From: Streptomyces netropsis
Lineage (GTDB): Bacteria > Actinomycetota > Actinomycetes > Streptomycetales > Streptomycetaceae
NCBI RefSeq assembly: GCF_014203545.1
Contig: NZ_JACHJG010000002.1
Location: forward strand, 248,001-312,000
Length of the DNA stretch: 64,000 bases
Reading direction: 5' to 3'
The notes below the pieces were generated by a model, which did not search any database, had not been told where the DNA came from, and worked only from the letters and a program-made list of their open reading frames with translations. Every line of letters starts with the position of its first letter. Within the stretch, counting starts at the first letter, position 1. Shown in pieces: positions 1-64,000 of the stretch. A program made the position numbers and the translations under genes.

Positions 1-389
1 AGCAACTGGTGAGCGCGGCGGAATGCGGCTTCGTCGGCGTCGTCCGGCGCGCCGAAGCCACTCCGGAACGGCTGGTCCAGGTGATAGGGGCCGTGGCGCG
101 GGGAGAGGGGTACGTCCCGGCCGATCTGCTGGGCAGCCTGCTGGAGCAGGTCGGCCGTCTGCAGGGCGAGGTGCTCGGGCCGCGCGGCATCAACTTCAAC
201 GGCCTGTCCGCCCGTGAGATCGAGGTGTTGCGGCTGGTCGCCGAGGGATACGACACCGCCGACATCGCCCTGAAGCTCGCCTACTCGGAACGGACCATCA
301 AGAACGTGCTCCACGCGGTGATGACCCGGCTGAACCTCCGCAACCGCTCGCACGCCGTCGCCTACGCGCTCCGTCAAGGGCTGATCTGA
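1..389 (+). CDS. LuxR/NarL-type response regulator, C-terminal part (5' end outside window)
   Basis: The reading frame is open to the left edge of the window, so only the C-terminal ~128 residues are present. The first visible residues look like the end of a receiver-type domain. The last ~65 residues are a LuxR-family helix-turn-helix with the usual LSAREIEVLRLVAEG and SERTIKNVLH motifs. It ends just before a strong hairpin (401-430) and sits directly upstream of the contractile injection system genes, so a role as cluster regulator is plausible, but this rests on position only. Phospho-acceptor residues cannot be judged because the N-terminus is missing. Confidence 0.85.
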   Translation, partial: QLVSAAECGFVGVVRRAEATPERLVQVIGAVARGEGYVPADLLGSLLEQVGRLQGEVLGPRGINFNGLSAREIEVLRLVAEGYDTADIALKLAYSERTIKNVLHAVMTRLNLRNRSHAVAYALRQGLI

Positions 390-400
390 ACGACGCGTGA

Positions 401-430
401 CGCGGCCGTGCCCCTTCGGGCACGGCCGCG
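401..430 (+). terminator. 13-bp perfect hairpin after the LuxR gene
   Basis: Positions 401-413 pair perfectly with 418-430 around a 4-nt loop, 11 nt after the regulator stop. No U-tract follows, as is common for Streptomyces terminators. It separates the regulator from the next transcription unit. Confidence 0.75.
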
Positions 431-535
431 CACCCGATGGGTTGGCTCGCACTCCGCTGTGGGTGCGGGCCCGCGCGCGCGAGGGTGGGGCGGCCGGGGC
501 GTGGCCCGAGGCACCGATCGTGAACGGGGTGTGGT

Positions 536-2824
536 GTGCGCAGGGTTCAGCGATGGCCGGTGCGGTGGACGGCCTCCGGCACGGACTTCGGCAGGCGCTC
601 CTGGGCGCGCGTCAAGGCTTCTCGTATCGGCCCGGTGACGGTCGTGCTGGCCTTGCTGGTCGGCGTCGTACCCGGCGCGGCCGGCGGGCGGAGCTCCCCG
701 GACTGGTGGACGGTCCGGCCCGACACCGTCGCGACGACCCTCGCCCCGGGCACGTCCTTCCAGGTGGACAAGCAGGTGAGGACACCGGTCGTGCCACCGA
801 GGCCGGACGTGGTGCTGCTGGTGGACGGCACCATCAGCATGGCGGAGACCATCGGGAAGCTGAGGACGGAACTCGGCACCATCACCAAGACCGTACGGGA
901 CGAACAGCCGGACTCCTGGTTCGCCGTGGCCAAGTACGGCGATGTCACCGATGGGGAGAAGGCGTTCACCGTTCTGCAAGGACTGACGGACAACCTGAAG
1001 GACGTCCAGGAGAAAGGCGTCGACCAGCTCAAGGCGGATCTCGGTGGCAGCAGCCCGCCCGTCGAGGACTGGATCAACGCACTGTGGCAGATCGCCCAGG
1101 GGGGAGGCGGGAAGACGGCGTTCCGGGAGGGTTCGAGCCCGGTCGTCGTCCTGATCGGTGACGCCTCCAGCCACGACCCCAGCCTCGGCCACACCCTCGA
1201 CGACGCCATCGGCGCCCTGACGGGCAGGAAGGCCCGCGTGGTCGCCGTCGACATCGACACCCCCGTCGGGGACGGCCTCGACGGCGACGGGAGGCCGAAG
1301 GAGCCCCACGAGCCGAACCAGGGCAGCAAGGTCGCGAACGGCACCGGAGGCACGATCCTGAAGGGCGTCGACCCCAAGCGGGTGGCCGACAAGATCGTCG
1401 AAGGCCTGACCAATTTGCCCACGACCGTCAGTCACCGGACGACCGGTTGCGACCCGGCCCTCACCGTCGCCCTGGAGCCGGCGACGCAGAAGGTGACCAG
1501 CGGCGCCACCGTCGAATTCAAGGAGACCATCACCGCGGCGAGCGACGCCCCTCAGGGGCAGACTCTGCAGTGCACCGTGCAGTTCCTGATGGACGGCAAG
1601 GTGCCGGGAGGGAACACGCGGATGAGGGACGGGGCCGTCCCCGAACCCGTCCCCGACTACCACGAGCGGATCAGCGTCGCCGTGCGCGATGTCGAGGCTC
1701 CGCGGGTCACGGTGGACGATCGCACGGTCGAGGCGACGGGCAAGGACGGCGTGAAGATCGACTACGTCGCGACCGCCAACGACGCGGTGGACGGCGACGT
1801 GCCGGTCACCTGCACGCCCGCACCGGGTTCGCTCTTCCCGATGGGTACCACCCACGTCACCTGCACGGCCACCGACTCCGCGGGCAACAAGGGAACCGAC
1901 ACGGCCACCTTCATCGTCAACGACGCGTCGGCCCCGCAGGTGACGGTGGACGACCGCATGGTCGAGGCGACGGGCAAGGACGGTGCGAAGGTCGACTACG
2001 TCGCGACCGCCAAGGACGCGGTGGACGGCGATCTGCCGGTCACCTGCGTACCCGCGTCGGGGTCGCTCTTCCCGCTGGGGACCACCGAGGTGAGGTGTAC
2101 CGCCACGGACTCCGCAGGCAACCGAGGCACCGACACGGCCACCTTCACCGTGCTCCCGGCCCCCATCCCGGTCGAGGCGGACATCGCGGTGACCGCGAAC
2201 GTGACGCCCGTACCCAACTACGTCGGGAGAACCACCGAGGCGCGCTTCACCCTCACCAATGCCGGCCCGAGGGTGGCGGAAGGCGTCGTGCTCGCGGCGG
2301 AGTGGCCGGGTGTGACCGAGGCGAGCAAGCGTGCGGTGGGCCGGCTCTCGGCCTGCGGCCGGGACAACCCGTGCAGCATCCCGGTCGGCGGCCGGCTCAC
2401 GGTGACCCAACCGGCGGTGTACTCGGTGCCGGTCAGCGGCGACGTTCGAGCCTACGTACGCGGCGCGCTGCGCGACCCGGGACAAGGCAACAACACCGCC
2501 GTCGCCCGGATCCGTGTCCTGCAGCCGAAGCTCACGATCACACCGGAGGTCGGGCCGCCCGGACAGGTGGTGCAGGCGCGCGGCAGGGACTTCCCGCCCG
2601 GTTCGACAGTGCGGCTCACCTGGAAGCCGGGGATCACCGCGGCCCGGTCGGTGGTGCGGGTCGGGCGCGACGGATCGTTCGAGGCCCAGGTGCTGGTGCT
2701 GCGCAAGGACCGGCTCGGACCACGTGAACTCCACGCAGAAGTAAGGGGATTGGACCGGCTCCAGCGACCCTTCCTGGTCGTGCAACGCAATCTGAACCCA
2801 CCGGACTTCGCGGGCCGCAGTTGA
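536..2824 (+). CDS. Secreted vWA protein with two HYR domains
   Basis: The product is 762 aa with a GTG start. Residues ~33-50 form a hydrophobic signal or anchor segment ending near GAAGG. A von Willebrand A-like domain follows (~90-300). Its metal-site motif reads DGTIS (D at ~98) instead of the usual DxSxS, so one Ser is replaced by Thr. Two near-identical HYR (hyalin-repeat, Ig-like) domains lie at ~390-465 and ~468-540, followed by a DUF11/CARDB-like and a final beta-sandwich region. The protein looks extracellular and adhesive. It sits between the CIS regulator and the DUF4255 gene (19 nt gap), so it is probably co-transcribed with CIS genes, but I know of no defined role in such systems. 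The exact start is uncertain. Confidence 0.8.
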   Translation: MRRVQRWPVRWTASGTDFGRRSWARVKASRIGPVTVVLALLVGVVPGAAGGRSSPDWWTVRPDTVATTLAPGTSFQVDKQVRTPVVPPRPDVVLLVDGTISMAETIGKLRTELGTITKTVRDEQPDSWFAVAKYGDVTDGEKAFTVLQGLTDNLKDVQEKGVDQLKADLGGSSPPVEDWINALWQIAQGGGGKTAFREGSSPVVVLIGDASSHDPSLGHTLDDAIGALTGRKARVVAVDIDTPVGDGLDGDGRPKEPHEPNQGSKVANGTGGTILKGVDPKRVADKIVEGLTNLPTTVSHRTTGCDPALTVALEPATQKVTSGATVEFKETITAASDAPQGQTLQCTVQFLMDGKVPGGNTRMRDGAVPEPVPDYHERISVAVRDVEAPRVTVDDRTVEATGKDGVKIDYVATANDAVDGDVPVTCTPAPGSLFPMGTTHVTCTATDSAGNKGTDTATFIVNDASAPQVTVDDRMVEATGKDGAKVDYVATAKDAVDGDLPVTCVPASGSLFPLGTTEVRCTATDSAGNRGTDTATFTVLPAPIPVEADIAVTANVTPVPNYVGRTTEARFTLTNAGPRVAEGVVLAAEWPGVTEASKRAVGRLSACGRDNPCSIPVGGRLTVTQPAVYSVPVSGDVRAYVRGALRDPGQGNNTAVARIRVLQPKLTITPEVGPPGQVVQARGRDFPPGSTVRLTWKPGITAARSVVRVGRDGSFEAQVLVLRKDRLGPRELHAEVRGLDRLQRPFLVVQRNLNPPDFAGRS
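1709..2176 (+). repeat. Two 234-bp direct repeats encoding the HYR domains
   Basis: The stretch starting with ACGGTGGACGA at 1709 recurs at 1943, a period of 234 bp or 78 codons. The copies are highly similar at DNA level over most of their length, which suggests a recent internal duplication. Confidence 0.75.
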
Positions 2825-2843
2825 AACGGCAGGGGATACGCCA

Positions 2844-3569
2844 TTGATTCACGAGGTTGACGAGTCCCTGCGCACGTTGCTCCGGGACGATGCCTTGGAG
2901 GGCGCCCAGATCGTGGTGGCTTTCGACGCGCCCACGCGTGACTGGGCGGCCAAGGTCAACGCGCCGACGGTCAATCTGTACCTGTACGACATCCGGGAGG
3001 ACACGCGGCGCCGGGAACGCGGGCTGCACAACGCGTACGACGAGGCCGGTGTCGTCGTGGCCCGCCGTCGGCCGCCGCGCTACTTCAAGCTCTCGTATCT
3101 GATCACCGCGTGGACGAAACGCCCGGAGGACGAACACCGGCTGCTCTCCTCCCTGCTCGCCTGTCTGCTGCGGTACGAGGCCCTGCCCGCCGATCGGCTC
3201 ACCGGCTCCCTGGCCGAGATCGGCGTGGCGGTCCCCATGACCATCGCACTGCCCCCGCCGGAGGACCGGTCGTTCGCGGACGTGTGGAGTGCGCTCGGCG
3301 GTGAACTCAAACCGTCGCTCGACCTGGTGGTGAGCGTGCCGGTGACGGCGTCGCCGGTGTACGAGGCGGGGCCGCCGGTCGGTGAGGAGGGGGTGCGGCT
3401 CGGCTTCTCCGGCATCCCGCCCGAGCGGCCGTCCGAGGCGGAGGGCACCTATCGGAAGACGCCGGACGGTCGACGGCTGCCGGTCTACGGCACCCGGCCG
3501 GGCGCACCGGCGGCGGGGATCGCATCCCGGGTGGCGGAGGGCAGGGGCAGGGAGGAAAGGCCGGAATGA
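2844..3569 (+). CDS. DUF4255 (Pvc16/Afp16 N-terminal-like) CIS protein
   Basis: The product is 241 aa. The family is the CIS tail-terminator/cap-adaptor group, which ends tube and sheath polymerisation. The N-terminus (MIHEVDESLRTLL) and the VNLYLYDIRED and YFKLSYLITAW motifs are typical of Pvc16_N. The start is TTG at 2844 with AGGGG 8 nt upstream; no ATG or GTG fits the conserved N-terminus. The last ~70 residues are low-complexity and Pro/Gly/Arg-rich. The stop overlaps the ATG of the AAA+ ATPase (ATGA), so the two are translationally coupled. The same pairing occurs in Photorhabdus PVC and Serratia AFP loci (pvc15/pvc16). Confidence 0.88.
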   Translation: MIHEVDESLRTLLRDDALEGAQIVVAFDAPTRDWAAKVNAPTVNLYLYDIREDTRRRERGLHNAYDEAGVVVARRRPPRYFKLSYLITAWTKRPEDEHRLLSSLLACLLRYEALPADRLTGSLAEIGVAVPMTIALPPPEDRSFADVWSALGGELKPSLDLVVSVPVTASPVYEAGPPVGEEGVRLGFSGIPPERPSEAEGTYRKTPDGRRLPVYGTRPGAPAAGIASRVAEGRGREERPE

Positions 3570-5593
3570 GCGAGGACCAGAGCCTGAGCCACCTCCTGAG
3601 CCGCGCGGTCATGGTCGAGCAGCGCGTGCGACGGGCGGTGGAGGCGAGGCAGGAGACGGACCCGGACCCGGACGACGCGTTCCGCGGGCTGTACTTGAGC
3701 GACGAGAGGGTGCGGCGGCTGCTGGACGAGGGCAGGCGGATCGTGGTGCCGGAGTTCATGACGGAGTCTGCCGAGTCGGTCGGACCGACGCGGCTGGGCG
3801 CGCTCATGAACGAGTTCGACCTGACCGAGCTGGACACGGAGATCCTGCTCATCGCCCTGGTACCGGACCTGGACGACCGTTTCGAGGCCCTCTACGGCTA
3901 CTTGAACGACGACGTGACGCGACGCCGTCCCTCGGTGGGGCTGGCCCTCGGCCTGTGCGGACTGTCCCCCGCCGACGCGGCCGCGCGGGCGCGGCTGGGC
4001 CCGTCGGCGGCGCTGCGCACGGGTGGGCTGTTGCTGGTGGAGGAGGGGGACCGCCCCTTCCTGGGACGGGAGTTACGTGTACCGGACCGGGTGACGTCCC
4101 ACCTGCTCGGCGACGACACCCCGGCTCCACGGATCGCCGATCTGCTCGCTCCGTGGCACGACGTGCCCGGGGTGGGCGACCCCGGACCACTGGCTCGCGG
4201 CTTGGACGGCGGCATCCATCTTGCGTACCTGCGGGAGGAACAGGGCGGAGCGGGCGCGGCCCTGGCGGCGTCCGCGCTGACCCGTTCGGGCCACGGGACA
4301 CTGGGGGTGGACCTCGAACGCCTGGCCGCGGACCCGAACCCGGCGGAAGCGGTACGCGTCCTGGCCCGCGAGGCCCGCCTCACGGGTGCGGGCCTGGTGT
4401 GCGGGCCGATCGACGCCCTGGCCCGGGAGAAGGCGGACGTGATCCGCCTGGTCGCGGACGCGCCGCTCCCGGTGATCCTGGTGGGGCGCGCTCCGTGGGA
4501 CGCGACGTGGTCGACCCGGCCACCGCTGTTGCTGCACGCACCGAGGGTGGAACCGGCGGCGAGGGCTGCCTTGTGGACGAAGGCGTATGCCTCGGCCATC
4601 CCGTTTGACTTAGACATCACCCGGGTCCTGTCCCCGTTTCTCCTGTCCCCGGACCAGATCGCTCGCGCGGCCCGGAGCGCGGCGCAGGCATCCGTACTGG
4701 ACGGAGGCCCCCTCGGCGCGGACCACGTCCGCGCCGGCGCCCGCGGCCAGAACGCGGCAGGCTTGGACCGCCTGGCCCGCCGCATCGAACCAACAGTCGG
4801 CTGGCCGGACCTGGTCCTCCCACCGGACTCCCTCACCCAACTACGGGAACTGACGGCCCGGGCCCGCCACCGTGACCGGGTGCTGGGGGAGTGGGGCATG
4901 CGCCCCGGGGGCGGGCGGGGGCGCGGGGTGACGGCGCTGTTCGCCGGGGACTCGGGTACGGGGAAGACGATGTCGGCGGAGGTGATCGCGGCGGACCTGG
5001 GGCTGGACCTCTACACGGTGGATCTGTCGACGGTCATCGACAAGTACGTCGGCGAGACGGAGAAGAACCTCGAACGCATCTTCTCGGAGGCGGCGGGGAT
5101 CAACGGCGTGCTGCTCTTCGACGAGGCCGACGCGATCTTCGGCAAACGGTCGGAGGTGAAGGACGCGCACGACCGTTACGCGAACGTCGAGAGCGCGTAT
5201 CTGCTGCAACGCATGGAATCGTTCGACGGCCTGGCCATCCTGGCGACCAACCTACGGGCCAACCTGGACGACGCCTTCACGCGCCGCCTGGACCTGGTGA
5301 TCGACTTCCCGGTACCGGACGCGGAGCAGCGCCTGCTGCTGTGGGAACGCTGCCTGGGCCGGGTGCTGCCGCGCTCGGCGGGTCTGGACCTGAAGTTCTG
5401 CGCGGAGTCGTTCGAGCTGGCGGGTGGCAACATCCGGTCGGTGGCGGTGACGGCGGCGTACCTGGCGGCGGAGTCGGGGGAGCCGGTGACGATGCCGGAC
5501 CTGATCCGGGGGGTGCAGCGGGAGTACCAGAAGCTGGGGCGCTTGACGCTGGTCTCGGAGTTCGGGCCGTACATGCGGCTGCTCACGGGCTGA
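3566..5593 (+). CDS. AAA+ ATPase of the contractile injection system (Pvc15-like)
   Basis: The product is 675 aa. The N-terminal ~440 residues are a divergent helical or degenerate ATPase-like region. A canonical AAA+ module follows: Walker A GDSGTGKT (~461-468), Walker B LLFDEADAIFG (~514), sensor-1 ILATNLRAN and an arginine-finger region FTRRLD. Pvc15-type ATPases are CIS assembly or cargo-loading factors. The ATG at 3566 overlaps the DUF4255 stop. Downstream, 33 nt separate it from decayed toxin-antitoxin remnants on the opposite strand, so it appears to end this short CIS operon. Confidence 0.92.
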   Translation: MSEDQSLSHLLSRAVMVEQRVRRAVEARQETDPDPDDAFRGLYLSDERVRRLLDEGRRIVVPEFMTESAESVGPTRLGALMNEFDLTELDTEILLIALVPDLDDRFEALYGYLNDDVTRRRPSVGLALGLCGLSPADAAARARLGPSAALRTGGLLLVEEGDRPFLGRELRVPDRVTSHLLGDDTPAPRIADLLAPWHDVPGVGDPGPLARGLDGGIHLAYLREEQGGAGAALAASALTRSGHGTLGVDLERLAADPNPAEAVRVLAREARLTGAGLVCGPIDALAREKADVIRLVADAPLPVILVGRAPWDATWSTRPPLLLHAPRVEPAARAALWTKAYASAIPFDLDITRVLSPFLLSPDQIARAARSAAQASVLDGGPLGADHVRAGARGQNAAGLDRLARRIEPTVGWPDLVLPPDSLTQLRELTARARHRDRVLGEWGMRPGGGRGRGVTALFAGDSGTGKTMSAEVIAADLGLDLYTVDLSTVIDKYVGETEKNLERIFSEAAGINGVLLFDEADAIFGKRSEVKDAHDRYANVESAYLLQRMESFDGLAILATNLRANLDDAFTRRLDLVIDFPVPDAEQRLLLWERCLGRVLPRSAGLDLKFCAESFELAGGNIRSVAVTAAYLAAESGEPVTMPDLIRGVQREYQKLGRLTLVSEFGPYMRLLTG

Positions 5594-5626
5594 TGGCCCC
5601 GCTGACCCGCGGGCGGACCTTGGCGT

Positions 5627-5876
5627 CTACGCGACGACCACCCGGCTCCCATTGAAGTTCGCCACGATCTCCAGGCTGCCTCCAAGCGCCGCAATGTAAG
5701 CGGCGATAGTCCCTACCTCGGTGGCATTGGCGTTGCCGCGTTCAATCGGGCATCTCGGCGAGCCGGTGCGCGCGTGACTCGCAGACCAGGCGCCGAGCTC
5801 CGGCTGCGATCTCGTCCAGGTCCTCGGCGTCGAAGACCTCACGCTTGACGTCGTCCCAAGAGTGAAAGCTTGTCAT
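5627..5876 (-). pseudogene. HigA-like XRE antitoxin remnant, DNA-binding helices deleted
   Basis: On the minus strand the ATG at 5876 starts MTSFHSWDDVKREVF, typical of actinobacterial HigA-type antitoxins, and runs to AHRLAEM. It then hits a stop in frame. The shifted frame resumes with IERGNANATEV and ends AALGGSLEIVANFNG, the family's normal C-terminus. The helix-turn-helix core (about 30 residues in relatives) is missing at the junction, so this copy should not bind DNA. It overlaps the end of the upstream toxin remnant (ATGA), the normal order for the pair. Confidence 0.75.
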
Positions 5877-6117
5877 TTCCGTGTCTCCTTCTGCCGCTGT
5901 TCGAGGTGGTCCAGCCAGGCCGCCTAGCGTGCCTCCGCGATGGGAATCGACTGGCGGTACCACTCGGACCACTGCCCGGCCTTGTCTCCTGCCACCAGCA
6001 GGACCGCGTTGCGTTGCGGGTCGAAGATAAAAGTGGATCCGCACCTCGCTCACCCCTGCCTGTGAAGCCAATCGCGGACTTCCCCTTCCATCTCACATCT
6101 CATAGGTGCCAGGGCAT
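5873..6117 (-). pseudogene. RelE/HigB-type toxin remnant
   Basis: Fragments on the minus strand match a RelE/ParE-superfamily toxin. EVRDWLH comes from the N-terminal part and SEVRIHF from the middle. After a frameshift come FDPQRNAVLLVAGDKAGQW and WYRQSIPIAEAR, then an in-frame TAG (5924-5926) and AAWLDHLEQRQKETRK. The core between WLH and SEVR, about 60 residues in intact relatives, is deleted. There are thus at least three lesions: a deletion, a frameshift and a nonsense codon. The gene is certainly non-functional. Confidence 0.75.
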
Positions 6118-6143
6118 GACGCCTCGCAGTGCAGTATGTGTAC

Positions 6144-6153
6144 GTACTAGTAC
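6144..6153. promoter_or_regulatory. GTACTAGTAC palindrome upstream of the decayed toxin-antitoxin pair
   Basis: A perfect 10-bp palindrome lies 27 nt upstream of the toxin remnant start within a TAC-rich stretch (6139-6164). This is where an autoregulated toxin-antitoxin promoter would be. Function is inferred from position only. Confidence 0.4.
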
Positions 6154-6495
6154 CTTGGTGTACTGTCCGCCATGGATACGTTACAACGTGCTGCCAGCAC
6201 TCGGATGAGTGAATCGACTGCCCGGATAGTGTGGGGTGCTTGGCAACCCGTATGGCGGGTCCCTTTTCGAGGGTTCTGATCCCGTCCCGATTGGCCACAC
6301 CGCCCGATGGTGGGGCGTTCGCAGCACGGCGGAAGCATGATCTGGGGCTTTCTTGGTCTGGTGGAACCCGACTGCGCCTCGACGGACCTGATCCGGAGGT
6401 GCGGCGGGATATCAGAAGCGGGGCGGCTTGGCATCGGTATCGGAATTCGGGCCGGATGTGTGGTTGCAATCAACCAAGGGCCGCAAAGATTACAA
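6154..6495. other. Gene-free stretch between toxin-antitoxin remnants and immunity gene
   Basis: No reading frame here has Streptomyces-like codon use or recognisable similarity. GC is lower than in the flanking CIS genes. It looks like decayed or recently acquired spacer DNA downstream of the immunity gene. Confidence 0.5.
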
Positions 6496-7116
6496 TTAAT
6501 GGCCAGCCCAATTGGTGCGTAAGCCTTGGGCCTCGCATGCGCTGATCACCCGGTGCACGCGTTCGACATCTGCCGGGAGAGCAACCTCGCCAAGGTCGAT
6601 TCGCGCTGGCACTCCTGAAAGGGCGGGGTAGTCGATTGTACGGATATCCTGAACGCAATTTTCAAGCCGTGTGACGTCGCTGGGTCCCTCGATTTCGCAT
6701 ATGACTATACAGCGCTCAATGGCTTGATCCATGAGTAAAGTGTCGGCATCGAAGGTGGAGTCCCATGCGTTCACCCCGAATGGTCCACTCCCTTTATGCC
6801 CCACTGTCCGCACGGTACCCGAGAAGTCGATTCGCATGCGCCATGTGAGGGCGAGCCGGCCGCGCCAGTCGCCATGCCGTGGATAGTCTGAGTAGTATTG
6901 CGAACGAAATCTTTCCACCTGCCACGAGATGATGGTCGGGTTTGGCGCGGCAATTTCTTCCACGAACTTTTCGGCCAGTGACCCATCTCCCTCGTTGAGC
7001 AGGCAATCGCCGATACTGGTGACATCCATTTCGCACCAAACGGCGGCACCGTCTTGAATGACTATAGGATTCCAGATCTTAAAGGTGATTCGCTCATCTT
7101 GTGCCCTGTCAGTCAT
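6496..7116 (-). CDS. Probable immunity protein for the adjacent HNH effector
   Basis: The product is ~206 aa with no signal peptide or membrane segment. I do not recognise its family. It lies immediately downstream of the effector on the same strand, the standard position for a toxin's immunity gene, and shares its unusually A/T-rich codon use. Two starts are possible. The ATG at 7116 has GAGG 9 nt upstream. An ATG at 7146 overlaps the effector stop (ATGA) behind GAGGA and would add 10 residues. The acidic N-terminal half would suit binding a basic nuclease domain. The immunity role is an inference from context. Confidence 0.65.
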   Translation of the reverse strand: MTDRAQDERITFKIWNPIVIQDGAAVWCEMDVTSIGDCLLNEGDGSLAEKFVEEIAAPNPTIISWQVERFRSQYYSDYPRHGDWRGRLALTWRMRIDFSGTVRTVGHKGSGPFGVNAWDSTFDADTLLMDQAIERCIVICEIEGPSDVTRLENCVQDIRTIDYPALSGVPARIDLGEVALPADVERVHRVISACEAQGLRTNWAGH

Positions 7117-7142
7117 GGCTGGACCTCGTCCGGGTGTCGGGG

Positions 7143-10100
7143 TCATTTGGGTCCTCTGAAATTAGGACCAATGTCGAGAATGTATGAAGGGTCGAATTTA
7201 ACTTTCGCGGAGTTGCATGAAGTGCAGATCATGATCAGGTTGTTGGTGTCGTTGTAAAAATCATTTCTGTGGGGCTGGTCGGTGTTGTGTCCGGGCGGGT
7301 CGCTGTCCCGCCCATCGTTCCAGTGGCCACCCACCGGTATTTTGTGATCGAGCGCCTGCCGACCGTTGTCGGCACTTTTGCAGGCGAGGTGGGGATGTGT
7401 GTTGATTCCGTTTCCGGGGCAAACGTAGGAGTCGGATTCTTTGAACAGTGGGTCACCTTCCCAGACGCCTCTTTCCTGGTGTTTGCGTCGAGTGAGTGCG
7501 AGGCTCTGTTCGGCACGGTGTTTTTGCGCTTCCGGGCTCCATGACGGATAGAAGGTGGCTCGTATGGCCTTTCCTGATCTATAGTCCGCGTGTAGTTTTC
7601 CGTTCACCACGTACGGCCTTCGATCCTCGCCCTTGAGACTTGTCATGCCGTAGGTGGCGCCGATCACGTTTAGAGCCTTGCTCAATTCGACAAGATGATC
7701 CTCTATCTCCTTCTTCTTTCGTGCATTGAGTGGCCCCTGCTCCTTCGCTTTTATCTCTCGCAACCTGCTCAAGATCTCGCGGAGTATTTTCAAGAGATCT
7801 GCTCTTCGGGTAGCCACCGGATTTTCTTCCTCTTCCTTGATGGCTGCCTTGGTTAAATCTTCGACCCATTCTCGACGCGCGGACGCCATCTCGACAACTA
7901 TCCGACGGCCTTGGCTGTTGGCGAATAGAGTGTGCCCCTCCCCGGCCATCGTGAATGTTTTGGAGAGCGAAAGGCGCCTTTGATCGTCAGGTTTCGCATT
8001 CGCTGATTTGTCATTCGTGCCCGGGTTGTTCCCGGACGCGCCGCGTAGGCGCATTGCCGCCTTCGCCAGGAAGTCCACGATCTTGTCGATCGCGCGATTC
8101 ACCGGCCGCGCCACCGCATGGAAGACCTGCTTCACCTTGTTCGCCAGCCCGCCCACACCCACCAGCGCCGCCAAGAAGCCGATCAGCAGGGGAACGCTCG
8201 CCGCCAGCGCCGTCTCGACCATCTTCGGGACGCCCGCCTTGCCGCCGTTCGCGATGGCGACCACCGCGTCCAGCACCGCGTTGACGAAGTCGACGACCTG
8301 CGCGCCCTGGTTCACGATGAACGTGACGATGTCGATGATTCCCTTGACCGCCCTGACAAAGGCGGAGGCGGGGTTGAGCAGGGACACGATCCAGGTGATG
8401 CCCGCGATCAGGACCGTCGGGATCAGATAGCTCTTGAGCTTCTGGAGGATCGAGCCCTTGAGGTCGCCGGCCTGGGCGGAGATTTCCTTCGACGCTCCCG
8501 CCGGGCCCTCACGCTGCAACGCCCCCGCCACCGGGACCTGTTGTTCGACCGCGCTCATCGCCTGGTCCGGAACGCCCTTGCGGACGACTCTCGCGCGGAT
8601 GTTGTCCCACGTCAGGCCCAGCAGCGAGCCGATGATGCGGATGATGCCCTTGAGGTCGAACTTCGCGGGAAGTTCCAGGCCCGCCTTCACCGCGGTGCCC
8701 AGGAGCCAGGAGACCAGGCCCTTTTCCAGGTGGTCGGCGATGTTGGCGATGAAGAGGTTCAGGCCCGCGCCCACCGCCTGGACCAGGTTGCCCAGGAAGC
8801 CGATCGGATCCTTGATGATCTTCATGATGGCTCCGGCCGCCTTCGCCAGGATGCCCATCAGGAGATTCTTCAGTTCGTTGATCGTCTTGATGACGCCGAC
8901 GATCGCGTCCTTCGCCTTGTCGATCAGACCCTTATTGGCCTCCTGGAGTTTCTTGATCTCCTCGTCGATCTTGTTGAGGGCCTGCGTGTACTTGGTGGCC
9001 AGCTCCTGCACCAGTTGCTGGGACTTCTCATTGACTTCCGACTCGAGGTCGTCGAACTTGCCCGCGAAGTCCGCCGCCGCCTCCTCGCCGAACTGCCGGA
9101 GATCCGCGGGGAGTCTGTCCACCTCGGCCTTCAGCTCGGCGCGGCCCTTCGCGATACGGGCCTTCGCCTTGCCCAGCTCCGCGCCGATCGTGTCGGCGAT
9201 GCCGGAGATCACGCCCTGCATCTGCTGGACGTAGAGCTTGCGGGACTCCTGGTAGAGCTGGTTCGCCGCCTCCGGCAGGCCCTTGAACTTGTCCTTGACC
9301 CACTTGAGCTTTCCCGTGAAGCCCGAATAGCGCTTCTTCTTGTACGCCTTCATCCGGCGTTCCTGGTCGGCCATGAAGGCGTCCCGGGCGGCCTTCTCGC
9401 CTCGCGTGAACTGGTCGTCGACCGTCTTGTCCAGGCCGGACAGGGTGCCTTCGACGTCCTTCTTCGTGTCGTCGAAGACCGTCTGGAGCCTGGCCGTGAC
9501 CTCGGTCCGCTTCTGCTCGTCCTTCGACTTCGTCTCGCCCTTTCCGCCGTCGACCTGTTGTCCCGCCGTGGCGCGGGTGGCGGTGAGGGACGCCATCGCC
9601 TGGGTGCCGGCCGCCGCGGCGTTCGCCTTGGCCGTCGTCAGTTGCCGGTTCTCCGCGGCCCTGCCCTGGGCGGGAGCCTGCGCGGAATGTTCCTCGGCCT
9701 TCTTCTTCTCCGACAGGGCCTGGTCGAACTCCGGTTCGTTGCCCTTGGCGAGCTGGTCCTCGGTGATCTCCGCGTCGGCCAGCGCCTTGTCGTTCTCCTG
9801 CGGCCCCTCGGAGAAGTCCGTCACCGCGTCCGGCTGCTTCGCCGGTATCGCGGCGTCGGCGCTCGGCGGGCCGGGGTTCCCCGGAGGCTTGTCCGGGGTC
9901 ATCGGGGTGACCTGCTTCTCCTTGGCCGCCGAGGTGTCCGGGGCCGCCTTGGTCGTGGTCTCGATGTCCTTGGCCGAGGACTCCTTGCCCTCCCCGACCT
10001 TCCCGTCGACCTGTTCCTTGACCTTGTCGGCCTTCCCGGATTCCGAGAACTTGTCCGCCTCGTCGAGATTCTTCGGCGCCTGCGCCGCGATCGCGTCGTT

Positions 10101-10538
10101 GACCGCCTTGATGAACGCCGCCTTGTCGAACTCACCCGGCTTCGCCGCGTTCATCTTCTCGGCCTGGGCCGCCTTGCCCTGGGCCTGTTTGTCGTCCGGC
10201 GGAGCCACCGCCGCGTCCTGCGCGGCCTTCGACTCACCAGCCGCCGACGGGTGCTGCGCGACCGTCTGCTTCTTCGCCGCGACATCGGCCGTGACCTCAC
10301 GAAAGCCCGGTGCCTGCGCCGGTGGCGGCTTCACGACCTCCGCATAGCGCTGTGCCACCAAACGGGAGACCGCCGCGTTCCCTGCCGCACCCTGAAGCCG
10401 CTGAATGCCGCGTCGGTCCAGTCCCCGGCCCCCGGGCATCGGGGCGGACACGGATCCCGTGGCACGGGTCGTACGCGCTCCCGCCCCGGAGGGCGTGCCG
10501 CGTTCCTTCGTGGCGGCCTTTTCCGGGGCGGCCTTCAC
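7143..10538 (-). CDS. CIS effector: tape-measure-like carrier with C-terminal HNH nuclease
   Basis: The product is 1131 aa. An AGNAAVSRLVAQR motif (~52-64) is of the kind seen at the N-terminus of eCIS cargo proteins, although the DUF4157 peptidase domain itself is absent. Residues ~70-360 are Ala/Lys/Glu-rich and disordered. Residues ~360-600 are helical or coiled-coil, and ~600-830 contain several hydrophobic helices, as in tape-measure proteins. The C-terminus is an HNH-type nuclease: DHKIP (1064-1068), H1072, and a four-Cys zinc site C1040/C1053 and C1105/C1108 (ICTSCNSAK). Codon use changes abruptly to A/T-richer near residue ~835. It is divergent from the sheath operon. From memory, a tape-measure-related CIS effector is described in S. 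coelicolor near the same genes; this protein may be its toxin-tipped relative. Confidence 0.82.
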   Translation of the reverse strand: MKAAPEKAATKERGTPSGAGARTTRATGSVSAPMPGGRGLDRRGIQRLQGAAGNAAVSRLVAQRYAEVVKPPPAQAPGFREVTADVAAKKQTVAQHPSAAGESKAAQDAAVAPPDDKQAQGKAAQAEKMNAAKPGEFDKAAFIKAVNDAIAAQAPKNLDEADKFSESGKADKVKEQVDGKVGEGKESSAKDIETTTKAAPDTSAAKEKQVTPMTPDKPPGNPGPPSADAAIPAKQPDAVTDFSEGPQENDKALADAEITEDQLAKGNEPEFDQALSEKKKAEEHSAQAPAQGRAAENRQLTTAKANAAAAGTQAMASLTATRATAGQQVDGGKGETKSKDEQKRTEVTARLQTVFDDTKKDVEGTLSGLDKTVDDQFTRGEKAARDAFMADQERRMKAYKKKRYSGFTGKLKWVKDKFKGLPEAANQLYQESRKLYVQQMQGVISGIADTIGAELGKAKARIAKGRAELKAEVDRLPADLRQFGEEAAADFAGKFDDLESEVNEKSQQLVQELATKYTQALNKIDEEIKKLQEANKGLIDKAKDAIVGVIKTINELKNLLMGILAKAAGAIMKIIKDPIGFLGNLVQAVGAGLNLFIANIADHLEKGLVSWLLGTAVKAGLELPAKFDLKGIIRIIGSLLGLTWDNIRARVVRKGVPDQAMSAVEQQVPVAGALQREGPAGASKEISAQAGDLKGSILQKLKSYLIPTVLIAGITWIVSLLNPASAFVRAVKGIIDIVTFIVNQGAQVVDFVNAVLDAVVAIANGGKAGVPKMVETALAASVPLLIGFLAALVGVGGLANKVKQVFHAVARPVNRAIDKIVDFLAKAAMRLRGASGNNPGTNDKSANAKPDDQRRLSLSKTFTMAGEGHTLFANSQGRRIVVEMASARREWVEDLTKAAIKEEEENPVATRRADLLKILREILSRLREIKAKEQGPLNARKKKEIEDHLVELSKALNVIGATYGMTSLKGEDRRPYVVNGKLHADYRSGKAIRATFYPSWSPEAQKHRAEQSLALTRRKHQERGVWEGDPLFKESDSYVCPGNGINTHPHLACKSADNGRQALDHKIPVGGHWNDGRDSDPPGHNTDQPHRNDFYNDTNNLIMICTSCNSAKVKFDPSYILDIGPNFRGPK

Positions 10539-10557
10539 GACGTCACCCGCTCGTCCC

Positions 10558-10571
10558 GTACGGTCCCGTAC
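10558..10571. promoter_or_regulatory. GTACGG-TC-CCGTAC inverted repeat in the effector/sheath divergent region
   Basis: Perfect 6-bp arms with a 2-nt spacer lie 20 nt upstream of the effector start, within the ~220-bp region separating it from the divergent sheath operon. CCCGTACG also occurs twice in direct orientation here. It could be an operator or a 5'-UTR structure; no protein is assigned. Confidence 0.35.
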
Positions 10572-10759
10572 GTCCCCGACATGGTGTCGAGCATGCGCGG
10601 ACCGCGGAGCCGGACGGCACGGCTCGGGGGACGAACACGGGGTAGCGCCCGGTGCCCGTTCGGGCAGGCGGCCGTGTACGTCGGGGCGGCCGAAAGCTCG
10701 TTCCGCTGATCCCGCGCGCTGACGAGAATCACCCTCGTTCCCCGGTCAAGGAGAGTGGT

Positions 10760-12304
10760 ATGCCGTCGTACCTGTCCCCGGGCGTCTACGTCGAAGAGGT
10801 GGAGTCCGGGTCGCGGCCGATCGAAGGGGTCGGGACCTCGGTCGCCGCCTTCGTCGGATTCGCACAGAAGGGTCCGTTCAACGAGCCGACGCTGATCACG
10901 AACTGGACCCAGTTCGTCGGCGTCTTCGGCGAGTTCGTCGAAGGGACCTACCTCGCCACCTCCGTCTACGGCTTCTTCGCCAACGGCGGCGGGATCTGCT
11001 ACGTCGTACGCATCGGCGGGCAGCGAGGGGACGGGGACGACGCGGGCGCCGCCCCCGCCGTCGCCGCCGGGCCGCCGGCGTCGCTCGGGCCCTACCTCGT
11101 ACGCGCCCTGCCCGGCGTCACCGGCGAGATCACCGTCGAGGTCGCCGATCCGGAGGGGGACGATCCGCCGCAGGACGTCTTCACGCTCCTGGTGAAGCGG
11201 GACGGTGACGTGGTCGAGACCTATCCCGCCGTCACCACCAAGCGCAGCAAGGACAACGTGGCCGCGCAGGTCGCGTCCCGCTCCCGGTTCATCGCCCTGG
11301 AGGAGCCCGGCAAGGGCGCCGCCCCCGCGCGGCCCGCCGCGCAGTCGGTCTCCCTCGCCGCGCCGCCCGCCGACGGCACCCCGGCCTCCGAAGAGCTGTC
11401 GGCCGAGTCCTACGTCGGTGACCCCGACCTCCGCACCGGTTTCGGCGGCCTGGAAGCCGTCGAAGAGATCACGATGGTGGCGGCACCGGACCTGATGAGC
11501 GCCTACGAGCGCGGCGCGCTCGACCTCGACACGGTCGTCTCCGTCCAGCAGGGCCTCATCACCCACTGCGAGGCGATGGGGGACCGCATCGCCATCCTCG
11601 ACCCGCCGCCCGGACTGAGCCCGCAGCAGATCAAGGCGTGGCGCATCGACCGCACCGGCTTCGACTCGAAGTACGCCACCATGTACTACCCGTGGATCAA
11701 GGTCTTCGACCCGAACGCGGGACGCAACGCCTTCGTACCGCCCAGCGGCCACATCGCGGGCGTGTGGGCGCGCAACGACGCGTCGCGCGGGGTGCACAAG
11801 GCCCCGGCGAACGAGGTCGTGCGGGGAGCCGTCGCCCTCCAGACGCAGATCACCAAGGGCGAGCACGACCTCCTCAACCCCATCGGCCTCAACTGCGTCA
11901 GGGCTTTTCCCGGCCGCGGCATCCGGGTCTGGGGCGCCCGTACCCTCGCCGCCGACCCCGCATGGCGCTACCTCAACGTCCGGCGGCTCTTCAACTACCT
12001 GGAGGAGTCGATTCTCGCGGGGACGCAGTGGGTGGTCTTCGAGCCGAACGACGACGCCCTGTGGGCCCGGGTCCGGCGTACCGTGTCGGCGTTCCTGGTC
12101 AACGAGTGGCGAAAAGGAGCACTGTTCGGACTCACTCCGGACGAGGCGTTCTACGTGAAATGCGACCGCGAGACCAACCCCCCGGAGAGCATCGACGCCG
12201 GGCAGGTCATCTGCGAGGTCGGAGTGGCACCGGTAAAGCCGGCGGAGTTCGTGGTGTTCCGGCTCGCCCAGCTGTCCGGCGGAAGCGGCGCGGTCGACGA
12301 ATGA
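10760..12304 (+). CDS. cis2: CIS contractile sheath protein
   Basis: The product is 514 aa, phage tail-sheath family. The N-terminus (MPSYLSPGVYVEEVESGSR) carries the conserved sheath start motif. The C-terminal half (RGIRVWGARTLAADP, YLNVRRLFNYLEESI, EVGVAPVKPAEFVVFRL) forms the handshake domain that links subunits. The region at ~100-230 (Ala/Pro-rich, variable) is the exposed insertion domain. The ATG at 10760 follows AAGGAGAG; longer frames upstream have no coding character. This sheath gene opens the structural operon, and only one sheath gene is present, whereas PVC/AFP loci have three. Confidence 0.95.
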   Translation: MPSYLSPGVYVEEVESGSRPIEGVGTSVAAFVGFAQKGPFNEPTLITNWTQFVGVFGEFVEGTYLATSVYGFFANGGGICYVVRIGGQRGDGDDAGAAPAVAAGPPASLGPYLVRALPGVTGEITVEVADPEGDDPPQDVFTLLVKRDGDVVETYPAVTTKRSKDNVAAQVASRSRFIALEEPGKGAAPARPAAQSVSLAAPPADGTPASEELSAESYVGDPDLRTGFGGLEAVEEITMVAAPDLMSAYERGALDLDTVVSVQQGLITHCEAMGDRIAILDPPPGLSPQQIKAWRIDRTGFDSKYATMYYPWIKVFDPNAGRNAFVPPSGHIAGVWARNDASRGVHKAPANEVVRGAVALQTQITKGEHDLLNPIGLNCVRAFPGRGIRVWGARTLAADPAWRYLNVRRLFNYLEESILAGTQWVVFEPNDDALWARVRRTVSAFLVNEWRKGALFGLTPDEAFYVKCDRETNPPESIDAGQVICEVGVAPVKPAEFVVFRLAQLSGGSGAVDE

Positions 12305-12347
12305 CCGCGCACTGACTGAACTCTGGGACCGAACCTAGGAGACTGGC

Positions 12348-12791
12348 ATGCCACTCCCCGATCTCGACAGTTCCGTGGGGCATTCCTTCGGGCTGGAATT
12401 CGACAGCGTCCTCATCCGGCAGATCACCGAGGTCACCGGCCTGAAGATGGAACAGGACGTCATCGAGCTGAAGCAGAACACCGCCGACGGCAAGTACGCC
12501 GTCAAGAAGCTGCCCGGACGCCCCAAGGCCGGAGAGGTCACGGTCGCCCGCGGGCTGACCGAGGACAACAGCTTCGAACGCTGGATCAAGGACTCCCGGT
12601 TCGGGAGGATGAACAACGCCCGCCGCAACGGCTCGATCATCGTCTACGACTACGAGGGCATCCCGATCAAGCGGTACAAGCTGATCAACGCCTGGCCCAA
12701 GTCGCTGGAGATCAGCGCGCTCAAGGCCGGCGACACCTCCGTCCTCACGGAGAAACTGGCGATCACGTACGAGAGCATGGAAGTCGATTGA
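12348..12791 (+). CDS. cis1: CIS inner tube protein
   Basis: The product is 147 aa of the gp19/Hcp-like phage tail-tube family, with the typical N-terminus MPLPDLDSSVGHSFGLEFD and the ITEVTGLKMEQDVIELK and ITYESMEVD segments. The subunits stack as hexameric rings inside the sheath and carry cargo. The start at 12348 has AGGAG 6 nt upstream. The stop overlaps the next gene's ATG (TGATG). Confidence 0.95.
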   Translation: MPLPDLDSSVGHSFGLEFDSVLIRQITEVTGLKMEQDVIELKQNTADGKYAVKKLPGRPKAGEVTVARGLTEDNSFERWIKDSRFGRMNNARRNGSIIVYDYEGIPIKRYKLINAWPKSLEISALKAGDTSVLTEKLAITYESMEVD

Positions 12792-13225
12792 TGCGCCGAA
12801 CCATCGCGGCGACCGACCGTCAGGAAGCCGAATCCCCTGCGCAACCGGACCGGCTGCGCACCGAGTTCGCCTTCGAACTGCCACGGGGGTACGTGGACGA
12901 ATCCGGCACCGTCCACCGTTCCGGCGTAATGCGGCTGGCCACGGCCCGGGACGAGCTGATCCCGCTGCGGGACGACCGGGTACGGGAGAACTCCGCCTAC
13001 CTCTCCGTGGTGCTCATCGCACGCGTCATCACCCGCCTCGGCACCATCGAGGACGTCCACCCGGGCGTCGTCGAGGACCTGTTCGCATCCGACCTCGCCT
13101 TCCTGCAGGACTTCTACCGCCGTATCAACGCCGAAGGACACACCCGCGCCGCGGTCACCTGCCCCGCGTGTCGGGAGAACTTCGCGGTGGATCTCGCCGG
13201 CGGTGGTCGCCTGGGGGAATCGTGA
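12791..13225 (+). CDS. Phage tail assembly-like protein of the CIS operon
   Basis: The product is 144 aa. The middle (YVDESGTVHRSGVMRLATARDELIPLRD, shown in part as GVMRLATARDELIPL) resembles tail-assembly chaperone proteins found after tube genes in Mu-like phages and eCIS. A single CPAC pair near the C-terminus may be half of a zinc site. The ATG at 12791 overlaps the tube stop; a TTG one codon earlier is less likely. The end overlaps the next GTG by 4 nt (GTGA). A role as tube-assembly chaperone is inferred from family and order. Confidence 0.75.
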   Translation: MRRTIAATDRQEAESPAQPDRLRTEFAFELPRGYVDESGTVHRSGVMRLATARDELIPLRDDRVRENSAYLSVVLIARVITRLGTIEDVHPGVVEDLFASDLAFLQDFYRRINAEGHTRAAVTCPACRENFAVDLAGGGRLGES

Positions 13226-13371
13226 CGTACGCGGCCGACCGGATCCATGAGGAAGTCGCGTACCTCGCCTACCACTTCCACTGGTCGCTCGATCAGATCA
13301 TCGACCTGGAACACGCCGACCGGCTGAGGTACGTCGATCAGATCGCCCGGCTGAACGGACCGAGGAACTGA
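13222..13371 (+). CDS. DUF6760-type small CIS protein
   Basis: The product is 49 aa: VTYAADRIHEEVAYLAYHF followed by HWSLDQIIDLEHADRLRYV. This is the short acidic helical protein recurrently found between tube and baseplate genes in actinobacterial CIS loci. It probably continues the tail-assembly chaperone function. The GTG start overlaps the previous stop, and its own stop overlaps the following ATG (TGATG), so it is translationally coupled on both sides. Confidence 0.75.
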   Translation: MTYAADRIHEEVAYLAYHFHWSLDQIIDLEHADRLRYVDQIARLNGPRN

Positions 13372-15053
13372 TGGGGTTGCTGTCCTGGCTGAGCGGCCGC
13401 CGCCACGCCGTCCCACCCGCCGACGGCCCCGCCTCGCCTGCCCCTGCCGTGTCCGGGGACGGTTGGCGGGAGTTGCCACCTCTGCAACGGACCCTCGGTG
13501 ACACGGCCCTCGTCACCGACCCCGACGGGTTCCGCGACTCCCTCGGCACCTGGCGGAACGCCTCCTTCACCACCGCTCCGCTCGGCCACGAGGTGAGCCC
13601 ACAGGCGCCGTCCGGAGTCGGCCACGGGCTGGCGACGCGTGCCGCCGGCACACCGGCGTTCCCGTCCGCGCCCGCCCCGACGGTCAGCCGGGAAACGGTG
13701 CCGTCGGTGGCAGCGCACGGTGCACGCGGCGCTTCAGTGCCTTCGGAGTCCCCGGCCCCGCCCGTTCCGCTCCAACGGGTGGCCAACGAAACCTTGGTGT
13801 CGGCTCGGCCATGGGAGACGTTCGTCCATCAGTTGGCACCCCTGCCCTCGGCCACGGGCCCGGCACCCGTCCCGGGGCCCGGGCCTGTCGCGGGCGCCCC
13901 CGCCTCGCCGCCCCCACCGCCCCCTGTCCAGCGCTCCGCGGCACCGCACGGCCTCGGGCTGGGCGCGCCCCTCGCCGCGCTGCCGCCCACGGCGCAGCGC
14001 GCGCCCGTCGCGAGCACCGGAGAGTCCCCGGCCGCCTCTCCCCCGCTTCCCGGCCCGACCGCACCGGAGACCGCCGGCCCCGAAGCCCCGGATGCTCCGG
14101 TGGCACCCGCACCCGTCGTCCCCACGCGCCCGCTGCTCGGCGCGTCCCCGCTCGTGGCCCGTCAGAGCGCCGCCGACCCGGAGCCCACACCGCCGAACGG
14201 CCCCGAGGCGCCCGCGGATCGTCCGCCGGTACCGCTGCAACGAGCCACCGCCGATGGCCGACCGGTCGAGGGAGTCACCGATCCGGGCCCCTGGGCCAGG
14301 TCGCCCGCACCGGTGACACCCACGGTCCCGTTGGTCGCCCAGCGATCCGTGCCCCTCTTCTCCGACTTCTCCGGCTTCTCCGGGCCGTTCCCCACGGGAC
14401 CGGCCGACCCCGCCACCCCCGTACCGGCTGCCCCGGCAGTCGTTCCTGTGCGCCGGTCCGGACCCGCTGTGGCGACGGCACCACCACCCGTCCAGCGCAC
14501 CACCCCGGCGCCGACCCCCGTCGTCCCCTGGACAGCGGCTCCCGTACCGCCGTCCCCCGGCCTCCCCGGGGCCCCGGTGCAGCGGCTGACGGCCGCCCCG
14601 GCGACGCCGTCTTCCCGCGCGGAGGCGGAACAGCCCGCACGGATGCTCGACGCCGGTGCGGTGGCCGTCGCCGCGGGAGTGGCCCAGCGCATGGCCGACG
14701 GGTCGGTGGTCTTCCGCGCAGCGCGGTCGCTGCCTGCCGTGCAGCACGAGGCCACCGCCTCCGGCCCCGCACCGTCCGGAACCCCGCCGCTCGGGCCCGG
14801 GCCCCCGCCCGCACCACCGCCCCCCGAACCCGGCCCCGAACCGTCCCCGCCCGATGGCGGAACCGACGGCCAGGAACCCGCCCCGCCCGCCAGGACCGGC
14901 CTCTCCGACGGCAAAGGCACCCCCCAAGACACCGCACCCGCCGTGACCGACGAGCTGGTCCGCGCCCTGTTCGCCCCGCTCAGCCGCTTGCTCAAGGCCG
15001 AGCTCCGGCTCGAACGCGAACGGGCCGGGTTCCTCATCGACACCCGCCACTGA
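13371..15053 (+). CDS. Large Pro/Ala-rich protein with repeated xQR motifs, CIS operon
   Basis: The product is 560 aa and mostly low-complexity Pro/Ala, so predicted disordered. About nine short LQR/VQR/AQR motifs (PPLQRTLG, PVPLQRVA, PPVQRS, PLQRAT, PVQRT, PVQRLT and others) are spread along the chain, commonly preceded by Pro or Ala and followed by a small residue. The C-terminal ~35 residues (VTDELVRALFAPLSRLLKAEL) form an amphipathic helix. No enzyme domain is visible. The start overlaps the DUF6760 stop. The position, just before the second tube protein, and the similarity of the motif to VAQR and ALQR in the effector suggest a cargo-handling or scaffold role, or a divergent tape measure. 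I do not recognise a named family. Confidence 0.7.
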   Translation: MGLLSWLSGRRHAVPPADGPASPAPAVSGDGWRELPPLQRTLGDTALVTDPDGFRDSLGTWRNASFTTAPLGHEVSPQAPSGVGHGLATRAAGTPAFPSAPAPTVSRETVPSVAAHGARGASVPSESPAPPVPLQRVANETLVSARPWETFVHQLAPLPSATGPAPVPGPGPVAGAPASPPPPPPVQRSAAPHGLGLGAPLAALPPTAQRAPVASTGESPAASPPLPGPTAPETAGPEAPDAPVAPAPVVPTRPLLGASPLVARQSAADPEPTPPNGPEAPADRPPVPLQRATADGRPVEGVTDPGPWARSPAPVTPTVPLVAQRSVPLFSDFSGFSGPFPTGPADPATPVPAAPAVVPVRRSGPAVATAPPPVQRTTPAPTPVVPWTAAPVPPSPGLPGAPVQRLTAAPATPSSRAEAEQPARMLDAGAVAVAAGVAQRMADGSVVFRAARSLPAVQHEATASGPAPSGTPPLGPGPPPAPPPPEPGPEPSPPDGGTDGQEPAPPARTGLSDGKGTPQDTAPAVTDELVRALFAPLSRLLKAELRLERERAGFLIDTRH

Positions 15054-15074
15054 AATCGACACCCGGCACTGGAC

Positions 15075-15130
15075 GAGCACCGAGCACCGAGCACCGAGCG
15101 CCGAGCGCCGAGCGCCGAGCGCCGAGCACC
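15075..15130 (+). repeat. Tandem 7-bp repeat, 8 units, between CIS genes
   Basis: Eight head-to-tail copies of GAGC(A/G)CC: three GAGCACC, four GAGCGCC, one GAGCACC. They fill most of the only sizeable gap in the operon between the Pro-rich gene and the second tube gene, and end 13 nt before the ribosome-binding site. A slippage-prone array here could change spacing, but not reading frame, of the downstream gene. Confidence 0.9.
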
Positions 15131-15157
15131 GAAGGAACACAGCAGAGGGGACAGCGC

Positions 15158-15589
15158 ATGCCCGTAACCGACGACCCGGCGGTCAGTGTCTGCTTCGTCG
15201 TCACCGTCGACGGCATCGAACTCGGATCGTTCAACACCTGTGAGGGCCTCGGCTGCGAAGTGGTGCTGGAGCAGCGGGAGGAGGGCGGCAACAACGGGCA
15301 CCTGTGGCAGCTGCCCACCCGCCTCAAGTACCCCAATGTGAAGCTGTCCCGGCCGCTGACCCGAGAGACCGAGAAGGTGGCCAAGTGGTTCGCCGGCATG
15401 ACCACGGGCTTCAAGCGCCGGACGGCCCACATCGAGGCGCGGACCGGGGACGGTCGCAAGGTCGCCCAATGGGGGCTGCTGGAAGTCGTGCCGGTGCGCT
15501 GGACCGGGCCCTCCTTCAACCCGGAGTCACCCAAGGTCGCCACCGAGACCATCGAGATCGCCCACCACGGCTATGTGATGGAGGGCTGA
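15158..15589 (+). CDS. Second CIS tube protein (Pvc5-like tube initiator)
   Basis: The product is 143 aa of the gp19-like tube family, with FVVTVDGIELGSFNTCEGL and a C-terminal ETIEIAHHGYV. Compared with the first tube protein it has the added loop REEGGNNGHLWQLP, typical of the tube-initiator paralogue joining tube to baseplate hub. The start at 15158 has AGAGGGG upstream. A longer in-frame extension through the preceding gene is only a shadow frame. Confidence 0.9.
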   Translation: MPVTDDPAVSVCFVVTVDGIELGSFNTCEGLGCEVVLEQREEGGNNGHLWQLPTRLKYPNVKLSRPLTRETEKVAKWFAGMTTGFKRRTAHIEARTGDGRKVAQWGLLEVVPVRWTGPSFNPESPKVATETIEIAHHGYVMEG

Positions 15590-15594
15590 GGCCG

Positions 15595-16395
15595 ATGAGC
15601 GCACCCGTGGCGTTCAGCGCCGCCGGTACCGGTGGTTCCGGGGCCCGAGGAGGTGGGGCCAGGCCCAAACTGGAGCACGCCTACCTGGAGTTGCGCACCC
15701 CGCCGCCCGGCGGCGGTCTCACCCCGGGCGGGCCGTGCGGGCGGATCGACTTCCAGTTCAACCCCAAGGAGCTGAGCCTGACCAAGGCGGCGGCGTGGAA
15801 ACGCACCCCCGCCAAGGGGGCGAAGAGCGCCGGTCCGCCCGAGTACCAGGGGCCGCAGCCCAGCAAGCTCACCGTCGAGATGTTCTTCGACGCGAGCGAC
15901 ACCCACGACACCCGCGTGGTGACGTCCGTGGAGCGGCTGTTCGCCTGCTGCGTGCCGACCGACGAGACGCGGCAGCAGCAGCGGTCCTCCCCGCCGTGGG
16001 TGGTGTTCCACTGGGGCGGCCTCACCGGGTTTCCCGGCTACGTCAGCCAAGTGCAGGTGAAATACACCCTGTTCACCACCTCCGGTGTGCCGATCCGGGC
16101 CGTGTGCCAGGTGACGATGGAGGAGATCAGCGGCGAGACGCCCGGACAGAACCCCACCTCCGGTGCGCTGCACGCCCGGCGGGTGCACCGGGTGCAGACC
16201 GGCGACACGCTGGCGCACCTCGCCTGGCGCGAGTACGGCGATCCCACCGTTTGGCGGGTCATCGCCGAGGCCAACGACATCGACGACCCGATGCGGCTGA
16301 CCAACGGCCGGGAACTGCTGCTCCCTGCCCTCGACGAGCTGGACCGGCTCCGGGACCCGGACGGTCCGTACGACGACGACACCGTGGGGCGGTGA
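15595..16395 (+). CDS. LysM-domain CIS baseplate protein (Pvc7-like)
   Basis: The product is 266 aa. The N-terminal ~30 residues are Gly/Ala-rich. The core (IDFQFNPKELSLTKAAAW, LTVEMFFDASDTHD, VSQVQVKYTLFTTSGVPI) matches CIS_spike_tip/Pvc7-like hub proteins. A LysM fold follows at ~197-235 (VHRVQTGDTLAHLAW). In T4-like baseplates the LysM protein (gp53) clamps the baseplate around the hub. The ATG at 15595 is 2 nt after the previous stop triplet. Confidence 0.9.
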   Translation: MSAPVAFSAAGTGGSGARGGGARPKLEHAYLELRTPPPGGGLTPGGPCGRIDFQFNPKELSLTKAAAWKRTPAKGAKSAGPPEYQGPQPSKLTVEMFFDASDTHDTRVVTSVERLFACCVPTDETRQQQRSSPPWVVFHWGGLTGFPGYVSQVQVKYTLFTTSGVPIRAVCQVTMEEISGETPGQNPTSGALHARRVHRVQTGDTLAHLAWREYGDPTVWRVIAEANDIDDPMRLTNGRELLLPALDELDRLRDPDGPYDDDTVGR

Positions 16396-16402
16396 GCCGG
16401 CC

Positions 16403-18268
16403 GTGACGGGACAGAGCGTCGCCAAGTCCCTGCTCGTGGAGTTCGCCGGCCGTCCGCTGCCGGCGGCCCTGGCGAACACCCTCGTCGAAGGCTATGTGGA
16501 CGACAGCCGCACGCTGCCCGATCTGTTCGTGCTGCGCTTCCGCGACCCGGGCAGGGTGCTGCTGGGGCAGGCGGGAATCGCCGTCGGTACGAAGGTGCGG
16601 TTGCTGGCCCGCGCGGGCGGTGGCGGCCCGGCGCCCCGGCCGCTGCTGACCGGTAGCGTCACCGCGCTGGAGGTGGAGATCGACGACACCGGCACCTTCA
16701 CGGTCGTACGCGGCCTCGACGAGTCCTACCGGCTCTTCCGCGGCCGCCGGGTGGCCAGCTACCAGAACATGACCCTCGCCGACATCTGCGCCCGCGTCGC
16801 CCAGCGGGCCGGGCTGCGGCCCGGGCAGGTCGACGTCGCGGGGCCGGTGCTGGAGCACGTGGCACAGCCCAACGTCTCCGACTGGGAGTTCCTGCGGGGC
16901 CTGGCGGAGGAGGCAGGCGCGCAGGTGTATGTGACCGACGGCCGGTTGCACGTCACCAGACCGACGGAGGCCGGCGGCGCACCCGACGTCTCGGCCCGGG
17001 CCGAGAGGCACCCGCTCGTCCTGGAGATGGGCGTCAATCTGCTGCGCTGCCGTGCCGGGGTGTCGGCGGCCGAGCAGGTCTCGGCGGTCGAGGTGCGCGG
17101 CTGGGATGTACGGGCCAAGCAGCCGCTGGTCGGCCGCGCGGAGGCGGGCAAGGCCAGGACCCTGGAGCTGGGCGTCACCGCGGCACAGGTGACCGCACCG
17201 TTCGGGGAGGCCGGCTTCGTGGTCACGGACGCCCCGTACGGCACGCAGGCGGAGGTGGACCAGGCGGCCGGGGCACTGGCCGAGCGCATCGCCGGGTCCT
17301 TCGCCGAACTGGAGGCGGTCGTCCGGGGCAACCCCGCGGTCCGGGCGGGCGGCGCGGTCACGTTGACCGGGGTCGGGGCGCCCTTCGAGGGGCGGTACAC
17401 GGTGACCTCCTCGCGGCACGTGTTCGACGCGCTGCGCGGGTACGAGACGTGGATCTCGGTCTCCGGCCAGCAGGAGCGTTCGCTGTTCGGGCTGACCGGC
17501 GGCGGGGGTGCCGCCACCCACCAGGGCATGTCCGGGCTGGTCAACGCCACGGTCACGGACACCAAGGACCCCGAGGGGCTCGGCCGGGTCAAAGTGGGCT
17601 TCCCCTGGCTGTCGGACGAGTACGCGAGCGACTGGGCCCGCACCGCGCAGGCGGGCGGCACCGGCAGCGGCGAGGTGTTCGTCCCCGAGGTCGGCCACGA
17701 GGTGCTGGTGGGCTTCGAGCAGGGGCACCTGGACCGCCCGTACGTGCTGGGCGCCCTCTACAACGGGCAGGACAAGCCGTCCCAGGGCGCGGGAGGCCAG
17801 GACGGGGAGACCATCGACCCCACGAGCGGCGCCGTCAACAAGCGCGCCTTCGGATCCCGCGACGGCAACAAGCTCGAACTGCTCGACACGGCGAACGGCC
17901 CGCAAGGGGTACGGCTCGTCACCGGCGACGGAAAGCTGAAGATCGACCTCGATCGCAAGGGCACCACCATCGTGCTGCACAGCGACGGCACCGTGGAGAT
18001 CGACGCCAGGCAACGGGTGTCGATCAAGGCGGGCGACGGGGTGTCCCTGGACGCGGGCAACGGCGCGCTGGAACTCGCCGGCGGCTCCGTGAAACTGACG
18101 GCCCGCAGCGGAGTGCGGCTGGACGGCGGAAACGGTCAGGTGACGGTGTCCACCACCGGCGCGGTGGAGGTCCAGGGCAACCAGGTGGCGGTCAACGGCA
18201 CCACCCGCACCGAGGTCAAGGGCGGCCGGACCGTGTCCGTCAACGCGCCCTTGGTGAAGCTCAATTGA
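16403..18268 (+). CDS. VgrG-like central spike protein (Pvc8-like)
   Basis: The product is 621 aa with a GTG start 7 nt after the preceding stop. Residues ~1-360 are the gp27-like hub with the VLEHVAQPNVSDWEFL motif. Residues ~375-455 form the gp5 OB fold (TDTKDPEGLGRVKVGFPWL). Residues ~480-621 are a repetitive beta-helix spike (EIDARQRVSIKAGDGVSL). It forms the trimeric spike that crosses the target membrane on sheath contraction. The PAAR gene follows 60 nt later. Confidence 0.95.
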   Translation: MTGQSVAKSLLVEFAGRPLPAALANTLVEGYVDDSRTLPDLFVLRFRDPGRVLLGQAGIAVGTKVRLLARAGGGGPAPRPLLTGSVTALEVEIDDTGTFTVVRGLDESYRLFRGRRVASYQNMTLADICARVAQRAGLRPGQVDVAGPVLEHVAQPNVSDWEFLRGLAEEAGAQVYVTDGRLHVTRPTEAGGAPDVSARAERHPLVLEMGVNLLRCRAGVSAAEQVSAVEVRGWDVRAKQPLVGRAEAGKARTLELGVTAAQVTAPFGEAGFVVTDAPYGTQAEVDQAAGALAERIAGSFAELEAVVRGNPAVRAGGAVTLTGVGAPFEGRYTVTSSRHVFDALRGYETWISVSGQQERSLFGLTGGGGAATHQGMSGLVNATVTDTKDPEGLGRVKVGFPWLSDEYASDWARTAQAGGTGSGEVFVPEVGHEVLVGFEQGHLDRPYVLGALYNGQDKPSQGAGGQDGETIDPTSGAVNKRAFGSRDGNKLELLDTANGPQGVRLVTGDGKLKIDLDRKGTTIVLHSDGTVEIDARQRVSIKAGDGVSLDAGNGALELAGGSVKLTARSGVRLDGGNGQVTVSTTGAVEVQGNQVAVNGTTRTEVKGGRTVSVNAPLVKLN

Positions 18269-18328
18269 GGTGGTCGACGTGATCGGGGCAGTCGACGTCC
18301 ACGCACTCAACGCAGAGGGGCACCGCAC

Positions 18329-18601
18329 ATGCCAGCAGCCGCACGCGTCGGCGATCCCACCGGCCACCCCGGCACCGTCAGCCCGCCGGGGGACCCCACG
18401 GTGCTGATCGGCGGCAGTCCCGCGGCCACCGTCGGCACACCGCACCGATGCGCCTCGCCCGCCGCGCACCCGCCGTCCACGATCGCGTCGGGCAGCTCCG
18501 GCGTGTTGATCGGCGGCCGCCCGGCCGCCCGCGTCGGCGACACGACGGGCTGCGGCTCCCCGATCGTCTCCGGCTGCCCGACCGTGCTGATCGGCGGGTG
18601 A
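18329..18601 (+). CDS. PAAR-domain spike tip (Pvc10-like)
   Basis: The product is 90 aa: MPAAARVGDPTGHPGTVSP, then three TVLIGG/VLIGG repeats and His/Cys residues expected to bind the tip metal. It caps the VgrG-like trimer. The start at 18329 has AGAGGGG about 10 nt upstream. It lacks any toxin extension. The stop overlaps a GTG of the next gene. Confidence 0.93.
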   Translation: MPAAARVGDPTGHPGTVSPPGDPTVLIGGSPAATVGTPHRCASPAAHPPSTIASGSSGVLIGGRPAARVGDTTGCGSPIVSGCPTVLIGG

Positions 18602-19050
18602 GGAGCGTGGCACAGCAGTTCATCGGCGCGGGCTGGGCGTTCCCGCCCCGTACGGACGCCACCGGCGGCATCGCCCTGGTCGGCGGGGACCGGGAGATCG
18701 AGGAGTCGATCCGGCTGATCCTCGGCACCTCGCCCGGCGAACGCCCCATGCGCCCGGAGTTCGGCTGCGACCTCGGCGAGTACGTCTTCGCACCCGCCGA
18801 CGCGGGCACGGCCGGGCAGCTCGCCTACGAGGTACGGCTCGCCCTGGAGCGGTGGGAGCCGCGCGTGGAGGTGGCCGACGTCGCCGTCCGCTTCGACGAA
18901 GCGGACGACGGGGTGCTCTACATCGACATCAGCTACGCGATCCGCGGCGCCAACGACCCGCGCAACCTCGTCTTCCCCTTCTACGTGATCCCGCAGCACG
19001 ACGCACACCCCACCGCGGGGCACGACCTTCGCCCCGAGGAGGGCCCATGA
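18598..19050 (+). CDS. GPW/gp25 baseplate wedge protein (Pvc9-like)
   Basis: The product is ~150 aa. FIGAGWAFP, IEESIRLILGTSPGERPMRP and EFGCDLGEYVF are the diagnostic gp25 motifs, including the EPR-like core that joins sheath to baseplate. Two GTG starts are possible. The one at 18598 overlaps the PAAR stop (GTGA). The one at 18607 begins MAQQFIG and better matches the family N-terminus but has GGAG only 1 nt away. Both end at 19050. Confidence 0.92.
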   Translation: MRSVAQQFIGAGWAFPPRTDATGGIALVGGDREIEESIRLILGTSPGERPMRPEFGCDLGEYVFAPADAGTAGQLAYEVRLALERWEPRVEVADVAVRFDEADDGVLYIDISYAIRGANDPRNLVFPFYVIPQHDAHPTAGHDLRPEEGP

Positions 19051-21014
19051 CGCTCCCCGGCCCCAACCTGGACGACCGCCGGTTCCAGACTCTGGTCGAC
19101 GAGGCCAAGCGGCTGGTGCAGCAGCGGTGCCCGGAGTGGACGGACCACAACGTCTCCGACCCGGGCGTCACCCTGATCGAGGCCTTCGCCACCATGGTCG
19201 ACCAGCTCGTCTACCGCCTCAACCGGGTGCCGGACAAGAACTATCTGGCCTTCCTCGACCTGATCGGGGTGCGGCTCTACCCGCCGACCGCGGCCCGCAC
19301 CGAGGTCACCTTCCGGCTCTCCGCCCCGCAGCCGGAGACGGTGCGGATCAAGGCCGGTACGGAGGTCGCGACCGTACGCACCGAGACCGAGGAGGCCGTG
19401 GTCTTCACCACGAGCCGTGACCTGTCGGTGCCGCCGTGCTCCCTCGCCCACCTCGCCACCCGGCCCGACGCGGGAAACGCCACGGACCGCTCGGAGGAAC
19501 TGGCCCTGGGCCGCGACGTGCCCTGCTTCGCCACCCCGCCCGCACCCGGCGACTGCCTCTACATCGGCCTGAGCAACCCCGTGCCCGGCTGTGTCCTCGT
19601 GCTGCGCCTGGACTGCCGGGTCGACGGCGTGGGCGTCGACCCCCGCCGCCCGCCGCTGGTGTGGGAGGCGTGGGACGGCGGCGCCTGGGAGCCCTGCGAG
19701 GTGGAGCAGGACGACACCGGCGCGTTCAACAAGGCCGGGGACGTCATCCTGCACATGCCCGCCACCCACAGCGCCTCCGTCGTCGCCCGGCACTCCGCGG
19801 GCTGGCTGCGCTGCCGGCTGCGGGAGGCCGCCCCGGACCAGCCCGCCTACCTCGCGTCGCCGACCGTACGGCACATCACCGCCTTCACCATCGGCGGCAC
19901 CGTGGAGGCCGCCCACGCCGAGACCGTCACCGAGGAACTCCTCGGCCCGTCGGAAGGCGTACCGGGCCAGGGCTTCCGCGTCGCCCGGCCGCCGGTGGTG
20001 CCGGCGGAGGAGCCCTTCGTCGTGGAAGTCGCGGAGGGCGGCGGCTGGGTGGAGTGGACACGCGTCGACGACTTCGCCCACTCCACCGCGACCGACCGGC
20101 ACATCACCCTCGACCTCACCTCCGGCCGGGTCGACTTCGGCCCGGCCGTACGGGAACAGGACGGAACCCTGCGGCTGTACGGTGCCGTGCCCCCGAAGGG
20201 CTGCCCGGTCCGGGTGCGCGCCTACCGCACCGGCGGCGGACGCCGCGGCAACGTCGCCCGGGGCGCGCTGCGCGTGCTGCGCAGCTCCCTGCCGTACGTG
20301 GCCCGGGTGCACAACCGGCGCCCGGCGCTCGGCGGCGTCGACGGCGAGAGCGTGGACAACGCCCGCGTACGCGGCCCGATGACCCTGCGCACCCTGCACC
20401 GGGCCGTCGTACCGCACGACTACGAACAGCTCGCCCGTGAAGTCGCGCCGGACGCCGCCCGCGTGACGTGCGTACCGGCGGGCCGAGCCGAGGGGGCCGA
20501 GGGGGAGGACCAGGCCGGTGGGGTGCGGCTCCTCGTCGTTCCCGCCGGTCGCAGTGACGCGCAGGGCCGGATCGACTTCGACGAGCTGATCCCGCCGCAG
20601 GACACCCTCGCCATGATCGCCGCGTATCTGGACGAGCGGCGCCCGATCGGCACCCGGCTCGTCGTCGAACCCCCCTACTACCAGGGCGTCACCGTCGTCG
20701 CCTCGGTCCGGGCGGGCCGGGCCGTCGCGGCCGACCGGCTGCGCGAGGCGGCCCTGGCCGCCCTCTACGGCTACTTCAACCCGCTCACCGGCGGGCCGGC
20801 CGGGCAGGGCTGGCCGTTCGGTCGGCCCATCCACTCCGGCGAGGTGTTCGGCGTGCTCCAACAGGTGCCCGGCGTCGATCTGGTGGAGGACGTACGGCTC
20901 TTCCCCGCCGACCCCGTGACCGGACGGAGGGCCGAGGCGACCGCCAAGATCACGCTCGACCGGCACGCCTTGGCGTTCAGCTACGAACACCAGCTCCGGG
21001 TGAGGGAGGACTGA
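19047..21014 (+). CDS. Baseplate J-like wedge protein (Pvc11-like)
   Basis: The product is 655 aa. The N-terminus DHNVSDPGVTLIEAFATMVD is the hallmark of CIS/Mu gpJ baseplate wedges. The central ~350 residues are beta-rich, and the C-terminal gpJ fold contains LHRAVVPHDYEQLAREVAPD and the terminal hub-contact helices. The ATG overlaps the gp25 stop (ATGA). It is one of the two large wedge proteins, the other being the gpI-like protein that follows. Confidence 0.93.
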   Translation: MTLPGPNLDDRRFQTLVDEAKRLVQQRCPEWTDHNVSDPGVTLIEAFATMVDQLVYRLNRVPDKNYLAFLDLIGVRLYPPTAARTEVTFRLSAPQPETVRIKAGTEVATVRTETEEAVVFTTSRDLSVPPCSLAHLATRPDAGNATDRSEELALGRDVPCFATPPAPGDCLYIGLSNPVPGCVLVLRLDCRVDGVGVDPRRPPLVWEAWDGGAWEPCEVEQDDTGAFNKAGDVILHMPATHSASVVARHSAGWLRCRLREAAPDQPAYLASPTVRHITAFTIGGTVEAAHAETVTEELLGPSEGVPGQGFRVARPPVVPAEEPFVVEVAEGGGWVEWTRVDDFAHSTATDRHITLDLTSGRVDFGPAVREQDGTLRLYGAVPPKGCPVRVRAYRTGGGRRGNVARGALRVLRSSLPYVARVHNRRPALGGVDGESVDNARVRGPMTLRTLHRAVVPHDYEQLAREVAPDAARVTCVPAGRAEGAEGEDQAGGVRLLVVPAGRSDAQGRIDFDELIPPQDTLAMIAAYLDERRPIGTRLVVEPPYYQGVTVVASVRAGRAVAADRLREAALAALYGYFNPLTGGPAGQGWPFGRPIHSGEVFGVLQQVPGVDLVEDVRLFPADPVTGRRAEATAKITLDRHALAFSYEHQLRVRED

Positions 21015-21015
21015 C

Positions 21016-21579
21016 GTGCGCGCGGCGATTCCCGGCCTGCCGACACCCCACCCCCTCCTGGACGGACTGCCCGCCCTCTACCTCGAACACGACTTCCTCC
21101 AGCGCTTCCTGGGCGCCCTCGACGAGGTGCTGGCGCCGCTGCACCTCACCCTCGACAACCTGCCCGCGTACCTCCACCCGGGCACCGCGCCCGAGGACTT
21201 CCTCGCCTGGCTGGCGGGGTGGCTCGCGGTGGAGGCCGACGCCGAGCGGCCGGAGGACCAGCGGCGCGCCGTGGTCGCCGAGGCGGTCGCCCGGCACCGG
21301 CGGCGCGGGACGCGGCACGGGCTGGCCGCGGCGGTGCGGCTGGAGACCGGGACCGAGCCGGAGATCGACGAGAGCGGGGCCACCGCCTGGTCGCCCGTGC
21401 CGGGGGCCGCGCTGCCCGGCTCGGCCGGGGCATCGGTCACGGTCCGGCTGCGGGTGCCCGACCCGGACCGGTTCGACCGGGCCCGGCTGGAGCGGCTCGT
21501 CGCCGCCGAGACACCCGCGCACATCGCGTACCGGGTCGAGCTGCTGCCCACGGCGGCGGAGGGAGCGGACCCGTCATGA
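21016..21579 (+). CDS. Phage tail protein I-like baseplate wedge (Pvc12-like)
   Basis: The product is 187 aa with a GTG start 1 nt after the previous stop. GLPALYLEHDFLQRFLGALDEVLAPL (given in part as YLEHDFLQRFLGALDEV) and FLAWLAGWLAVEAD match the gpI family, which pairs with gpJ in the wedge. It is much shorter than Pvc12 of PVC/AFP, as in other actinobacterial CIS. The end overlaps the next gene (ATGA). Confidence 0.9.
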   Translation: MRAAIPGLPTPHPLLDGLPALYLEHDFLQRFLGALDEVLAPLHLTLDNLPAYLHPGTAPEDFLAWLAGWLAVEADAERPEDQRRAVVAEAVARHRRRGTRHGLAAAVRLETGTEPEIDESGATAWSPVPGAALPGSAGASVTVRLRVPDPDRFDRARLERLVAAETPAHIAYRVELLPTAAEGADPS

Positions 21580-22703
21580 CCTGCCCCGACTGCGGCCACC
21601 GCAACGACACCGGCGACCGGTTCTGCGCCTCCTGCCAGGCGTTCCTGGAGTGGGAGGAGCAGCCGGCCCCCGCGCCCCCGTCACCCGCCACCGCCCCGCC
21701 CCCGCCTGCTCCTTCGCCTTCGCCCGCGCCCGCCACCCCGGCGCCGTCCGTGCCGCCCCGGCCCACGGTGGCTCCCCTCGCGGCCACCCCACCCCGTCCC
21801 CGCACGCCACCCACTCCGGCGGAACCCCCGTCCCCGCCGGCGGCTGCCCCACCGCCCCCGGCCGCCCCCAGGCGGCCGGGCGACCGGCCCGAGCGCGGCC
21901 CCGACGGCGGCCCGGACCCCGGCCGGGAAACCGGCACGACCGGCCACCCGGCGGGGGCCCGGCGGCCGACGGGCCGGCTCTGCCCGCTGTGCCGGACGGA
22001 CAATCCGTACGACCGGCGGCTGTGCCACCGGTGCGGTGCCGTCCTCGACACCGCACCGCCGCCCCGGCGGACGCGCCCGCCGTGGTGGCGCCGGATCCTC
22101 CGGCGCTCCGACCGCGCCCTGGCGGCCGGCAGCCGACCCCGGCACCGGACCTGGCGGCGGCCCCGCCTGGCACTGCCCCTCACGCTGCTGGTCCTGCTGC
22201 TCGCGGTCTGGTTCGGCCGCTCCCACCTCCCCGACGTCTTCACCTTCACCCAGGACCGGACCACCAAGCCGGAGGCGCTGCGCCCGACGGAGGTCCGTGC
22301 CTCCAGCGAGGCGCCCGGCCATCCGGCGAGTGCGGCCTTCGACGGTTTCAACAACCGGTACTGGGCACCCGTCAACCCCGGCTCGGGCATCGGGCAGTAC
22401 CTGGAGGCCGACTTCGACAAGCCGGTGCGGCTGCGGGAGCTGCTGATCACCTCGGGGAGCTCGGTCAACCAGGACGAGTTCCTCACCCAGGCCCGCCCCG
22501 CGAAGATCACCGTGCTGCTCGTCGCCGCCGACGGTGAGCGCCGTACGAAGACGGTCACCCTCCGGGACCAGCCCGGTCAGCAGACCTTCGCCGTACGCGG
22601 CTCCGACGTCGTGCGCATTCGGCTGACGGCGGACGCCGACTTCGGCATCCGCCTCGACCGGCGGCTCGCCGTCGCCGAGGTGGAGTTCTTCGGCCGGCGG
22701 TGA
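21576..22703 (+). CDS. cisA: Zinc-ribbon, single-pass membrane protein with C-terminal glycan-binding-like domain (CisA-like)
   Basis: The product is 375 aa. The N-terminal zinc ribbon uses C3, C6, C17 and C20. A Pro-rich linker (~28-130) leads to a second zinc ribbon (C136, C139, C150, C153), a basic stretch, and one transmembrane helix (~197-214). A C-terminal discoidin/NADase-type glycan-binding-like beta-sandwich (~235-375) follows. The topology puts the ribbons in the cytoplasm and the sandwich outside. It is the last gene of the CIS operon and overlaps gpI. From memory, Streptomyces CIS loci encode such a membrane protein, CisA, needed for membrane attachment or contraction and cell death; the symbol is assigned on architecture and position. 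Confidence 0.8.
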   Translation: MTCPDCGHRNDTGDRFCASCQAFLEWEEQPAPAPPSPATAPPPPAPSPSPAPATPAPSVPPRPTVAPLAATPPRPRTPPTPAEPPSPPAAAPPPPAAPRRPGDRPERGPDGGPDPGRETGTTGHPAGARRPTGRLCPLCRTDNPYDRRLCHRCGAVLDTAPPPRRTRPPWWRRILRRSDRALAAGSRPRHRTWRRPRLALPLTLLVLLLAVWFGRSHLPDVFTFTQDRTTKPEALRPTEVRASSEAPGHPASAAFDGFNNRYWAPVNPGSGIGQYLEADFDKPVRLRELLITSGSSVNQDEFLTQARPAKITVLLVAADGERRTKTVTLRDQPGQQTFAVRGSDVVRIRLTADADFGIRLDRRLAVAEVEFFGRR

Positions 22704-22742
22704 GGTGCCCGGGCCGCCGTGATGCCCGAACCGTGCGCGGTG

Positions 22743-23582
22743 TCAGTGGACGGTCACGGTCTCCGCGGGTGTCGTCGGCTGCTCGTCCAGGAAGGCGGTG
22801 ATCCTGGCGGCGAAGCCGGCCGGGTCCTCGGCGGGTGCCCCGTGGCCCGCGTCGATCTCCGCGTACCGGGCCTTCGGAATGCCCGCCAGCAGCGCCTGCT
22901 GCTGTTCGGGGGCGATGATCCGGTCGTGCGCGCTGGCCAGGACCAGCGTCGGCGCGGTGATCCGGCCGAGCAGGGGCCGCAGGTCCACCGTGCGGTCGGT
23001 CTCGGTCTGGCGCGCGGTGCCCGGCGCGAGCATCCCCGTGAGCCCCTGCACCAGCTCCTCGTTGGCCGCGGCGTCCGTGCGCGCCCAGTACCCGGGACCG
23101 AAGGCCGTCAGCGGCAGCATCCGCGCGAACAGCGACGTCCCGTGCGCGGCGTCGGCGCTCAGCAGCTCCAGCCAGTACCGGAACTCGGCGTCCAGCCGGG
23201 TGTCGGTGTGGGCCCAGCCCGCGTGCAGCACGAGCGAGCGGACCCGGCCGGGGTGCGTCCCGGCGAGGTGGGTCGCGATCGCCGCGCCCAAGGAGTGGCC
23301 GACCAGGTGGAAGGTGTCGAGCCCCGCGTCGTTCGCGGCGGCGAGGACCTCGTCGGCGAGGTCGGCCAGGGTGACCGGCCCGCCGTGGTCGGTGGTGCCG
23401 CCCGACCCCGAGCAGTCGGGCGCCACGACGGTGAACCGGTCGGCGACCGCCTCGGTCAGCGGCAGCCACTGCTCACGGCCGGCACCGGTGCCGTGCACGA
23501 GCACCAGACCCGGACCCGTACCGGTGATGTCGTACTCGACGACGGCGTCGCCGCCGCTGATCCGCAGGCCTGTCCTGGGCAT
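22743..23582 (-). CDS. Alpha/beta hydrolase
   Basis: The product is 279 aa with no signal peptide. The oxyanion segment is LVHGTGAG, the nucleophile elbow GHSLGA, the acid is in ASAHDRIIAPEQQQ, and the catalytic His is in DAGHGAPAEDP. The substrate is unknown. The ATG at 23582 is preceded by AAGGA at good spacing. It is the second gene of a pair with another alpha/beta hydrolase (47 nt gap) and divergent from a LysR regulator that probably controls both. It converges with the CIS operon end. Confidence 0.88.
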   Translation of the reverse strand: MPRTGLRISGGDAVVEYDITGTGPGLVLVHGTGAGREQWLPLTEAVADRFTVVAPDCSGSGGTTDHGGPVTLADLADEVLAAANDAGLDTFHLVGHSLGAAIATHLAGTHPGRVRSLVLHAGWAHTDTRLDAEFRYWLELLSADAAHGTSLFARMLPLTAFGPGYWARTDAAANEELVQGLTGMLAPGTARQTETDRTVDLRPLLGRITAPTLVLASAHDRIIAPEQQQALLAGIPKARYAEIDAGHGAPAEDPAGFAARITAFLDEQPTTPAETVTVH

Positions 23583-23629
23583 GTTCCGTCCTTCTTGTCG
23601 TGCGAGGTGGGTGAGGCGTGCGGTGGCCG

Positions 23630-24421
23630 TCAGCCGGCGGCGGGAGCCGACGGCATCAGGGCGAGCGCGGCCCGCAGCGCCGCGTTGAACTCGGCCGGCC
23701 GTTCCTGGTGCGGGAGGTGGCCCGCCCCGGCGATCACGCTCACCTCGGCGCCGGGCGTGAGCGCGGCGCAGGTCCGCGCCACGTCGAGCGGGATCTGGGT
23801 GTCGAGCTCGCCGTGGATGTAGTGGACCGGCACCCGGAGGCCGGGCAGCAGCGGCCGTGGGTCGTAGGAGGTGAAGGCCGGGAGCTGGCCGTCGACGTAG
23901 ACGCCCGAGTCGAGGACCTGGCGGACCGTCCAGTCGATCAGTGCCGGGTGGGTGCCCGGCGCGTACCACTCGGACACCCACCCGGCGACCGTGCCGGCCC
24001 GGTCGCGACGCAGCCCCTCGACCGGGCCGCCGAGCAGCTCGGGCATGGTCGAAGGCCAGTAGGCAGGCCCGTCCACCGAGACCACGCCCGCGATCAGCTC
24101 CGGGTGACGCGCACCGAGCTCGGTCGCGAAGACGCCGCCGATCGACGAGCCGACGACGACCGGACGGTCCAGGCGCAGCGCGCCGACGAGCGCCACGAGG
24201 TCGGCGACCACCCCGTCGATGGTGTTGCCCCGGGCGGGCCGGGCCGACCGGCCGCAGCCGCGCCAGTCGAGGGTGACGACCCGGTGGTCCCGGACGAGGT
24301 CGGGCAGCTGTGCGCCCCACACCCGGCCGCTGGTCGCCCAGCCGTGCAGGAGCAACAGGGGCCGTCCGGCGCCCTCGTCCTCGTAGTAGAGCGTGGTGTC
24401 GTTCACATCCACGTACGTCAT
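23630..24421 (-). CDS. Alpha/beta hydrolase
   Basis: The product is 263 aa. LLLLHGWATSG, nucleophile elbow VGSSIGG, acid region IHGELDTQIPL and catalytic AGHLPHQERP are present, resembling the haloperoxidase/esterase-type hydrolases. The ATG at 24421 has GGAG 7 nt upstream; the longer in-frame extension to 24520 lacks such a site and would run across the presumed operator. It is first gene of the two-hydrolase operon, divergent from the LysR gene. Confidence 0.88.
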   Translation of the reverse strand: MTYVDVNDTTLYYEDEGAGRPLLLLHGWATSGRVWGAQLPDLVRDHRVVTLDWRGCGRSARPARGNTIDGVVADLVALVGALRLDRPVVVGSSIGGVFATELGARHPELIAGVVSVDGPAYWPSTMPELLGGPVEGLRRDRAGTVAGWVSEWYAPGTHPALIDWTVRQVLDSGVYVDGQLPAFTSYDPRPLLPGLRVPVHYIHGELDTQIPLDVARTCAALTPGAEVSVIAGAGHLPHQERPAEFNAALRAALALMPSAPAAG

Positions 24422-24510
24422 GCCGACTCCTTCGAATCGCTGGTGTGCCGTTCGCTGTGCCTCCACCTCATCGCGATCACGCCCGGCGACCAATGAGGGA
24501 AGCGCGCATA

Positions 24511-24528
24511 CACTCATCACGACAAGTG
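24511..24528. promoter_or_regulatory. CACT-N10-AGTG dyad in the LysR/hydrolase divergent promoter
   Basis: CACTCATCACGACAAGTG is an imperfect dyad with perfect CACT/AGTG outer arms, located between the hydrolase operon and the LysR gene. LysR proteins usually bind such dyads in divergent promoters. Assignment is by position. Confidence 0.4.
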
Positions 24529-24571
24529 ATCAATCGCGGCGGCTTCGCGCCGGCCGGTCGACGGGGTGGGC

Positions 24572-25450
24572 ATGGAGATCCGGCAGCTGCAGTACTTCCT
24601 GACCGTGGCCGAGGAACTGCACTTCGGACGGGCCGCCGAGCGGCTGCACATCGTGCAGTCGGCGGTCAGCCAGCAGGTGCGCCGGCTGGAGCGGGAGCTG
24701 GACGTCCCGCTGTTCGACCGCACCACCCGGAGCGTGCGGCTGACCGAGGCGGGCCGACGGCTGCTGCCGCACGCCAGGGAGGTGCTGGCCGCGCGGTCGC
24801 GGGCCCGGGCGGCGATCGACGAGCTGCGCGCGGAGCGGGCCGGGACGCTGCGGCTCGGCTCGAGCTCCGGGCTGGGCGTGCGGCTGGACACCATCCTCGC
24901 CGAGTTCGCCCGGCTCGCCCCCGGTGCCCAGCTGGAGCTGGTCACCGGCGCCACCGACGACCGTCTGAAGCGGGTCCGGTCCGGCGAGCTGGACGCGACG
25001 CTGCTGCGCGGCGAGCGGACCGAGCCGGAGCTGGAGATGCTGCCGCTGTGGCACGACCCGCTCATGGTCGCCCTGCCCGCCCGCCACGACCTCGCCGTGC
25101 GCGGTGTGATCGACATGGCCGACCTCGCCGCCCTGCCCCTGCGGCTGTCCTCCCGGTCCCGCAACCCCGCGCTGTACGAGCTGGTGACGCGGTCCTGCCG
25201 TGCGGCCGGATTCGAGCCGCAGTTCGGCGCGGAGTTCACGACCGCCCAGGACACCCTGGCCGGCATCGGCTTCGGCAAGCCGTCCTGGACGGTGTTCTAC
25301 GCCCCGCACGCCGACCAGCTCCCGGTCCCCGGCGTCGTCTTCCGCCCGCTGCGCGACCCCGCCCCGGCCATGCGCACGTACCTCGCCGTGCGGCCCGACC
25401 CGCCCCGGGCCGAGCTGCGCGCCCTGATCGAGGCCTGCCACGCCGCGTAA
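24572..25450 (+). CDS. LysR-family transcriptional regulator
   Basis: The product is 292 aa. Its N-terminal winged HTH (MEIRQLQYFLTVAEELHF, AAERLHIVQSAVSQQVRRLE) is classical LysR, with a periplasmic-binding-like effector domain at ~90-290. The ATG at 24572 is preferred; a GTG two codons upstream is also possible. It is divergent from the alpha/beta hydrolase operon, its likely target. Confidence 0.93.
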   Translation: MEIRQLQYFLTVAEELHFGRAAERLHIVQSAVSQQVRRLERELDVPLFDRTTRSVRLTEAGRRLLPHAREVLAARSRARAAIDELRAERAGTLRLGSSSGLGVRLDTILAEFARLAPGAQLELVTGATDDRLKRVRSGELDATLLRGERTEPELEMLPLWHDPLMVALPARHDLAVRGVIDMADLAALPLRLSSRSRNPALYELVTRSCRAAGFEPQFGAEFTTAQDTLAGIGFGKPSWTVFYAPHADQLPVPGVVFRPLRDPAPAMRTYLAVRPDPPRAELRALIEACHAA

Positions 25451-25732
25451 CCGGCGGTGACGGGTCCGTCGTTCTGCTGAAATCCGCCGCCGCGCAGTGG
25501 GGCAAAACGTCACAACATTGCCACGGCTTCGAGGCGCCGACCCCAGAGTGTCGGCGCGGGGCCCGTCGTGCGCCGGGCGCGCCGGTGGGGCATCGAGTGA
25601 TCGCGTGTAGCTTTTGTCATACAGCCGTGCCGATGACATCCGCGCGACGTGTGTTCGTCACCTCCGCGTACCCTGCCGCTTCGGTACCGCCCCGCCGCAC
25701 CCACCGACAGAGATCCAAAGGACGCCCTGCCC

Positions 25733-26527
25733 ATGCCCTACGTGCGCCACTGGTTGCGCAACTCCATCCTGCTGTTCGCGACCGCGATCGCGCTGGGCCT
25801 CGTCGCCGCGCACACCGAGCTGATCCAGCCGCACGACCTGCAGCTGGACCGCACGATCCAGACCAACACCCGCACGGGCTGGCTGAACCACGTGATGGAA
25901 GGCGTCAGCGCCCTCGCCTCGCCGATCGCGGGCCTGCTGATCCTCGCGGTCTGGAGCGGCTGGCTGCTGTTCGTGCGGCGCAAGCCCACGAAGGCGGTCG
26001 CCACCTTCCTGGTGGTGGCGGTCGGCTGGAACAGCACGCAGATCGCGAAGGCCCTCGTCGCCCGGCCCCGGCCGCCGAGGCAGTTCATGCTGGACCCGGA
26101 GATCGGCTCCAACAGCTTCCCCAGCGGTCACACCGCCTTCACGGTCGCGGCCGTGATCGCCGCGTACTTCCTGCTGCGCGAGACCCGGCACCGCCGGACC
26201 GTCCTCGTCCTCGGTGTGTTCGCGGTGCTGCTCATCGCCTTCTCCCGGATGTACGTCGGCGCCCACTACCCGACCGACACCTTCGGCTCGGTACTGATCG
26301 CCGGTTCCGCGATCACCTTCGTGACGGGCGTGTGGCACACCTGGCTGCTGCCGCAGCTGCACCGCGTGCCGCTGATGGAGCGCTACGGGCTCACCCAGGA
26401 GCGGGAAGCCCTCGCCCGGGAGGCCGCCGCGGCACAGGGCGTCGCGTACGTGCCCGGACAGACGCGTGCCGGAGCGCCCGGCACACCGGCCGGCGGCGGC
26501 CGCCACCGCAAGCACGCGGGGCGCTGA
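25733..26527 (+). CDS. PAP2-family membrane phosphatase
   Basis: The product is 264 aa with about six transmembrane helices. The three-part phosphatase signature is complete: KALVARPRP, PSGHTAF and SRMYVGAHYPTD. Likely substrates are lipid phosphates such as undecaprenyl diphosphate or phosphatidic acid. The C-terminal ~40 residues are a basic, disordered cytoplasmic tail ending RHRKHAGR. An AAAGGA site lies ~10 nt before the ATG. The 282-bp gap from the LysR gene holds only its own presumed promoter. Confidence 0.9.
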   Translation: MPYVRHWLRNSILLFATAIALGLVAAHTELIQPHDLQLDRTIQTNTRTGWLNHVMEGVSALASPIAGLLILAVWSGWLLFVRRKPTKAVATFLVVAVGWNSTQIAKALVARPRPPRQFMLDPEIGSNSFPSGHTAFTVAAVIAAYFLLRETRHRRTVLVLGVFAVLLIAFSRMYVGAHYPTDTFGSVLIAGSAITFVTGVWHTWLLPQLHRVPLMERYGLTQEREALAREAAAAQGVAYVPGQTRAGAPGTPAGGGRHRKHAGR

Positions 26528-26615
26528 GCCCCTCCCTCTGTTCGTTTCCCGGGCCGGCCCCGGGGGCCCACCGGCCCCCGGGGCCGCTTCCGTTCCGCCA
26601 CCCCTTCCGTATTTC

Positions 26616-26629
26616 TGTAACGCGTTCTA
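26616..26629 (+). promoter_or_regulatory. KstR-like operator TGTAACGCGTTCTA upstream of the acyl-CoA dehydrogenase
   Basis: This 14-bp site fits the mycobacterial KstR consensus TnnAACnnGTTnnA at every defined position. It lies 79 nt before the dehydrogenase start, with TACTGT, a possible -10 box, overlapping its right end. Binding of a TetR-type lipid or sterol regulator is inferred. Confidence 0.55.
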
Positions 26630-26708
26630 CTGTGTGCGCCGTCGTCGCGGGGCACCCGCGCCGGTGTCAGGGAACAGTCATCGGGACCAGCGGGACCTTG
26701 GAGGGGCC

Positions 26709-27896
26709 GTGGATCTCCAGTACACCCCCGAACAGCGGCGGTTGCGCGCGGAACTGCGGGAGTACTTCGCCGCGCTGGTGCCCGACAACGCCTACGCCCG
26801 CCACTTCGACCCCGCCGAGCAGAAGCGCTTCTACCGCCGGACGATCCGCCGCCTCGGCGCGGACGGCCGCCTCGGGGTCGGCTGGCCGACGGAGTACGGC
26901 GGCAGCGGCATGACGCCGATGGAACAGTTCATCTTCTTCGACGAGGCCGCGCAGGCGGGCGTGCCGCTGCCGCTCATGGCCCTCAACACCGTCGGCCCCA
27001 CGATCATGCAGTTCGGCACCGACGAACAGAAGGCGTACTTCCTCCCGAAGATCCTCTCCGGCGAGCTGGACTTCGCCATCGGCTACAGCGAGCCCGATGC
27101 CGGTACGGACCTCGCCTCCCTCAAGACCCGCGCGGTGCGCGACGGCGACGACTATGTCGTGAACGGGCAGAAGATCTGGACCACCAACGGCGACACCGCC
27201 GACTGGGTCTGGCTGGCCGTGCGCACCCGGCCCGTCGAGGCCGGAGTGCCGCCGCACAAGGGCATCACCATCCTCCTCGTACCGACCGCCGACCCCGGCT
27301 ACTCCTGCACCCTCATCCGCACCCTCGCCTCGCACGACACCACCGCGAGCCACTACGAGAACGTCCGGGTCCCCGTCACCCGCCGCGTCGGTGAGGAGAA
27401 CCAGGGCTGGCGGCTGATCACCACCCAGCTCAACCACGAGCGCGTCACCCTCGCCGCCCACGGCACCACCGCCATCAGCGCCCTGCGCCAGGTCCAGCGC
27501 TGGGCCGCCGACACCAAGCTCGCCGACGGCCGGCGCGTCATCGACCTCGGCTGGGTCCGCGGCCGGCTCGCCCGTACGCACGTCAGGCTCGACGCCATGA
27601 AGCTGCTCAACTGGCGCATGGTGGACGCCCTGCACCGGGGCACGCTCACCCCGCAGGACGCCTCGGCCGTCAAGGTCTACGGATCCGAGGCCCGCCGGGA
27701 CGCCTACGCCTGGCTGATGGAGATCCTCGGCGCCGCCGGCCCCCTGAAGGAGGGCTCCGCGGGCGCCGTGCTCCACGGAGAGCTGGAGCGCGGCTACCGC
27801 AGCGCCGTCATCTTCACGTTCGGGGGCGGCAACAACGAGATCCAGCGGGAGATCATCTCCTGGATCGGACTCGGCATGCCCAGGGTGCGGCGCTGA
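26709..27896 (+). CDS. Acyl-CoA dehydrogenase (FadE type)
   Basis: The product is 395 aa. The GTG start at 26709 follows GGAGGGG. The N-terminal helical domain begins VDLQYTPEQRRLRAELREYF. The FAD-binding segment YSEPDAGTDLASLKTRA and the C-terminal GGGNNEIQREIISWIGLG are conserved. The branch resembles FadE proteins of sterol or branched acyl-CoA degradation, which are often heterodimeric, but no partner gene is adjacent. It sits behind a KstR-like operator and may belong functionally to the catabolic island at 44-60 kb. Confidence 0.9.
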   Translation: MDLQYTPEQRRLRAELREYFAALVPDNAYARHFDPAEQKRFYRRTIRRLGADGRLGVGWPTEYGGSGMTPMEQFIFFDEAAQAGVPLPLMALNTVGPTIMQFGTDEQKAYFLPKILSGELDFAIGYSEPDAGTDLASLKTRAVRDGDDYVVNGQKIWTTNGDTADWVWLAVRTRPVEAGVPPHKGITILLVPTADPGYSCTLIRTLASHDTTASHYENVRVPVTRRVGEENQGWRLITTQLNHERVTLAAHGTTAISALRQVQRWAADTKLADGRRVIDLGWVRGRLARTHVRLDAMKLLNWRMVDALHRGTLTPQDASAVKVYGSEARRDAYAWLMEILGAAGPLKEGSAGAVLHGELERGYRSAVIFTFGGGNNEIQREIISWIGLGMPRVRR

Positions 27897-27919
27897 CGCC
27901 GGCCCGGTCGTTCATGCGC

Positions 27920-30637
27920 TCAGAACGTCGACAGCGACTGGTTTGCGTTGAGTCGGCCGTAGATCCGTTCCGGAGTCAGGGGAAGCGTGCGGTAGCGGAC
28001 GCCCGTGGCATCGTGGAGCGCATTCGCCAACGCGGGGGCCACCGGGTTGATACAGCATTCCGCCATCCCCTTCGACCGCATGGGCCCGACGGAGTCCGCC
28101 GAGTCCACCAGGAGCACGTCGGTGCGGGGGATGTCGGCATAGGTGGGGATGCGGTAGTTGCGGAGGTTCGGGTTGACCATGACGCCGTTCGCGTCGACGT
28201 GGTAATTCTCGGTCAGGGCGAAGCCGATTCCCTGGGCGACACCGCCTTCCACCTGTCCCCGGACCTGTGCGGGGTTGATGACCACGGCGGCGTCGGTCGC
28301 CTGGACGCTGTACAGGATACGGATCTCACCGGTCACCCCATGGACGGCGATCCGGAAGCCCTGCGTATTGGAGGTGACGCTTCGGGGTGAGCCGTAGGCC
28401 TTGCGGGCGGCAGTGAATCGGATTCCGCGCGCTCGGGCCAATGCGACGAGCTCGGCCAACGACACACGCTGGTCGCCGCAGACGACACCGTCGTCGTCCA
28501 TCGAGCACAGCACGACATGGACACCCGTGTGCGCGGCGGCAAATTCCAGGATGCGGTCGCGTACGGCGTTGGCCGCTCGAAGTACCGCGTTGCCCGCCAC
28601 GAAAAGGCCCGCACTCGCGAAGGCGCCGGTATCGAATCCTGTGCGGTCGGTGTCGGATTGCACCAGGCGGACCCGCGACGGCGTCGTGCCCAATTGGTTG
28701 GCCGCGATCTGGACATGCGCGGTCGACGTACCCTCGCCGAATTCGACCGTTCCGACGGCCAGCTCGTACATGAGGTCGTTGCCGAGCGTGACCCAGGCCT
28801 CGGAGACATGTTCGGTCGGGGGTGCGGTCTCGTGCAAGGAACTCGCGACGCCGACCCCGACCAGCCATCCGGGGCCGGGGGGCGGATCGTCGGACGTACG
28901 GGCCATGGCGGCATCCACGAGATCGATGCACTTCGCCAGCCCGTCCTCGGTGAATATCACGTCGTCGGGGCCGTCGTCCAGGGCGACGAGCGGGTCACCC
29001 GGGCGCACGATGTTACGGCGTCGCAGTTCGAGCGGATCGATGTGCAAGGCGAGTGCCAGTTCGTGCATCGCCGATTCCACGGCGAACGCCGGTTGCGTCA
29101 TCCCGTAACCGCGTAGTGCCCCACTCGGAACGGTGTTCGTGTAGACGGAGAACGCGTCGTACTTCTTGTTGGGGCAGCGGTAGATCATGACGGCGGCGCC
29201 GCCTGCGTACAGCGTTTCGCCGCCATGGTTGCCGTAGGCGCCCGTGTTCGACACATTGCGGACCTGGAACGCCGTGAGCGTTCCGTCCGCCTTCGCGCCG
29301 AGCTTGACCGTCAACGTCATCGGATGCCGTGGCGAAGCCGTGGTGAACTCCTCCTCCCGGGTGTACTCGAAACACACGGGTCGGCCGGTGTCCAGGGTGG
29401 CGAGCGCGACCAGATCCTCCGAGATCACTTCCTGTTTGCCGCCGAAGCCGCCGCCCACGCGCTTACAGAACACGCGGAGCTGGTCCGGGCGCAGCGCGAA
29501 CAGATAGGCGAGTTTGACTTTCCCGATCGACGGCGACTGCGAACTGGTGCGGACGTTCAGGCGGCCGTCCTCCATCCAGGCGATCGAGCCGTGGGTCTCG
29601 AGATGTGCGTGTTGCACCCGCGGTGAGGAGTACGTGCCTTCGTGGATCACGTCGGCTTCGGCGAACCCTGCGTCGACATCGCCGATGTGCGAATGGATCT
29701 CGAGCAGGATGTTGTGGTCGGGGTCGCGGACGAAGGGATCGTTCGCGCCGTGCAGCTGTGGCGCCCCCTCGGCCATTGCCTCTTCCGGGTCGAATACGGC
29801 CGGCATGACCTCGTATTCGACGACGACCCTTCGGCAGCCCTCTTCTGCCGCCCCCACCGTGTCGGCCAGGACCGCGACGACGCGTTGGCCGACGAAGCGG
29901 ACCGTGTTGTCGAGGATGAAGGTGTCGTCCGGATCGACGAGATGGTCGGTGTGGATCGCCGTGGTGAAGCGCTTACGCGGCACGTCTTCCCAGGTGTAGA
30001 CCCGATGCACGCCGGGAACCGCGAGCGCGGCGGTCTTGTCGATCGAGACGATCCGGGCGTGCGCGTGGGGTGAGTGCAGCACCTTGAGGTGCAGCATGCC
30101 TTCGATGTGGGTGTCCATCGTGAACTCGGCGTGACCGGTTACCACGTCGTTGGCTGCCGGCGCACCGACGCTCGTCCCGACGGCCTTTCCCGGCGCGGCT
30201 GTCTCCACGCCGGCGACGCCCTTCACGGCGTCCTCGATCCCCCGATAGCCGGTGCAGCGGCAGAGGTTGCCCTTCAACGCCCGTGGCAGGTCCTCCTTCT
30301 GGGCCTCGGTGAACGTTGCCGAGGTCATGATCATCCCTGCGGTGCAGAAACCGCATTGGAACCCCGGGGCGTCGCGGAACTGTCGCTGCATCGGATGCAG
30401 GTTGCCGGGTGATCCGATCCCCTCGATCGTCGTCACCTCGCGACCGTCCGCACGGAAAGCGGGGGTGATGCAGCTGTGCACCGGATCGCCGTCCAACCAC
30501 ACCGTGCACGCGCCGCAATCGCCTGCGTCGCAACCCTTCTTGACGCCGTAGTGGCCGAGTGAGCGGAGGAAGGTACGCAGGCACTGGCCAGGGTCCGGTT
30601 CTTCGTCGAACCGCTTGCCGTTCACGATGTAGGTCAT
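27920..30637 (-). CDS. Molybdenum hydroxylase with fused 2Fe-2S and Mo-binding subunits (xanthine dehydrogenase family)
   Basis: The product is 905 aa. Residues 1-~160 are the two-cluster 2Fe-2S subunit: C36, C41, C44, C56 for the plant-type cluster; C95, C98, C126, C128 for the second. Residues ~165-905 are the molybdopterin subunit, with KRVGGGFGGKQ and a conserved Glu in KGMAECC at the usual active-site position. The two parts are separate genes in most actinobacteria. Substrate is unknown: purine, aldehyde or N-heterocycle are all possible. The ATG at 30637 overlaps the stop of the upstream FAD-subunit gene. No XdhC-type maturation gene is nearby. Codon use is slightly less GC-biased than its neighbours. 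Confidence 0.88.
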   Translation of the reverse strand: MTYIVNGKRFDEEPDPGQCLRTFLRSLGHYGVKKGCDAGDCGACTVWLDGDPVHSCITPAFRADGREVTTIEGIGSPGNLHPMQRQFRDAPGFQCGFCTAGMIMTSATFTEAQKEDLPRALKGNLCRCTGYRGIEDAVKGVAGVETAAPGKAVGTSVGAPAANDVVTGHAEFTMDTHIEGMLHLKVLHSPHAHARIVSIDKTAALAVPGVHRVYTWEDVPRKRFTTAIHTDHLVDPDDTFILDNTVRFVGQRVVAVLADTVGAAEEGCRRVVVEYEVMPAVFDPEEAMAEGAPQLHGANDPFVRDPDHNILLEIHSHIGDVDAGFAEADVIHEGTYSSPRVQHAHLETHGSIAWMEDGRLNVRTSSQSPSIGKVKLAYLFALRPDQLRVFCKRVGGGFGGKQEVISEDLVALATLDTGRPVCFEYTREEEFTTASPRHPMTLTVKLGAKADGTLTAFQVRNVSNTGAYGNHGGETLYAGGAAVMIYRCPNKKYDAFSVYTNTVPSGALRGYGMTQPAFAVESAMHELALALHIDPLELRRRNIVRPGDPLVALDDGPDDVIFTEDGLAKCIDLVDAAMARTSDDPPPGPGWLVGVGVASSLHETAPPTEHVSEAWVTLGNDLMYELAVGTVEFGEGTSTAHVQIAANQLGTTPSRVRLVQSDTDRTGFDTGAFASAGLFVAGNAVLRAANAVRDRILEFAAAHTGVHVVLCSMDDDGVVCGDQRVSLAELVALARARGIRFTAARKAYGSPRSVTSNTQGFRIAVHGVTGEIRILYSVQATDAAVVINPAQVRGQVEGGVAQGIGFALTENYHVDANGVMVNPNLRNYRIPTYADIPRTDVLLVDSADSVGPMRSKGMAECCINPVAPALANALHDATGVRYRTLPLTPERIYGRLNANQSLSTF

Positions 30638-31464
30638 GCCAGGTCGCCCCCGGCCATGAGTTCGCGACGAATCTCTTCGGCGAAGTGCTTTGTCAGGTGG
30701 CGACGGTGGGCGGGTGTCCCGTTGGGATCGGCGAACCAGACGTCGGCGGGGATGGCGTCGATGCTCTCGTGCAGCGTTCGGGCATCGGGCATGGTGTCGA
30801 AGGCGATGCGCACAGGACGTTCGGTACCGGCTGTGACGGTGAGCAGCAGGTCGCTCGTTCCTGCCGTTTGAGTACCGATGAGGAATACCGTCGAACGGCC
30901 GAGGCGGGTCAGTGTGAAGCGGCGGTGCGCGGTGCGTTTCCTCAGGGCGTGCCCCGGGATGTCGATGCGCCGCAGGATTTCTCCGGGAGCAAGAACGTTC
31001 CGGTTGTTGCCGGTCACGAAGTCGAGGGCATCGACGACGCGCGCGGACCCGTCAGGTGCCCACAGCTCGTACTTTGCCTCGAGTGCGACCGTGAGCGTGA
31101 TCATTGGACCGGCAGGCAAGGACATGCAGATATTGCCGCCGACGGTCGCCGAGTTCCAGACCTTGAACGAGGACAAGAACGCCTCGCAGCTTTTCGTGAA
31201 AAGGGTACCCGCGATCCAATCACTTGGCAGCGCAAAGGCGTACAGGTCGCGGATGGTGCACGTGGCGCCGATCTCGAGGCCCGCGTCGCTCGGGACGAGG
31301 GGATCCCAACGCAACGCTGTCAGGTCGATCAGGCGGTACAGGCTCGGCTGCTCCGCGGAAAACAGCCACGTTCCGCCTGCGAGCCAGGCGTCGCCTTCGC
31401 GCCAGTCCACGCCTGGCCGATCGGACGGTCGCCGGACGACTTCGGTGATGGTGTTGAGGTCCAT
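30634..31464 (-). CDS. FAD-binding subunit of the molybdenum hydroxylase (CoxM/XdhB-like)
   Basis: The product is 276 aa. AWLAGGTWLFSAEQ corresponds to the first FAD-binding loop, and FKVWNSATVGGNICMSLPAG to the second (TVGGN motif). It passes electrons between FAD and the Fe-S clusters of the fused subunit encoded immediately downstream with a 4-nt overlap. The ATG at 31464 (MDLNTITEV) has GGGAGAG ~10 nt upstream; the longer in-frame extension lacks coding character. Confidence 0.85.
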   Translation of the reverse strand: MDLNTITEVVRRPSDRPGVDWREGDAWLAGGTWLFSAEQPSLYRLIDLTALRWDPLVPSDAGLEIGATCTIRDLYAFALPSDWIAGTLFTKSCEAFLSSFKVWNSATVGGNICMSLPAGPMITLTVALEAKYELWAPDGSARVVDALDFVTGNNRNVLAPGEILRRIDIPGHALRKRTAHRRFTLTRLGRSTVFLIGTQTAGTSDLLLTVTAGTERPVRIAFDTMPDARTLHESIDAIPADVWFADPNGTPAHRRHLTKHFAEEIRRELMAGGDLA

Positions 31465-31633
31465 GGGAACCGATCTCTCCCTCACGACGACAGCGCGCGG
31501 CACCGCTCGCGTTCGTGGCGGCGCCGGAATCTCCCCGATCTTGTTGTTGCAGGTAGGGTCGCGGCATGGTTCCGATTGCAGATATTCGGCTCGATACGCT
31601 CGTCGAATGACGACGGGTCGCGATACACGCTGA

Positions 31634-31819
31634 AAGCGGCAGGGCCTCAGGCGACAGAACCCCATTTTGGCCGCTGCGGTCGAACTGATTGAGGAAGGAC
31701 CCGAGGGCGCAGATATGCGCTTCCAGCATATAGCGGAACGGGCTGGTCCCGCCAAGTCGGGGCTTGGGTGTGAAGTCGTGATATCTGGTTCGTGGTCATG
31801 CGCTCGCGATGCCGAGTAA
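31634..31819 (+). pseudogene. TetR-family regulator remnant (N-terminal HTH only)
   Basis: The frame from 31634 reads QNPILAAAVELIEEG and then MRFQHIAERAG, a typical TetR N-terminal helix-turn-helix. The frame is closed upstream by TGA (31631-31633) with no start codon before the homologous part. Similarity stops at ~31765, in the middle of the recognition helix, and unrelated sequence runs to a stop at 31819. The effector domain is gone. It is divergent from the molybdenum hydroxylase operon, where a regulator would normally sit. Confidence 0.6.
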
Positions 31820-32014
31820 GACCAGAGCGTAAGGCGTCGCGGGCGTTTCGGCGTGGGGCGGCTGCGATGCCGCGGCATCCGGCGGCGCGCAGGACACCGA
31901 TGCAAGGTTGCGCCAGGTGGTCCGTGGTGCGGGGAGAGTGGGGAGCCGCCTTCGGTGAAGGTCGCATCGGTCGCTGACGGCCGTGGAACATGGACGCGAG
32001 TCGGGTGGGCAAGC
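31820..32014. other. Gene-free stretch after the TetR remnant
   Basis: No supported gene, hairpin terminator or mobile-element end was found between the TetR remnant and the end of the NACHT gene. Together with 31465-31633 it makes up a ~550-bp region without an intact gene, probably a deletion or recombination scar. Confidence 0.5.
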
Positions 32015-34222
32015 TCAGGGTCGTGGTATCTGGGCAGAAGCGGGGTGGTTCGGCGGGTCGTGGTGGATGTGGCCGCGGGTGAGGAAGTCTTGGAGCTCGC
32101 GGTGGCGGAACTGGTAGGCGATCCCGGCGGTGCGCGTCAGGCCCATGTCGCAGCACCAGTCGAGGAAACGGCCGAGGCGCCAGGGCAGTGGTTGGTTGGA
32201 CCACCAGGGGCGGGTGCAGAGGAGGAAAGCTGTGTAGCGGACACCTGCGGCGCCGAGGGCTGGGCCGGCGCCGGTCCTGAACAGGGGTCCGAACGCACGC
32301 CAGGGCCTGAACAGCGAGTCGAGCGCGCCCCGGTAGCCGCATCTGAACAGGCGGTTGTAGAGGATTGCGAGCGCACGCCCGCCGCCGAGACCGAACAGAA
32401 GCATGTAGATGAGTACTGCCCCGAGCGCGAGTACGGGGCCCAGGGCGAACCAATAGAAAGGGACGAACCCGAGCCCGACCACGAGGCCGGTCGCGAACCC
32501 GGTCACGAGGTCGTCCCGCACCATGCCGCGCGGCGACGCGTTCCCGTGTGACCTGCGAACTTCGGGTGTGTCCGAGAGCACGCCGGCCAGCCCGACTCCG
32601 ACCATCGCTCCACCGGCGAGCCCTACCACCAATCCGTATACGAGCCCGATCACCAGCCCGACCACATTCCCCATGTCGACCACGACTACGAGCACTCCCC
32701 AGAAGAGCCCACCCACAAGCCCGTTCACGAACTGGCGTCTTCCAGCAGGGATTCTGGCCGTTTCTCGTTCCAGCCGAGACGGTGTGGGCCAGGGAGGGAT
32801 TCCTATGAGAAGGCTGCCCACCACCATGAGTGTCACGTTCGTTGCGTACACGTCCCAGCTGTCGAGCAGGGCGGCAGGTAGGTCGGCGGTGGCCCACACC
32901 GCGATGGTCAGTAGGACGTGGACGGTGCGGGCGCGGCGGTGGCCGGTGAGCGGCCACAGTTCATGGAGGACGAGGTCGGTGCCTGATAGACGCCGTCCGG
33001 CCACTTCGCCGGCGCTGGTGGTGTTGGTGTGCAGGTAGCGGGCGAGGACTGTCAGCCAGGTGCGTACCTGCAGCCGGGTGTAGGGCGCTGTCGTGCCGCC
33101 TGTCGAGGAAGCGGTGAGGATGTACAGATTCAGCAGGTGGTCTCGGATCTGCTCGGGGGTCCGCAGGGTGGGCTCGAGGAGATCCACGGGATCACGGACC
33201 CAGCTACCGTCAGGGTGACGTTCGTCGTAGACGGCGAGGGCTACGGTCAGCCGCCAGGGTGTGGAGAGGCCCCGGGCCAGTGGACTGGCCAGGGCTGCGT
33301 GGAGTGCGTTCAGGACGGGTTCCCAGCGGGCCGGGTTGCGGGCGCGGGCGGTGACGAACGCCTCGGTCGCGGCCAGGCTGACGGGGGCGATGTCGATACG
33401 GGAGGCGTCCTGTGCCCACAGACCCGCATCTCCAAGAGCGACGTAGGGGGTGCTGCGACAGGTGAGGACAAGCTGGCCCTTGGAGATGCCGTGGAGGTAG
33501 GTGTTCATAGCCTCCAAAGCGGCTGCAGCGCGGGAGCCGTGCCCGGGAGTCTCACTGGCGTCCATTTCGTCGAGCCCGTCAAGCACAGGGAGGACCAGTC
33601 GGGCGGCGACGAGGGCGGCTGCTGCGGCGGGGCGTAGCCGGTAGGTACGGGCGAGATGCTCGGCGAGCCAGTCCTCGAGCTTATTCCGGCTGGGGTCGAA
33701 GGTGGATAACGACAGGCGTACAGGAACGGGACCGCCCGGCGCCCGGTCGGCGAGGAGGAGCAGCATGAGATGGAGGGCGAGTACGGTCTTGCCGGCTCCG
33801 GGCGCGCCGGTGATAACGAGGCGGCCGGGCCGAAGAGTGCGGTAGTAGGTGGCGGCTTCCTCCAACGTGCCGTGGGGTGCTGCGCCTGTGGCGTGGTGGG
33901 CGGGGGAGGGCAGGAAGGTGAACTCGACGTTGATGGTGCGGTCGCTGCCGCCGAGGAGTCTCTGGCGGGCTTCCTCCTCGCGTTTCCTGATGTCGACGGA
34001 GAGGCGGTCGGCGAGTCCGGCGGTGTCGGTGTCCTGCCAGGCCTGGGAGCGCGTCGCCTGGTGCAGGCCCACTATCGCCAGCATCAGGCTGGCCAGCCCG
34101 ACCGCCAACCCGCCCGGGTCCACCTCCCCGGTTCCCGCCCGAACAGCTATGGTGACCGCCACCGCCACGGCCACCACCGTCAGCGCCAACCATCTCCACC
34201 ACGTGTGACGTGCCGCCCCCAT
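32015..34222 (-). CDS. Membrane-associated NACHT-family NTPase
   Basis: The product is 735 aa. Two N-terminal transmembrane helices (~10-29 and ~37-54) precede a NACHT P-loop ATPase with Walker A GAPGAGKT (139-146) and Walker B LVLPVLDGLDEMD. A helical middle follows, then a C-terminal region (~455-630) with several Gly/Val-rich membrane helices. The tail AYQFRHRELQDFL is common in Streptomyces NACHT proteins. NACHT/STAND proteins act as sensors, and some bacterial members are anti-phage; others act in development. No effector domain such as a nuclease is visible, so a membrane-acting output is possible. The ATG at 34222 follows AGGA. Confidence 0.83.
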   Translation of the reverse strand: MGAARHTWWRWLALTVVAVAVAVTIAVRAGTGEVDPGGLAVGLASLMLAIVGLHQATRSQAWQDTDTAGLADRLSVDIRKREEEARQRLLGGSDRTINVEFTFLPSPAHHATGAAPHGTLEEAATYYRTLRPGRLVITGAPGAGKTVLALHLMLLLLADRAPGGPVPVRLSLSTFDPSRNKLEDWLAEHLARTYRLRPAAAAALVAARLVLPVLDGLDEMDASETPGHGSRAAAALEAMNTYLHGISKGQLVLTCRSTPYVALGDAGLWAQDASRIDIAPVSLAATEAFVTARARNPARWEPVLNALHAALASPLARGLSTPWRLTVALAVYDERHPDGSWVRDPVDLLEPTLRTPEQIRDHLLNLYILTASSTGGTTAPYTRLQVRTWLTVLARYLHTNTTSAGEVAGRRLSGTDLVLHELWPLTGHRRARTVHVLLTIAVWATADLPAALLDSWDVYATNVTLMVVGSLLIGIPPWPTPSRLERETARIPAGRRQFVNGLVGGLFWGVLVVVVDMGNVVGLVIGLVYGLVVGLAGGAMVGVGLAGVLSDTPEVRRSHGNASPRGMVRDDLVTGFATGLVVGLGFVPFYWFALGPVLALGAVLIYMLLFGLGGGRALAILYNRLFRCGYRGALDSLFRPWRAFGPLFRTGAGPALGAAGVRYTAFLLCTRPWWSNQPLPWRLGRFLDWCCDMGLTRTAGIAYQFRHRELQDFLTRGHIHHDPPNHPASAQIPRP

Positions 34223-34408
34223 GTACCCATCCTCACAATGGCTTCGTTGTGCTCAGGGGCACCTTTTACTGACTTTGCATCAGATTGTCCGGCTCAGCCG
34301 AATGCACGAGGTGAGCTTCCCGGCAGGCCACCGCGCACCCTCTCATCGCCTGAATCAGATCCCCGGGTTTCTCTCGTCCTCGTCCGGGGATTTCAGGGTT
34401 CGCCCTGG

Positions 34409-35308
34409 TCACCTGCTGCGTGAGCGGAATCGAAAAGCGGCGGCCACGGCAAGGGTGCCCAAGACGACAGCTCCCGTAGCCAGCGGGATCAGCCTCGTGA
34501 TGCCCTGGCTGCCAGTCGTAGCCAGGCTGCCGGAGGGGCGGCCCGGGCCTTCCGTGGTCGCCCCCGCCCTCGCACCTTCGCTTCGGTTCTGCGACCCAGT
34601 GGTGCCGGAGGTGGCCGTATCAGGCATCCTGGACGGGGTCGGGCCGGTCGTCGTTCTCGTCCCAGTGATGTCGAGCAATGCCACGACGTTGTTCTGCCCG
34701 GTGTCCAGCCTGCATGGCACGTTGAGTTTGACCGTCATGCCGCCACTCGCGGTGACGTGCATGATGAGGTCACCGACGGTGATTTTCGCCCTGCCCGGTT
34801 GGCTGAAGGTGAGCCTCGGCGCAACGCCGGTCATCTTGACCGAGAACGGTCCGGACCCCGGGACGTTGGTCCTGGCCACGTGGAACGGCACTCTGAGGTT
34901 GGTGTCGCCCTCCGGCGCTGTCACGCGGACCTTCGCTTCCACTGTGCCCTTGATGGTCTTGATGCCGGCCTTGTGCAGCCCCTCCGTGTCAGCCGCGTTC
35001 ACCGGCACCGCCGCACGGATGGCGAATTTCGGGGTGGGCTTGCCGACCGCGGCCGACTTCGGGACATCCGAGTCAACCTCCACCGTGCCCGGCCGGTCGG
35101 GGATCACCGGAAGTGAGCATACGTACCGCAGTTTGAGCGATACCGGGTCCGCGGCTGCGGGTCCGGCTCCGAAAATTCCCACGCTTGCGCCCGCAACCCC
35201 TACAGCCATCGTCAGCCCCAAGGCTCTTCGGGCCACTGGACCGCTCGGGACGGCACGGGATGACCTGTGCCGCTCACGCAGGCCCTGGATCGGCTTGTCA
35301 CTTGCCAT
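34409..35308 (-). CDS. Secreted DUF6801 protein with C-terminal LATTG membrane/sortase-like anchor
   Basis: The product is 299 aa. A signal peptide (~25-53, ending AAADP) precedes a DUF6801-like beta-sandwich (LKLRYVCSLPVIPDRPG). A Ser/Thr/Gly-rich spacer leads to LATTG at ~260, a hydrophobic helix and the basic tail RFRSRSR. LAxTG followed by a helix and basic tail is the class E sortase pattern used by Streptomyces chaplins, so wall anchoring is plausible. It is divergent from an AraC gene (289-bp region). The function of DUF6801 is unknown to me. Confidence 0.8.
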   Translation of the reverse strand: MASDKPIQGLRERHRSSRAVPSGPVARRALGLTMAVGVAGASVGIFGAGPAAADPVSLKLRYVCSLPVIPDRPGTVEVDSDVPKSAAVGKPTPKFAIRAAVPVNAADTEGLHKAGIKTIKGTVEAKVRVTAPEGDTNLRVPFHVARTNVPGSGPFSVKMTGVAPRLTFSQPGRAKITVGDLIMHVTASGGMTVKLNVPCRLDTGQNNVVALLDITGTRTTTGPTPSRMPDTATSGTTGSQNRSEGARAGATTEGPGRPSGSLATTGSQGITRLIPLATGAVVLGTLAVAAAFRFRSRSR

Positions 35309-35370
35309 CTTGATCCTCAGTCAGGTACTTGGGTTCTCTGGGCAAGGCCCATGGGTTCCTCCCCCCCCCG

Positions 35371-35398
35371 GGTGGGACGGTCGCGGGGCCGTCCCACC
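35371..35398. other. 10-bp hairpin in the DUF6801/AraC divergent region
   Basis: GGTGGGACGG (35371-35380) pairs with CCGTCCCACC (35389-35398) around an 8-nt loop, just after a run of ten C. It lies 63 nt upstream of the DUF6801 start and ~200 nt upstream of the AraC start. It may be a 5'-UTR structure or a terminator; no other feature was found in 35309-35597. Confidence 0.4.
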
Positions 35399-35597
35399 TC
35401 AGTCATGCGGGGACCGGGACCCGCCTTGCCCTGGCGCACAGCGGATCCTGTGACCGACCGTAGGGCTGGATCGCGCGCCGGGAATTGCGCTTGCGCGTAA
35501 GGAAGTTGTGACAGTGCGCAACTCTTGATGCCGTGGGCGCGAGAATACGACTCTGGACATGCGCACTACGAGAAGGCTGCGGTGAAGGGTGTCTTCG

Positions 35598-36581
35598 ATG
35601 GCCTCAGGAACCTACGTTGTAGATGTGTCGACAACCCGGGACGTGGCGTCGCGTGAGCGCACCGACTTCTGGAGCGAGCACGTGACGTCGTATCAAGTCC
35701 GGATGGGCTACAGGTACCCGCGCACCGACGATTTTCATGGGGGTACGATCCGCCAGCGCACTGACACCTATCAGCTCGTCATGTTCTGGTCGGACACGAT
35801 CAAATACACCCGGACCGCGGGCCAGGTGCGGCACGCCCCGGACGAGGACTACCGCTTGCTGCTACCGGTCGCCGGGGAGCTGGTGCTGCGGCAGGACGGC
35901 CAGGAGGTACGGCTGGCGCCGGATGCCGGGTGCCTTCTCACGCTCGCCGCACCGTTGGAGGTCCTGCAGAACGCCTCCATGCGGGCGCTCATCATGTCGA
36001 TCCCCGCTCAGGAGGTGAACGGGCGATTGAACCGGTCGTCACCGCTCATTGCAGGCCTCGACCTGACCTCCGGCCTGGGCCGGGTGGTGGGCGACATGCT
36101 GACCGGTCTGCATAAGGAGCGCGACACCCTCACCAGCGGCCAGTTCGACGCGGTGTCGGACCGGCTGGTCGAGCTGCTGTGCATGCTCGCCGCAGGCGAC
36201 GACCGCCCCACCGCCCCGGGCCATCTGAACGAGGTGGAGAGAGTGGTCCGCCGGTACATTCGCGAGCACGCGGCCGACCCCGACATGACCGGCGCCACCA
36301 TGGCGCAGGCGCTGGGCTGGTCGCTGCGCCAGGTGCAGCTGGCCCTGCGGCATGCCGGGACGACCCCCCGCGAGCTGATCCGCGAGGAGCGGCTGCGGTT
36401 GGTACGGGACCGGCTGCGGGCACCCGCGTACCGGCATATGACGATCACCGAGCTGGCGTACGCATCGGGATTCTCCTCCTCGAGCGCGCTCAGCACGGCA
36501 TTCCGGCAGCGCTTCGGGGTATGCCCCCGCGAGATGCGGCACGCGGGCCCCCAGTCCGTCGGCGATACACGCCGGAGTTGA
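35598..36581 (+). CDS. AraC-family transcriptional regulator
   Basis: The product is 327 aa. The N-terminal ~200 residues resemble the AraC-binding-domain-2 type (SERTDFWSEHVTSYQ-like start, TYQLVMFWSDTIKYTR). The C-terminal ~105 residues hold the double HTH: MAQALGWSLRQVQLALRHAG and ITELAYASGFSSSSALSTAF. The ATG at 35598 has AAGGG 8 nt upstream; the GTG at 35589 overlaps that site and is less likely. It is divergent from the DUF6801 gene and converges on the DJ-1 gene through a strong bidirectional hairpin. Confidence 0.92.
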   Translation: MASGTYVVDVSTTRDVASRERTDFWSEHVTSYQVRMGYRYPRTDDFHGGTIRQRTDTYQLVMFWSDTIKYTRTAGQVRHAPDEDYRLLLPVAGELVLRQDGQEVRLAPDAGCLLTLAAPLEVLQNASMRALIMSIPAQEVNGRLNRSSPLIAGLDLTSGLGRVVGDMLTGLHKERDTLTSGQFDAVSDRLVELLCMLAAGDDRPTAPGHLNEVERVVRRYIREHAADPDMTGATMAQALGWSLRQVQLALRHAGTTPRELIREERLRLVRDRLRAPAYRHMTITELAYASGFSSSSALSTAFRQRFGVCPREMRHAGPQSVGDTRRS

Positions 36582-36616
36582 TTGACAGCCGCCAGCCTTC
36601 TGGTCGAACCGGTCGC

Positions 36617-36666
36617 GGCGGCATGGGGCGCAACGGCACGGGTGTGCCGTTGCGCCCCATGCCGCC
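36617..36666. terminator. 23-bp perfect hairpin between convergent AraC and DJ-1 genes
   Basis: Positions 36617-36639 pair with 36644-36666 without mismatch around GGGT. It starts 35 nt after the AraC stop and lies 111 nt beyond the end of the opposing DJ-1 gene, so it can terminate both. Confidence 0.85.
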
Positions 36667-36777
36667 GTCACCCGATCAGTGGCCAGGCTGATAGAGCCCC
36701 GTGTTCACGCCGAGATCTTGCGGTAAGGGGCACGAGCCCCGGTTACGGGGAGCGGCGGGCCAGGAGAAGGGTCCGCG

Positions 36778-37464
36778 TCAGAACCCGGCCGGCACCGGGC
36801 CGGTGGCGCGCCAGACCGTGCCCCGGCGTTCGTGGGCGAAGAGCTTCTCGACGGCGTGCGCGACGCGGGGGCCCAGTTCGCGCTCCAGCAGGTACAGGCC
36901 GAGGTCCAGGCCGGAGGTGACGCCGGCGCCGGTCACCAGGTCGCCGTCGTCGACGACGCGGGCGTCGATCGCGACCACCCCGCCGGCGTCCAACAGGCCG
37001 ACGCCCATGTGGTGGGTGGTCGCGTGCCGGCCGTCGATCAGCCCGGCCATGGCGAGGAGCCCGGAGCCCCCGCAGACCGTCGCCACGGTCAGGCCCTCAC
37101 GGTCGAGGGCCTCCTTGAGCAGGGCCGGCAGGCCGGTCCGCAGCGCACGGCCGAGCAGGGCGGGAATCGAGTCCTCGCGTCCCGGGGCGTCAAGGGCGTC
37201 AGGGGCGTCAGGGGCAGAGAGGCCGTCGAGGCGGCCCGCCGCTCCCGGCACGAGGACCAGGTCCGCGCGCTGCGGATCGAGTGCGGCGACGGCCCGCAGC
37301 GACAACGGCCCCGCGCCGCCGGGCACCTCGCGCGCACCCTCGGCCGAGACCAGCTCGACCGTCAGCGCGCCCGGCGCGGCCAACCCGCCGGCGAACAGCA
37401 CCTCGTAGGGGGCGATGACGTCCAACGGGTCGAAGCCGTCGAACAGCACGATCTGACACAGCAT
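36778..37464 (-). CDS. DJ-1/PfpI family protein
   Basis: The product is 228 aa. CQIVLFDGFDPLDVIAPYE is the typical start of the isocyanide-hydratase-like or AraC-linked DJ-1 group. The nucleophile Cys is in TVATVCGGSGLLAMAGL, followed by ATTHHMG. A low-complexity insert rich in Asp/Ala/Pro (DAPDALDAPG) comes from short DNA repeats around 37190-37220. It is divergent from the SDR-SnoaL gene over a 165-bp region, suggesting shared regulation. The substrate is unknown. Confidence 0.85.
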   Translation of the reverse strand: MLCQIVLFDGFDPLDVIAPYEVLFAGGLAAPGALTVELVSAEGAREVPGGAGPLSLRAVAALDPQRADLVLVPGAAGRLDGLSAPDAPDALDAPGREDSIPALLGRALRTGLPALLKEALDREGLTVATVCGGSGLLAMAGLIDGRHATTHHMGVGLLDAGGVVAIDARVVDDGDLVTGAGVTSGLDLGLYLLERELGPRVAHAVEKLFAHERRGTVWRATGPVPAGF

Positions 37465-37629
37465 CGGGACGAGTCCCTTCCGTGGGGAGTTCTGTGGAGT
37501 AGCCCCGAAGGGGGCGTTGTCCGCCGACGCTAGTCACCGTCCGGGCGGCCCAGTAGTGGCTGGAATGCCATAACCCAACGGATTGCGGCCATTGCTCCGA
37601 AGGGTCTCCCACCAGCGAAGGAGAGTCAG

Positions 37630-38679
37630 ATGACCGGCAAGGTGTGGTTCATCACCACCAGCGCGCGCGGGCTGGGGCGGGAGATCGCCGAAGCGGCTCT
37701 GCGCGCCGGCGACCGCGTCGCCGCGACCGCCCGCGACGCGAGGCGTCTCGACGGACTCGTGCGGGCCTACGGCCGTGCCGTCCTGCCGATACCGCTCGAC
37801 GTGACCGACCCGGCCGCCGCACGCGAGGCCGTCGACGAGGCGGTGCGGGCCTTCGGGCGGATCGACGTCGTCGTGAACAACGCGGGCTGCGTGGACCCGG
37901 TATCCCTTCCGGCGGCCGTCGAGGACACCCGGCTCCTCGGGGTCGTCAACGTCACCGAGGCGGCCCTGCCCGTGCTGCGCCGTCAAGGGAAGGGGCACGT
38001 CCTCAACGTGTCCGTACCGGGCCGCTCCCCGTACCGCCTGTCCGACGTGGCCGTGAGGGGCTTCAGCGAGGTGCTCGCCGAGGAGGTCGCCCCGCTCGGG
38101 ATCAAGGTCACCGTGGTCGAACCCGGCGGCCCCGACTCCGGCTTCCGCCAGGAGGGTTCCCCCCGTGCGGCCGATGACCCGGCGAAGGTCGCGGACGCCG
38201 TCCGCCGCCTCGTGGAGCTGGACGACCCACCGGTGCGCACCCTGCTGGGATCCGACGCCCCGGCCCGCCCCGTCGCCGTCGTCAGACGGCACCTCGACGA
38301 AGTGGTCAACAACGGCTACCACGACCTCGTCGACGAACTGTGGGCGGAGGACCTCCATTGCCACGGCGGCAGCCTGGGGGACTTCCACGGCCGCGACGCG
38401 TGGAAGACGTTCCTGGGAGCGAACACGGACGCGCTCGCCGATCTGTGCCTGGACGTCAAGGACGTCGTCGCGAGCGGTGACAAGGTCGCGGTCCGGTTCG
38501 TCGCCCGTGTCACCCACTCCGGGCCGTTCATGGGCGTCCCGGCCACGGGCAGGAAGGCCGAATGGCTCGGCATCGGCATCTACACCGTCCGGGACGGCAG
38601 GATCATCGACGCGTGGTTCGGCGAGGACTGGCTCGGCATGCTGGTCCAACTCGGTGCCGTCACCCTGCCCACCGCCTGA
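37630..38679 (+). CDS. SDR-like domain with degenerate active site fused to a SnoaL-like domain
   Basis: The product is 349 aa with AAGGAGAG just upstream of the ATG. Residues 1-~225 are a classical short-chain dehydrogenase by fold, including NNAG (83-86). The dinucleotide motif reads TTSARGLG instead of TGxxxGxG, and the catalytic YxxxK is lost: Y135 is followed by D139. Segments usually present before and around the YxxxK helix appear deleted. Residues ~230-349 are a SnoaL-like cone domain (VARVTHSGPFMGVPATGRK, YTVRDGRIIDAWFGED). The SDR half is probably inactive, so the protein may act through the SnoaL part. It is divergent from the DJ-1 gene. Confidence 0.8.
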   Translation: MTGKVWFITTSARGLGREIAEAALRAGDRVAATARDARRLDGLVRAYGRAVLPIPLDVTDPAAAREAVDEAVRAFGRIDVVVNNAGCVDPVSLPAAVEDTRLLGVVNVTEAALPVLRRQGKGHVLNVSVPGRSPYRLSDVAVRGFSEVLAEEVAPLGIKVTVVEPGGPDSGFRQEGSPRAADDPAKVADAVRRLVELDDPPVRTLLGSDAPARPVAVVRRHLDEVVNNGYHDLVDELWAEDLHCHGGSLGDFHGRDAWKTFLGANTDALADLCLDVKDVVASGDKVAVRFVARVTHSGPFMGVPATGRKAEWLGIGIYTVRDGRIIDAWFGEDWLGMLVQLGAVTLPTA

Positions 38680-38704
38680 CGCCTGACGCCCACCGCCTGA
38701 CGCC
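38668..38704 (+). repeat. 16-bp direct repeat across the SDR-SnoaL stop codon
   Basis: CCCACCGCCTGACGCC at 38668-38683 recurs at 38689-38704, period 21 bp. The first copy contains the stop codon of the SDR-SnoaL gene. It is probably a slippage duplication. Confidence 0.6.
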
Positions 38705-38729
38705 CGACGAACCGACGTCGTCTGATCAC

Positions 38730-38762
38730 GGTCCGGTCCGGACCCCCGCGCCGGACCGGACC
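38730..38762. terminator. 12-bp hairpin between convergent genes
   Basis: GGTCCGGTCCGG (38730-38741) pairs with CCGGACCGGACC (38751-38762) around a 9-nt loop. It is placed between the ends of the SDR-SnoaL gene and the opposing secreted-protein gene (stop at 38766), so it can serve both. Confidence 0.75.
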
Positions 38763-38765
38763 GGG

Positions 38766-39425
38766 TCAGCGGCCCCGGGCGGCCTTCGGCGGCTCCGTGG
38801 CGAGTTCCGCGTGACGGACCGTGAAGCCGCCCTTGACCACCGGGGCGAAGGGGGCCGGAGCCATGCAGGTGCCCACGCGCCCCGGGACGGGGTTGCCCTT
38901 CTCGTCGGTGTCCAGGTTCCCCACCCCCCAGGAGAAGCCGAACCGGTCCCGGCCGCCCTTGCCGTCGTAGACGCTGAAGCCCCGCCGCTCACCGATGGTG
39001 TCGGCGAGCTCCGGGTCGTTGACCGTGGTGATGGTCGCGGTGACCGTCGCGGTGCGGTCGCCGGTCACGAGGCAGTCGACGGTCGCCACGGACTTCATGG
39101 TCTTGTTGTCCTTGGCCGACCAATGAGAGATCGTGACCGTGCCCTTGGCGTCGGTGGGCAGGCCGTTCTTCAGCGCCGGGACGCCGGGGTAGGGCCGCGA
39201 GTACGGCGCGGACGTCGCGTCGACGGTGAAGCGGATGTCGTCGTCGGGGACGAAACCGTAGAAGATCCGGCCCCCGCCGTGGACGCTCGCGGGCTCGACC
39301 GACCGTGCGTCGCTCTTCGTGGTCGCCGCCGAAGCCGGGACCCCGGTCGTCAAGGTGGCCAGCGCCGCCGTCGCGACGACGGCGGTGACGGCCTTGCGGA
39401 CGGTGGCGGTGGTGATGCCCCTCAT
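38766..39425 (-). CDS. Secreted protein of unknown function
   Basis: The product is 219 aa with a clear signal peptide: MRGITTATVRK, hydrophobic ~12-30, cleavage near ASAA. The mature part is rich in Thr/Asp and predicted beta, with two Cys (about 50 residues apart) that may form a disulfide. I do not recognise a family. The ATG at 39425 follows AAGGGAG. The upstream region is shared with the divergent histidine kinase and contains two copies of a 14-bp element, so the two-component pair may control it. Confidence 0.75.
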   Translation of the reverse strand: MRGITTATVRKAVTAVVATAALATLTTGVPASAATTKSDARSVEPASVHGGGRIFYGFVPDDDIRFTVDATSAPYSRPYPGVPALKNGLPTDAKGTVTISHWSAKDNKTMKSVATVDCLVTGDRTATVTATITTVNDPELADTIGERRGFSVYDGKGGRDRFGFSWGVGNLDTDEKGNPVPGRVGTCMAPAPFAPVVKGGFTVRHAELATEPPKAARGR

Positions 39426-39510
39426 GGCGAACTCCCTTGCTCCGCGGCCCCCGTGGCCGCGCTCCGGTTGATGGATCAAGCTTCGTCCACCGGCCGTGAC
39501 CGCGGCCATC

Positions 39511-39566
39511 TGCCGATCGGCGGATCCCCCGCACCCGCGGGCAGCGGGTCTGTGCCGATCGGCGGA
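39511..39566. promoter_or_regulatory. Two TGCCGATCGGCGGA elements 42 bp apart
   Basis: Identical 14-mers lie at 39511-39524 and 39553-39566, each containing the 10-bp palindrome GCCGATCGGC. The 42-bp spacing is about four helical turns, so two dimers would bind on the same DNA face. They lie between the divergent secreted-protein and histidine-kinase genes. Likely candidates to bind are the adjacent NarL-type regulator or another dimeric factor. Confidence 0.55.
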
Positions 39567-39590
39567 GAGCGCCGGTGCGGCGGCCGTCCG

Positions 39591-39604
39591 TAGAGTCCAC
39601 GGCA
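39591..39604 (+). promoter_or_regulatory. -10-like box TAGAGT of a leaderless histidine kinase transcript
   Basis: TAGAGT (39591-39596) lies 7 nt before the ATG at 39604, which has no ribosome-binding site. This spacing puts the transcript start at the A of the ATG and is the reason for choosing that start. Confidence 0.5.
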
Positions 39605-40935
39605 TGGGGACGATCACGGGGGAGCGCATGACATCGGCGATGACGCGTCGCGACAGGGTCCTGGCCGCCGTCACGGGAGTGTCGGCCGGCACGGCGGCGG
39701 GCGCCGCGGCCGTCGCCTACGGGGTGCATCCGATCGCCGCCCTGTCGACGGTCGCGGCGCCCGCGGTGGCGCTCTGGGCGCTCCTGTGCCGACCGCCGTC
39801 CAGGAGACGCCTGGCACCCCCGGTCGCGGTGGCGGCGGTGCTGTCACTGGTGAGCACCTTCGCCGTGACGCCGGATCGGGCGGACGGGGGCTGGGTCGCG
39901 TACGGGAACCTCGTCGAGGCGGGGGTGTTGGCGGCGCTGCTCGCCGTGGTGGTCCGCCGGTCGCCGGTGCGGCACGTGCTGCCGGCCGGGCTCGTGGTCG
40001 GGGCGGCCGTCTCGTTGTGGACCTGGCCGCTGCTGCCGTCCATGTCCTTCCTGGCGCGCGTCGGCGCGGCCGCGTTCTGGTCGCTGCCGGTGCTGGGGGC
40101 GGTCGTCGTCGGCGGCTATCCCCGGTGGGCCGAGCGCCGGGGGAGGGGCTGGGTGCGGGACGCGCGGCGGGCGCAGCAGCTCGAGATCGCCCGCGACCTC
40201 CACGACTTCATCGCCCATGACGTCAGCGGCATCGTGGCCCAGGCACAGGCGGCCAGGTTCGTCGCCGCCTCCGCCCCCGAGCAGGCCCTGCCCGCGCTCG
40301 AACGCATCGAGAAGGCGGGTCTCAACGCGCTGGAGTCGATGGACCGCATGGTCCGGATGCTCCACGACGACACCTGGACCGACGGGGCCACCCCGCACGG
40401 CGTCGACCCGCTGCCGGGCCCCGAGCAACTCCCGGGGCTGATCGAGAGGTTCTCGGCCGCGGACGGCACCCGGGCCCGTCTCGCCGTTGACCCGGGCGTG
40501 CCGGACACCCTCTCCCGCGACGTCGGCTCGACCGCGTACCGCGTCGTCGTGGAGGCGCTGACCAACGTCAGGCGGCACGCACCCCGGGCGGCCCGCGTCG
40601 ATGTCGTCCTCGCCGCCGTGGGAGAGGACGCCGTCGAGGTCAGGGTGAGCAACGACGCGGGGGGAAACGGGCAGAAGGGCCCCGCCACCCGCTGGGAGCG
40701 GGACGACCGGCACGGCGGACACGGCCTGCGGGGCCTGCGCGAACGGGTGCGGGTGGCCGGAGGGAGCCTGTCCGCCGGGCCGCGTGACGGCGGAGGCTGG
40801 CTCCTCGTGGCCGTCCTGCCCCGGACACCGGGACCGCCCCGGACACCGGGACCGCCCCGGACACCGGGACCGGTACCGGTCCCACCGGAGAGGGATCATG
40901 ACCGGTGTGACCATACGCATCCTGCTGGCCGATGA
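39604..40935 (+). CDS. Sensor histidine kinase (HisKA_3, NarX/DesK type)
   Basis: The product is 443 aa. About four or five transmembrane helices occupy residues ~20-170. A HisKA_3 dimerisation domain follows with ARDLHDFIAHDVSG (phospho-acceptor probably H200), and a HATPase_c domain ending GLRGLRERVRVAGGSLSAG. The last ~20 residues are three PRTPGP repeats from an 18-bp DNA repeat that overlaps the start of the response regulator gene (38-nt overlap). It probably phosphorylates that regulator. The signal is unknown. Confidence 0.9.
   Translation: MGTITGERMTSAMTRRDRVLAAVTGVSAGTAAGAAAVAYGVHPIAALSTVAAPAVALWALLCRPPSRRRLAPPVAVAAVLSLVSTFAVTPDRADGGWVAYGNLVEAGVLAALLAVVVRRSPVRHVLPAGLVVGAAVSLWTWPLLPSMSFLARVGAAAFWSLPVLGAVVVGGYPRWAERRGRGWVRDARRAQQLEIARDLHDFIAHDVSGIVAQAQAARFVAASAPEQALPALERIEKAGLNALESMDRMVRMLHDDTWTDGATPHGVDPLPGPEQLPGLIERFSAADGTRARLAVDPGVPDTLSRDVGSTAYRVVVEALTNVRRHAPRAARVDVVLAAVGEDAVEVRVSNDAGGNGQKGPATRWERDDRHGGHGLRGLRERVRVAGGSLSAGPRDGGGWLLVAVLPRTPGPPRTPGPPRTPGPVPVPPERDHDRCDHTHPAGR
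40821..40874 (+). repeat. 18-bp tandem repeat, 3 copies, at the kinase C-terminus
   Basis: CCGGACACCGGGACCGCC occurs at 40821 and 40839, and with two changes at 40857. It encodes PRTPGP repeats and ends 24 nt before the response-regulator start. Copy-number changes would keep the kinase frame. Confidence 0.85.
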
Positions 40936-41605
40936 CCACAGCGACGTCCGCAGCGGTTTCCGCCTCGTGCTCGACTCACAGCCGGACATGTCGGTCGTCG
41001 GCGAGGCCGCCGACGGTGCCACCGCCCTGGACCTCGCCCGTCGGCTCGAACCCGACGTCGTGCTGGCGGACATCCGCATGCCCCGCCTCGACGGCCTGGA
41101 ACTCACGCGCCTGCTCACGGGCCCCGAAGCCGCACGACCGACGAGGGTCGTGGTCGTCACGACCTTCGACCACGACGAGTACGTGCACACGGCGCTGCGC
41201 AACGGTGCCTGCGGCTTCCTGCTGAAGCGCTCCGGCCCGGCCCTGCTGATCGAGGGAGTCCGGGCCGCCATGGCCGGTGACGCGCTCATCAGCCCCCAGA
41301 TCACCGTGCGCCTCCTCGACCGGCTGTCCCCACCGCCCCTCTCCCCGGCCTCCCCGGCCTCCCCGGCCTCGGCGGCACCGATTGCCCCCACCGGCCCGAC
41401 TGCCGTGCTCACCGACCGGGAACAGGACATCGCCCGTCTCGTCGCCCGGGGCCTGACCAACGCCGAGATCGGCGCCGAACTCTTCATCGCCCCCGGCACG
41501 GCCAAGACCCACGTCGCCAACATCCAGGCCAAATTGAAGGTCCGGAACCGGGTGGGCATCGCCGCCTGGGCCTGGGAGACGAACCTCGTCGAACCACGGG
41601 TGTAG
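40898..41605 (+). CDS. NarL/FixJ-family response regulator
   Basis: The product is 235 aa. The receiver domain has D12/D13 (LADDHSD) and phospho-acceptor D58 (VVLADIRMPRLDG). A Pro/Ala/Ser linker encoded by 9-bp repeats (SPASPASPAS) follows. A LuxR-type HTH (LTDREQDIARLVARGLTNAE) completes the protein. GGAGAGGG precedes the ATG at 40898, inside the kinase gene. It partners with the overlapping kinase. Likely targets include the divergent secreted-protein promoter with its paired palindromes. Confidence 0.94.
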   Translation: MTGVTIRILLADDHSDVRSGFRLVLDSQPDMSVVGEAADGATALDLARRLEPDVVLADIRMPRLDGLELTRLLTGPEAARPTRVVVVTTFDHDEYVHTALRNGACGFLLKRSGPALLIEGVRAAMAGDALISPQITVRLLDRLSPPPLSPASPASPASAAPIAPTGPTAVLTDREQDIARLVARGLTNAEIGAELFIAPGTAKTHVANIQAKLKVRNRVGIAAWAWETNLVEPRV

Positions 41606-41796
41606 AGGAAGGGCACCGACGTCACAGCAGTGCGCGGGAGCCCCGGCCGGGCGGGCGCCCGGGGAAGGGGCGGCGAAGGAGGCGGGGGCCGCGAACGCCG
41701 GGAGCCGTCCTTCCGCCTACAACCCGCGCGGACCGGCCGCCATACTGGAGGGGCCGGGGGCGGCACAGCGAATTCGACGGGGGCGGCGGCACACCG

Positions 41797-44097
41797 ATGG
41801 CGGACACCAGGCTGATCCAGGGCCGGTACCAGCTGCTCGACCTGATCGGGCGGGGCGGGATGGGCGAGGTCTGGCGGGCCCGCGACGAGTCGCTCGGCCG
41901 TCACGTGGCCGTCAAGTGCCTCAAGCCCATGGGGCCCCACCACGAGCAGTCCTATCTGCGCGTGCTGCGCGAGCGGTTCCGGCGCGAGGCGCGGGTCGCG
42001 GCCGCGCTCCAGCACCGCGGCATCACCGTCGTCCACGACTTCGGCGAGTCCGAGGGCGTGCTGTACCTGGTCATGGAGCTGCTCGACGGCCACAACCTCA
42101 GCCAGCTCCTGGAGGACAACCGGCAGCGCCCCCTGCCCGTGCCCGAGGTCGTCGACATCGCCGAGCAGGTCGGCGCCGCCCTCGCCTACACCCACCGGCA
42201 GAGCGTCGTGCACCGCGACCTCAAGCCCGCCAACATCATGCGCGTCGCCGACGGCACCGTGAAGATCTGCGACTTCGGCATCGCGCGCCTCGGCCACGAC
42301 ATCGGATTCACCAGCCGGCTCACCGGCACCGGCATCGCCATGGGCACCCCGCACTACATGTCGCCCGAGCAGATCGGCGGCGGCAACGTCGATCACCGCA
42401 GCGACCTGTACTCGCTGGGCTGCGTCCTCTACGAGATCGCCACCGGTGCCCCGCCCTTCGACATGGACGACGCCTGGGGCGTCCTCGTCGGCCACCGCGA
42501 CACACAGCCCGAGCCGCTCCGCGAGCGGCGCCCCGAACTGCCCGAGGACTTCGAGCGGATCGTCCTGGACCTGCTCGCCAAGGAGCCCGAGGACCGGCCG
42601 GACGACGCCGGCGAGCTCGTCCGGCGGATCGCGCGGCTGCGCGCGGCGGGCCGGCTCGGCGGGGTGCGCGGGGACGGCTCCGCGCCGCACCGGACGCTGC
42701 CCGAGGGCAGGGCCCGGCCGGTCCGGGCGTCCGTACGGCTGCCCGAGCCGCCCCGGCTGCCCGGCTGGGCGAGGAACATGACCACCGGTTCCAAGGCGGC
42801 CGGCACCGGCCCCCTCCAGCCCCCGCCGCCGCACCCGGCCGTCGCCCTCACCGGTTCCTGGACGGGGGCGTGGAACGGCGTCACCGACCCCCGCCGCCCG
42901 ACCCCTTCCGCCACCGGGACCGAACGTCCGCCGCCGCCCCCCGAGGTCCTCGCCGAGCTGGCGAGCCGGCACAGCGCCGGGCTGAGCCTGGCCCGCCTCG
43001 GCCGCTGGGACGAGGCCGGCAAGGTGCACCGCGGCGTGGCCGCCGAGCGCGAGCACGTCCTCGGGCCGGACCACCCCGACACCCTCGCCAGCCGGTACGA
43101 GGTCGCCTTCACCCTCAGCCGGCTGGGCCGCCCCGCCGACGCGCTGCGCGAATACGCCCAGGCCGCGGACGGCCGGGAGCGGGTGCTCGGCCCCGACCAC
43201 CCCGACACCCTCGCCGCCCGCCAGGAGACCGCGTACGTCCTCGGGCAGCTCGGCCGCCACTTCGAGGCCCATCAGGTCTACGCCGATGTGCTCGCCGACC
43301 GGGAGCGCACCATGGGCGCCGACCACCCGGACACGCTGCGCTGCCGCCACAACCTCGCCTACAACCTCAGCAGACTCGGGCGGCTGGAGGACTCGTACCG
43401 CATGGCCCGGGACGTGGCCGCGGCGCGCGCCCGCGTCCTGGGCGCCGACCACCCCGACACGCTCGTCACCCGCTACGAGGTCGGCTACGCGCTGGGTCAG
43501 CTGGGCCGCTGGGCCGAGGCGCTGCACACCTACCACGAGGTGGCGGCCGCCCGCGTCCGGGCGCTGGGGGCCGACCACCCCGACACCCTCGCCGCCCGCT
43601 ACGAGGCCGGTATCTGCCTGGGCCGGCTCGGCCGCAGCGCGGAGGCCCTGGAGCTGTACCGCGATCTCGTGGAGGTCCGCACCCGCGCGCAGGGGCCGGA
43701 CCACCCCGACACCCTGCGCGCCCGGCACGGCCTCGGCGTCAACCTCGGCCGGCTCGGCCGCTGGGAGGAGGCCCTCGCCGAGTCGCGCGACGTCTGCGCG
43801 ATCCGTGTCCGGGTCCTCGGCCCGGACCACCCCGACACCCTCGTCAGCCGCCGCGAGGTCGCGGTCGGGCTCGGCTGGCTCGGCCGCTGGACCGACGCGC
43901 TCGCCGTCTACCGCGATGTCGCCCAGGCCCGTCAGCGGGTCCTGGGCGCCGACCACCCCGACGCCCTGGCCAGCCGCAACGACGAGGCCCACTGCCTGGA
44001 GCAGCTGGGCCGCTCCGCCGAGGCCCACGAGCTGTACCGCCAGGTCGCGGCGCTGCGCCAGACCCGCTCCCCGCACGCGGTCCACCACCCGCGGTGA
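41797..44097 (+). CDS. Ser/Thr protein kinase with eight C-terminal TPR-like repeats
   Basis: The product is 766 aa. The kinase domain (~10-280) is complete: GRGGMGEVWRA glycine loop, K40 in HVAVKCL, HRDLKPANI, DFGIARLG and GTPHYMSPEQI. A Pro-rich linker (~295-390) follows. There is no transmembrane helix or PASTA domain. The C-terminal half has eight 42-residue TPR-like units, each with a GxDHPDTL motif, as in kinesin-light-chain-type TPR proteins. The protein is cytosolic and the repeats presumably bind protein substrates or partners. It ends 104 nt before the nitronate-monooxygenase-family gene but has no evident functional link to it. Confidence 0.93.
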   Translation: MADTRLIQGRYQLLDLIGRGGMGEVWRARDESLGRHVAVKCLKPMGPHHEQSYLRVLRERFRREARVAAALQHRGITVVHDFGESEGVLYLVMELLDGHNLSQLLEDNRQRPLPVPEVVDIAEQVGAALAYTHRQSVVHRDLKPANIMRVADGTVKICDFGIARLGHDIGFTSRLTGTGIAMGTPHYMSPEQIGGGNVDHRSDLYSLGCVLYEIATGAPPFDMDDAWGVLVGHRDTQPEPLRERRPELPEDFERIVLDLLAKEPEDRPDDAGELVRRIARLRAAGRLGGVRGDGSAPHRTLPEGRARPVRASVRLPEPPRLPGWARNMTTGSKAAGTGPLQPPPPHPAVALTGSWTGAWNGVTDPRRPTPSATGTERPPPPPEVLAELASRHSAGLSLARLGRWDEAGKVHRGVAAEREHVLGPDHPDTLASRYEVAFTLSRLGRPADALREYAQAADGRERVLGPDHPDTLAARQETAYVLGQLGRHFEAHQVYADVLADRERTMGADHPDTLRCRHNLAYNLSRLGRLEDSYRMARDVAAARARVLGADHPDTLVTRYEVGYALGQLGRWAEALHTYHEVAAARVRALGADHPDTLAARYEAGICLGRLGRSAEALELYRDLVEVRTRAQGPDHPDTLRARHGLGVNLGRLGRWEEALAESRDVCAIRVRVLGPDHPDTLVSRREVAVGLGWLGRWTDALAVYRDVAQARQRVLGADHPDALASRNDEAHCLEQLGRSAEAHELYRQVAALRQTRSPHAVHHPR
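43060..43976 (+). repeat. 126-bp repeat encoding TPR units, 8 copies
   Basis: The DHPD codons recur every 126 bp (around 43069, 43195, 43321, 43447, 43573, 43699, 43825, 43951). DNA identity between units is high around the GACCACCCCGACACC core, so copy number could vary by recombination without breaking frame. Confidence 0.85.
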
Positions 44098-44140
44098 CAC
44101 CCACCGGGCGCCGTGCGCGACAGGCCCCGGACCACCACGA

Positions 44141-44157
44141 TCTGACGCAGCATCAGA
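44141..44157. promoter_or_regulatory. Palindrome TCTGACGCAGCATCAGA, probable TetR-type operator
   Basis: A 17-bp near-perfect palindrome (TCTGA arms, GC-A-GC centre) lies 44 nt upstream of the nitronate-monooxygenase-family gene. A closely related palindrome lies at 55780-55796 before the crotonase and ligase genes, suggesting one regulator for both operons. Confidence 0.55.
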
Positions 44158-44200
44158 AACGCTCTTCCCTCGCCCGGCCCGTTGCGGCATCCTGCCGCCC

Positions 44201-45322
44201 ATGCAGACGGAGTTGAGCCAGCAGCTGGGAATCGAGCACGCCGTCTTCGGCTTCACGCCCTTCCCCGCGGTCGCCGCGGCCATCTCCCGGGCCGGGGGCC
44301 TCGGCGTGCTCGGCGCGGTGCGCTACAGCACCCCCGACGACCTCGCCCGGGACCTCGACTGGATGCAGGCGCACACTGACGGCACACCGTACGGGCTCGA
44401 CGTCGTCATGCCCGCCAAGAAGGTCGAGGGCGTGACCGAGGCCGACGTCGAGGCGATGATCCCGGCCGGGCACCGCCGGTTCGTCGCGGAGACCCTCGCC
44501 CGGTACGGCGTGCCCGAACTCCCCGACGGCGAGGCCTCGGGCTGGCGCATCACCGGATGGATGGAAGAGGTCGCCCGCTCCCAGCTCGACGTCGCCTTCG
44601 ACTACCCCGTCAAGCTGCTCGCCAGCGCCCTCGGCCCGCCGCCCGCCGACGTCGTCCGGCGCGCCCACGACCACGGCATGCTCGTCGCCGCGCTGGCCGG
44701 CAGCGCCCGGCACGCCGCGCACCACGTCGCCGCCGGCATCGACGTCGTCGTCGCCCAGGGCTACGAGGCCGGCGGTCACACCGGCGAGATCGCCACCATG
44801 GTGCTGACGCCCGAACTCGTCCGGGCCGTCGCCCCGCTGCCCGTCCTGGCCGCCGGCGGCATCGGCTCCGGAGAGCAGATCGCCGCCGGACTCGCGCTCG
44901 GCGCGCAGGGCGTCTGGCTCGGCTCGATCTGGCTCACCACCGAGGAGGCCGAGCTGAACTCCCCGGCCCTGACCGCCAAACTCCTCGCCGCCGGCTCCGG
45001 CGACACCGTCCGTTCCCGCGCCCTGACCGGCAAACCCGCCCGCCAGCTGCGCACCGCGTGGACCGACGCCTGGGACGACCCGGCGGGCCCCGGCACGCTG
45101 CCCATGCCGCTCCAGGGGCTGCTGGTCGCCGAGGCCGTCTCCCGCGTGCAGCGGTACGAGGCCGAGCCGCTGCTGGGCACACCGGTCGGCCAGATCGTCG
45201 GCCGGATGACCTCACGGCGCAGCGTCCAAGCCGTCTTCGACGACCTGACGACGGGCTTCGAGCGCGCCCTCGACCGCCTCGAGCGCATCGCCGGACGCGC
45301 CGCCACGGGCACGGACACCTGA
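44201..45322 (+). CDS. Nitronate monooxygenase family flavoprotein (IpdC-like candidate)
   Basis: The product is 373 aa, TIM-barrel FMN enzyme. Family features include AISRAGGLGVLGAVRY near the N-terminus, the catalytic-His motif YEAGGHTG and the FMN-phosphate loops LAAGGIGSGEQIAAGLALGA and VWLGSIWLTTEEAE (in part). In mycobacteria a member of this family, IpdC, acts in sterol C/D-ring degradation as a CoA-thioester reductase, and the CoA-ligase neighbours fit such a role better than nitronate oxidation. No ribosome-binding site is visible before the ATG at 44201. It is followed after 14 nt by an AMP-dependent ligase. Confidence 0.88.
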   Translation: MQTELSQQLGIEHAVFGFTPFPAVAAAISRAGGLGVLGAVRYSTPDDLARDLDWMQAHTDGTPYGLDVVMPAKKVEGVTEADVEAMIPAGHRRFVAETLARYGVPELPDGEASGWRITGWMEEVARSQLDVAFDYPVKLLASALGPPPADVVRRAHDHGMLVAALAGSARHAAHHVAAGIDVVVAQGYEAGGHTGEIATMVLTPELVRAVAPLPVLAAGGIGSGEQIAAGLALGAQGVWLGSIWLTTEEAELNSPALTAKLLAAGSGDTVRSRALTGKPARQLRTAWTDAWDDPAGPGTLPMPLQGLLVAEAVSRVQRYEAEPLLGTPVGQIVGRMTSRRSVQAVFDDLTTGFERALDRLERIAGRAATGTDT

Positions 45323-45336
45323 GGAGGAGCACCGCC

Positions 45337-46896
45337 ATGGCAGACACCCTCCAACACCCCAACGGCTTCTGGGCGCAGGCCGCCGCGGACCCCGGCCGGT
45401 ACGTGCTCGTCGCACCGGACGGCCGGGAGTGGACCGCGGGCGCCCTGCACGCCGCCGCCAACCGGCTCGTGCACGGGCTGCGCGCCGCCGGGCTCCGGCC
45501 GGGCGCCGCCTTCGCCGTCGTCCTGCCCAACGGCGTCGAGCTCCTCACCGCCTACCTCGCCGCCGCCCAGGCCGGGTTCTACCTCGTCCCCGTCAACCAC
45601 CACCTCGTCGGCCCGGAGATCGCCTGGATCGTCGCCGACTCCGGCGCCGAGGTCCTCATCGCGCACGAGCGGTTCGCCGCCGCCGCGACGGCCGCGGCCG
45701 ACGAGGCCGCCACCCCCGCCGACCGCCGCTACGCCGTCGGCGACATCACCGGCTTCCGCCCGTACACCGCCCTCCTCGACGGACAGCCCGCCACCCCGCC
45801 CGCCGACCGCACCCTCGGCTGGGTCATGAACTACACCTCCGGCACCACCGGCCGCCCCCGCGGCATCCGCCGCCCGCTGCCCGGCCGGCCGCCCGAGGAG
45901 TCCCACCTCGGCGGATTCCTCGGCATCTTCGGAATCAAGCCGTTCGACGGCAACACCCACCTCGTCTGCTCACCGCTCTACCACACGGCCGTCCTCCAAT
46001 TCGCCGCCGCGTCCCTGCACATCGGGCACCGGCTGGTGCTGATGGACAAGTGGACGCCCGAGGAGATGCTGCGCCTCGTCGACGGCTACGGCTGCACGCA
46101 CACCCATATGGTCCCCACCCAGTTCCAGCGGCTGCTGGCGCTGGAGGAGCGGGTCAGGGCCGCGTACGACGTGTCGTCCATGCGGCACGCCGTCCACGGC
46201 GCGGCCCCCTGCCCCGACCACGTCAAACGGGCGATGATCGACTGGTGGGGGAACTGCGTCGAGGAGTACTACGCGGCGAGCGAGGGCGGCGGCGCCTTCG
46301 CCACCGCCGAGGACTGGCTGAAGAAGCCCGGCACGGTCGGCAGGGCCTGGCCCATCAGCGAACTCGCCGTCTTCGACGACGACGGCAACCGGCTGCCCGC
46401 GGGCGAACCCGGCACCGTCTACATGCGGATGACCACCGGCGGCTTCGCGTACCACAAGGACGAGGGCAAGACGGCGAAGAACCGCATCGGTGACTTCTTC
46501 ACCGTCGGCGACATCGGCCACCTCGACGAGGAGGGGTATCTGTTCCTCCGCGACCGCAAGATCGACATGATCATCTCGGGTGGCGTCAACATCTACCCCG
46601 CCGAGATCGAATCCGTCCTGCTGGCCCATCCCGCCGTCGTCGACGCCGCCGTCTTCGGGATCCCGCACGAGGAGTGGGGCGAGGAGGTCAAGGCCGTCGT
46701 GGAGCCCGCCGGTGGCCGGGCGCCGGACGCGGCGCTCGCCGCGGAGATCCTCGCCCACTGCGAGCACCGGCTCGCGGGCTACAAACGCCCCAGGTCCCTC
46801 GACTTCATCGCCGCCATGCCCCGCGACCCCAACGGCAAGCTCTACAAAAGGCGCCTTCGCGCGCCGTACTGGGAAGGCCGGGAGCGCCCGGTCTGA
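45337..46896 (+). CDS. AMP-dependent acyl-CoA synthetase
   Basis: The product is 519 aa, ANL superfamily. P-loop-like motif MNYTSGTTGRPRGI, VHGAAPCP, the YAASEGG adenylate motif, GDIGHLDEEGYLFLRDR and the C-terminal catalytic Lys region (DPNGKLYKRRLR) are intact. GAGGAGGAG precedes the ATG. It is co-transcribed with the nitronate-monooxygenase-family gene. Related Streptomyces and mycobacterial ligases activate branched or polycyclic carboxylic acids; the actual substrate cannot be read from sequence. Confidence 0.93.
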   Translation: MADTLQHPNGFWAQAAADPGRYVLVAPDGREWTAGALHAAANRLVHGLRAAGLRPGAAFAVVLPNGVELLTAYLAAAQAGFYLVPVNHHLVGPEIAWIVADSGAEVLIAHERFAAAATAAADEAATPADRRYAVGDITGFRPYTALLDGQPATPPADRTLGWVMNYTSGTTGRPRGIRRPLPGRPPEESHLGGFLGIFGIKPFDGNTHLVCSPLYHTAVLQFAAASLHIGHRLVLMDKWTPEEMLRLVDGYGCTHTHMVPTQFQRLLALEERVRAAYDVSSMRHAVHGAAPCPDHVKRAMIDWWGNCVEEYYAASEGGGAFATAEDWLKKPGTVGRAWPISELAVFDDDGNRLPAGEPGTVYMRMTTGGFAYHKDEGKTAKNRIGDFFTVGDIGHLDEEGYLFLRDRKIDMIISGGVNIYPAEIESVLLAHPAVVDAAVFGIPHEEWGEEVKAVVEPAGGRAPDAALAAEILAHCEHRLAGYKRPRSLDFIAAMPRDPNGKLYKRRLRAPYWEGRERPV

Positions 46897-47034
46897 ACCG
46901 CACGATCCCGCCCGGCACAGCCGGACCCGGCCCCTCACGCACCATTCCCGGCCGCCTTGGCCCCGGAGGTTCCGCTCTCCTCCCCGGCTCGCTAGACATG
47001 TCCGCTGTCAGCCCATCAACAGGAGGAAAACACT

Positions 47035-47634
47035 GTGAACGGCTTCGTCACCAAGAGCGGAAAAGCCTTGCTCGCCCTGTCCGTCACCGCCGTACTCGGC
47101 GCGGCGGGCATGGGCACCGCCCACGCAGGCCCGGCCGCCACGGACACCGGGCGCGGCCAGTCCTCGGCGGGTGCGCCGCGCACGGCCGCCGAAGCGGTGA
47201 GAGCCGAACTGGGAAAGCGGGCGGCGGCCGGACCGGACGCCCGCATCGTGTGCTACCGCGCCCATGTCGCGGGCATCGGCTGGCAGCCGGTCGTCTGTGA
47301 CGGCGGCGTCGCGGGGACCACGGGCCAGAGCAGAGCCATCGAGGCCCTGGAGGTGGCCACCGGCAACGTCGGCGGCCTGTGCCTCAACGCCCATCTGCAA
47401 GGCATCGGCTGGCAGGGCACCCGCTGCGGCGCGGACTACACCAACGTCGTCGTGGGCACCACGGGCCAGTCCCGCCGGATGGAAGCGCTCTCGGTCGGCG
47501 TCAACTCCGGCTCCGTGGCGGCCCAGGCGCACATACAGAACCTCGGCTGGCTGGGGTCCGTGCGCGGCAACCCCGTCACCGTGGGCACCACCGGCCGCTC
47601 GCTGCGGCTGGAAGCGGTCCAGATCTGGGTCTGA
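47035..47634 (+). CDS. Secreted ChW-repeat (hydrophobic W) protein
   Basis: The product is 199 aa. AGGAGG precedes the GTG at 47035. A signal peptide ending AHAG (~31) is followed by a short Ala-rich linker. Three ChW-type repeats follow at ~71-107, ~113-153 and ~160-199, each with the pattern AHxxxxGW...GTTGQS...EAL. Four Cys (two in the first repeat, two in the second) may form disulfides. ChW repeats are thought to mediate surface or carbohydrate binding. It stands alone, with a terminator hairpin after it. Confidence 0.85.
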   Translation: MNGFVTKSGKALLALSVTAVLGAAGMGTAHAGPAATDTGRGQSSAGAPRTAAEAVRAELGKRAAAGPDARIVCYRAHVAGIGWQPVVCDGGVAGTTGQSRAIEALEVATGNVGGLCLNAHLQGIGWQGTRCGADYTNVVVGTTGQSRRMEALSVGVNSGSVAAQAHIQNLGWLGSVRGNPVTVGTTGRSLRLEAVQIWV

Positions 47635-47654
47635 CCCACGCCGGGACCGGCGAA

Positions 47655-47686
47655 GGGCGCACCGCGCGATGCCGCGCGGTGCGCCC
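47655..47686. terminator. 14-bp perfect hairpin between convergent ChW and acylase genes
   Basis: GGGCGCACCGCGCG (47655-47668) pairs with 47673-47686 around ATGC, 21 nt after the ChW gene stop and 17 nt before the end of the acylase gene on the other strand. Confidence 0.8.
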
Positions 47687-47702
47687 CGCATGCCGGAGCG
47701 GG

Positions 47703-50123
47703 TCAGCGTTCGCTCACCCGCACCACCTCGAGCTTCGGCGACGCGAGGATGTCCTTCTCGCAGAACCGGCTCTTGACCATGCGCCCGGCCGAGAACAGCT
47801 CGGTCTGGTCGCTGTAGTGCGGCGAGAGCGGGTTGGAGGACTGCCCGTAGGTCAGCAGCGTACGGGCCACGGGGCAGCCGCTGCCGTCGAAGCCGACGGC
47901 CTGGATGTAGCTGGAGCCGTGCCCCACCTCGGTGTAGCCGCCGCGCGGGGCGTCCCAGCGGGCCTCGATCATGTTCCAGATGCCCAGCGCGTCCGTGCCG
48001 CCGGAGACCGGGATGCGCTTGCCGTTCCGCACGACGAACTGGTGCTCGCCCAGCGGGGCGTCCAGCGCGATGCCCGCCGCGCGCAGCTCGCCGACCGCGT
48101 CGGCCAGCGCCTTGGCGAAACCGGGGTCCGCGGTGTTGAGGGTGTTCGGGGTGGTGACGGGGGCGGCGGCCGAGAACGGCACCCGCCACAGCCGCTCCTC
48201 CGGAACGGTGTCGAGCAGGGCGCGCCAGAAACGGTCGAAGAGCAGCGCGCCCCTGCTGCCGGTCTTCACGGTCCGGTCCCAGCCCGCAAGCGCGTCGCAC
48301 GCCGCCGAGACGTCGACGGCCTTGCCGTCGCTGCCCGTGGCCTTGCCGCCCGGCAGCGCCGCGCACGCCTTCGCCACGTCGGTGGCCGCCAGATCACCGG
48401 CGGGTGCCCGATTGGCGAACTGCTGCCGCTCCAGATCGGCCACCTTCAGCTTGCCGCGCTTCGCCATGGCCGCGACGTCCTCGATGCCGCCGCGGGTGCG
48501 CAGCGAACGCGCGGTCCCGACGTCCCCGAAGATCCTGGGGTAGCCGGTGAGCGGCCGGTCCGCGTTGGCGAGCCAGGGGCTGTCGTTGGAGTTCTCGGCG
48601 TACGGGGCGTCGACCAGGGTCGGCATCGCGGCCGGGCCGAACGTCCCGGGCTGCAGCGCGTCGGGGTCGTCGCCGAGCGCGCAGTCCCGCCGCGAGCCGT
48701 CCAGCACCGCGAGCCCCGAGGCCGGGAAGGTCTGCCGGCCCAGCGGCGTGGAACACCGCTCGGCCAGCGCGTCGGTGACGCGCGGCAGTACCTGCGACTG
48801 GGTGTAGAGGCTGTGGCCCCGGGAGTCGGCGGCGATGGTGTTCACCCACGGCAGCCCCTGCGTGCGCCGCAGCGCGTCCTGGACACCCCGCACCCCACGG
48901 GCCTTGCCCAGCGCCAGGAAGGTGTCGGTGATCCGCAGATTGGCCACGTTGGGGTCGACGATGGTGTGGACGGAGCCGGCCGTCCACGGCAGGGGGATGT
49001 TCCCCAGCCGGGTCGTGACGGGACCGAAGCGGGTCCACCACTGGGTGCGGGTGACCTCGGTGGTGCGGCCGTCCTTGCCCCGCACCGGCACGGTGACCGC
49101 GCGCTCGGTCATGCGCTCGGGTTTGCCGTCGACGAGGTAGGAGTACGGATCGCCGGGTGTGGTCTTCAGCTCGTACAGGCTCATGGCCGTGCCGGTGGCG
49201 ACCGTGTGGCTCCAGGCCATGTCCGCGTTGTGGCCGATGGTGACGACCGGCATGCCGAGCAGCGAGCCGCCCGCGACGTCCAGCTCGCCGGGGATGGTCA
49301 GCTGCGACTGCCAGAACCGCCGGCCGCCCTGCCACGGGTAGTGCGGATTGCCGAGCAGCAGACCGCGTCCGTCGGCGGTGGTGGAGCCGGAGAAGGCGAC
49401 CGCGTTGGACCCCATGTCGTTGCCGCGGCGGTCGAAGAGCTCGCGGGACGCCTTGGCCGGGTCGGGAGATCCGGCGACGCGGGAAGCCTTCTTGTCCTGC
49501 GGCCGGGTGTCCGTGGTGCCGTCCACGACCGCGCCCCGGCCGCCCAGCTGTGTGATGGCGTGGCCGCGCCGCGCCACGTCCAGGGCGGTCACCGGCCGGA
49601 CCCAGTCAGCCGTGCGGCAGGCCGGGTCGGTGATCTTGTTCTGGCGCAGCCAGGCGTTGTACCCGGCGGCCCAGCCGCGCATCAGCTCCTTGGCCTGCTT
49701 GCTCGGTCCGACGGGCGCGGGCCTCTCGAGGAGCTTCTCCACGGTCTTCGCCTCCCGCAGCCCCCGGAAGTACAGGTCGCTGGAGAGGTTCGTCCTGGCC
49801 GAGGAGAGCGAGTGGTCGGGCGCGGCGTCGCCGCCGAAGTGACGCGAGCGCTCGCCGCGCAGGGTGACGAACCCGTCGGCGAGCGTGCACACCTGGTCGG
49901 CGGCCTGCGCCCAGCCCTGGCCGAAGCCCAGCTGGGCGTAGTCCTTGCCGACGATGTGCGGGATTCCGTACTCGGTGTAGCGGATGACGGCGGACAGCCC
50001 GCCGCCTGACGGTCTGTCCGTACGGTCCGGGGCGGCAGCCGAGGCGGGCAGTGCGGTGGCCCCCGTCAGCAGGACCAGCCCCCCTACGGTCAGCGCGCGT
50101 AAGCGGTGACGGATGAGCAACAT
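47703..50123 (-). CDS. Secreted penicillin-acylase-family Ntn hydrolase
   Basis: The product is 806 aa. A signal peptide (~1-30, ending ASAAA) leads into the alpha chain (VIRYTEYGIPHIVGKDYAQLG). Autocatalytic cleavage is expected before S239 in NDMGSNAVAFSGS, which becomes the N-terminal nucleophile of the beta chain. Downstream NPHYPW, TIGHNADMAWSHT and the terminal domain are typical. Family members hydrolyse penicillins, aculeacin-type lipopeptides or acyl-homoserine lactones, so the substrate is open. The ATG at 50123 (MLLIRHRLRAL) is chosen because the signal peptide starts there. It is divergent from a CoA-ligase gene. Confidence 0.9.
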   Translation of the reverse strand: MLLIRHRLRALTVGGLVLLTGATALPASAAAPDRTDRPSGGGLSAVIRYTEYGIPHIVGKDYAQLGFGQGWAQAADQVCTLADGFVTLRGERSRHFGGDAAPDHSLSSARTNLSSDLYFRGLREAKTVEKLLERPAPVGPSKQAKELMRGWAAGYNAWLRQNKITDPACRTADWVRPVTALDVARRGHAITQLGGRGAVVDGTTDTRPQDKKASRVAGSPDPAKASRELFDRRGNDMGSNAVAFSGSTTADGRGLLLGNPHYPWQGGRRFWQSQLTIPGELDVAGGSLLGMPVVTIGHNADMAWSHTVATGTAMSLYELKTTPGDPYSYLVDGKPERMTERAVTVPVRGKDGRTTEVTRTQWWTRFGPVTTRLGNIPLPWTAGSVHTIVDPNVANLRITDTFLALGKARGVRGVQDALRRTQGLPWVNTIAADSRGHSLYTQSQVLPRVTDALAERCSTPLGRQTFPASGLAVLDGSRRDCALGDDPDALQPGTFGPAAMPTLVDAPYAENSNDSPWLANADRPLTGYPRIFGDVGTARSLRTRGGIEDVAAMAKRGKLKVADLERQQFANRAPAGDLAATDVAKACAALPGGKATGSDGKAVDVSAACDALAGWDRTVKTGSRGALLFDRFWRALLDTVPEERLWRVPFSAAAPVTTPNTLNTADPGFAKALADAVGELRAAGIALDAPLGEHQFVVRNGKRIPVSGGTDALGIWNMIEARWDAPRGGYTEVGHGSSYIQAVGFDGSGCPVARTLLTYGQSSNPLSPHYSDQTELFSAGRMVKSRFCEKDILASPKLEVVRVSER

Positions 50124-50154
50124 GAACTCCCATACGAAGGACGGAAAAACTGTT

Positions 50155-50197
50155 GTCTGCGGGGAGTCAGACGCAGCCGAGGCACGGTCAGTTGACC
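50155..50197. promoter_or_regulatory. Two inverted repeats in the acylase/ligase divergent promoter
   Basis: GTCTG-N8-CAGAC (50155-50172) partly resembles the palindromes at 44141 and 55780. GGTCA-GT-TGACC (50186-50197) is a second, separate dyad. Both lie in the 152-bp region between divergent starts. They are candidate operators with no assigned regulator. Confidence 0.35.
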
Positions 50198-50239
50198 GCC
50201 GCTTCGGTCGTCCTCCCCCTCCTGGGATCTCCGCCGCCC

Positions 50240-50269
50240 TTGACGGGGGTCGCGACGCGCCCACAGGAT
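50240..50269 (+). promoter_or_regulatory. Housekeeping-type promoter of the ligase gene (leaderless)
   Basis: TTGACG (50240-50245) and CAGGAT (50264-50269) are separated by 18 nt and match the HrdB-type consensus well. The ATG at 50276 is 7 nt after the -10 box with no ribosome-binding site, so the mRNA is probably leaderless. Confidence 0.6.
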
Positions 50270-50275
50270 CCGGCC

Positions 50276-51790
50276 ATGTCTTCACGGCCTTCAGCACGCG
50301 AGAACACGGTGGACGGCGTCCTGCGGCGCAGCGCCCGGCGGGTGCCCGAAAGGACCGCCCTGCGGTACGGGGAGCGCGCCTGGACGTACCGCGAGCTCGA
50401 CGAGGCGGTGACCGGCGCGGCCCGGGTGCTGCTGGAGCGGGGGCTGCGGTCGGGTGACCGGGTCGCCGCGTACGGGCACAACTCCGACGCCTATCTGATC
50501 GGCTTCCTGGGCTGCGCCCGCGCCGGGCTGGTGCACGTGCCCGTCAACCACCACCTCACCGGCGAGGACCTGCGCTACATCCTCGAACAGTCCGGCGCCG
50601 CCCTGGTCCTCACCGACCCGCAGCTCGAGCACCGGCTGCCGGGCGGCGTGCGCGCGCTGCCGCTGCGCGACGCCACCGGCTCCCTGCTGGAACGGCTCGT
50701 GGACCCGCCGGGGACGGCCACGGTCCTGGCCGGCGGCCCGGACGAGGGCGACCTCGCGCAGCTGCTCTACACCTCCGGCACCACCGCCCTGCCCAAGGGC
50801 GCGATGATGACGCACGGGGCGCTGCTGCACGCCTACGCCAGTGCCGTCCTGGCCCTCGACCTCAAGGAGACGGACCGGCCGGTCCACGCGCTGCCGCTCT
50901 ACCACTCGGCGCAGCTGCACGTCTTCCTGCTGCCGTATCTGGCGGTGGGCGCGGAGAACACCGTCATCGACGCCCCGGATCCGTACCGGATCCTCGAACT
51001 CGTCTCCGCCGGGCACGCCGACAGCTTCTTCGCCCCGCCGACCGTATGGATCGCGCTGGCCGGCCACCCGGGTTTCGCCACCCGCGACCTCGGCGCCCTG
51101 CGCAAGGCGTATTACGGTGCCTCCGTCATGCCCGTCCCCGTGCTGGAACGGCTGCGCGCCCGCCTCCCCGGCCTCGCCTTCTACAACTGCTTCGGGCAGA
51201 GCGAGATCGGCCCGCTGGCCACGGTCCTCGGGCCGCACGAGCACGAGGGGCGACTGGAGTCGTGCGGGCGGCCGGTGCTGTTCGTGGAGGCACGGATCGT
51301 GGACGAGCGGGGCCGTGAGGTGCCCGACGGCACCACGGGCGAAGTCGTCTACCGTTCACCGCAGTTGTGCGAGGGCTACTGGGACAAGCCCGAGGAGACG
51401 GCGGAGGCCTTCCGCGACGGCTGGTTCCACTCCGGCGACCTCGCCGTCCGCGACGGCGAGGGCTATCTGACCGTCGTCGACCGGGTCAAGGACGTCATCA
51501 ACTCGGGCGGTGTGCTGGTCGCCTCCCGCCAGGTCGAGGACGTCCTCTACGGGCACCCGGCCGTCGCCGACGTGGCGGTGGTCGGACTGCCGGACGAGCG
51601 GTGGATCGAGGCGGTCACGGCCGTGGTCGTCGCGCGCGACAAGGTCGACGAACCGGAGCTGATCGCCTACGCACGTGAGCGGCTGCCCGCGTTCAAGGCG
51701 CCCAAGCGCGTGCTGTTCGTGGGCCGGCTGCCGCGCAACGCCAGCGGGAAGGTCCTCAAGCGGGAGCTGCGCGACCGCTTCGGCGCGTGA
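50276..51790 (+). CDS. AMP-dependent acyl-CoA synthetase
   Basis: The product is 504 aa, ANL superfamily. LLYTSGTTALPKGAMMTH, YNCFGQSEIGPL, GWFHSGDLAVRDGEGYLTV and the catalytic Lys in NASGKVLKRELR are intact. It resembles fatty or aromatic acyl-CoA ligases with substrate unknown. It is monocistronic, with its own HrdB-type promoter, and converges with paaK across a 30-bp gap in which a weak hairpin (GTGAGC at 51787, GCTCAC at 51809) may terminate both. Confidence 0.92.
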   Translation: MSSRPSARENTVDGVLRRSARRVPERTALRYGERAWTYRELDEAVTGAARVLLERGLRSGDRVAAYGHNSDAYLIGFLGCARAGLVHVPVNHHLTGEDLRYILEQSGAALVLTDPQLEHRLPGGVRALPLRDATGSLLERLVDPPGTATVLAGGPDEGDLAQLLYTSGTTALPKGAMMTHGALLHAYASAVLALDLKETDRPVHALPLYHSAQLHVFLLPYLAVGAENTVIDAPDPYRILELVSAGHADSFFAPPTVWIALAGHPGFATRDLGALRKAYYGASVMPVPVLERLRARLPGLAFYNCFGQSEIGPLATVLGPHEHEGRLESCGRPVLFVEARIVDERGREVPDGTTGEVVYRSPQLCEGYWDKPEETAEAFRDGWFHSGDLAVRDGEGYLTVVDRVKDVINSGGVLVASRQVEDVLYGHPAVADVAVVGLPDERWIEAVTAVVVARDKVDEPELIAYARERLPAFKAPKRVLFVGRLPRNASGKVLKRELRDRFGA

Positions 51791-51820
51791 GCGGGGCGCC
51801 GCCCACCGGCTCACGGGGGA

Positions 51821-53128
51821 TCACGACGCGCCCTTCGGGCGCAGGTCCACGATCCGCTTGAGCTTGCCCACCGACCGCTCCAGGGACTCGGGCTCCACGA
51901 TCTCGACCGCAACCGAGACCCCGATCCCGTCCTTCACCCGCCGGACGATGCCCGAGGCCGCCGCCGCCCGCTGCTCGGGCGTCGCCCCCTGACGCGCCTC
52001 GGCCCGTACGGTGAGGTGGTCCAGCCGCCCCTCACGGGTCAGCCGCAGCTGGAAGTGCGGGGCGATGCCGGGGGTGCCGAGGACGATCTCCTCGATCTGC
52101 GCGGGGAAGAGATTCACCCCGCGCAGGATGACCATGTCGTCGCTGCGGCCGGTGATCCTCTCCATCCGGCGGAAGGCGGGGCGGGCGGTGCCGGGCAGCA
52201 GCCGGGTGAGATCGCGGGTGCGGTAGCGGACGACGGGCATGGCCTCCTTGGTGAGCGAGGTGAAGACCAGCTCGCCGTGGCCGCCGTCGGGCACGGGCTC
52301 CCCGGTGAGGGGGTCGACGATCTCCGGGAAGAAGTGGTCCTCCCAGATGTGCGGGCCGTCCTTGGTCTCCACGCACTCCTGGGCGACGCCCGGGCCGATG
52401 ACCTCCGAGATCCCGTATATGTCGACGGCGTCGATGGCGAAGCGGTCCTCGATCTCCCGGCGCATCCCCTCGCCCCACGGTTCGGCACCGAAGACGCCGA
52501 CCCGCAGTGACGTGGAGCGGGGATCCACCCCCTGGCGTTCGAACTCGTCGAGCAGCGTGAGCATGTAGGAGGGCGTCACCATGATGACCTCGGGCCGGAA
52601 GTCCCGGATGATCCGCACCTGGCGCGCGGTCATGCCGCCGGAGGCGGGGATCACCGTGCAGCCGAGCCGCTCGGCGCCGTAGTGCGCGCCCAGGCCGCCG
52701 GTGAACAGGCCGTAGCCGTAGGCCACGTGGACCTTGTCGCCCGGCCGGGCGCCGGCGGCGCGGAGGGAGCGGGCGACGACATCCGCCCAGGTGTCGAGGT
52801 CCCGCTCGGTGTAGCCGACGACGGTCGGCTCGCCGGTGGTGCCGCTGGAGGCGTGGACGCGCCGCACCTCGGCCTGGGGCACGGCGAACATGCCGAAGGG
52901 GTAGTTGGCGCGCAGATCGGCCTTGGTGGTGAAGGGGAACCGGGCGAGATCGGCGAGACTGCGGCAGTCCTCGGGGTGCACCCCGGCCGCGTCGAACGAC
53001 CGCCGGTAGAAGTCGACGCGGTCGTAGGCGTGCCGCAGCGTGGAGCGCAGCCTTTGCAGTTGCAGCGCCGCCAGCTCCTCGCGCGAGAGCCGCTCCGCCG
53101 CGTCGGGAAGTCCCCGGGAATCCGTCAT
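51821..53128 (-). CDS. paaK: Phenylacetate-CoA ligase
   Basis: The product is 435 aa. ASSGTTGEPTVVGYT (P-loop), VGVFGAEPWGEGMR, DIYGISEVIGPGVAQEC, GELVFTSLTKEAMPVVRYR (in part) and the C-terminal RSVGKLKRIVDLR are diagnostic for PaaK. It would convert phenylacetate, CoA and ATP to phenylacetyl-CoA. Other paa genes are not in the window, so an adapted substrate is possible. The ATG at 53128 is preferred; a GTG three codons upstream (53137) is also possible. A 14-bp palindrome lies 26 nt upstream. Confidence 0.9.
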   Translation of the reverse strand: MTDSRGLPDAAERLSREELAALQLQRLRSTLRHAYDRVDFYRRSFDAAGVHPEDCRSLADLARFPFTTKADLRANYPFGMFAVPQAEVRRVHASSGTTGEPTVVGYTERDLDTWADVVARSLRAAGARPGDKVHVAYGYGLFTGGLGAHYGAERLGCTVIPASGGMTARQVRIIRDFRPEVIMVTPSYMLTLLDEFERQGVDPRSTSLRVGVFGAEPWGEGMRREIEDRFAIDAVDIYGISEVIGPGVAQECVETKDGPHIWEDHFFPEIVDPLTGEPVPDGGHGELVFTSLTKEAMPVVRYRTRDLTRLLPGTARPAFRRMERITGRSDDMVILRGVNLFPAQIEEIVLGTPGIAPHFQLRLTREGRLDHLTVRAEARQGATPEQRAAAASGIVRRVKDGIGVSVAVEIVEPESLERSVGKLKRIVDLRPKGAS

Positions 53129-53154
53129 GCGCTCCACCGCCCCGTTGTCAGCCG

Positions 53155-53168
53155 ACCGATCATTCGGT
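53155..53168 (-). promoter_or_regulatory. ACCGATCATTCGGT operator upstream of paaK
   Basis: Perfect ACCGA/TCGGT arms with a 4-nt spacer. It resembles TetR-type operators such as the ACCGnnCGnnCGGT core reported for PaaR regulators of phenylacetate genes (recalled), differing in the central CG. It lies 27-40 nt before the paaK start. No TetR gene is adjacent. Confidence 0.5.
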
Positions 53169-53274
53169 AGTTACCTGTGTGATCAAGTAACCCGCAGCCC
53201 GCCTCGGTAGTCAAGGAGTGCGTGTCGTCGACTGACGCGCAGTGGCGCGGATCGGCAAGCGCCATGGGCGCCCG

Positions 53275-53928
53275 TCAGCCGAGGACGAGCGGGAGTTTCG
53301 CGGTCAACTCACCCAGTTCGGTCATCTCGGTCCCGGCCGGGGCACGTCGTCCGGTGCCGATCAGCAGTACGTCCTTGTCGGAGAACGACGGGGGGAAGGC
53401 CGCACCGGCGATCTTCTCCAGCAGCTCGCGGGAGCGGGCGAGCCCCTCGGCGGGCGGTTCCGCCGCGTCGGGGAGGTGCGCGATCAGGTCGAGATGGTGC
53501 AGCGTCCATTCCAGGACGTACGCGTGGAGGTAGTCGCCCGCGGTGAGCACCTCGTCGCGGGTGCCGACCCGGAGGGCGGGATCCGCGAGTCCGGCAGCGC
53601 GGCCCGCGGCGGAGCCGACGTCGTCGAGGTGGAACTTGAGCAGCCGCGGCTCTTCGTACGCGGTGGCCAGCCGGACGGTCAGCGCGTCGAGCGGGTCGTC
53701 GCAGGTCGGGGCTTCGGCGATGGTCCAGTAGCTCACCGCGTCCCGGGTCGGTTCCGTTCCGGCGGGGGTGACGAGGGTGATCAGGACGTCCTGAGCATCG
53801 ATGATCAGGTGGCACACCAGGTCCCGCACGAGCCAGCCGGTGCAGCCGGACGGCCGCGCGAAGTCCTCGTCCGGGAGTTCGGCGACCGCCGTGCGCAACG
53901 CTGTCCACGAGCGTGAGAAGAGATCCAC
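53275..53928 (-). CDS. Maleylpyruvate isomerase/DinB-like mycothiol-dependent family protein
   Basis: The product is 217 aa. The N-terminal four-helix domain (ALRTAVAELPDEDFARPSG, GWLVRDLVCHLIIDAQDVL) is the mycothiol-dependent maleylpyruvate-isomerase fold. The metal-site His residues are in CHLI and in the LHHLDLIAHL region. The GTG at 53928 lacks a ribosome-binding site, but TAGCTT (53936-53941, minus strand) lies 7 nt upstream, indicating a leaderless mRNA. Function is unknown; a thiol-transfer or detoxification role is typical for the family. Confidence 0.8.
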   Translation of the reverse strand: MDLFSRSWTALRTAVAELPDEDFARPSGCTGWLVRDLVCHLIIDAQDVLITLVTPAGTEPTRDAVSYWTIAEAPTCDDPLDALTVRLATAYEEPRLLKFHLDDVGSAAGRAAGLADPALRVGTRDEVLTAGDYLHAYVLEWTLHHLDLIAHLPDAAEPPAEGLARSRELLEKIAGAAFPPSFSDKDVLLIGTGRRAPAGTEMTELGELTAKLPLVLG

Positions 53929-54026
53929 GGCCCGCAAGCTAGCAGCGCCCGGACCCCGCTGCGACCGATTTCGCCCGCCCGGCCGCCTGCCCTCCTCGTC
54001 GCGGGGGAGGGGCCGACGGCCGCGCG

Positions 54027-55685
54027 TCAGTCCTCCGCGTCGTCGCCGTCCCCGGCGCCTCCGGCGGCCGCCGCCCGAGCCACCTCCCGCGCCCAGCGGT
54101 AGTCCGCCTTGCCGCTGGGGGAGCGCCTGACGCGGTCGGTGAGGACGACGACGCGCGGGATCTTGTAGCCCGCGAGCCGGGCCCGGCAGTGCGTCCGCAC
54201 GGCGTCGGCCGTCAGGGGCGCGGCGCCCGCGCGGGGCTGGACCACGGCGGCGACGCGCTGTCCCCACGTCGGGTCGGGCACGCCCGCGACCAGCGCGTCG
54301 TACACATCCGGATGGGCCTTGAGGGCCTGCTCGACCTCCTCCGGATACACCTTCTCGCCACCGGTGTTGATGCACTGCGAGCCACGGCCGAGGACCGTGA
54401 CCACGCCCGTCTCGTCGACCGTCGCCATGTCGCCGAGCAGCACCCAGCGCTCGCCGTGCGCCCGGAAGAACGTCTGGGCGGTCTTGACGGGGTCGTTGTA
54501 GTAGCCCAGCGGCACATGGCCGCGCTGTGCGATCCGCCCCACCTCGCCGGCCGCGACCCTCTCGTGCGTCGCCGGATCCACCACGGCGGTACGGTCGTTG
54601 ACGCGCAGCCGGAAGCCCCGCCGGGCCCCCGCGTCCTCGGTGGCCGTGCCGTTGAAGCCGGACTCGGAGGAGCCGAAGTTGTTCAGCAGCGCCACCCGTG
54701 GCAGGAGCGCCGCGAACTGGGCGCGCACGGTGTCGGAGAGGACGGCACCCGAGCTGCTGACGGTCAGCAGCGAGGAGCAGTCGGTGTCGCGCAGCGGCCC
54801 GGACAGCGCGTCCACCAGCGGTCGCAGCATCGCGTCGCCCACCAGCGAGAGGCTGGTCACCCGTTCGCGCGCGACGGTGCGCAGCACCTCCTCGGGCGCG
54901 TACTTGCGGTGGAGGACGACCTTCTGCCCGAAGTCGAAGGCGATGAAGGAGGTGAGCGTCGACGTGCCGTGCATCAGCGGCGGGGTGGGGAAGAAGACGA
55001 GCCCCTCACCACCCGCCGCGACCCGCTCGGCCAGCTCCTCCGGCCGCTGCACCGGCGCGCCCGTCGGCGCGCCGCCGCCGAGGCCGGAGAAGAACAGGTC
55101 CTCCTGCCGCCACATGACCCCCTTGGGCAGCCCGGTGGTGCCGCCGGTGTAGATGATGAACTGGTCGTCTCCCGAACGCGGTGCGAAGTCGCGCCAGGGC
55201 GCCCCCGACGCCACGGCGGCGGTGAAGCCGACGGGGGTGAGGGGCGGCTCGGCAGCACCCTCGGGGGCCGCGCCCACCCGGACGAGGTGCCGCAGCCGCT
55301 CCGCCCGGGGCGCGGCCGCCGCGACCCGGCCGGTGAACTCCGCGTCGAAGACCAGGGCGGCCAGATCGGCGTCCCGGTAGAGGTAGGCCAACTCCTCGTC
55401 CACATAGCGGTAGTTCACATTGACCGGCACGGCCCGGATCTTCAGACAGGCCCATACGGTCTGGAGGTACTCGACGCCGTTGTAGAGGTGGAGCCCCACG
55501 TGTTCGCCCGGCCCGATCCCGCTGCCTTGGAGGTGGTGGGCGAGCCGGTTGGCCGCCGTGTCCAGCTCGGCGTACGTCAGCCGCCGCTCGGCGCCGCCGC
55601 CCGGGAGGTCGAGATGGACCAGGGCCTCCCGGTCCGGCACCGTGTCGACGACCGACTCGAAGAGATCGGCGAGGTTGTAGTCCAC
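54027..55685 (-). CDS. Acyl-CoA synthetase, FadD19-like
   Basis: The product is 552 aa. The GTG at 55685 follows AGGAGGAG. The N-terminal motif VPVNVNYRYVDEELAYLY is characteristic of the sterol side-chain CoA ligase group around mycobacterial FadD19. YTGGTTGLPKGVMWR (P-loop), NNFGSSESGFNG, GRGSQCINTGGEKVYPEE and the catalytic Lys in RSPSGKADYRW are intact. It is divergent from the crotonase-DUF35-thiolase operon over a 175-bp region carrying a palindromic operator, and probably activates the acid processed by that operon. Confidence 0.92.
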   Translation of the reverse strand: MDYNLADLFESVVDTVPDREALVHLDLPGGGAERRLTYAELDTAANRLAHHLQGSGIGPGEHVGLHLYNGVEYLQTVWACLKIRAVPVNVNYRYVDEELAYLYRDADLAALVFDAEFTGRVAAAAPRAERLRHLVRVGAAPEGAAEPPLTPVGFTAAVASGAPWRDFAPRSGDDQFIIYTGGTTGLPKGVMWRQEDLFFSGLGGGAPTGAPVQRPEELAERVAAGGEGLVFFPTPPLMHGTSTLTSFIAFDFGQKVVLHRKYAPEEVLRTVARERVTSLSLVGDAMLRPLVDALSGPLRDTDCSSLLTVSSSGAVLSDTVRAQFAALLPRVALLNNFGSSESGFNGTATEDAGARRGFRLRVNDRTAVVDPATHERVAAGEVGRIAQRGHVPLGYYNDPVKTAQTFFRAHGERWVLLGDMATVDETGVVTVLGRGSQCINTGGEKVYPEEVEQALKAHPDVYDALVAGVPDPTWGQRVAAVVQPRAGAAPLTADAVRTHCRARLAGYKIPRVVVLTDRVRRSPSGKADYRWAREVARAAAAGGAGDGDDAED

Positions 55686-55779
55686 GTCTCCTCCTGACCG
55701 GGCCTGCCCGGGGGAACAGGGGCTCGGCGGTCATTAGAGCGTCCGGGGACCGAGGGGGGAAGGGAGTTCACCCAAGAAA

Positions 55780-55796
55780 ACTGACGGGAAGTCAGA
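55780..55796. promoter_or_regulatory. Palindrome CTGAC-GGGAA-GTCAG in the ligase/crotonase divergent promoter
   Basis: ACTGACGGGAAGTCAGA has perfect 5-bp arms. It shares CTGACG and TCAGA at the same spacing with the site at 44141-44157. It lies 64 nt before the crotonase start and 94 nt before the ligase start. Likely a TetR-type operator; no regulator gene is in the window. Confidence 0.55.
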
Positions 55797-55860
55797 AATC
55801 TATTGAACCCCGCCCCCGCCTCCTGCAACCTGTTCTCCGTCTCGAGACGGGAGAACTGTC

Positions 55861-56661
55861 ATGGGCGGGACCCCGCACCTCACCGCGGAGCGCGTCGGCG
55901 CGACCCTCGTGCTCACCCTGAACCGGCCGGAGGCCAAGAACGCCCTCTCGCTGCCGATGCTCGTCGGGCTGTACGACGGCTGGCTGGCGGCCGACGCGGA
56001 CGACGCGATCCGCTCGGTCGTCCTCACCGGCGCCGGCGGCGCCTTCTGCTCCGGCATGGACCTCAAGGCCCTCGCCGGCCGGGGCCAGGCCCGCGACGTG
56101 TACCGCGAGCGCCTCGACGCCGACCCCGACCTGCACTGGAAGGCCATGCTCCGGCACCACCGGCCACGCAAACCGGTCATCGCCGCCGTCGAGGGCCCCT
56201 GCGTCGCCGGCGGCACCGAGATCCTCCAGGGCACCGACATCCGCATCGCCGGCGAGAGCGCCGTCTTCGGCCTCTTCGAAGTGCGCCGCGGACTGTTCCC
56301 CATCGGCGGCTCCACCGTCCGCCTCGCCCGCCAGATCCCCCGCACCCACGCCCTGGAAATGCTGCTCACCGGACGCCCGTACCCGGCCCGGGAAGCCGAA
56401 CGCATCGGGCTCATCGGACGCGTCGTCCCCGACGGCACGGCCCTGGAAGCGGCCCTGGCGACCGCCGAACTCGTCAACGCCAACGGACCGCTGGCCGTCG
56501 AAGCCGTCAAGGCCTGCGTTCACGACGCCGCCGAGATGGGCGAGGCGGAGGGCCTCGCCCTCGAACTCCGGCGCGGCTGGCCGATCTTCGACACGGACGA
56601 CGCCAAGGAAGGCGCCCGCGCCTTCGCCGAGAAACGCCCCGCCGTCTACCGGCGCTCCTGA
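55861..56661 (+). CDS. Enoyl-CoA hydratase/crotonase family protein
   Basis: The product is 266 aa. Both catalytic Glu positions of enoyl-CoA hydratases are kept: AGGTEILQGTDIRIA and FGLFEVRRGLFPIGGS. The oxyanion-hole loop is AFCSGMDLKAL. The resemblance is closest to the EchA-type enzymes in sterol or branched acyl-CoA operons. It is first gene of a four-gene operon with the DUF35 and thiolase-fold genes and probably hydrates the enoyl-CoA before C-C cleavage. Confidence 0.92.
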   Translation: MGGTPHLTAERVGATLVLTLNRPEAKNALSLPMLVGLYDGWLAADADDAIRSVVLTGAGGAFCSGMDLKALAGRGQARDVYRERLDADPDLHWKAMLRHHRPRKPVIAAVEGPCVAGGTEILQGTDIRIAGESAVFGLFEVRRGLFPIGGSTVRLARQIPRTHALEMLLTGRPYPAREAERIGLIGRVVPDGTALEAALATAELVNANGPLAVEAVKACVHDAAEMGEAEGLALELRRGWPIFDTDDAKEGARAFAEKRPAVYRRS

Positions 56662-56691
56662 GCGCCGGCCGCCGAAGGAGAACAGTTCGCC

Positions 56692-57657
56692 ATGCCCGAA
56701 CCCCTGACCGCCCCGCTGGTCGTGGAATTCCCCTTCACCCGCTCCCTCGGCCCCGTGCAGAGCGCGTTCCTCACCGGGCTGCGCGAGCGGACCGTACTCG
56801 GCGTCCGGACCACCGACGGGCAGGTGCTCGTGCCCCCCGTCGAGTACGACCCGCGGACCGCCGAGGAGATCCGCGACCTCGTCGAGGTCGCCGCCACCGG
56901 CACCGTCACCACCTGGGCCTGGAACCCCGCCCCACGCCGCGGCCAGCCGCTGCGCACCCCCTTCGCCTGGGCCCTCGTCCGCCTCGACGGCGCCGACACC
57001 GCCCTGCTGCACGCCCTCGACGCCCCCGGCCCGGACGCCGTCCGCACCGGGATGCGGGTCCGCGTCCGCTGGGCCCTGGAGCGGACCGGAGCGATCACCG
57101 ACATCGCCTGCTTCGAGCCGCACGACGACGAGGCCACCGAACCCACCGAGCGGGCCGCCACCGCGCACGCCTCCTCGCCGGGCGTGTTCGCCGACCCCGT
57201 CACCGCCGTCACCACGCCCGCCCGCCTCGACTACACCTACTCACCCGGCCGCGCCCAGACCCGCTACCTCACCGCCCTCGCCGGCCGCAGGACCGTGGGC
57301 GAACGCTGCCCCGCCTGCCGCAAGGTCTACGTACCACCCCGCGGTGCCTGCCCCACCTGCGGCGTCGCCACCGACGAGGAGGTGGAGGTCGGCCCGCGCG
57401 GGACCGTCACCACCTACTGCGTCGTCAACATCAAAGCCAAAGGCCTGGACATCGAAGTCCCCTACGTCTACGCCCACATCGCCCTCGACGGCGCCGACCT
57501 CGCACTCCACGGACGCATCGCCGGCATCCCCTACGACCGGGTGCGCATGGGGCTGCGCGTCGAGCCCGTATGGACCGAAGGCGCCCGCTACCCCGACCAC
57601 TACCGCCCCGCGGACGAGCCCGACGCCGACTACGACACGTACAAGGAGCTGCTGTGA
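56692..57657 (+). CDS. Double OB-fold DUF35 protein with zinc ribbon
   Basis: The product is 321 aa with GAAGGAG upstream. Two OB-fold (DUF35) modules are present. The first (~55-125) lacks a zinc ribbon. The second (~205-300) has one, CPACRK...CPTCG. DUF35 proteins pair with thiolase-fold partners and are required for activity, for example in the ChsH2-DUF35/Ltp2 retro-aldolase of cholesterol side-chain degradation. Having two modules in one chain could match the two thiolase-fold genes that follow. Its stop overlaps the next GTG by 4 nt. Confidence 0.85.
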   Translation: MPEPLTAPLVVEFPFTRSLGPVQSAFLTGLRERTVLGVRTTDGQVLVPPVEYDPRTAEEIRDLVEVAATGTVTTWAWNPAPRRGQPLRTPFAWALVRLDGADTALLHALDAPGPDAVRTGMRVRVRWALERTGAITDIACFEPHDDEATEPTERAATAHASSPGVFADPVTAVTTPARLDYTYSPGRAQTRYLTALAGRRTVGERCPACRKVYVPPRGACPTCGVATDEEVEVGPRGTVTTYCVVNIKAKGLDIEVPYVYAHIALDGADLALHGRIAGIPYDRVRMGLRVEPVWTEGARYPDHYRPADEPDADYDTYKELL

Positions 57658-58703
57658 CACACGCCGCCCGGAACGTGGCGATCGTCGCCTTCGCGCAGAG
57701 CGCCCACCGGCGCCGCACCGACGGACTCTCCGAGGTCGAGACGCTCATGCCGGTGCTCCACGACGCCCTCGGCCACGTGGGCCTCACCGCCCGCGACATC
57801 GACTTCACCTGCTCCGGGTCGAGCGACTACCTGGCCGGCCGGGCCTTCTCCTTCACCATGGCCCTCGACGGGGTCGGGGCCTGGCCACCCATCACCGAGT
57901 CCCACGTGGAGACGGACGGGGCCTGGGCGCTGTACGAGGCATGGGTGAAGATCCTCACCGGCGCGGCCGACACCGCGCTCGTCTACGCCTACGGCACGTC
58001 CTCGGCCGGTGACGTACGGGACGTCCTCACCCGGCAGCTCGACCCCTACTACCTCGCCCCCCTGTGGCCCGACCCCGTCGCCCTGGCCGCCCTCCAGGCA
58101 CGGGCGCTCATCGACGCGGGGGAGACCGACGAGCAGGCCCTCGCCGCCGTCGCCGCGAGGAACCGCGCGGCCGGCCCACAGGGGGCCGCGCACCGCCCCC
58201 GGGCGGCGGGCGACTACGTCGTGGCGCCGCTGCGCGCCCGCGACTGCCCGCCCATCGGCGACGGCGCCGCCGCCGTCGTCCTCGCCGCCGGGGACACCGC
58301 CCGCCGGCTCCACGACCGGCCCGCCTGGATCCGCGGCATCGACCACCGCGTCGAGACACACGCCCTCGGCGTACGCGATCTCACCGACTCGCCCTCCACC
58401 CGCCTCGCCGCGACGCGCGCCGGAGCCTTCGACGCCCCCGTCGACACGGCGGAACTGCACGCGCCCTTCACCTCGCAGGAGATCGTGCTGCGCAAGGCGC
58501 TGCGCCTGGGCGACGGCGTCACCGTGAACCCTTCGGGCGGCGCCCTGGCCGCCAACCCCGTCATGGCCACGGGCCTCATCCGGCTCGGCGAGGCCGCGGC
58601 CCGGATCCACCGGGGCGCGAGCGACCGCGCACTCGCCCACGCCACCGCCGGCCCGTGCCTCCAGCAGAACCTCGTCGCGGTCCTGGAAGGAGAGACCCGG
58701 TGA
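57654..58703 (+). CDS. Thiolase-fold lipid-transfer-type protein lacking the catalytic Cys
   Basis: The product is 349 aa with a GTG start overlapping the DUF35 stop. The fold is clear (IGDGAAAVVLAAGD, TVNPSGGALAANPVMATG), but at the nucleophile position the sequence reads ESHVETDGAWAL with no Cys, and the usual GHP His is replaced (AANPVMA). It should not be a classical thiolase. By analogy with Ltp2-type proteins it could be a retro-aldolase or a structural partner of the next gene product. Overlaps on both sides indicate strict co-expression. Confidence 0.85.
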   Translation: MTHAARNVAIVAFAQSAHRRRTDGLSEVETLMPVLHDALGHVGLTARDIDFTCSGSSDYLAGRAFSFTMALDGVGAWPPITESHVETDGAWALYEAWVKILTGAADTALVYAYGTSSAGDVRDVLTRQLDPYYLAPLWPDPVALAALQARALIDAGETDEQALAAVAARNRAAGPQGAAHRPRAAGDYVVAPLRARDCPPIGDGAAAVVLAAGDTARRLHDRPAWIRGIDHRVETHALGVRDLTDSPSTRLAATRAGAFDAPVDTAELHAPFTSQEIVLRKALRLGDGVTVNPSGGALAANPVMATGLIRLGEAAARIHRGASDRALAHATAGPCLQQNLVAVLEGETR

Positions 58704-59866
58704 CCCGAGAACCCGTGGCCGTCGTCGGAATCGGGCAGACCCGGCACGCCGCCGCCCGCCGTGACGTCTCCATCGCCGGACTGGTCCGCGAGGCCGCCCG
58801 GCGCGCGCTCGACGACGCGGCGCTCACCTGGTCCGACATCGACGCGGTCGTCATCGGCAAGGCACCCGACTTCTTCGAGGGCGTCATGACGCCCGAGCAC
58901 TACCTCGCCGACGCGCTCGGCGCGGTCGGCAAACCGCTGCTGCGGGTGCACACCGCGGGCTCCGTGGGCGGCTCCACCGCCCTCGTGGCCGCCGACCTCG
59001 TCACCGCGCGCGTCCACCGCACCGTCCTGACCCTGGCCTTCGAGAAGCAGTCCGAGTCCAACGCCATGTGGGGCCTGTCCCTGCCCGTCCCCTTCCAGCA
59101 GCCCCTGTTGGCCGGCGCCGGCGGCTTCTTCGCCCCGCACGTCCGGGCGTACATGCGCCGCACCGGCGCGCCCGACGGCGTGGGCTCCCTGGTGGCCTAC
59201 AAGGACCGCCGCAACGCCCTCAAGAACCCCTACGCCCACCTCCACGAGCACGACATCACCCTGGAGAAGGTCCGGTCCTCACCCATGCTCTGGGACCCGA
59301 TCCGCTACTCCGAAACCTGCCCCTCCTCCGACGGGGCCTGCGCCATGGTCCTCACCGACCGCGCGGGCGCGGCCCGCGCCCCGTACCCGCCCGCGTGGCT
59401 GCACGGCGGCGCCATGCGCAGCGAACCGACGCTGTTCGCCGGCAAGGACTTCGTCTCGCCCCGCGCGGGGAAGGACTGCGCCGCCGACGTCTACCGCCAG
59501 GCCGGGATCACCGACCCGCGGCGCGAGATCGACGCCGTCGAGATGTACGTGCCCTTCAGCTGGTACGAGCCGATGTGGCTGGAGAACCTCGGCTTCGCGG
59601 CGGAGGGCGAGGGCTGGAAGCTCACCGAGGCGGGGGTGACCGAACTGGACGGCGACCTCCCGGTCAACCCCTCCGGCGGTGTCCTGTCCACCAACCCGAT
59701 CGGCGCCTCCGGCATGCTCCGCTTCGCCGAGGCCGCGCTCCAGGTCCGGGGGCGGGCGGGCGAGCACCAGGTCGCGGACGCCCGCAAGGCGCTCGGCCAC
59801 GCCTACGGCGGGGGCGCGCAGTTCTTCTCCATGTGGCTGGTCGCCGCCGAACCCCCCACCACCTGA
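58700..59866 (+). CDS. Thiolase-fold lipid-transfer-type protein, second paralogue
   Basis: The product is 388 aa with a GTG start overlapping the previous stop. AVVGIGQTRHAAARRDVSI is typical of SCP2-thiolase-like proteins. The nucleophile region reads VHTAGSVGGSTAL (no Cys), and the C-terminal motif NPSGGVLSTNPIGASGM has Asn where thiolases have the GHP His. ETCPSSDGACAMVL is conserved. With its paralogue and the DUF35 protein it likely forms a C-C-cleaving (retro-aldol) complex acting on a hydroxyacyl-CoA from the crotonase. It ends the operon. Confidence 0.87.
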   Translation: MTREPVAVVGIGQTRHAAARRDVSIAGLVREAARRALDDAALTWSDIDAVVIGKAPDFFEGVMTPEHYLADALGAVGKPLLRVHTAGSVGGSTALVAADLVTARVHRTVLTLAFEKQSESNAMWGLSLPVPFQQPLLAGAGGFFAPHVRAYMRRTGAPDGVGSLVAYKDRRNALKNPYAHLHEHDITLEKVRSSPMLWDPIRYSETCPSSDGACAMVLTDRAGAARAPYPPAWLHGGAMRSEPTLFAGKDFVSPRAGKDCAADVYRQAGITDPRREIDAVEMYVPFSWYEPMWLENLGFAAEGEGWKLTEAGVTELDGDLPVNPSGGVLSTNPIGASGMLRFAEAALQVRGRAGEHQVADARKALGHAYGGGAQFFSMWLVAAEPPTT

Positions 59867-59960
59867 CGGGAGTACAGACGTTTCCCGGCGGCCTGTCCGG
59901 CACCCGCCGCGCTCGCTACTGTGGCCCCGGGACGACGACGAACCGGGAGGAGCGAAAGAC

Positions 59961-60221
59961 GTGGCGGACAGCATGACGGGTCACCTGAGGGGACAGCGTC
60001 CGGGGCGACCGACGGACGGCGCGCAGCCGGAGCTGGACCTCGGCAAGGCCACCTGGCAGTCGAGCAGCGAGGGGACGGGCGACGTCCAGATCGCCTTCGT
60101 CGAGGGCTACATCGCCATGCGCGACGGCCGTAACCCGAGCGGGCCCTCGCTGGTCTTCACCCCGGAGGAATGGCGCGCCTTCGTCGTGGGCGCGCGAAAG
60201 GGCGAGTTCGACCTCACCTAG
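59961..60221 (+). CDS. DUF397 domain protein
   Basis: The product is 86 aa. The GTG at 59961 follows GGGAGGAG, and TACTGT (59917-59922) is a possible -10 box. ATWQSSSEGTGDVQIAFVEG and FTPEEWRAFVVGARKGEFD are the DUF397 signature. Many DUF397 proteins are partners of XRE-type regulators in Streptomyces development, but no such gene is adjacent here. Confidence 0.88.
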   Translation: MADSMTGHLRGQRPGRPTDGAQPELDLGKATWQSSSEGTGDVQIAFVEGYIAMRDGRNPSGPSLVFTPEEWRAFVVGARKGEFDLT

Positions 60222-60290
60222 TGCCTGTCAGGCGGATCAGGGCAGCGGTGTACCGCGGGCCGTGTCGCCTGCACCCCCGCCGCGCGGCGG

Positions 60291-60379
60291 TGTCCTCAAG
60301 CGCCGGACAGGCTGCTGTGCTCTGTCCTCAAGCGCCGGACAGGCTGCTGTGCTCTGTCCTCAAGCGCCGGACAGGCTGC
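60291..60379 (+). repeat. 32-bp tandem repeat, 2.75 copies
   Basis: The unit beginning TGTCCTCAAGCGCCGG occurs at 60291 and 60323 identically, and partially at 60355-60378. The core CCTCAAGCGCCGGACAGGC is a sequence often seen between genes in Streptomyces genomes (recalled). The last copy forms one arm of the following hairpin. Confidence 0.85.
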
Positions 60380-60403
60380 AATCAGCCTGTCCGGCGCTTG
60401 AGG
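60358..60403. terminator. 21-bp perfect hairpin downstream of DUF397
   Basis: Positions 60358-60378 pair perfectly with 60383-60403 around CAAT. The left arm is the last tandem-repeat unit, and the right arm is its exact inverse. Probably a terminator for the DUF397 transcript (137 nt after its stop), or a repeated genomic element that also acts as one. The rest of 60222-60463 holds only this repeat block and a promoter. Confidence 0.75.
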
Positions 60404-60463
60404 ACGCGCCCGCCAGGGCGCTCGCCGCCGCAGGCGGCACAGTCACCCCCGTAGGGTGACGGC

Positions 60464-60862
60464 ATGGCAGGAGAACGCGATCTGACGAAACTGCTCGGCG
60501 GCATGCGGCCACAGCTCAACCCCGGGCGCTATGTCTTCACCGTGGTGAGCGGCCCGGCGCCGGTCGGCGTCAAGCCGGTGGTGACCGTGGCCGAGGACGA
60601 GGGACTCACCCTCGTGCTCCGCAAGGAGGAGGCCGACGCCGCCGGTCTGGCGTACGAATACGTCGCCGGCTGGATCACCCTGCGGGTCCATTCGGCCCTG
60701 GAGGCCGTCGGCCTCACCGCCGCCGTGGCCCAGGCGCTGGCCCAGGCGGAGCTGAGCTGCAACGTCGTCGCGGGCTGCCACCACGACCACCTCTTCGTCC
60801 CCTACGAGCGGGCCGCGGAGGCCGTGGAGCTGCTCGAGACCCTCGCCGCGGACGCCGCCTGA
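60464..60862 (+). CDS. ACT-domain (DUF2241-like) small protein
   Basis: The product is 132 aa. LTKLLGGMRPQLNPGRYVF and the C-terminal half (HSALEAVGLTAAVAQALA, CNVVAGCHHDHLFVPYE) match the two-ACT-like-domain family of small cytosolic proteins with presumed ligand binding. TAGGGT (60452-60457) lies 6 nt before the ATG with no ribosome-binding site, so a leaderless mRNA is likely. Function is unknown. Confidence 0.8.
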   Translation: MAGERDLTKLLGGMRPQLNPGRYVFTVVSGPAPVGVKPVVTVAEDEGLTLVLRKEEADAAGLAYEYVAGWITLRVHSALEAVGLTAAVAQALAQAELSCNVVAGCHHDHLFVPYERAAEAVELLETLAADAA

Positions 60863-60927
60863 GCGGGCGCGGGCCACGCCGGGTTCCCCGGGACGGCGGC
60901 CCGGCCACGGGCACGTACGATGTGGGC

Positions 60928-61428
60928 ATGTCGTTCCTCCGCCGCCGCAGCGCAGCCACGCCCACCGGGCCGGACTTCGACGTCCTCGCCATGGACCCGG
61001 GGGACTGGCCCGGCGACCTCGGGGCCGGGCTGCTGCCCGCGCCCGACGGCACCTGCCAGGGCGTCTTCCTCCGCTACGACCTCTTCGGCGGGCGCGGCCC
61101 GGCGATGATCATCGGCAATCTGCCGGAGGGCTCCCCGGCGCGCGAGCTGGAGGAGGACCAGGTGCCGTTCGAGGTCGCGCAGCTCCTCGCGGCGCTCGGC
61201 AACGACGAGCCCGTGCACGTGGTGGGCACCGAGGACATCCCCGTCATGCACGAGGACAACCTCCTCATCGTGCGGCGCGTGAAGTGCTCCGAGGGCCGCA
61301 TCTCCTGCACCCAGTTCGACCGCAGCGACGGCGTGCTCGTCACCATCGCGAGCTGGGACCGCCCCATCACCGACGAGCTGTACCAGCTCCTCAAGCCGCT
61401 GCCCGCGGAGATGTTCCAGCAGGGCTGA
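60928..61428 (+). CDS. Conserved Streptomyces protein of unknown function
   Basis: The product is 166 aa, acidic, with no signal peptide or membrane helix. Only the basic N-terminus MSFLRRRSA stands out. TACGAT (60916-60921) is 6 nt before the ATG at 60928, supporting a leaderless start there rather than the GTG at 60922. I recall no named domain. It converges with the amidase gene via a strong hairpin. Confidence 0.75.
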   Translation: MSFLRRRSAATPTGPDFDVLAMDPGDWPGDLGAGLLPAPDGTCQGVFLRYDLFGGRGPAMIIGNLPEGSPARELEEDQVPFEVAQLLAALGNDEPVHVVGTEDIPVMHEDNLLIVRRVKCSEGRISCTQFDRSDGVLVTIASWDRPITDELYQLLKPLPAEMFQQG

Positions 61429-61453
61429 CCCACCGGACACGCCTCGGCACACC

Positions 61454-61484
61454 GGAGCCCGGCACGGTCACCGTGCCGGGCTCC
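61454..61484. terminator. 14-bp hairpin between convergent genes
   Basis: GGAGCCCGGCACGG (61454-61467) pairs with 61471-61484 around TCA, between the stop of the unknown gene (61428) and the end of the amidase gene (61498). It is followed by TTCGCGTTC, and probably works in both directions. Confidence 0.8.
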
Positions 61485-61497
61485 TTCGCGTTCCCGT

Positions 61498-63522
61498 CTA
61501 GTGGTTCGAGGGCCGGACGTCCACATCGGAGGCCTTGACGAAGGCCACCCGGTGCCCGAACTGGATCTCGTAGTACGTGTCCTTGCCGCGGATCACCTGG
61601 TGGGCCTTCTCGTCGAAGGTCGTCGCCCAGAGATACTCGCTCGGCGACCGCTGGCCCAGCGCATAGGCCTGACCGGCGAGCAGCTTGTACGGCAGGGGCG
61701 ACACGGCCTGCACCGGCACACCCGCCGGATAGGCCTCCTTCTCCGGGTACGCGCGCCCGTAGACCGGGACGTCCCGCCGGCCCTGCTTGGGCGTGACCAC
61801 CTTGCCGAAGGCGTCCATCGCCGTCGGTCTGTCCCACGGGTTGTGGAACCACGCCTTCTGCCCCAGGTACCAGATGGCGGTCCAGTCGCCCCGCTGACCG
61901 GCGACCGCGAACTGCTGACCGGTGGAGGCGCGGGCACCCGTGTCGTTGACGTCGATCGTCGAAGCACCGCCGTCGGGGCGCAGACCGATGTCCTTCACCA
62001 GTGGGGCGTCCGGGCCCGGCCCGGTGTGCAGCCGGACCGCTCCCGAACCGTGCCGGACACATGCCTGACCGGGCTTGACGCAGCCGGTGTAGTCGGGCTG
62101 GTGGCCGTGGTAGTGCGGTGCGATGGTGACCATGCCGGCGAAGGGGCCGCCCGTGGGCTGGAAGAACTTGCCCATCAGCGCGAAGTAATGCGCCCAGTCC
62201 CAGTACGGGCCGGGGTCGGTGTGCATGCCCCTGATCGTCGCGGTGGTGGTGCCCGGGACGTTGTCGTGGCCCAGGATGTGCTGCCGGTCCAACGGGATCT
62301 TCAGTTTGTGCGCCAGATACTTCACCAGCCGGGCGGACGTGCGGTACATCGCCTCCGTGTACCAGGCGTCGGGCTGGGCGAGGAACCCCTCGTGCTCGAT
62401 GCCGACCGACTTGGCGTTCACATACCAATTGCCCGCGTGCCAGGCGACGTCCTTGGTCGGCACGTGCTGCGCGATGTGACCGTCCGAGGAGCGCACGGTG
62501 TAGTTCCAGGAGACGTACGTCGGATCCTGCACCAGCTTGATCGTGGTCTCCCACGACCCCTCGGTGTCGTGGATGACGATGAAATCGGGCTTCTGCGACT
62601 TCGGCCGGTCCGCCAGATCGTGGTTGCCGTAGTCCTCGCCCTCGAGCTTCTGGTACGGCGCGGGGATCGACTCACAGGCCACGGTGGGCGGGCATTCGAC
62701 CCCCGTGGCCGGCGGCGTCGTGAGACCCAGCCCGCGCACCTGCTCCGTACGGGCCGCCAGCCGCGGTGTCGCGGCCAGCGTGACCTGCTGGCCCGCGTCG
62801 GTGGTGCGCCGCTCGCCGGTGCGGATGACGTCCATGACGTCGTTCGCGAAGGTGGTCGCGGTCGCCGCGTCCGAGGCGCCCGAATAGCTCGCCACCGCGC
62901 CGTACCAGTCGGCGGGACTCTCGCTCGGCGGCAGCCCCAGCCGCTTCTGCGCGGCGGCCAGCAGAGCCGCGCCGCCCAGGACATTGGCCGAGGTCCTCTG
63001 CCGGAGCGCCTTGCCGGACAGCCCCGTCAGCGCGGCGGCACGCTCCAGGGTGCGCAGCCGCGCCGGGAGCGGGCCCGCCGTGATCGTCCGAACGGCCGCG
63101 CGGGTGGCCGGACGAGGCCGGGCGGCGTCACCCCGGGCGTCCTCCCCGGCCTCGCTGTGGTGAGGGACCCCGGCCAGGGCCGTGGCCGCGTCGGTGAGGT
63201 GCATCGGGCCGTAGCCACCCGTGACGCTCGGGGCGCCGCCGTGGGAGTCCCAGCGCGACTCCAGGTAGGAGACCCCGAGCAGCACGCTCTGCGGGACGTG
63301 GTACTTCGCGGAGGCGTCGGCGAACGCGCGCTGCAGCGCTCCCGAGGCCGGCTGCCCGGCGGTCGCGGTCGGCGCGGCCGCGAGCACGGGCAACAGCAGG
63401 GCGGCCGACGCGGCGGCGCCGGCCGCCCGCAGGGTACGGCAGGGTCGAAGGGGACGTCCGCGCGGACGTCTACGGGGGCGGGTCCTCGGGGTGCTCCGTG
63501 ACTCCGCGGCGGATCCTCGCAA
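61498..63522 (-). CDS. Secreted N-acetylmuramoyl-L-alanine amidase (Amidase_2)
   Basis: The product is 674 aa. A TTG start at 63522 is chosen because AAGGAGG lies 5 nt upstream and no ATG or GTG nearby has such a site; longer in-frame extensions cross the presumed promoter. An Arg-rich N-terminus, hydrophobic segment (~34-55) and cleavage near ATAG form a signal peptide. Residues ~60-280 look like a lytic-transglycosylase-related helical region (VPQSVLLGVSYLESRWDSHG). The Amidase_2 domain (~300-460) has zinc ligands in FIVIHDTEGS and HILGHDNVPGT and a His in VAWHAGNWY. A C-terminal SH3-like region follows. It cleaves peptide stems from peptidoglycan. Confidence 0.9.
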   Translation of the reverse strand: MRGSAAESRSTPRTRPRRRPRGRPLRPCRTLRAAGAAASAALLLPVLAAAPTATAGQPASGALQRAFADASAKYHVPQSVLLGVSYLESRWDSHGGAPSVTGGYGPMHLTDAATALAGVPHHSEAGEDARGDAARPRPATRAAVRTITAGPLPARLRTLERAAALTGLSGKALRQRTSANVLGGAALLAAAQKRLGLPPSESPADWYGAVASYSGASDAATATTFANDVMDVIRTGERRTTDAGQQVTLAATPRLAARTEQVRGLGLTTPPATGVECPPTVACESIPAPYQKLEGEDYGNHDLADRPKSQKPDFIVIHDTEGSWETTIKLVQDPTYVSWNYTVRSSDGHIAQHVPTKDVAWHAGNWYVNAKSVGIEHEGFLAQPDAWYTEAMYRTSARLVKYLAHKLKIPLDRQHILGHDNVPGTTTATIRGMHTDPGPYWDWAHYFALMGKFFQPTGGPFAGMVTIAPHYHGHQPDYTGCVKPGQACVRHGSGAVRLHTGPGPDAPLVKDIGLRPDGGASTIDVNDTGARASTGQQFAVAGQRGDWTAIWYLGQKAWFHNPWDRPTAMDAFGKVVTPKQGRRDVPVYGRAYPEKEAYPAGVPVQAVSPLPYKLLAGQAYALGQRSPSEYLWATTFDEKAHQVIRGKDTYYEIQFGHRVAFVKASDVDVRPSNH

Positions 63523-63657
63523 TGCAGCCTCCTTGGGACGGGCCGTGCCATGCGCTGGGATGGTAGGGGCGCCATCAGGCGTGCGGGACCGGACTTTCAA
63601 GAGGTAACCGCAATCCGACGATCCGTCAATCATCGTGGAGGGCGGGTGTCGGACGTG

Positions 63658-63700
63658 CCGAACGCCCGTGCCGGGGCGTTCTCCCGGCACGGGCGTTCGG
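63658..63700. terminator. 18-bp perfect hairpin
   Basis: Positions 63658-63675 pair with 63683-63700 around a 7-nt loop. It lies 86 nt beyond the stop of the minus-strand gene at the window edge and upstream of the amidase promoter, so it probably ends that gene's transcript. Confidence 0.8.
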
Positions 63701-63785
63701 TCCTGCGAGGCGGTGCTGCTCCAATGCGGTGAACGTACGGAGAATGCCGGCCCGCCGCGCGCCGGGCGCGGCGGGCCCGCCGGGC

Positions 63786-64000
63786 TCAGCGGGTACCCAC
63801 CGCCGCCCGGACCGCCCGCCGGGCCAGCGCGCAGTCGTCGTGCAGGCGGCGCAGCAGCAGCCGCTGCTCCTCTCCGGCATCGGCCATGCCGGGCCCCGAC
63901 GGCGTGGGGTCCTGCATGGAGCGCTGCACGGCGGTCTCGTACGTCCGGATCTCGCGGGTCAGCACGAGCATCAGATTCACCAGAAAGGCGTCACGGGAAG
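63786..64000 (-). CDS. 3' end of a minus-strand gene, unknown function
   Basis: The frame is open to the right edge, so at least 71 residues are present and the start lies outside. The sequence is helical ([19 protein letters not shown]) with alternating charged and Arg-rich helices near the C-terminus ([19 protein letters not shown]). No domain is recognised. Confidence 0.6.

Follow-up and report, generated by a model that had tools for sequence, protein, structure and literature searches.

The closest described counterparts of the proteins studied here are Ltp3 and Ltp4. In the available sections of two papers, these two are described as forming a heteromeric aldol-lyase that acts on sterol side chains branched at C24 (PMC6678751, PMC6273163). 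Rhodococcus genetics, as presented there, found both ltp3 and ltp4 to be essential for branched side chains (PMC6273163), and the sections of the review describe a carboxylation ahead of cleavage (PMC6678751). In Mycolicibacterium neoaurum strain WIII, the conversion of phytosterols to 4-HBC persists in single ltp3 or ltp4 knockouts, according to part of a further report (PMC10398937), which suggests that neither gene is strictly required in that strain. In an excerpted account of M. smegmatis, EchA19 is reported to be dispensable for sitosterol degradation, which was only delayed without it.

Three further systems combine a thiolase-fold subunit with a DUF35 partner. In Ltp2-ChsH2 (PDB 6ok1), the nucleophilic Cys of the thiolase-family subunit is replaced by Gly, a Tyr within a YDHF motif occupies the base position, and a second catalytic Tyr, Tyr344, is the general acid; its DUF35 partner is fused to a MaoC hydratase. 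Benzoylsuccinyl-CoA thiolase, BbsAB (PDB 7pxp), is a true thiolase that retains its Cys. In Sal-Shy (PDB 9myr), Sal likewise has Gly at the Cys position and a Tyr base, and the part of the report that covers its active site gives Cys304 of a YDCY motif as the acid (PMC12329534).

Organization and synteny of the locus

We analyzed a 64,000-nucleotide stretch of Streptomyces netropsis DNA, hereafter the window. On its forward strand, a gene for an EchA19-like enoyl-CoA hydratase (55861..56661; PRK07799, 394 bits, cut-off 316) is followed by genes for a double DUF35 (OB-fold) protein (56692..57657), an Ltp4-like thiolase-fold protein (57654..58703; 349 aa) and an Ltp3-like thiolase-family protein (58700..59866; 388 aa). 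The last two open reading frames both start with GTG and overlap the stop of the preceding gene by 4 nt. A gene for a FadD19-like acyl-CoA synthetase (54027..55685; NCBIfam PRK07798, 724 bits, cut-off 543) lies on the reverse strand, divergent to this operon, in which no carboxylase gene was seen. The top PDB match of the EchA19-like protein is EchA19 (6wyi); on the NCBIfam EchA19 model it scores 360 bits, below the cut-off of 400.

The Ltp4-like protein scores 537 bits on NCBIfam PRK07937 (cut-off 419) and the Ltp3-like protein 705 bits on PRK08313 (cut-off 514), so that both are predicted members of these subfamilies, which we take to be the Ltp4 and Ltp3 families, respectively. Both match thiolases in phmmer searches, and PDB sequence searches with them returned only distant relatives. 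BbsAB was among the phmmer and fold matches; on a BbsAB-type model, the Ltp3-like protein scores 106 bits against a cut-off of 750. Matches to 6esq pointed to HMG-CoA synthase/thiolase complexes with DUF35, and these were set aside, since the family models and synteny favor Ltp3/Ltp4.

A sequence-only reading of this DNA had described two tandem thiolase-fold genes coupled to a double DUF35 gene, and the comparison of loci bears this out. The three genes adjoin in 30/30 loci from class-wide genomes, and among named loci (the best 80 of at least 581 confirmed, 77 of them titled Streptomyces) all 80 contain matches to all three proteins. The FadD19-like protein has a match in 76 of these best 80 loci, while a mycothiol-enzyme-like gene at 53338-54030 has none in them at 1e-15.

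The set also resembles the Rhodococcus ltp3/ltp4 and Mycobacterium-type clusters, with which it shares the two NCBIfam subfamilies, the order double OB-Ltp4-Ltp3, the presence of FadD19 and EchA19, and the loss of the Cys and GHP His. Its five proteins are 42-66% identical to those of a Mycobacterium-like genome with a full sterol cluster (G003): 66% for Ltp3, 52% for EchA19 and, as the least conserved, 43% for the double-OB protein and 42% for FadD19. Gene names in G003 are putative, having been assigned from gene order; PDB matches back KshA and KstD and, through relatives in the window's own genome, CYP125, FadA5 and EchA19. The Ltp4-like protein is 53-56% identical to those of 17 mycobacterial-type loci (L005-L021). 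In G003, about 4 kb containing other genes separates EchA19 from the double-OB gene, whereas here EchA19 directly precedes it.

Active-site residues of the Ltp3-like and Ltp4-like proteins

Neither protein has the nucleophilic Cys or the GHP His of a thiolase. By alignment with relatives, the Cys site is Gly87 in the Ltp3-like protein (VHTAGSVGG from residue 83) and Val85 in the Ltp4-like protein (ESHVETDG from residue 82), and the GHP site is Asn332 (STNPIG at 330) and Asn301 (AANPV at 299), respectively. The loss of both residues from both proteins, and the motifs quoted for it, had been read from the sequence at the outset and hold up. A Cys elsewhere in the nucleophile loop had been named as refuting evidence; neither loop contains one, which rules out a thiolase with a displaced Cys.

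Among 111 sequences per family, Gly87 and Asn332 of Ltp3 are invariant, as is Val85 of Ltp4, and Asn301 of Ltp4 is found in 110. Because the replaced sites are conserved to this degree (110-111/111), the loss of Cys and His is no local accident, and the conservation of the replaced Cys sites in 111/111 sequences rules out a degenerate, decaying pair.

The early suggestion to look for the Tyr residues of Ltp2 had a mixed outcome. The base Tyr is present in Ltp3 (Tyr283, 111/111) and absent from the window's Ltp4, which has His269 there; Tyr344 and the His of YDHF are conserved in neither family. Ltp3 thus has the Gly and Tyr of Ltp2 and Sal, this Tyr standing where SCP2 thiolase has a His, and the window's Ltp4 does not. 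Ltp3 differs from both enzymes in the general acid: it reads YVPF where Ltp2 has YDHF, Tyr344 is absent, and the alignment places Pro285 at the position of Cys304 of Sal. We therefore rejected membership in the Ltp2/Sal type while retaining the likeness. The arrangement differs from Ltp2-ChsH2 as well, with two non-identical thiolase-fold subunits and a doubled DUF35 protein without the MaoC fusion.

The Ltp4 family has its own pattern of conservation. Residues His84, Val85, Glu86 and Asp88 (H-V-E-x-D) are each invariant (111/111), as is Cys53, which lies outside the nucleophile loop. The base position varies (His in 98, Tyr in 10 and Cys in 3 of 111), and 17 alignment columns that follow the base motif are absent. 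An AlphaFold model of the Ltp4-like protein (mean pLDDT 68.9; low confidence at residues 57-87) gave 50 listed PDB matches to thiolase-fold proteins, with TM scores of 0.60-0.75 by query length.

Internal duplication of the DUF35 protein

The description of the third protein as a double DUF35 was correct. Pfam PF01796 matches two stretches of it and PF12172 one; NCBIfam gave no match at 1e-5. Its halves align to each other with a score of 140, compared with a mean of 29.5 and a maximum of 56 for 500 shuffles, and with an hhalign probability of 99.8%. In its AlphaFold2 model (pLDDT 79), whose top PDB fold match is 6ok1_B, the secondary structure recurs about 166 residues further on. The C half, and not the N half, contains a C4 zinc-finger pattern; this Cys pattern is present in 86/86 sequences of the Streptomyces set and 0/24 others. 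It is plausible that the double DUF35 protein bridges the Ltp3 and Ltp4 subunits, as was proposed from the sequence.

A predicted aldol-lyase for sterol side chains

We consider it likely that the three proteins form an aldol-lyase for C24-branched sterol side chains, in which, as we read their residues, Ltp3 carries out the retro-aldol step and Ltp4 is its remodeled partner. The family matches, the folds of Ltp4 and the double-OB protein, the residues and their conservation, synteny and co-occurrence are observations; from these we infer the substrate, the stoichiometry and all catalytic roles. The sequence-only reading had arrived at a heteromeric CoA-ester retro-aldolase, and the literature on Ltp3-Ltp4 relatives agrees; the pair has a known counterpart, and the enzyme type is not new.

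In the proposed route, CYP125 and FadD19 would yield a steroid-26-oyl-CoA, which a dehydrogenase and EchA19 would convert to a β-hydroxyacyl-CoA with a tertiary alcohol at C24. The trio would then act as a retro-aldolase, breaking the C-C bond so that a ketone remains. Tyr283 of Ltp3 would act on the hydroxyl as general base, Gly87 would free the space of the former nucleophilic Cys and supply a backbone NH, and Asn332 would probably stand in for the GHP His in its oxyanion role. Ltp4 would complete the dimer and the substrate pocket, with one half of the double-OB protein docking on each subunit. The substrate may differ, because the FadD19-like and double-OB proteins are the least similar to those of G003 and the EchA19-like protein misses its model cut-off.

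A second catalytic site in Ltp4 is an unlikely alternative: His84, Glu86 and Asp88 would form it, and the two subunits would carry out successive steps, such as decarboxylation and then cleavage. The invariance of His84, Val85, Glu86 and Asp88 exceeds what a scaffold would appear to need, and each gene was reported as essential in the Rhodococcus work cited above. However, the base position of Ltp4 is variable and the columns after the base motif are missing, and the conserved loop could instead serve the dimer interface.

Promoter elements and candidate regulators

The divergent FadD19/EchA19 promoter contains the window's sole copy of the palindrome TGACN5GTCA (55782..55794), a candidate TetR-type operator, and a KstR-like box with one mismatch to the core TnnAACnnGTTnnA (55824..55837; consensus taken from the accessible part of PMC1995591). 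The operon promoter is thus predicted to carry a box of the KstR-regulon type. Across the best 80 of at least 581 loci, the palindrome occurs in 76/76 divergent promoters, with conserved arms and a variable spacer among the promoters listed, and the core occurs with at most one mismatch in 75/76, 31 of them exact; L041, L069, L090 and L106 were excluded from this count because the divergent pair is incomplete in the stretch. Only 33 exact cores occur across all 1,579,026 locus bases. A KstR-like box with one mismatch is also present in the CYP125/FadA5 promoter. For the TetR regulator at L123:11967-12611, the PDB matches were weak and limited to TetR entry 6srn, EthR and YvdT, and we therefore give it no KstR identity.

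Distribution of side-chain and ring-opening genes

Elsewhere in the window's genome we found CYP125 (best PDB matches CYP125), a FadA5-like thiolase (scoring above cut-off on the 'steroid 3-ketoacyl-CoA thiolase' model; best PDB match FadA5) and a ChsH-Ltp2 pair. The FadA5-like thiolase adjoins CYP125 in all three genomes inspected. The remaining side-chain genes lie on contigs other than the trio's, and KshA, HsaC and KstD were looked for in this genome and none was found (at most 48 KstD candidates were scored per genome, here 48 of 58). Both points, the spread of the side-chain genes over several contigs and the ring-opening genes not found, set this genome apart from the Mycobacterium-type system. 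Because these searches turned up no ring-opening gene to go with the side-chain kit, the expected product in this genome would be a 17-ketosteroid, with sterols stripped and their rings left closed.

We scanned 179 genomes for Ltp4, CYP125, Ltp2 and KshA, all of them from the genus of the window, which we took to be Streptomyces from the titles of 77 of the best 80 named loci; the genomes are not independent, and the co-occurrence counts are raw and ignore kinship. Ltp4 and CYP125 occur together in 121 genomes, alone in 2 and 1, respectively, and neither in 55, and the counts for Ltp4 and Ltp2 are the same. All three genes, which lie far apart in the genome, are present in 119/179 and absent in 55/179. 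KshA was detected in only 15/179 genomes and in 14 of the 123 with Ltp4. In a class-wide set of 296 genomes, Ltp4 is present in 36/36 genomes with KshA, and in genera other than Streptomyces KshA is absent from 16 of 51 with Ltp4. These counts suggest that the side-chain half of steroid catabolism is widespread on its own in Streptomyces. A partially available survey reports steroid catabolism as mostly absent from this genus (55/57 genomes; PMC4810484).

The trio could be an aldolase whose substrate in Streptomyces is another β-branched acyl-CoA, such as one from a terpenoid- or hopanoid-derived acid, which we regard as improbable. The scarcity of KshA beside Ltp4, within the genus and in other genera, would fit such a substrate, as would the ring-opening genes not found in the window's genome and the low conservation of FadD19 and the double-OB protein. 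Against it, CYP125 and Ltp2, both sterol side-chain enzymes, track Ltp4 nearly one to one, the FadA5-like thiolase stands beside CYP125, and CYP125A13 of S. peucetius acts in vitro as a cholesterol hydroxylase, as stated in part of PMC9728343. That the pair is a thiolase in which some other residue, for example the invariant Cys53 of Ltp4, serves as nucleophile is very hard to credit: Cys53 is not part of the nucleophile loop, neither protein has the GHP His, and Ltp3 has the Gly and Tyr of known aldolases.

Building on the sterol aldol-lyase reading, we tentatively propose, at somewhat less than even chances, that a scattered pathway for sterol side chains, mostly without ring opening, is present in about two-thirds of Streptomyces species, where it strips plant and fungal sterols to 17-ketosteroids and releases the nucleus. 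This pathway would comprise CYP125, FadD19, EchA19, the double OB-Ltp4-Ltp3 trio, FadA5 and ChsH-Ltp2, sharing the KstR-like and TGACN5GTCA candidate operators. Ltp3-Ltp4 would be a third type of aldolase active site, in which YVPF and Asn replace the known acid and His and the partner is specialized and non-identical. The gain would be acetyl-CoA and propionyl-CoA, of which propionyl-CoA is a precursor of polyketides. If so, common soil bacteria would be natural makers of 17-ketosteroids, and plant sterols would be linked to the propionyl-CoA supply for polyketides. The main value of the Ltp3/Ltp4 pair lies in clean residue predictions for an aldolase with only distant sequence relatives in the PDB.

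A FadE26-like acyl-CoA dehydrogenase gene on the forward strand of the window (26709..27896; Pfam acyl-CoA dehydrogenase domains; start codon chosen by us) may be a further pathway member. Over 395 of 416 residues, its product shares 53% identity with its FadE26-like counterpart in G003, and 80 bp upstream of the gene lies an exact KstR-like box (26616..26629), the sole exact core in the window.

The operon encodes two thiolase-like proteins with replaced catalytic residues

Four consecutive forward-strand genes in the 8.04-Mb host genome encode an enoyl-CoA hydratase (55861-56661), a double-OB protein of 321 residues (56692-57657), a first, Ltp4-like thiolase-like protein (57654-58703), and a second, Ltp3-like one (58700-59866). 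The last three genes are linked through 4-nt overlaps. An acyl-CoA synthetase gene (54027-55685) lies divergently and reads away from them. Near the operon, the stretch 50285-53137 holds a PRK08316 acyl-CoA synthetase and PaaK, both over their own cut-offs; among the best 80 of at least 581 loci, the synthetase had tblastn matches in 38, some merely distant, and PaaK in 39.

The sequence-only reading held that both thiolase-like proteins had lost the nucleophilic Cys and the GHP His, and this was borne out. The nucleophile loop carries Val85 in the first protein and Gly87 in the second, and the His is replaced by Asn301 and Asn332, respectively. We counted residues across 111 sequences per family, drawn from the window itself, from the best 80 of at least 581 named loci, and from 30 loci in class-wide genomes. 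The second protein showed no variation at Gly87, Tyr283, Pro285, or Asn332, and the first none at His84, Val85, Glu86, Asp88, or Cys53; Asn301 of the first was found in 110 sequences. Because the replacement residues are invariant or nearly so, the loss is taken to be old and retained. Cys53, within CSGSSDYLAG, sits outside the nucleophile loop. The AlphaFold model of the first protein, of moderate quality, has a thiolase fold; the second was assigned to the thiolases from sequence only.

The pair belongs to the Ltp3 and Ltp4 families

The first protein scored over the NCBIfam PRK07937 cut-off and the second over that of PRK08313, which we take to be the Ltp4 and Ltp3 families; gene neighborhood supports this identity. 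In G003, a Mycobacterium-like genome, homologs lie in a single cluster with FadD19-, EchA19-, CYP142-, KshA-, KstD-, Ltp2-, CYP125-, and FadA5-like genes, presumptive names that we gave from gene order and sequence. Identity to the counterparts in this cluster was 42% for FadD19, 52% for EchA19, 43% for the double-OB protein, and 66% for Ltp3, and the window Ltp4 was 54% identical to that of locus L009. The Ltp3/Ltp4 pair is of an already known enzyme type. According to the accessible text of PMC10398937, formation of 4-HBC from phytosterols by M. neoaurum WIII was stopped by knockout of atf1 only and not by knockouts of ltp3 or ltp4, which argues against a strict need for these two genes.

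The YDHF Tyr of Ltp2 is described as a catalytic base, and its counterpart in Sal (YDCY) as essential, in the accessible portion of PMC12329534, which also places a Gly at the Cys site of Sal. This Gly is common to the Ltp2 sequence, Sal, and Ltp3. The sequence-only reading had pointed to the Tyr residues of Ltp2, and these recur in part: when the pair is aligned with Ltp2-type proteins, Tyr283 of the second protein and His269 of the first occupy the position of the YDHF Tyr, whereas Tyr344 and the third motif residue of Ltp2 are conserved in neither. The base position of the first protein is variable (98 His, 10 Tyr, and 3 Cys; n = 111). Since Ltp3 shares the Tyr and Gly with Ltp2 and Sal and the base position of Ltp4 varies, we conclude that Ltp3 is the subunit predicted to bear the retro-aldol site. 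Ltp4 carries an invariant H-V-E-x-D stretch (n = 111).

The DUF35 protein had been read as double, and it is: its two halves are homologous to each other, and each half of the model repeats the same order of elements (best PDB fold, 6ok1_B). A four-Cys zinc pattern in the C half was present in all 86 sequences of the Streptomyces set and missing from all 24 outside it (loci L005-L027 and L030), so the family as a whole does not depend on it. A bridging role between two subunits would be compatible with these features.

Side-chain genes occur without KshA in most genomes of the genus

Elsewhere in the genome, a CYP125-like gene on contig 1 (54%; best PDB hits CYP125) adjoins a FadA5-like gene (63%), whose product scored above the threshold set for the "steroid 3-ketoacyl-CoA thiolase" model. 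On contig 21, Ltp2 (65%) follows a hydratase of MaoC-zinc-OB-MaoC architecture. This hydratase (L124:6449-7783; 444 residues) has a FAS1-type/MaoC domain, a zinc ribbon, an OB domain, and a second MaoC domain narrowly below its Pfam cut-off; judged by its domains, it looks like ChsH2 and ChsH1 fused into one chain. In this genome, we found no KshA ortholog (best match, a 26% fragment at 2.5e-12), no HsaC-family match at 1e-5, and, among the 48 of 58 candidates scored, no KstD match at 1e-40.

Across 179 genomes of the genus, Ltp4 was detected in 123, CYP125 in 122, Ltp2 in 122, and KshA (threshold, 1e-90) in 15. All three side-chain genes were present in 119 genomes, 105 of which lack KshA, and all three were absent from 55; these genomes share ancestry, so we attach no probability to the co-occurrence. 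The three genes are far apart (approximately 5.77, 2.19, and 0.37 Mb for Ltp4, CYP125, and Ltp2 on the single contig of G302). KshA is weakly linked to Ltp4 within the genus (14 of 123 genomes with Ltp4 versus 1 of 56 without). In a 28-genome subset, KstD was detected in 10 of the 18 genomes that carry Ltp4 and in none of the 10 that lack it, and the HsaC family reached its cut-off in none (best, G143 at 5.5e-97); weaker long matches occurred in three genomes with Ltp4 (G018, G101, and G225) and two without (G163 and G199). In KshA-bearing G143, KstD-, HsaE-, HsaF-, and HsaG-like genes adjoin KshA, so the genus holds both states, with and without ring genes.

Among 296 genomes of the class, Ltp4 was present in 69 and KshA in 36, all 36 of which also contain Ltp4. 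KshA accompanied Ltp4 in 35 of 51 Ltp4-bearing genomes outside the genus versus 1 of 18 within it, and this tracking outside the genus supports the sterol reading. The 16 exceptions outside the genus all fall in two families (f17 and f18); Ltp4 without KshA is therefore not peculiar to Streptomyces. The accessible text of PMC4810484 lists 55 of 57 Streptomyces as without a pathway, and that of PMC9728343 describes CYP125A13 with cholesterol and a ring-gene search as under way. A widespread side-chain half alone in Streptomyces is stated in neither text, nor did we find such a statement among the matches listed from the open-access PMC literature.

A conserved palindrome and KstR-like boxes mark the promoters

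We scanned for the KstR core given in the accessible part of PMC1995591. The best 80 of at least 581 loci yielded 76 divergent promoters, of which 75 carried the core with no more than one mismatch (exact in 31); in all 1,579,026 bases of locus DNA, it occurred 33 times exactly and 164 times with at most one mismatch. The same scan placed exact cores upstream of several sterol genes in G003, and one-mismatch boxes lie between CYP125 and FadA5 in all three genomes examined. The palindrome TGACN5GTCA was present in all 76 divergent promoters (104 copies across all locus bases) and recurs upstream of the hydratase-Ltp2 pair. Part of the conservation of both elements stems from shared promoter ancestry. 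In the promoters printed, the arms of the palindrome are conserved and the spacer varies; because variable spacers between fixed arms favor binding, this pattern speaks for a candidate protein-binding site. Copies also lie at L123:7457, 10009, and 19718 on contig 5, near DUF35, acyl-CoA dehydrogenase-like, and second Ltp2-like genes, in a stretch that also contains a TetR gene.

The sole exact KstR-like box of the window lies in the stretch 26616-27896, 80 bp upstream of a FadE26-like acyl-CoA dehydrogenase gene (26709). Box and gene are approximately 29 kb from the operon, and a FadE26-like gene flanks the operon at just 1 of the 80 other loci (best 80 of at least 581); the gene at 26709 possibly belongs to the same pathway. 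Elsewhere in the window, a phage-tail-type contractile injection system is encoded at 3566-21014, comprising an AAA ATPase, the tail sheath and tube, the baseplate, and injector proteins.
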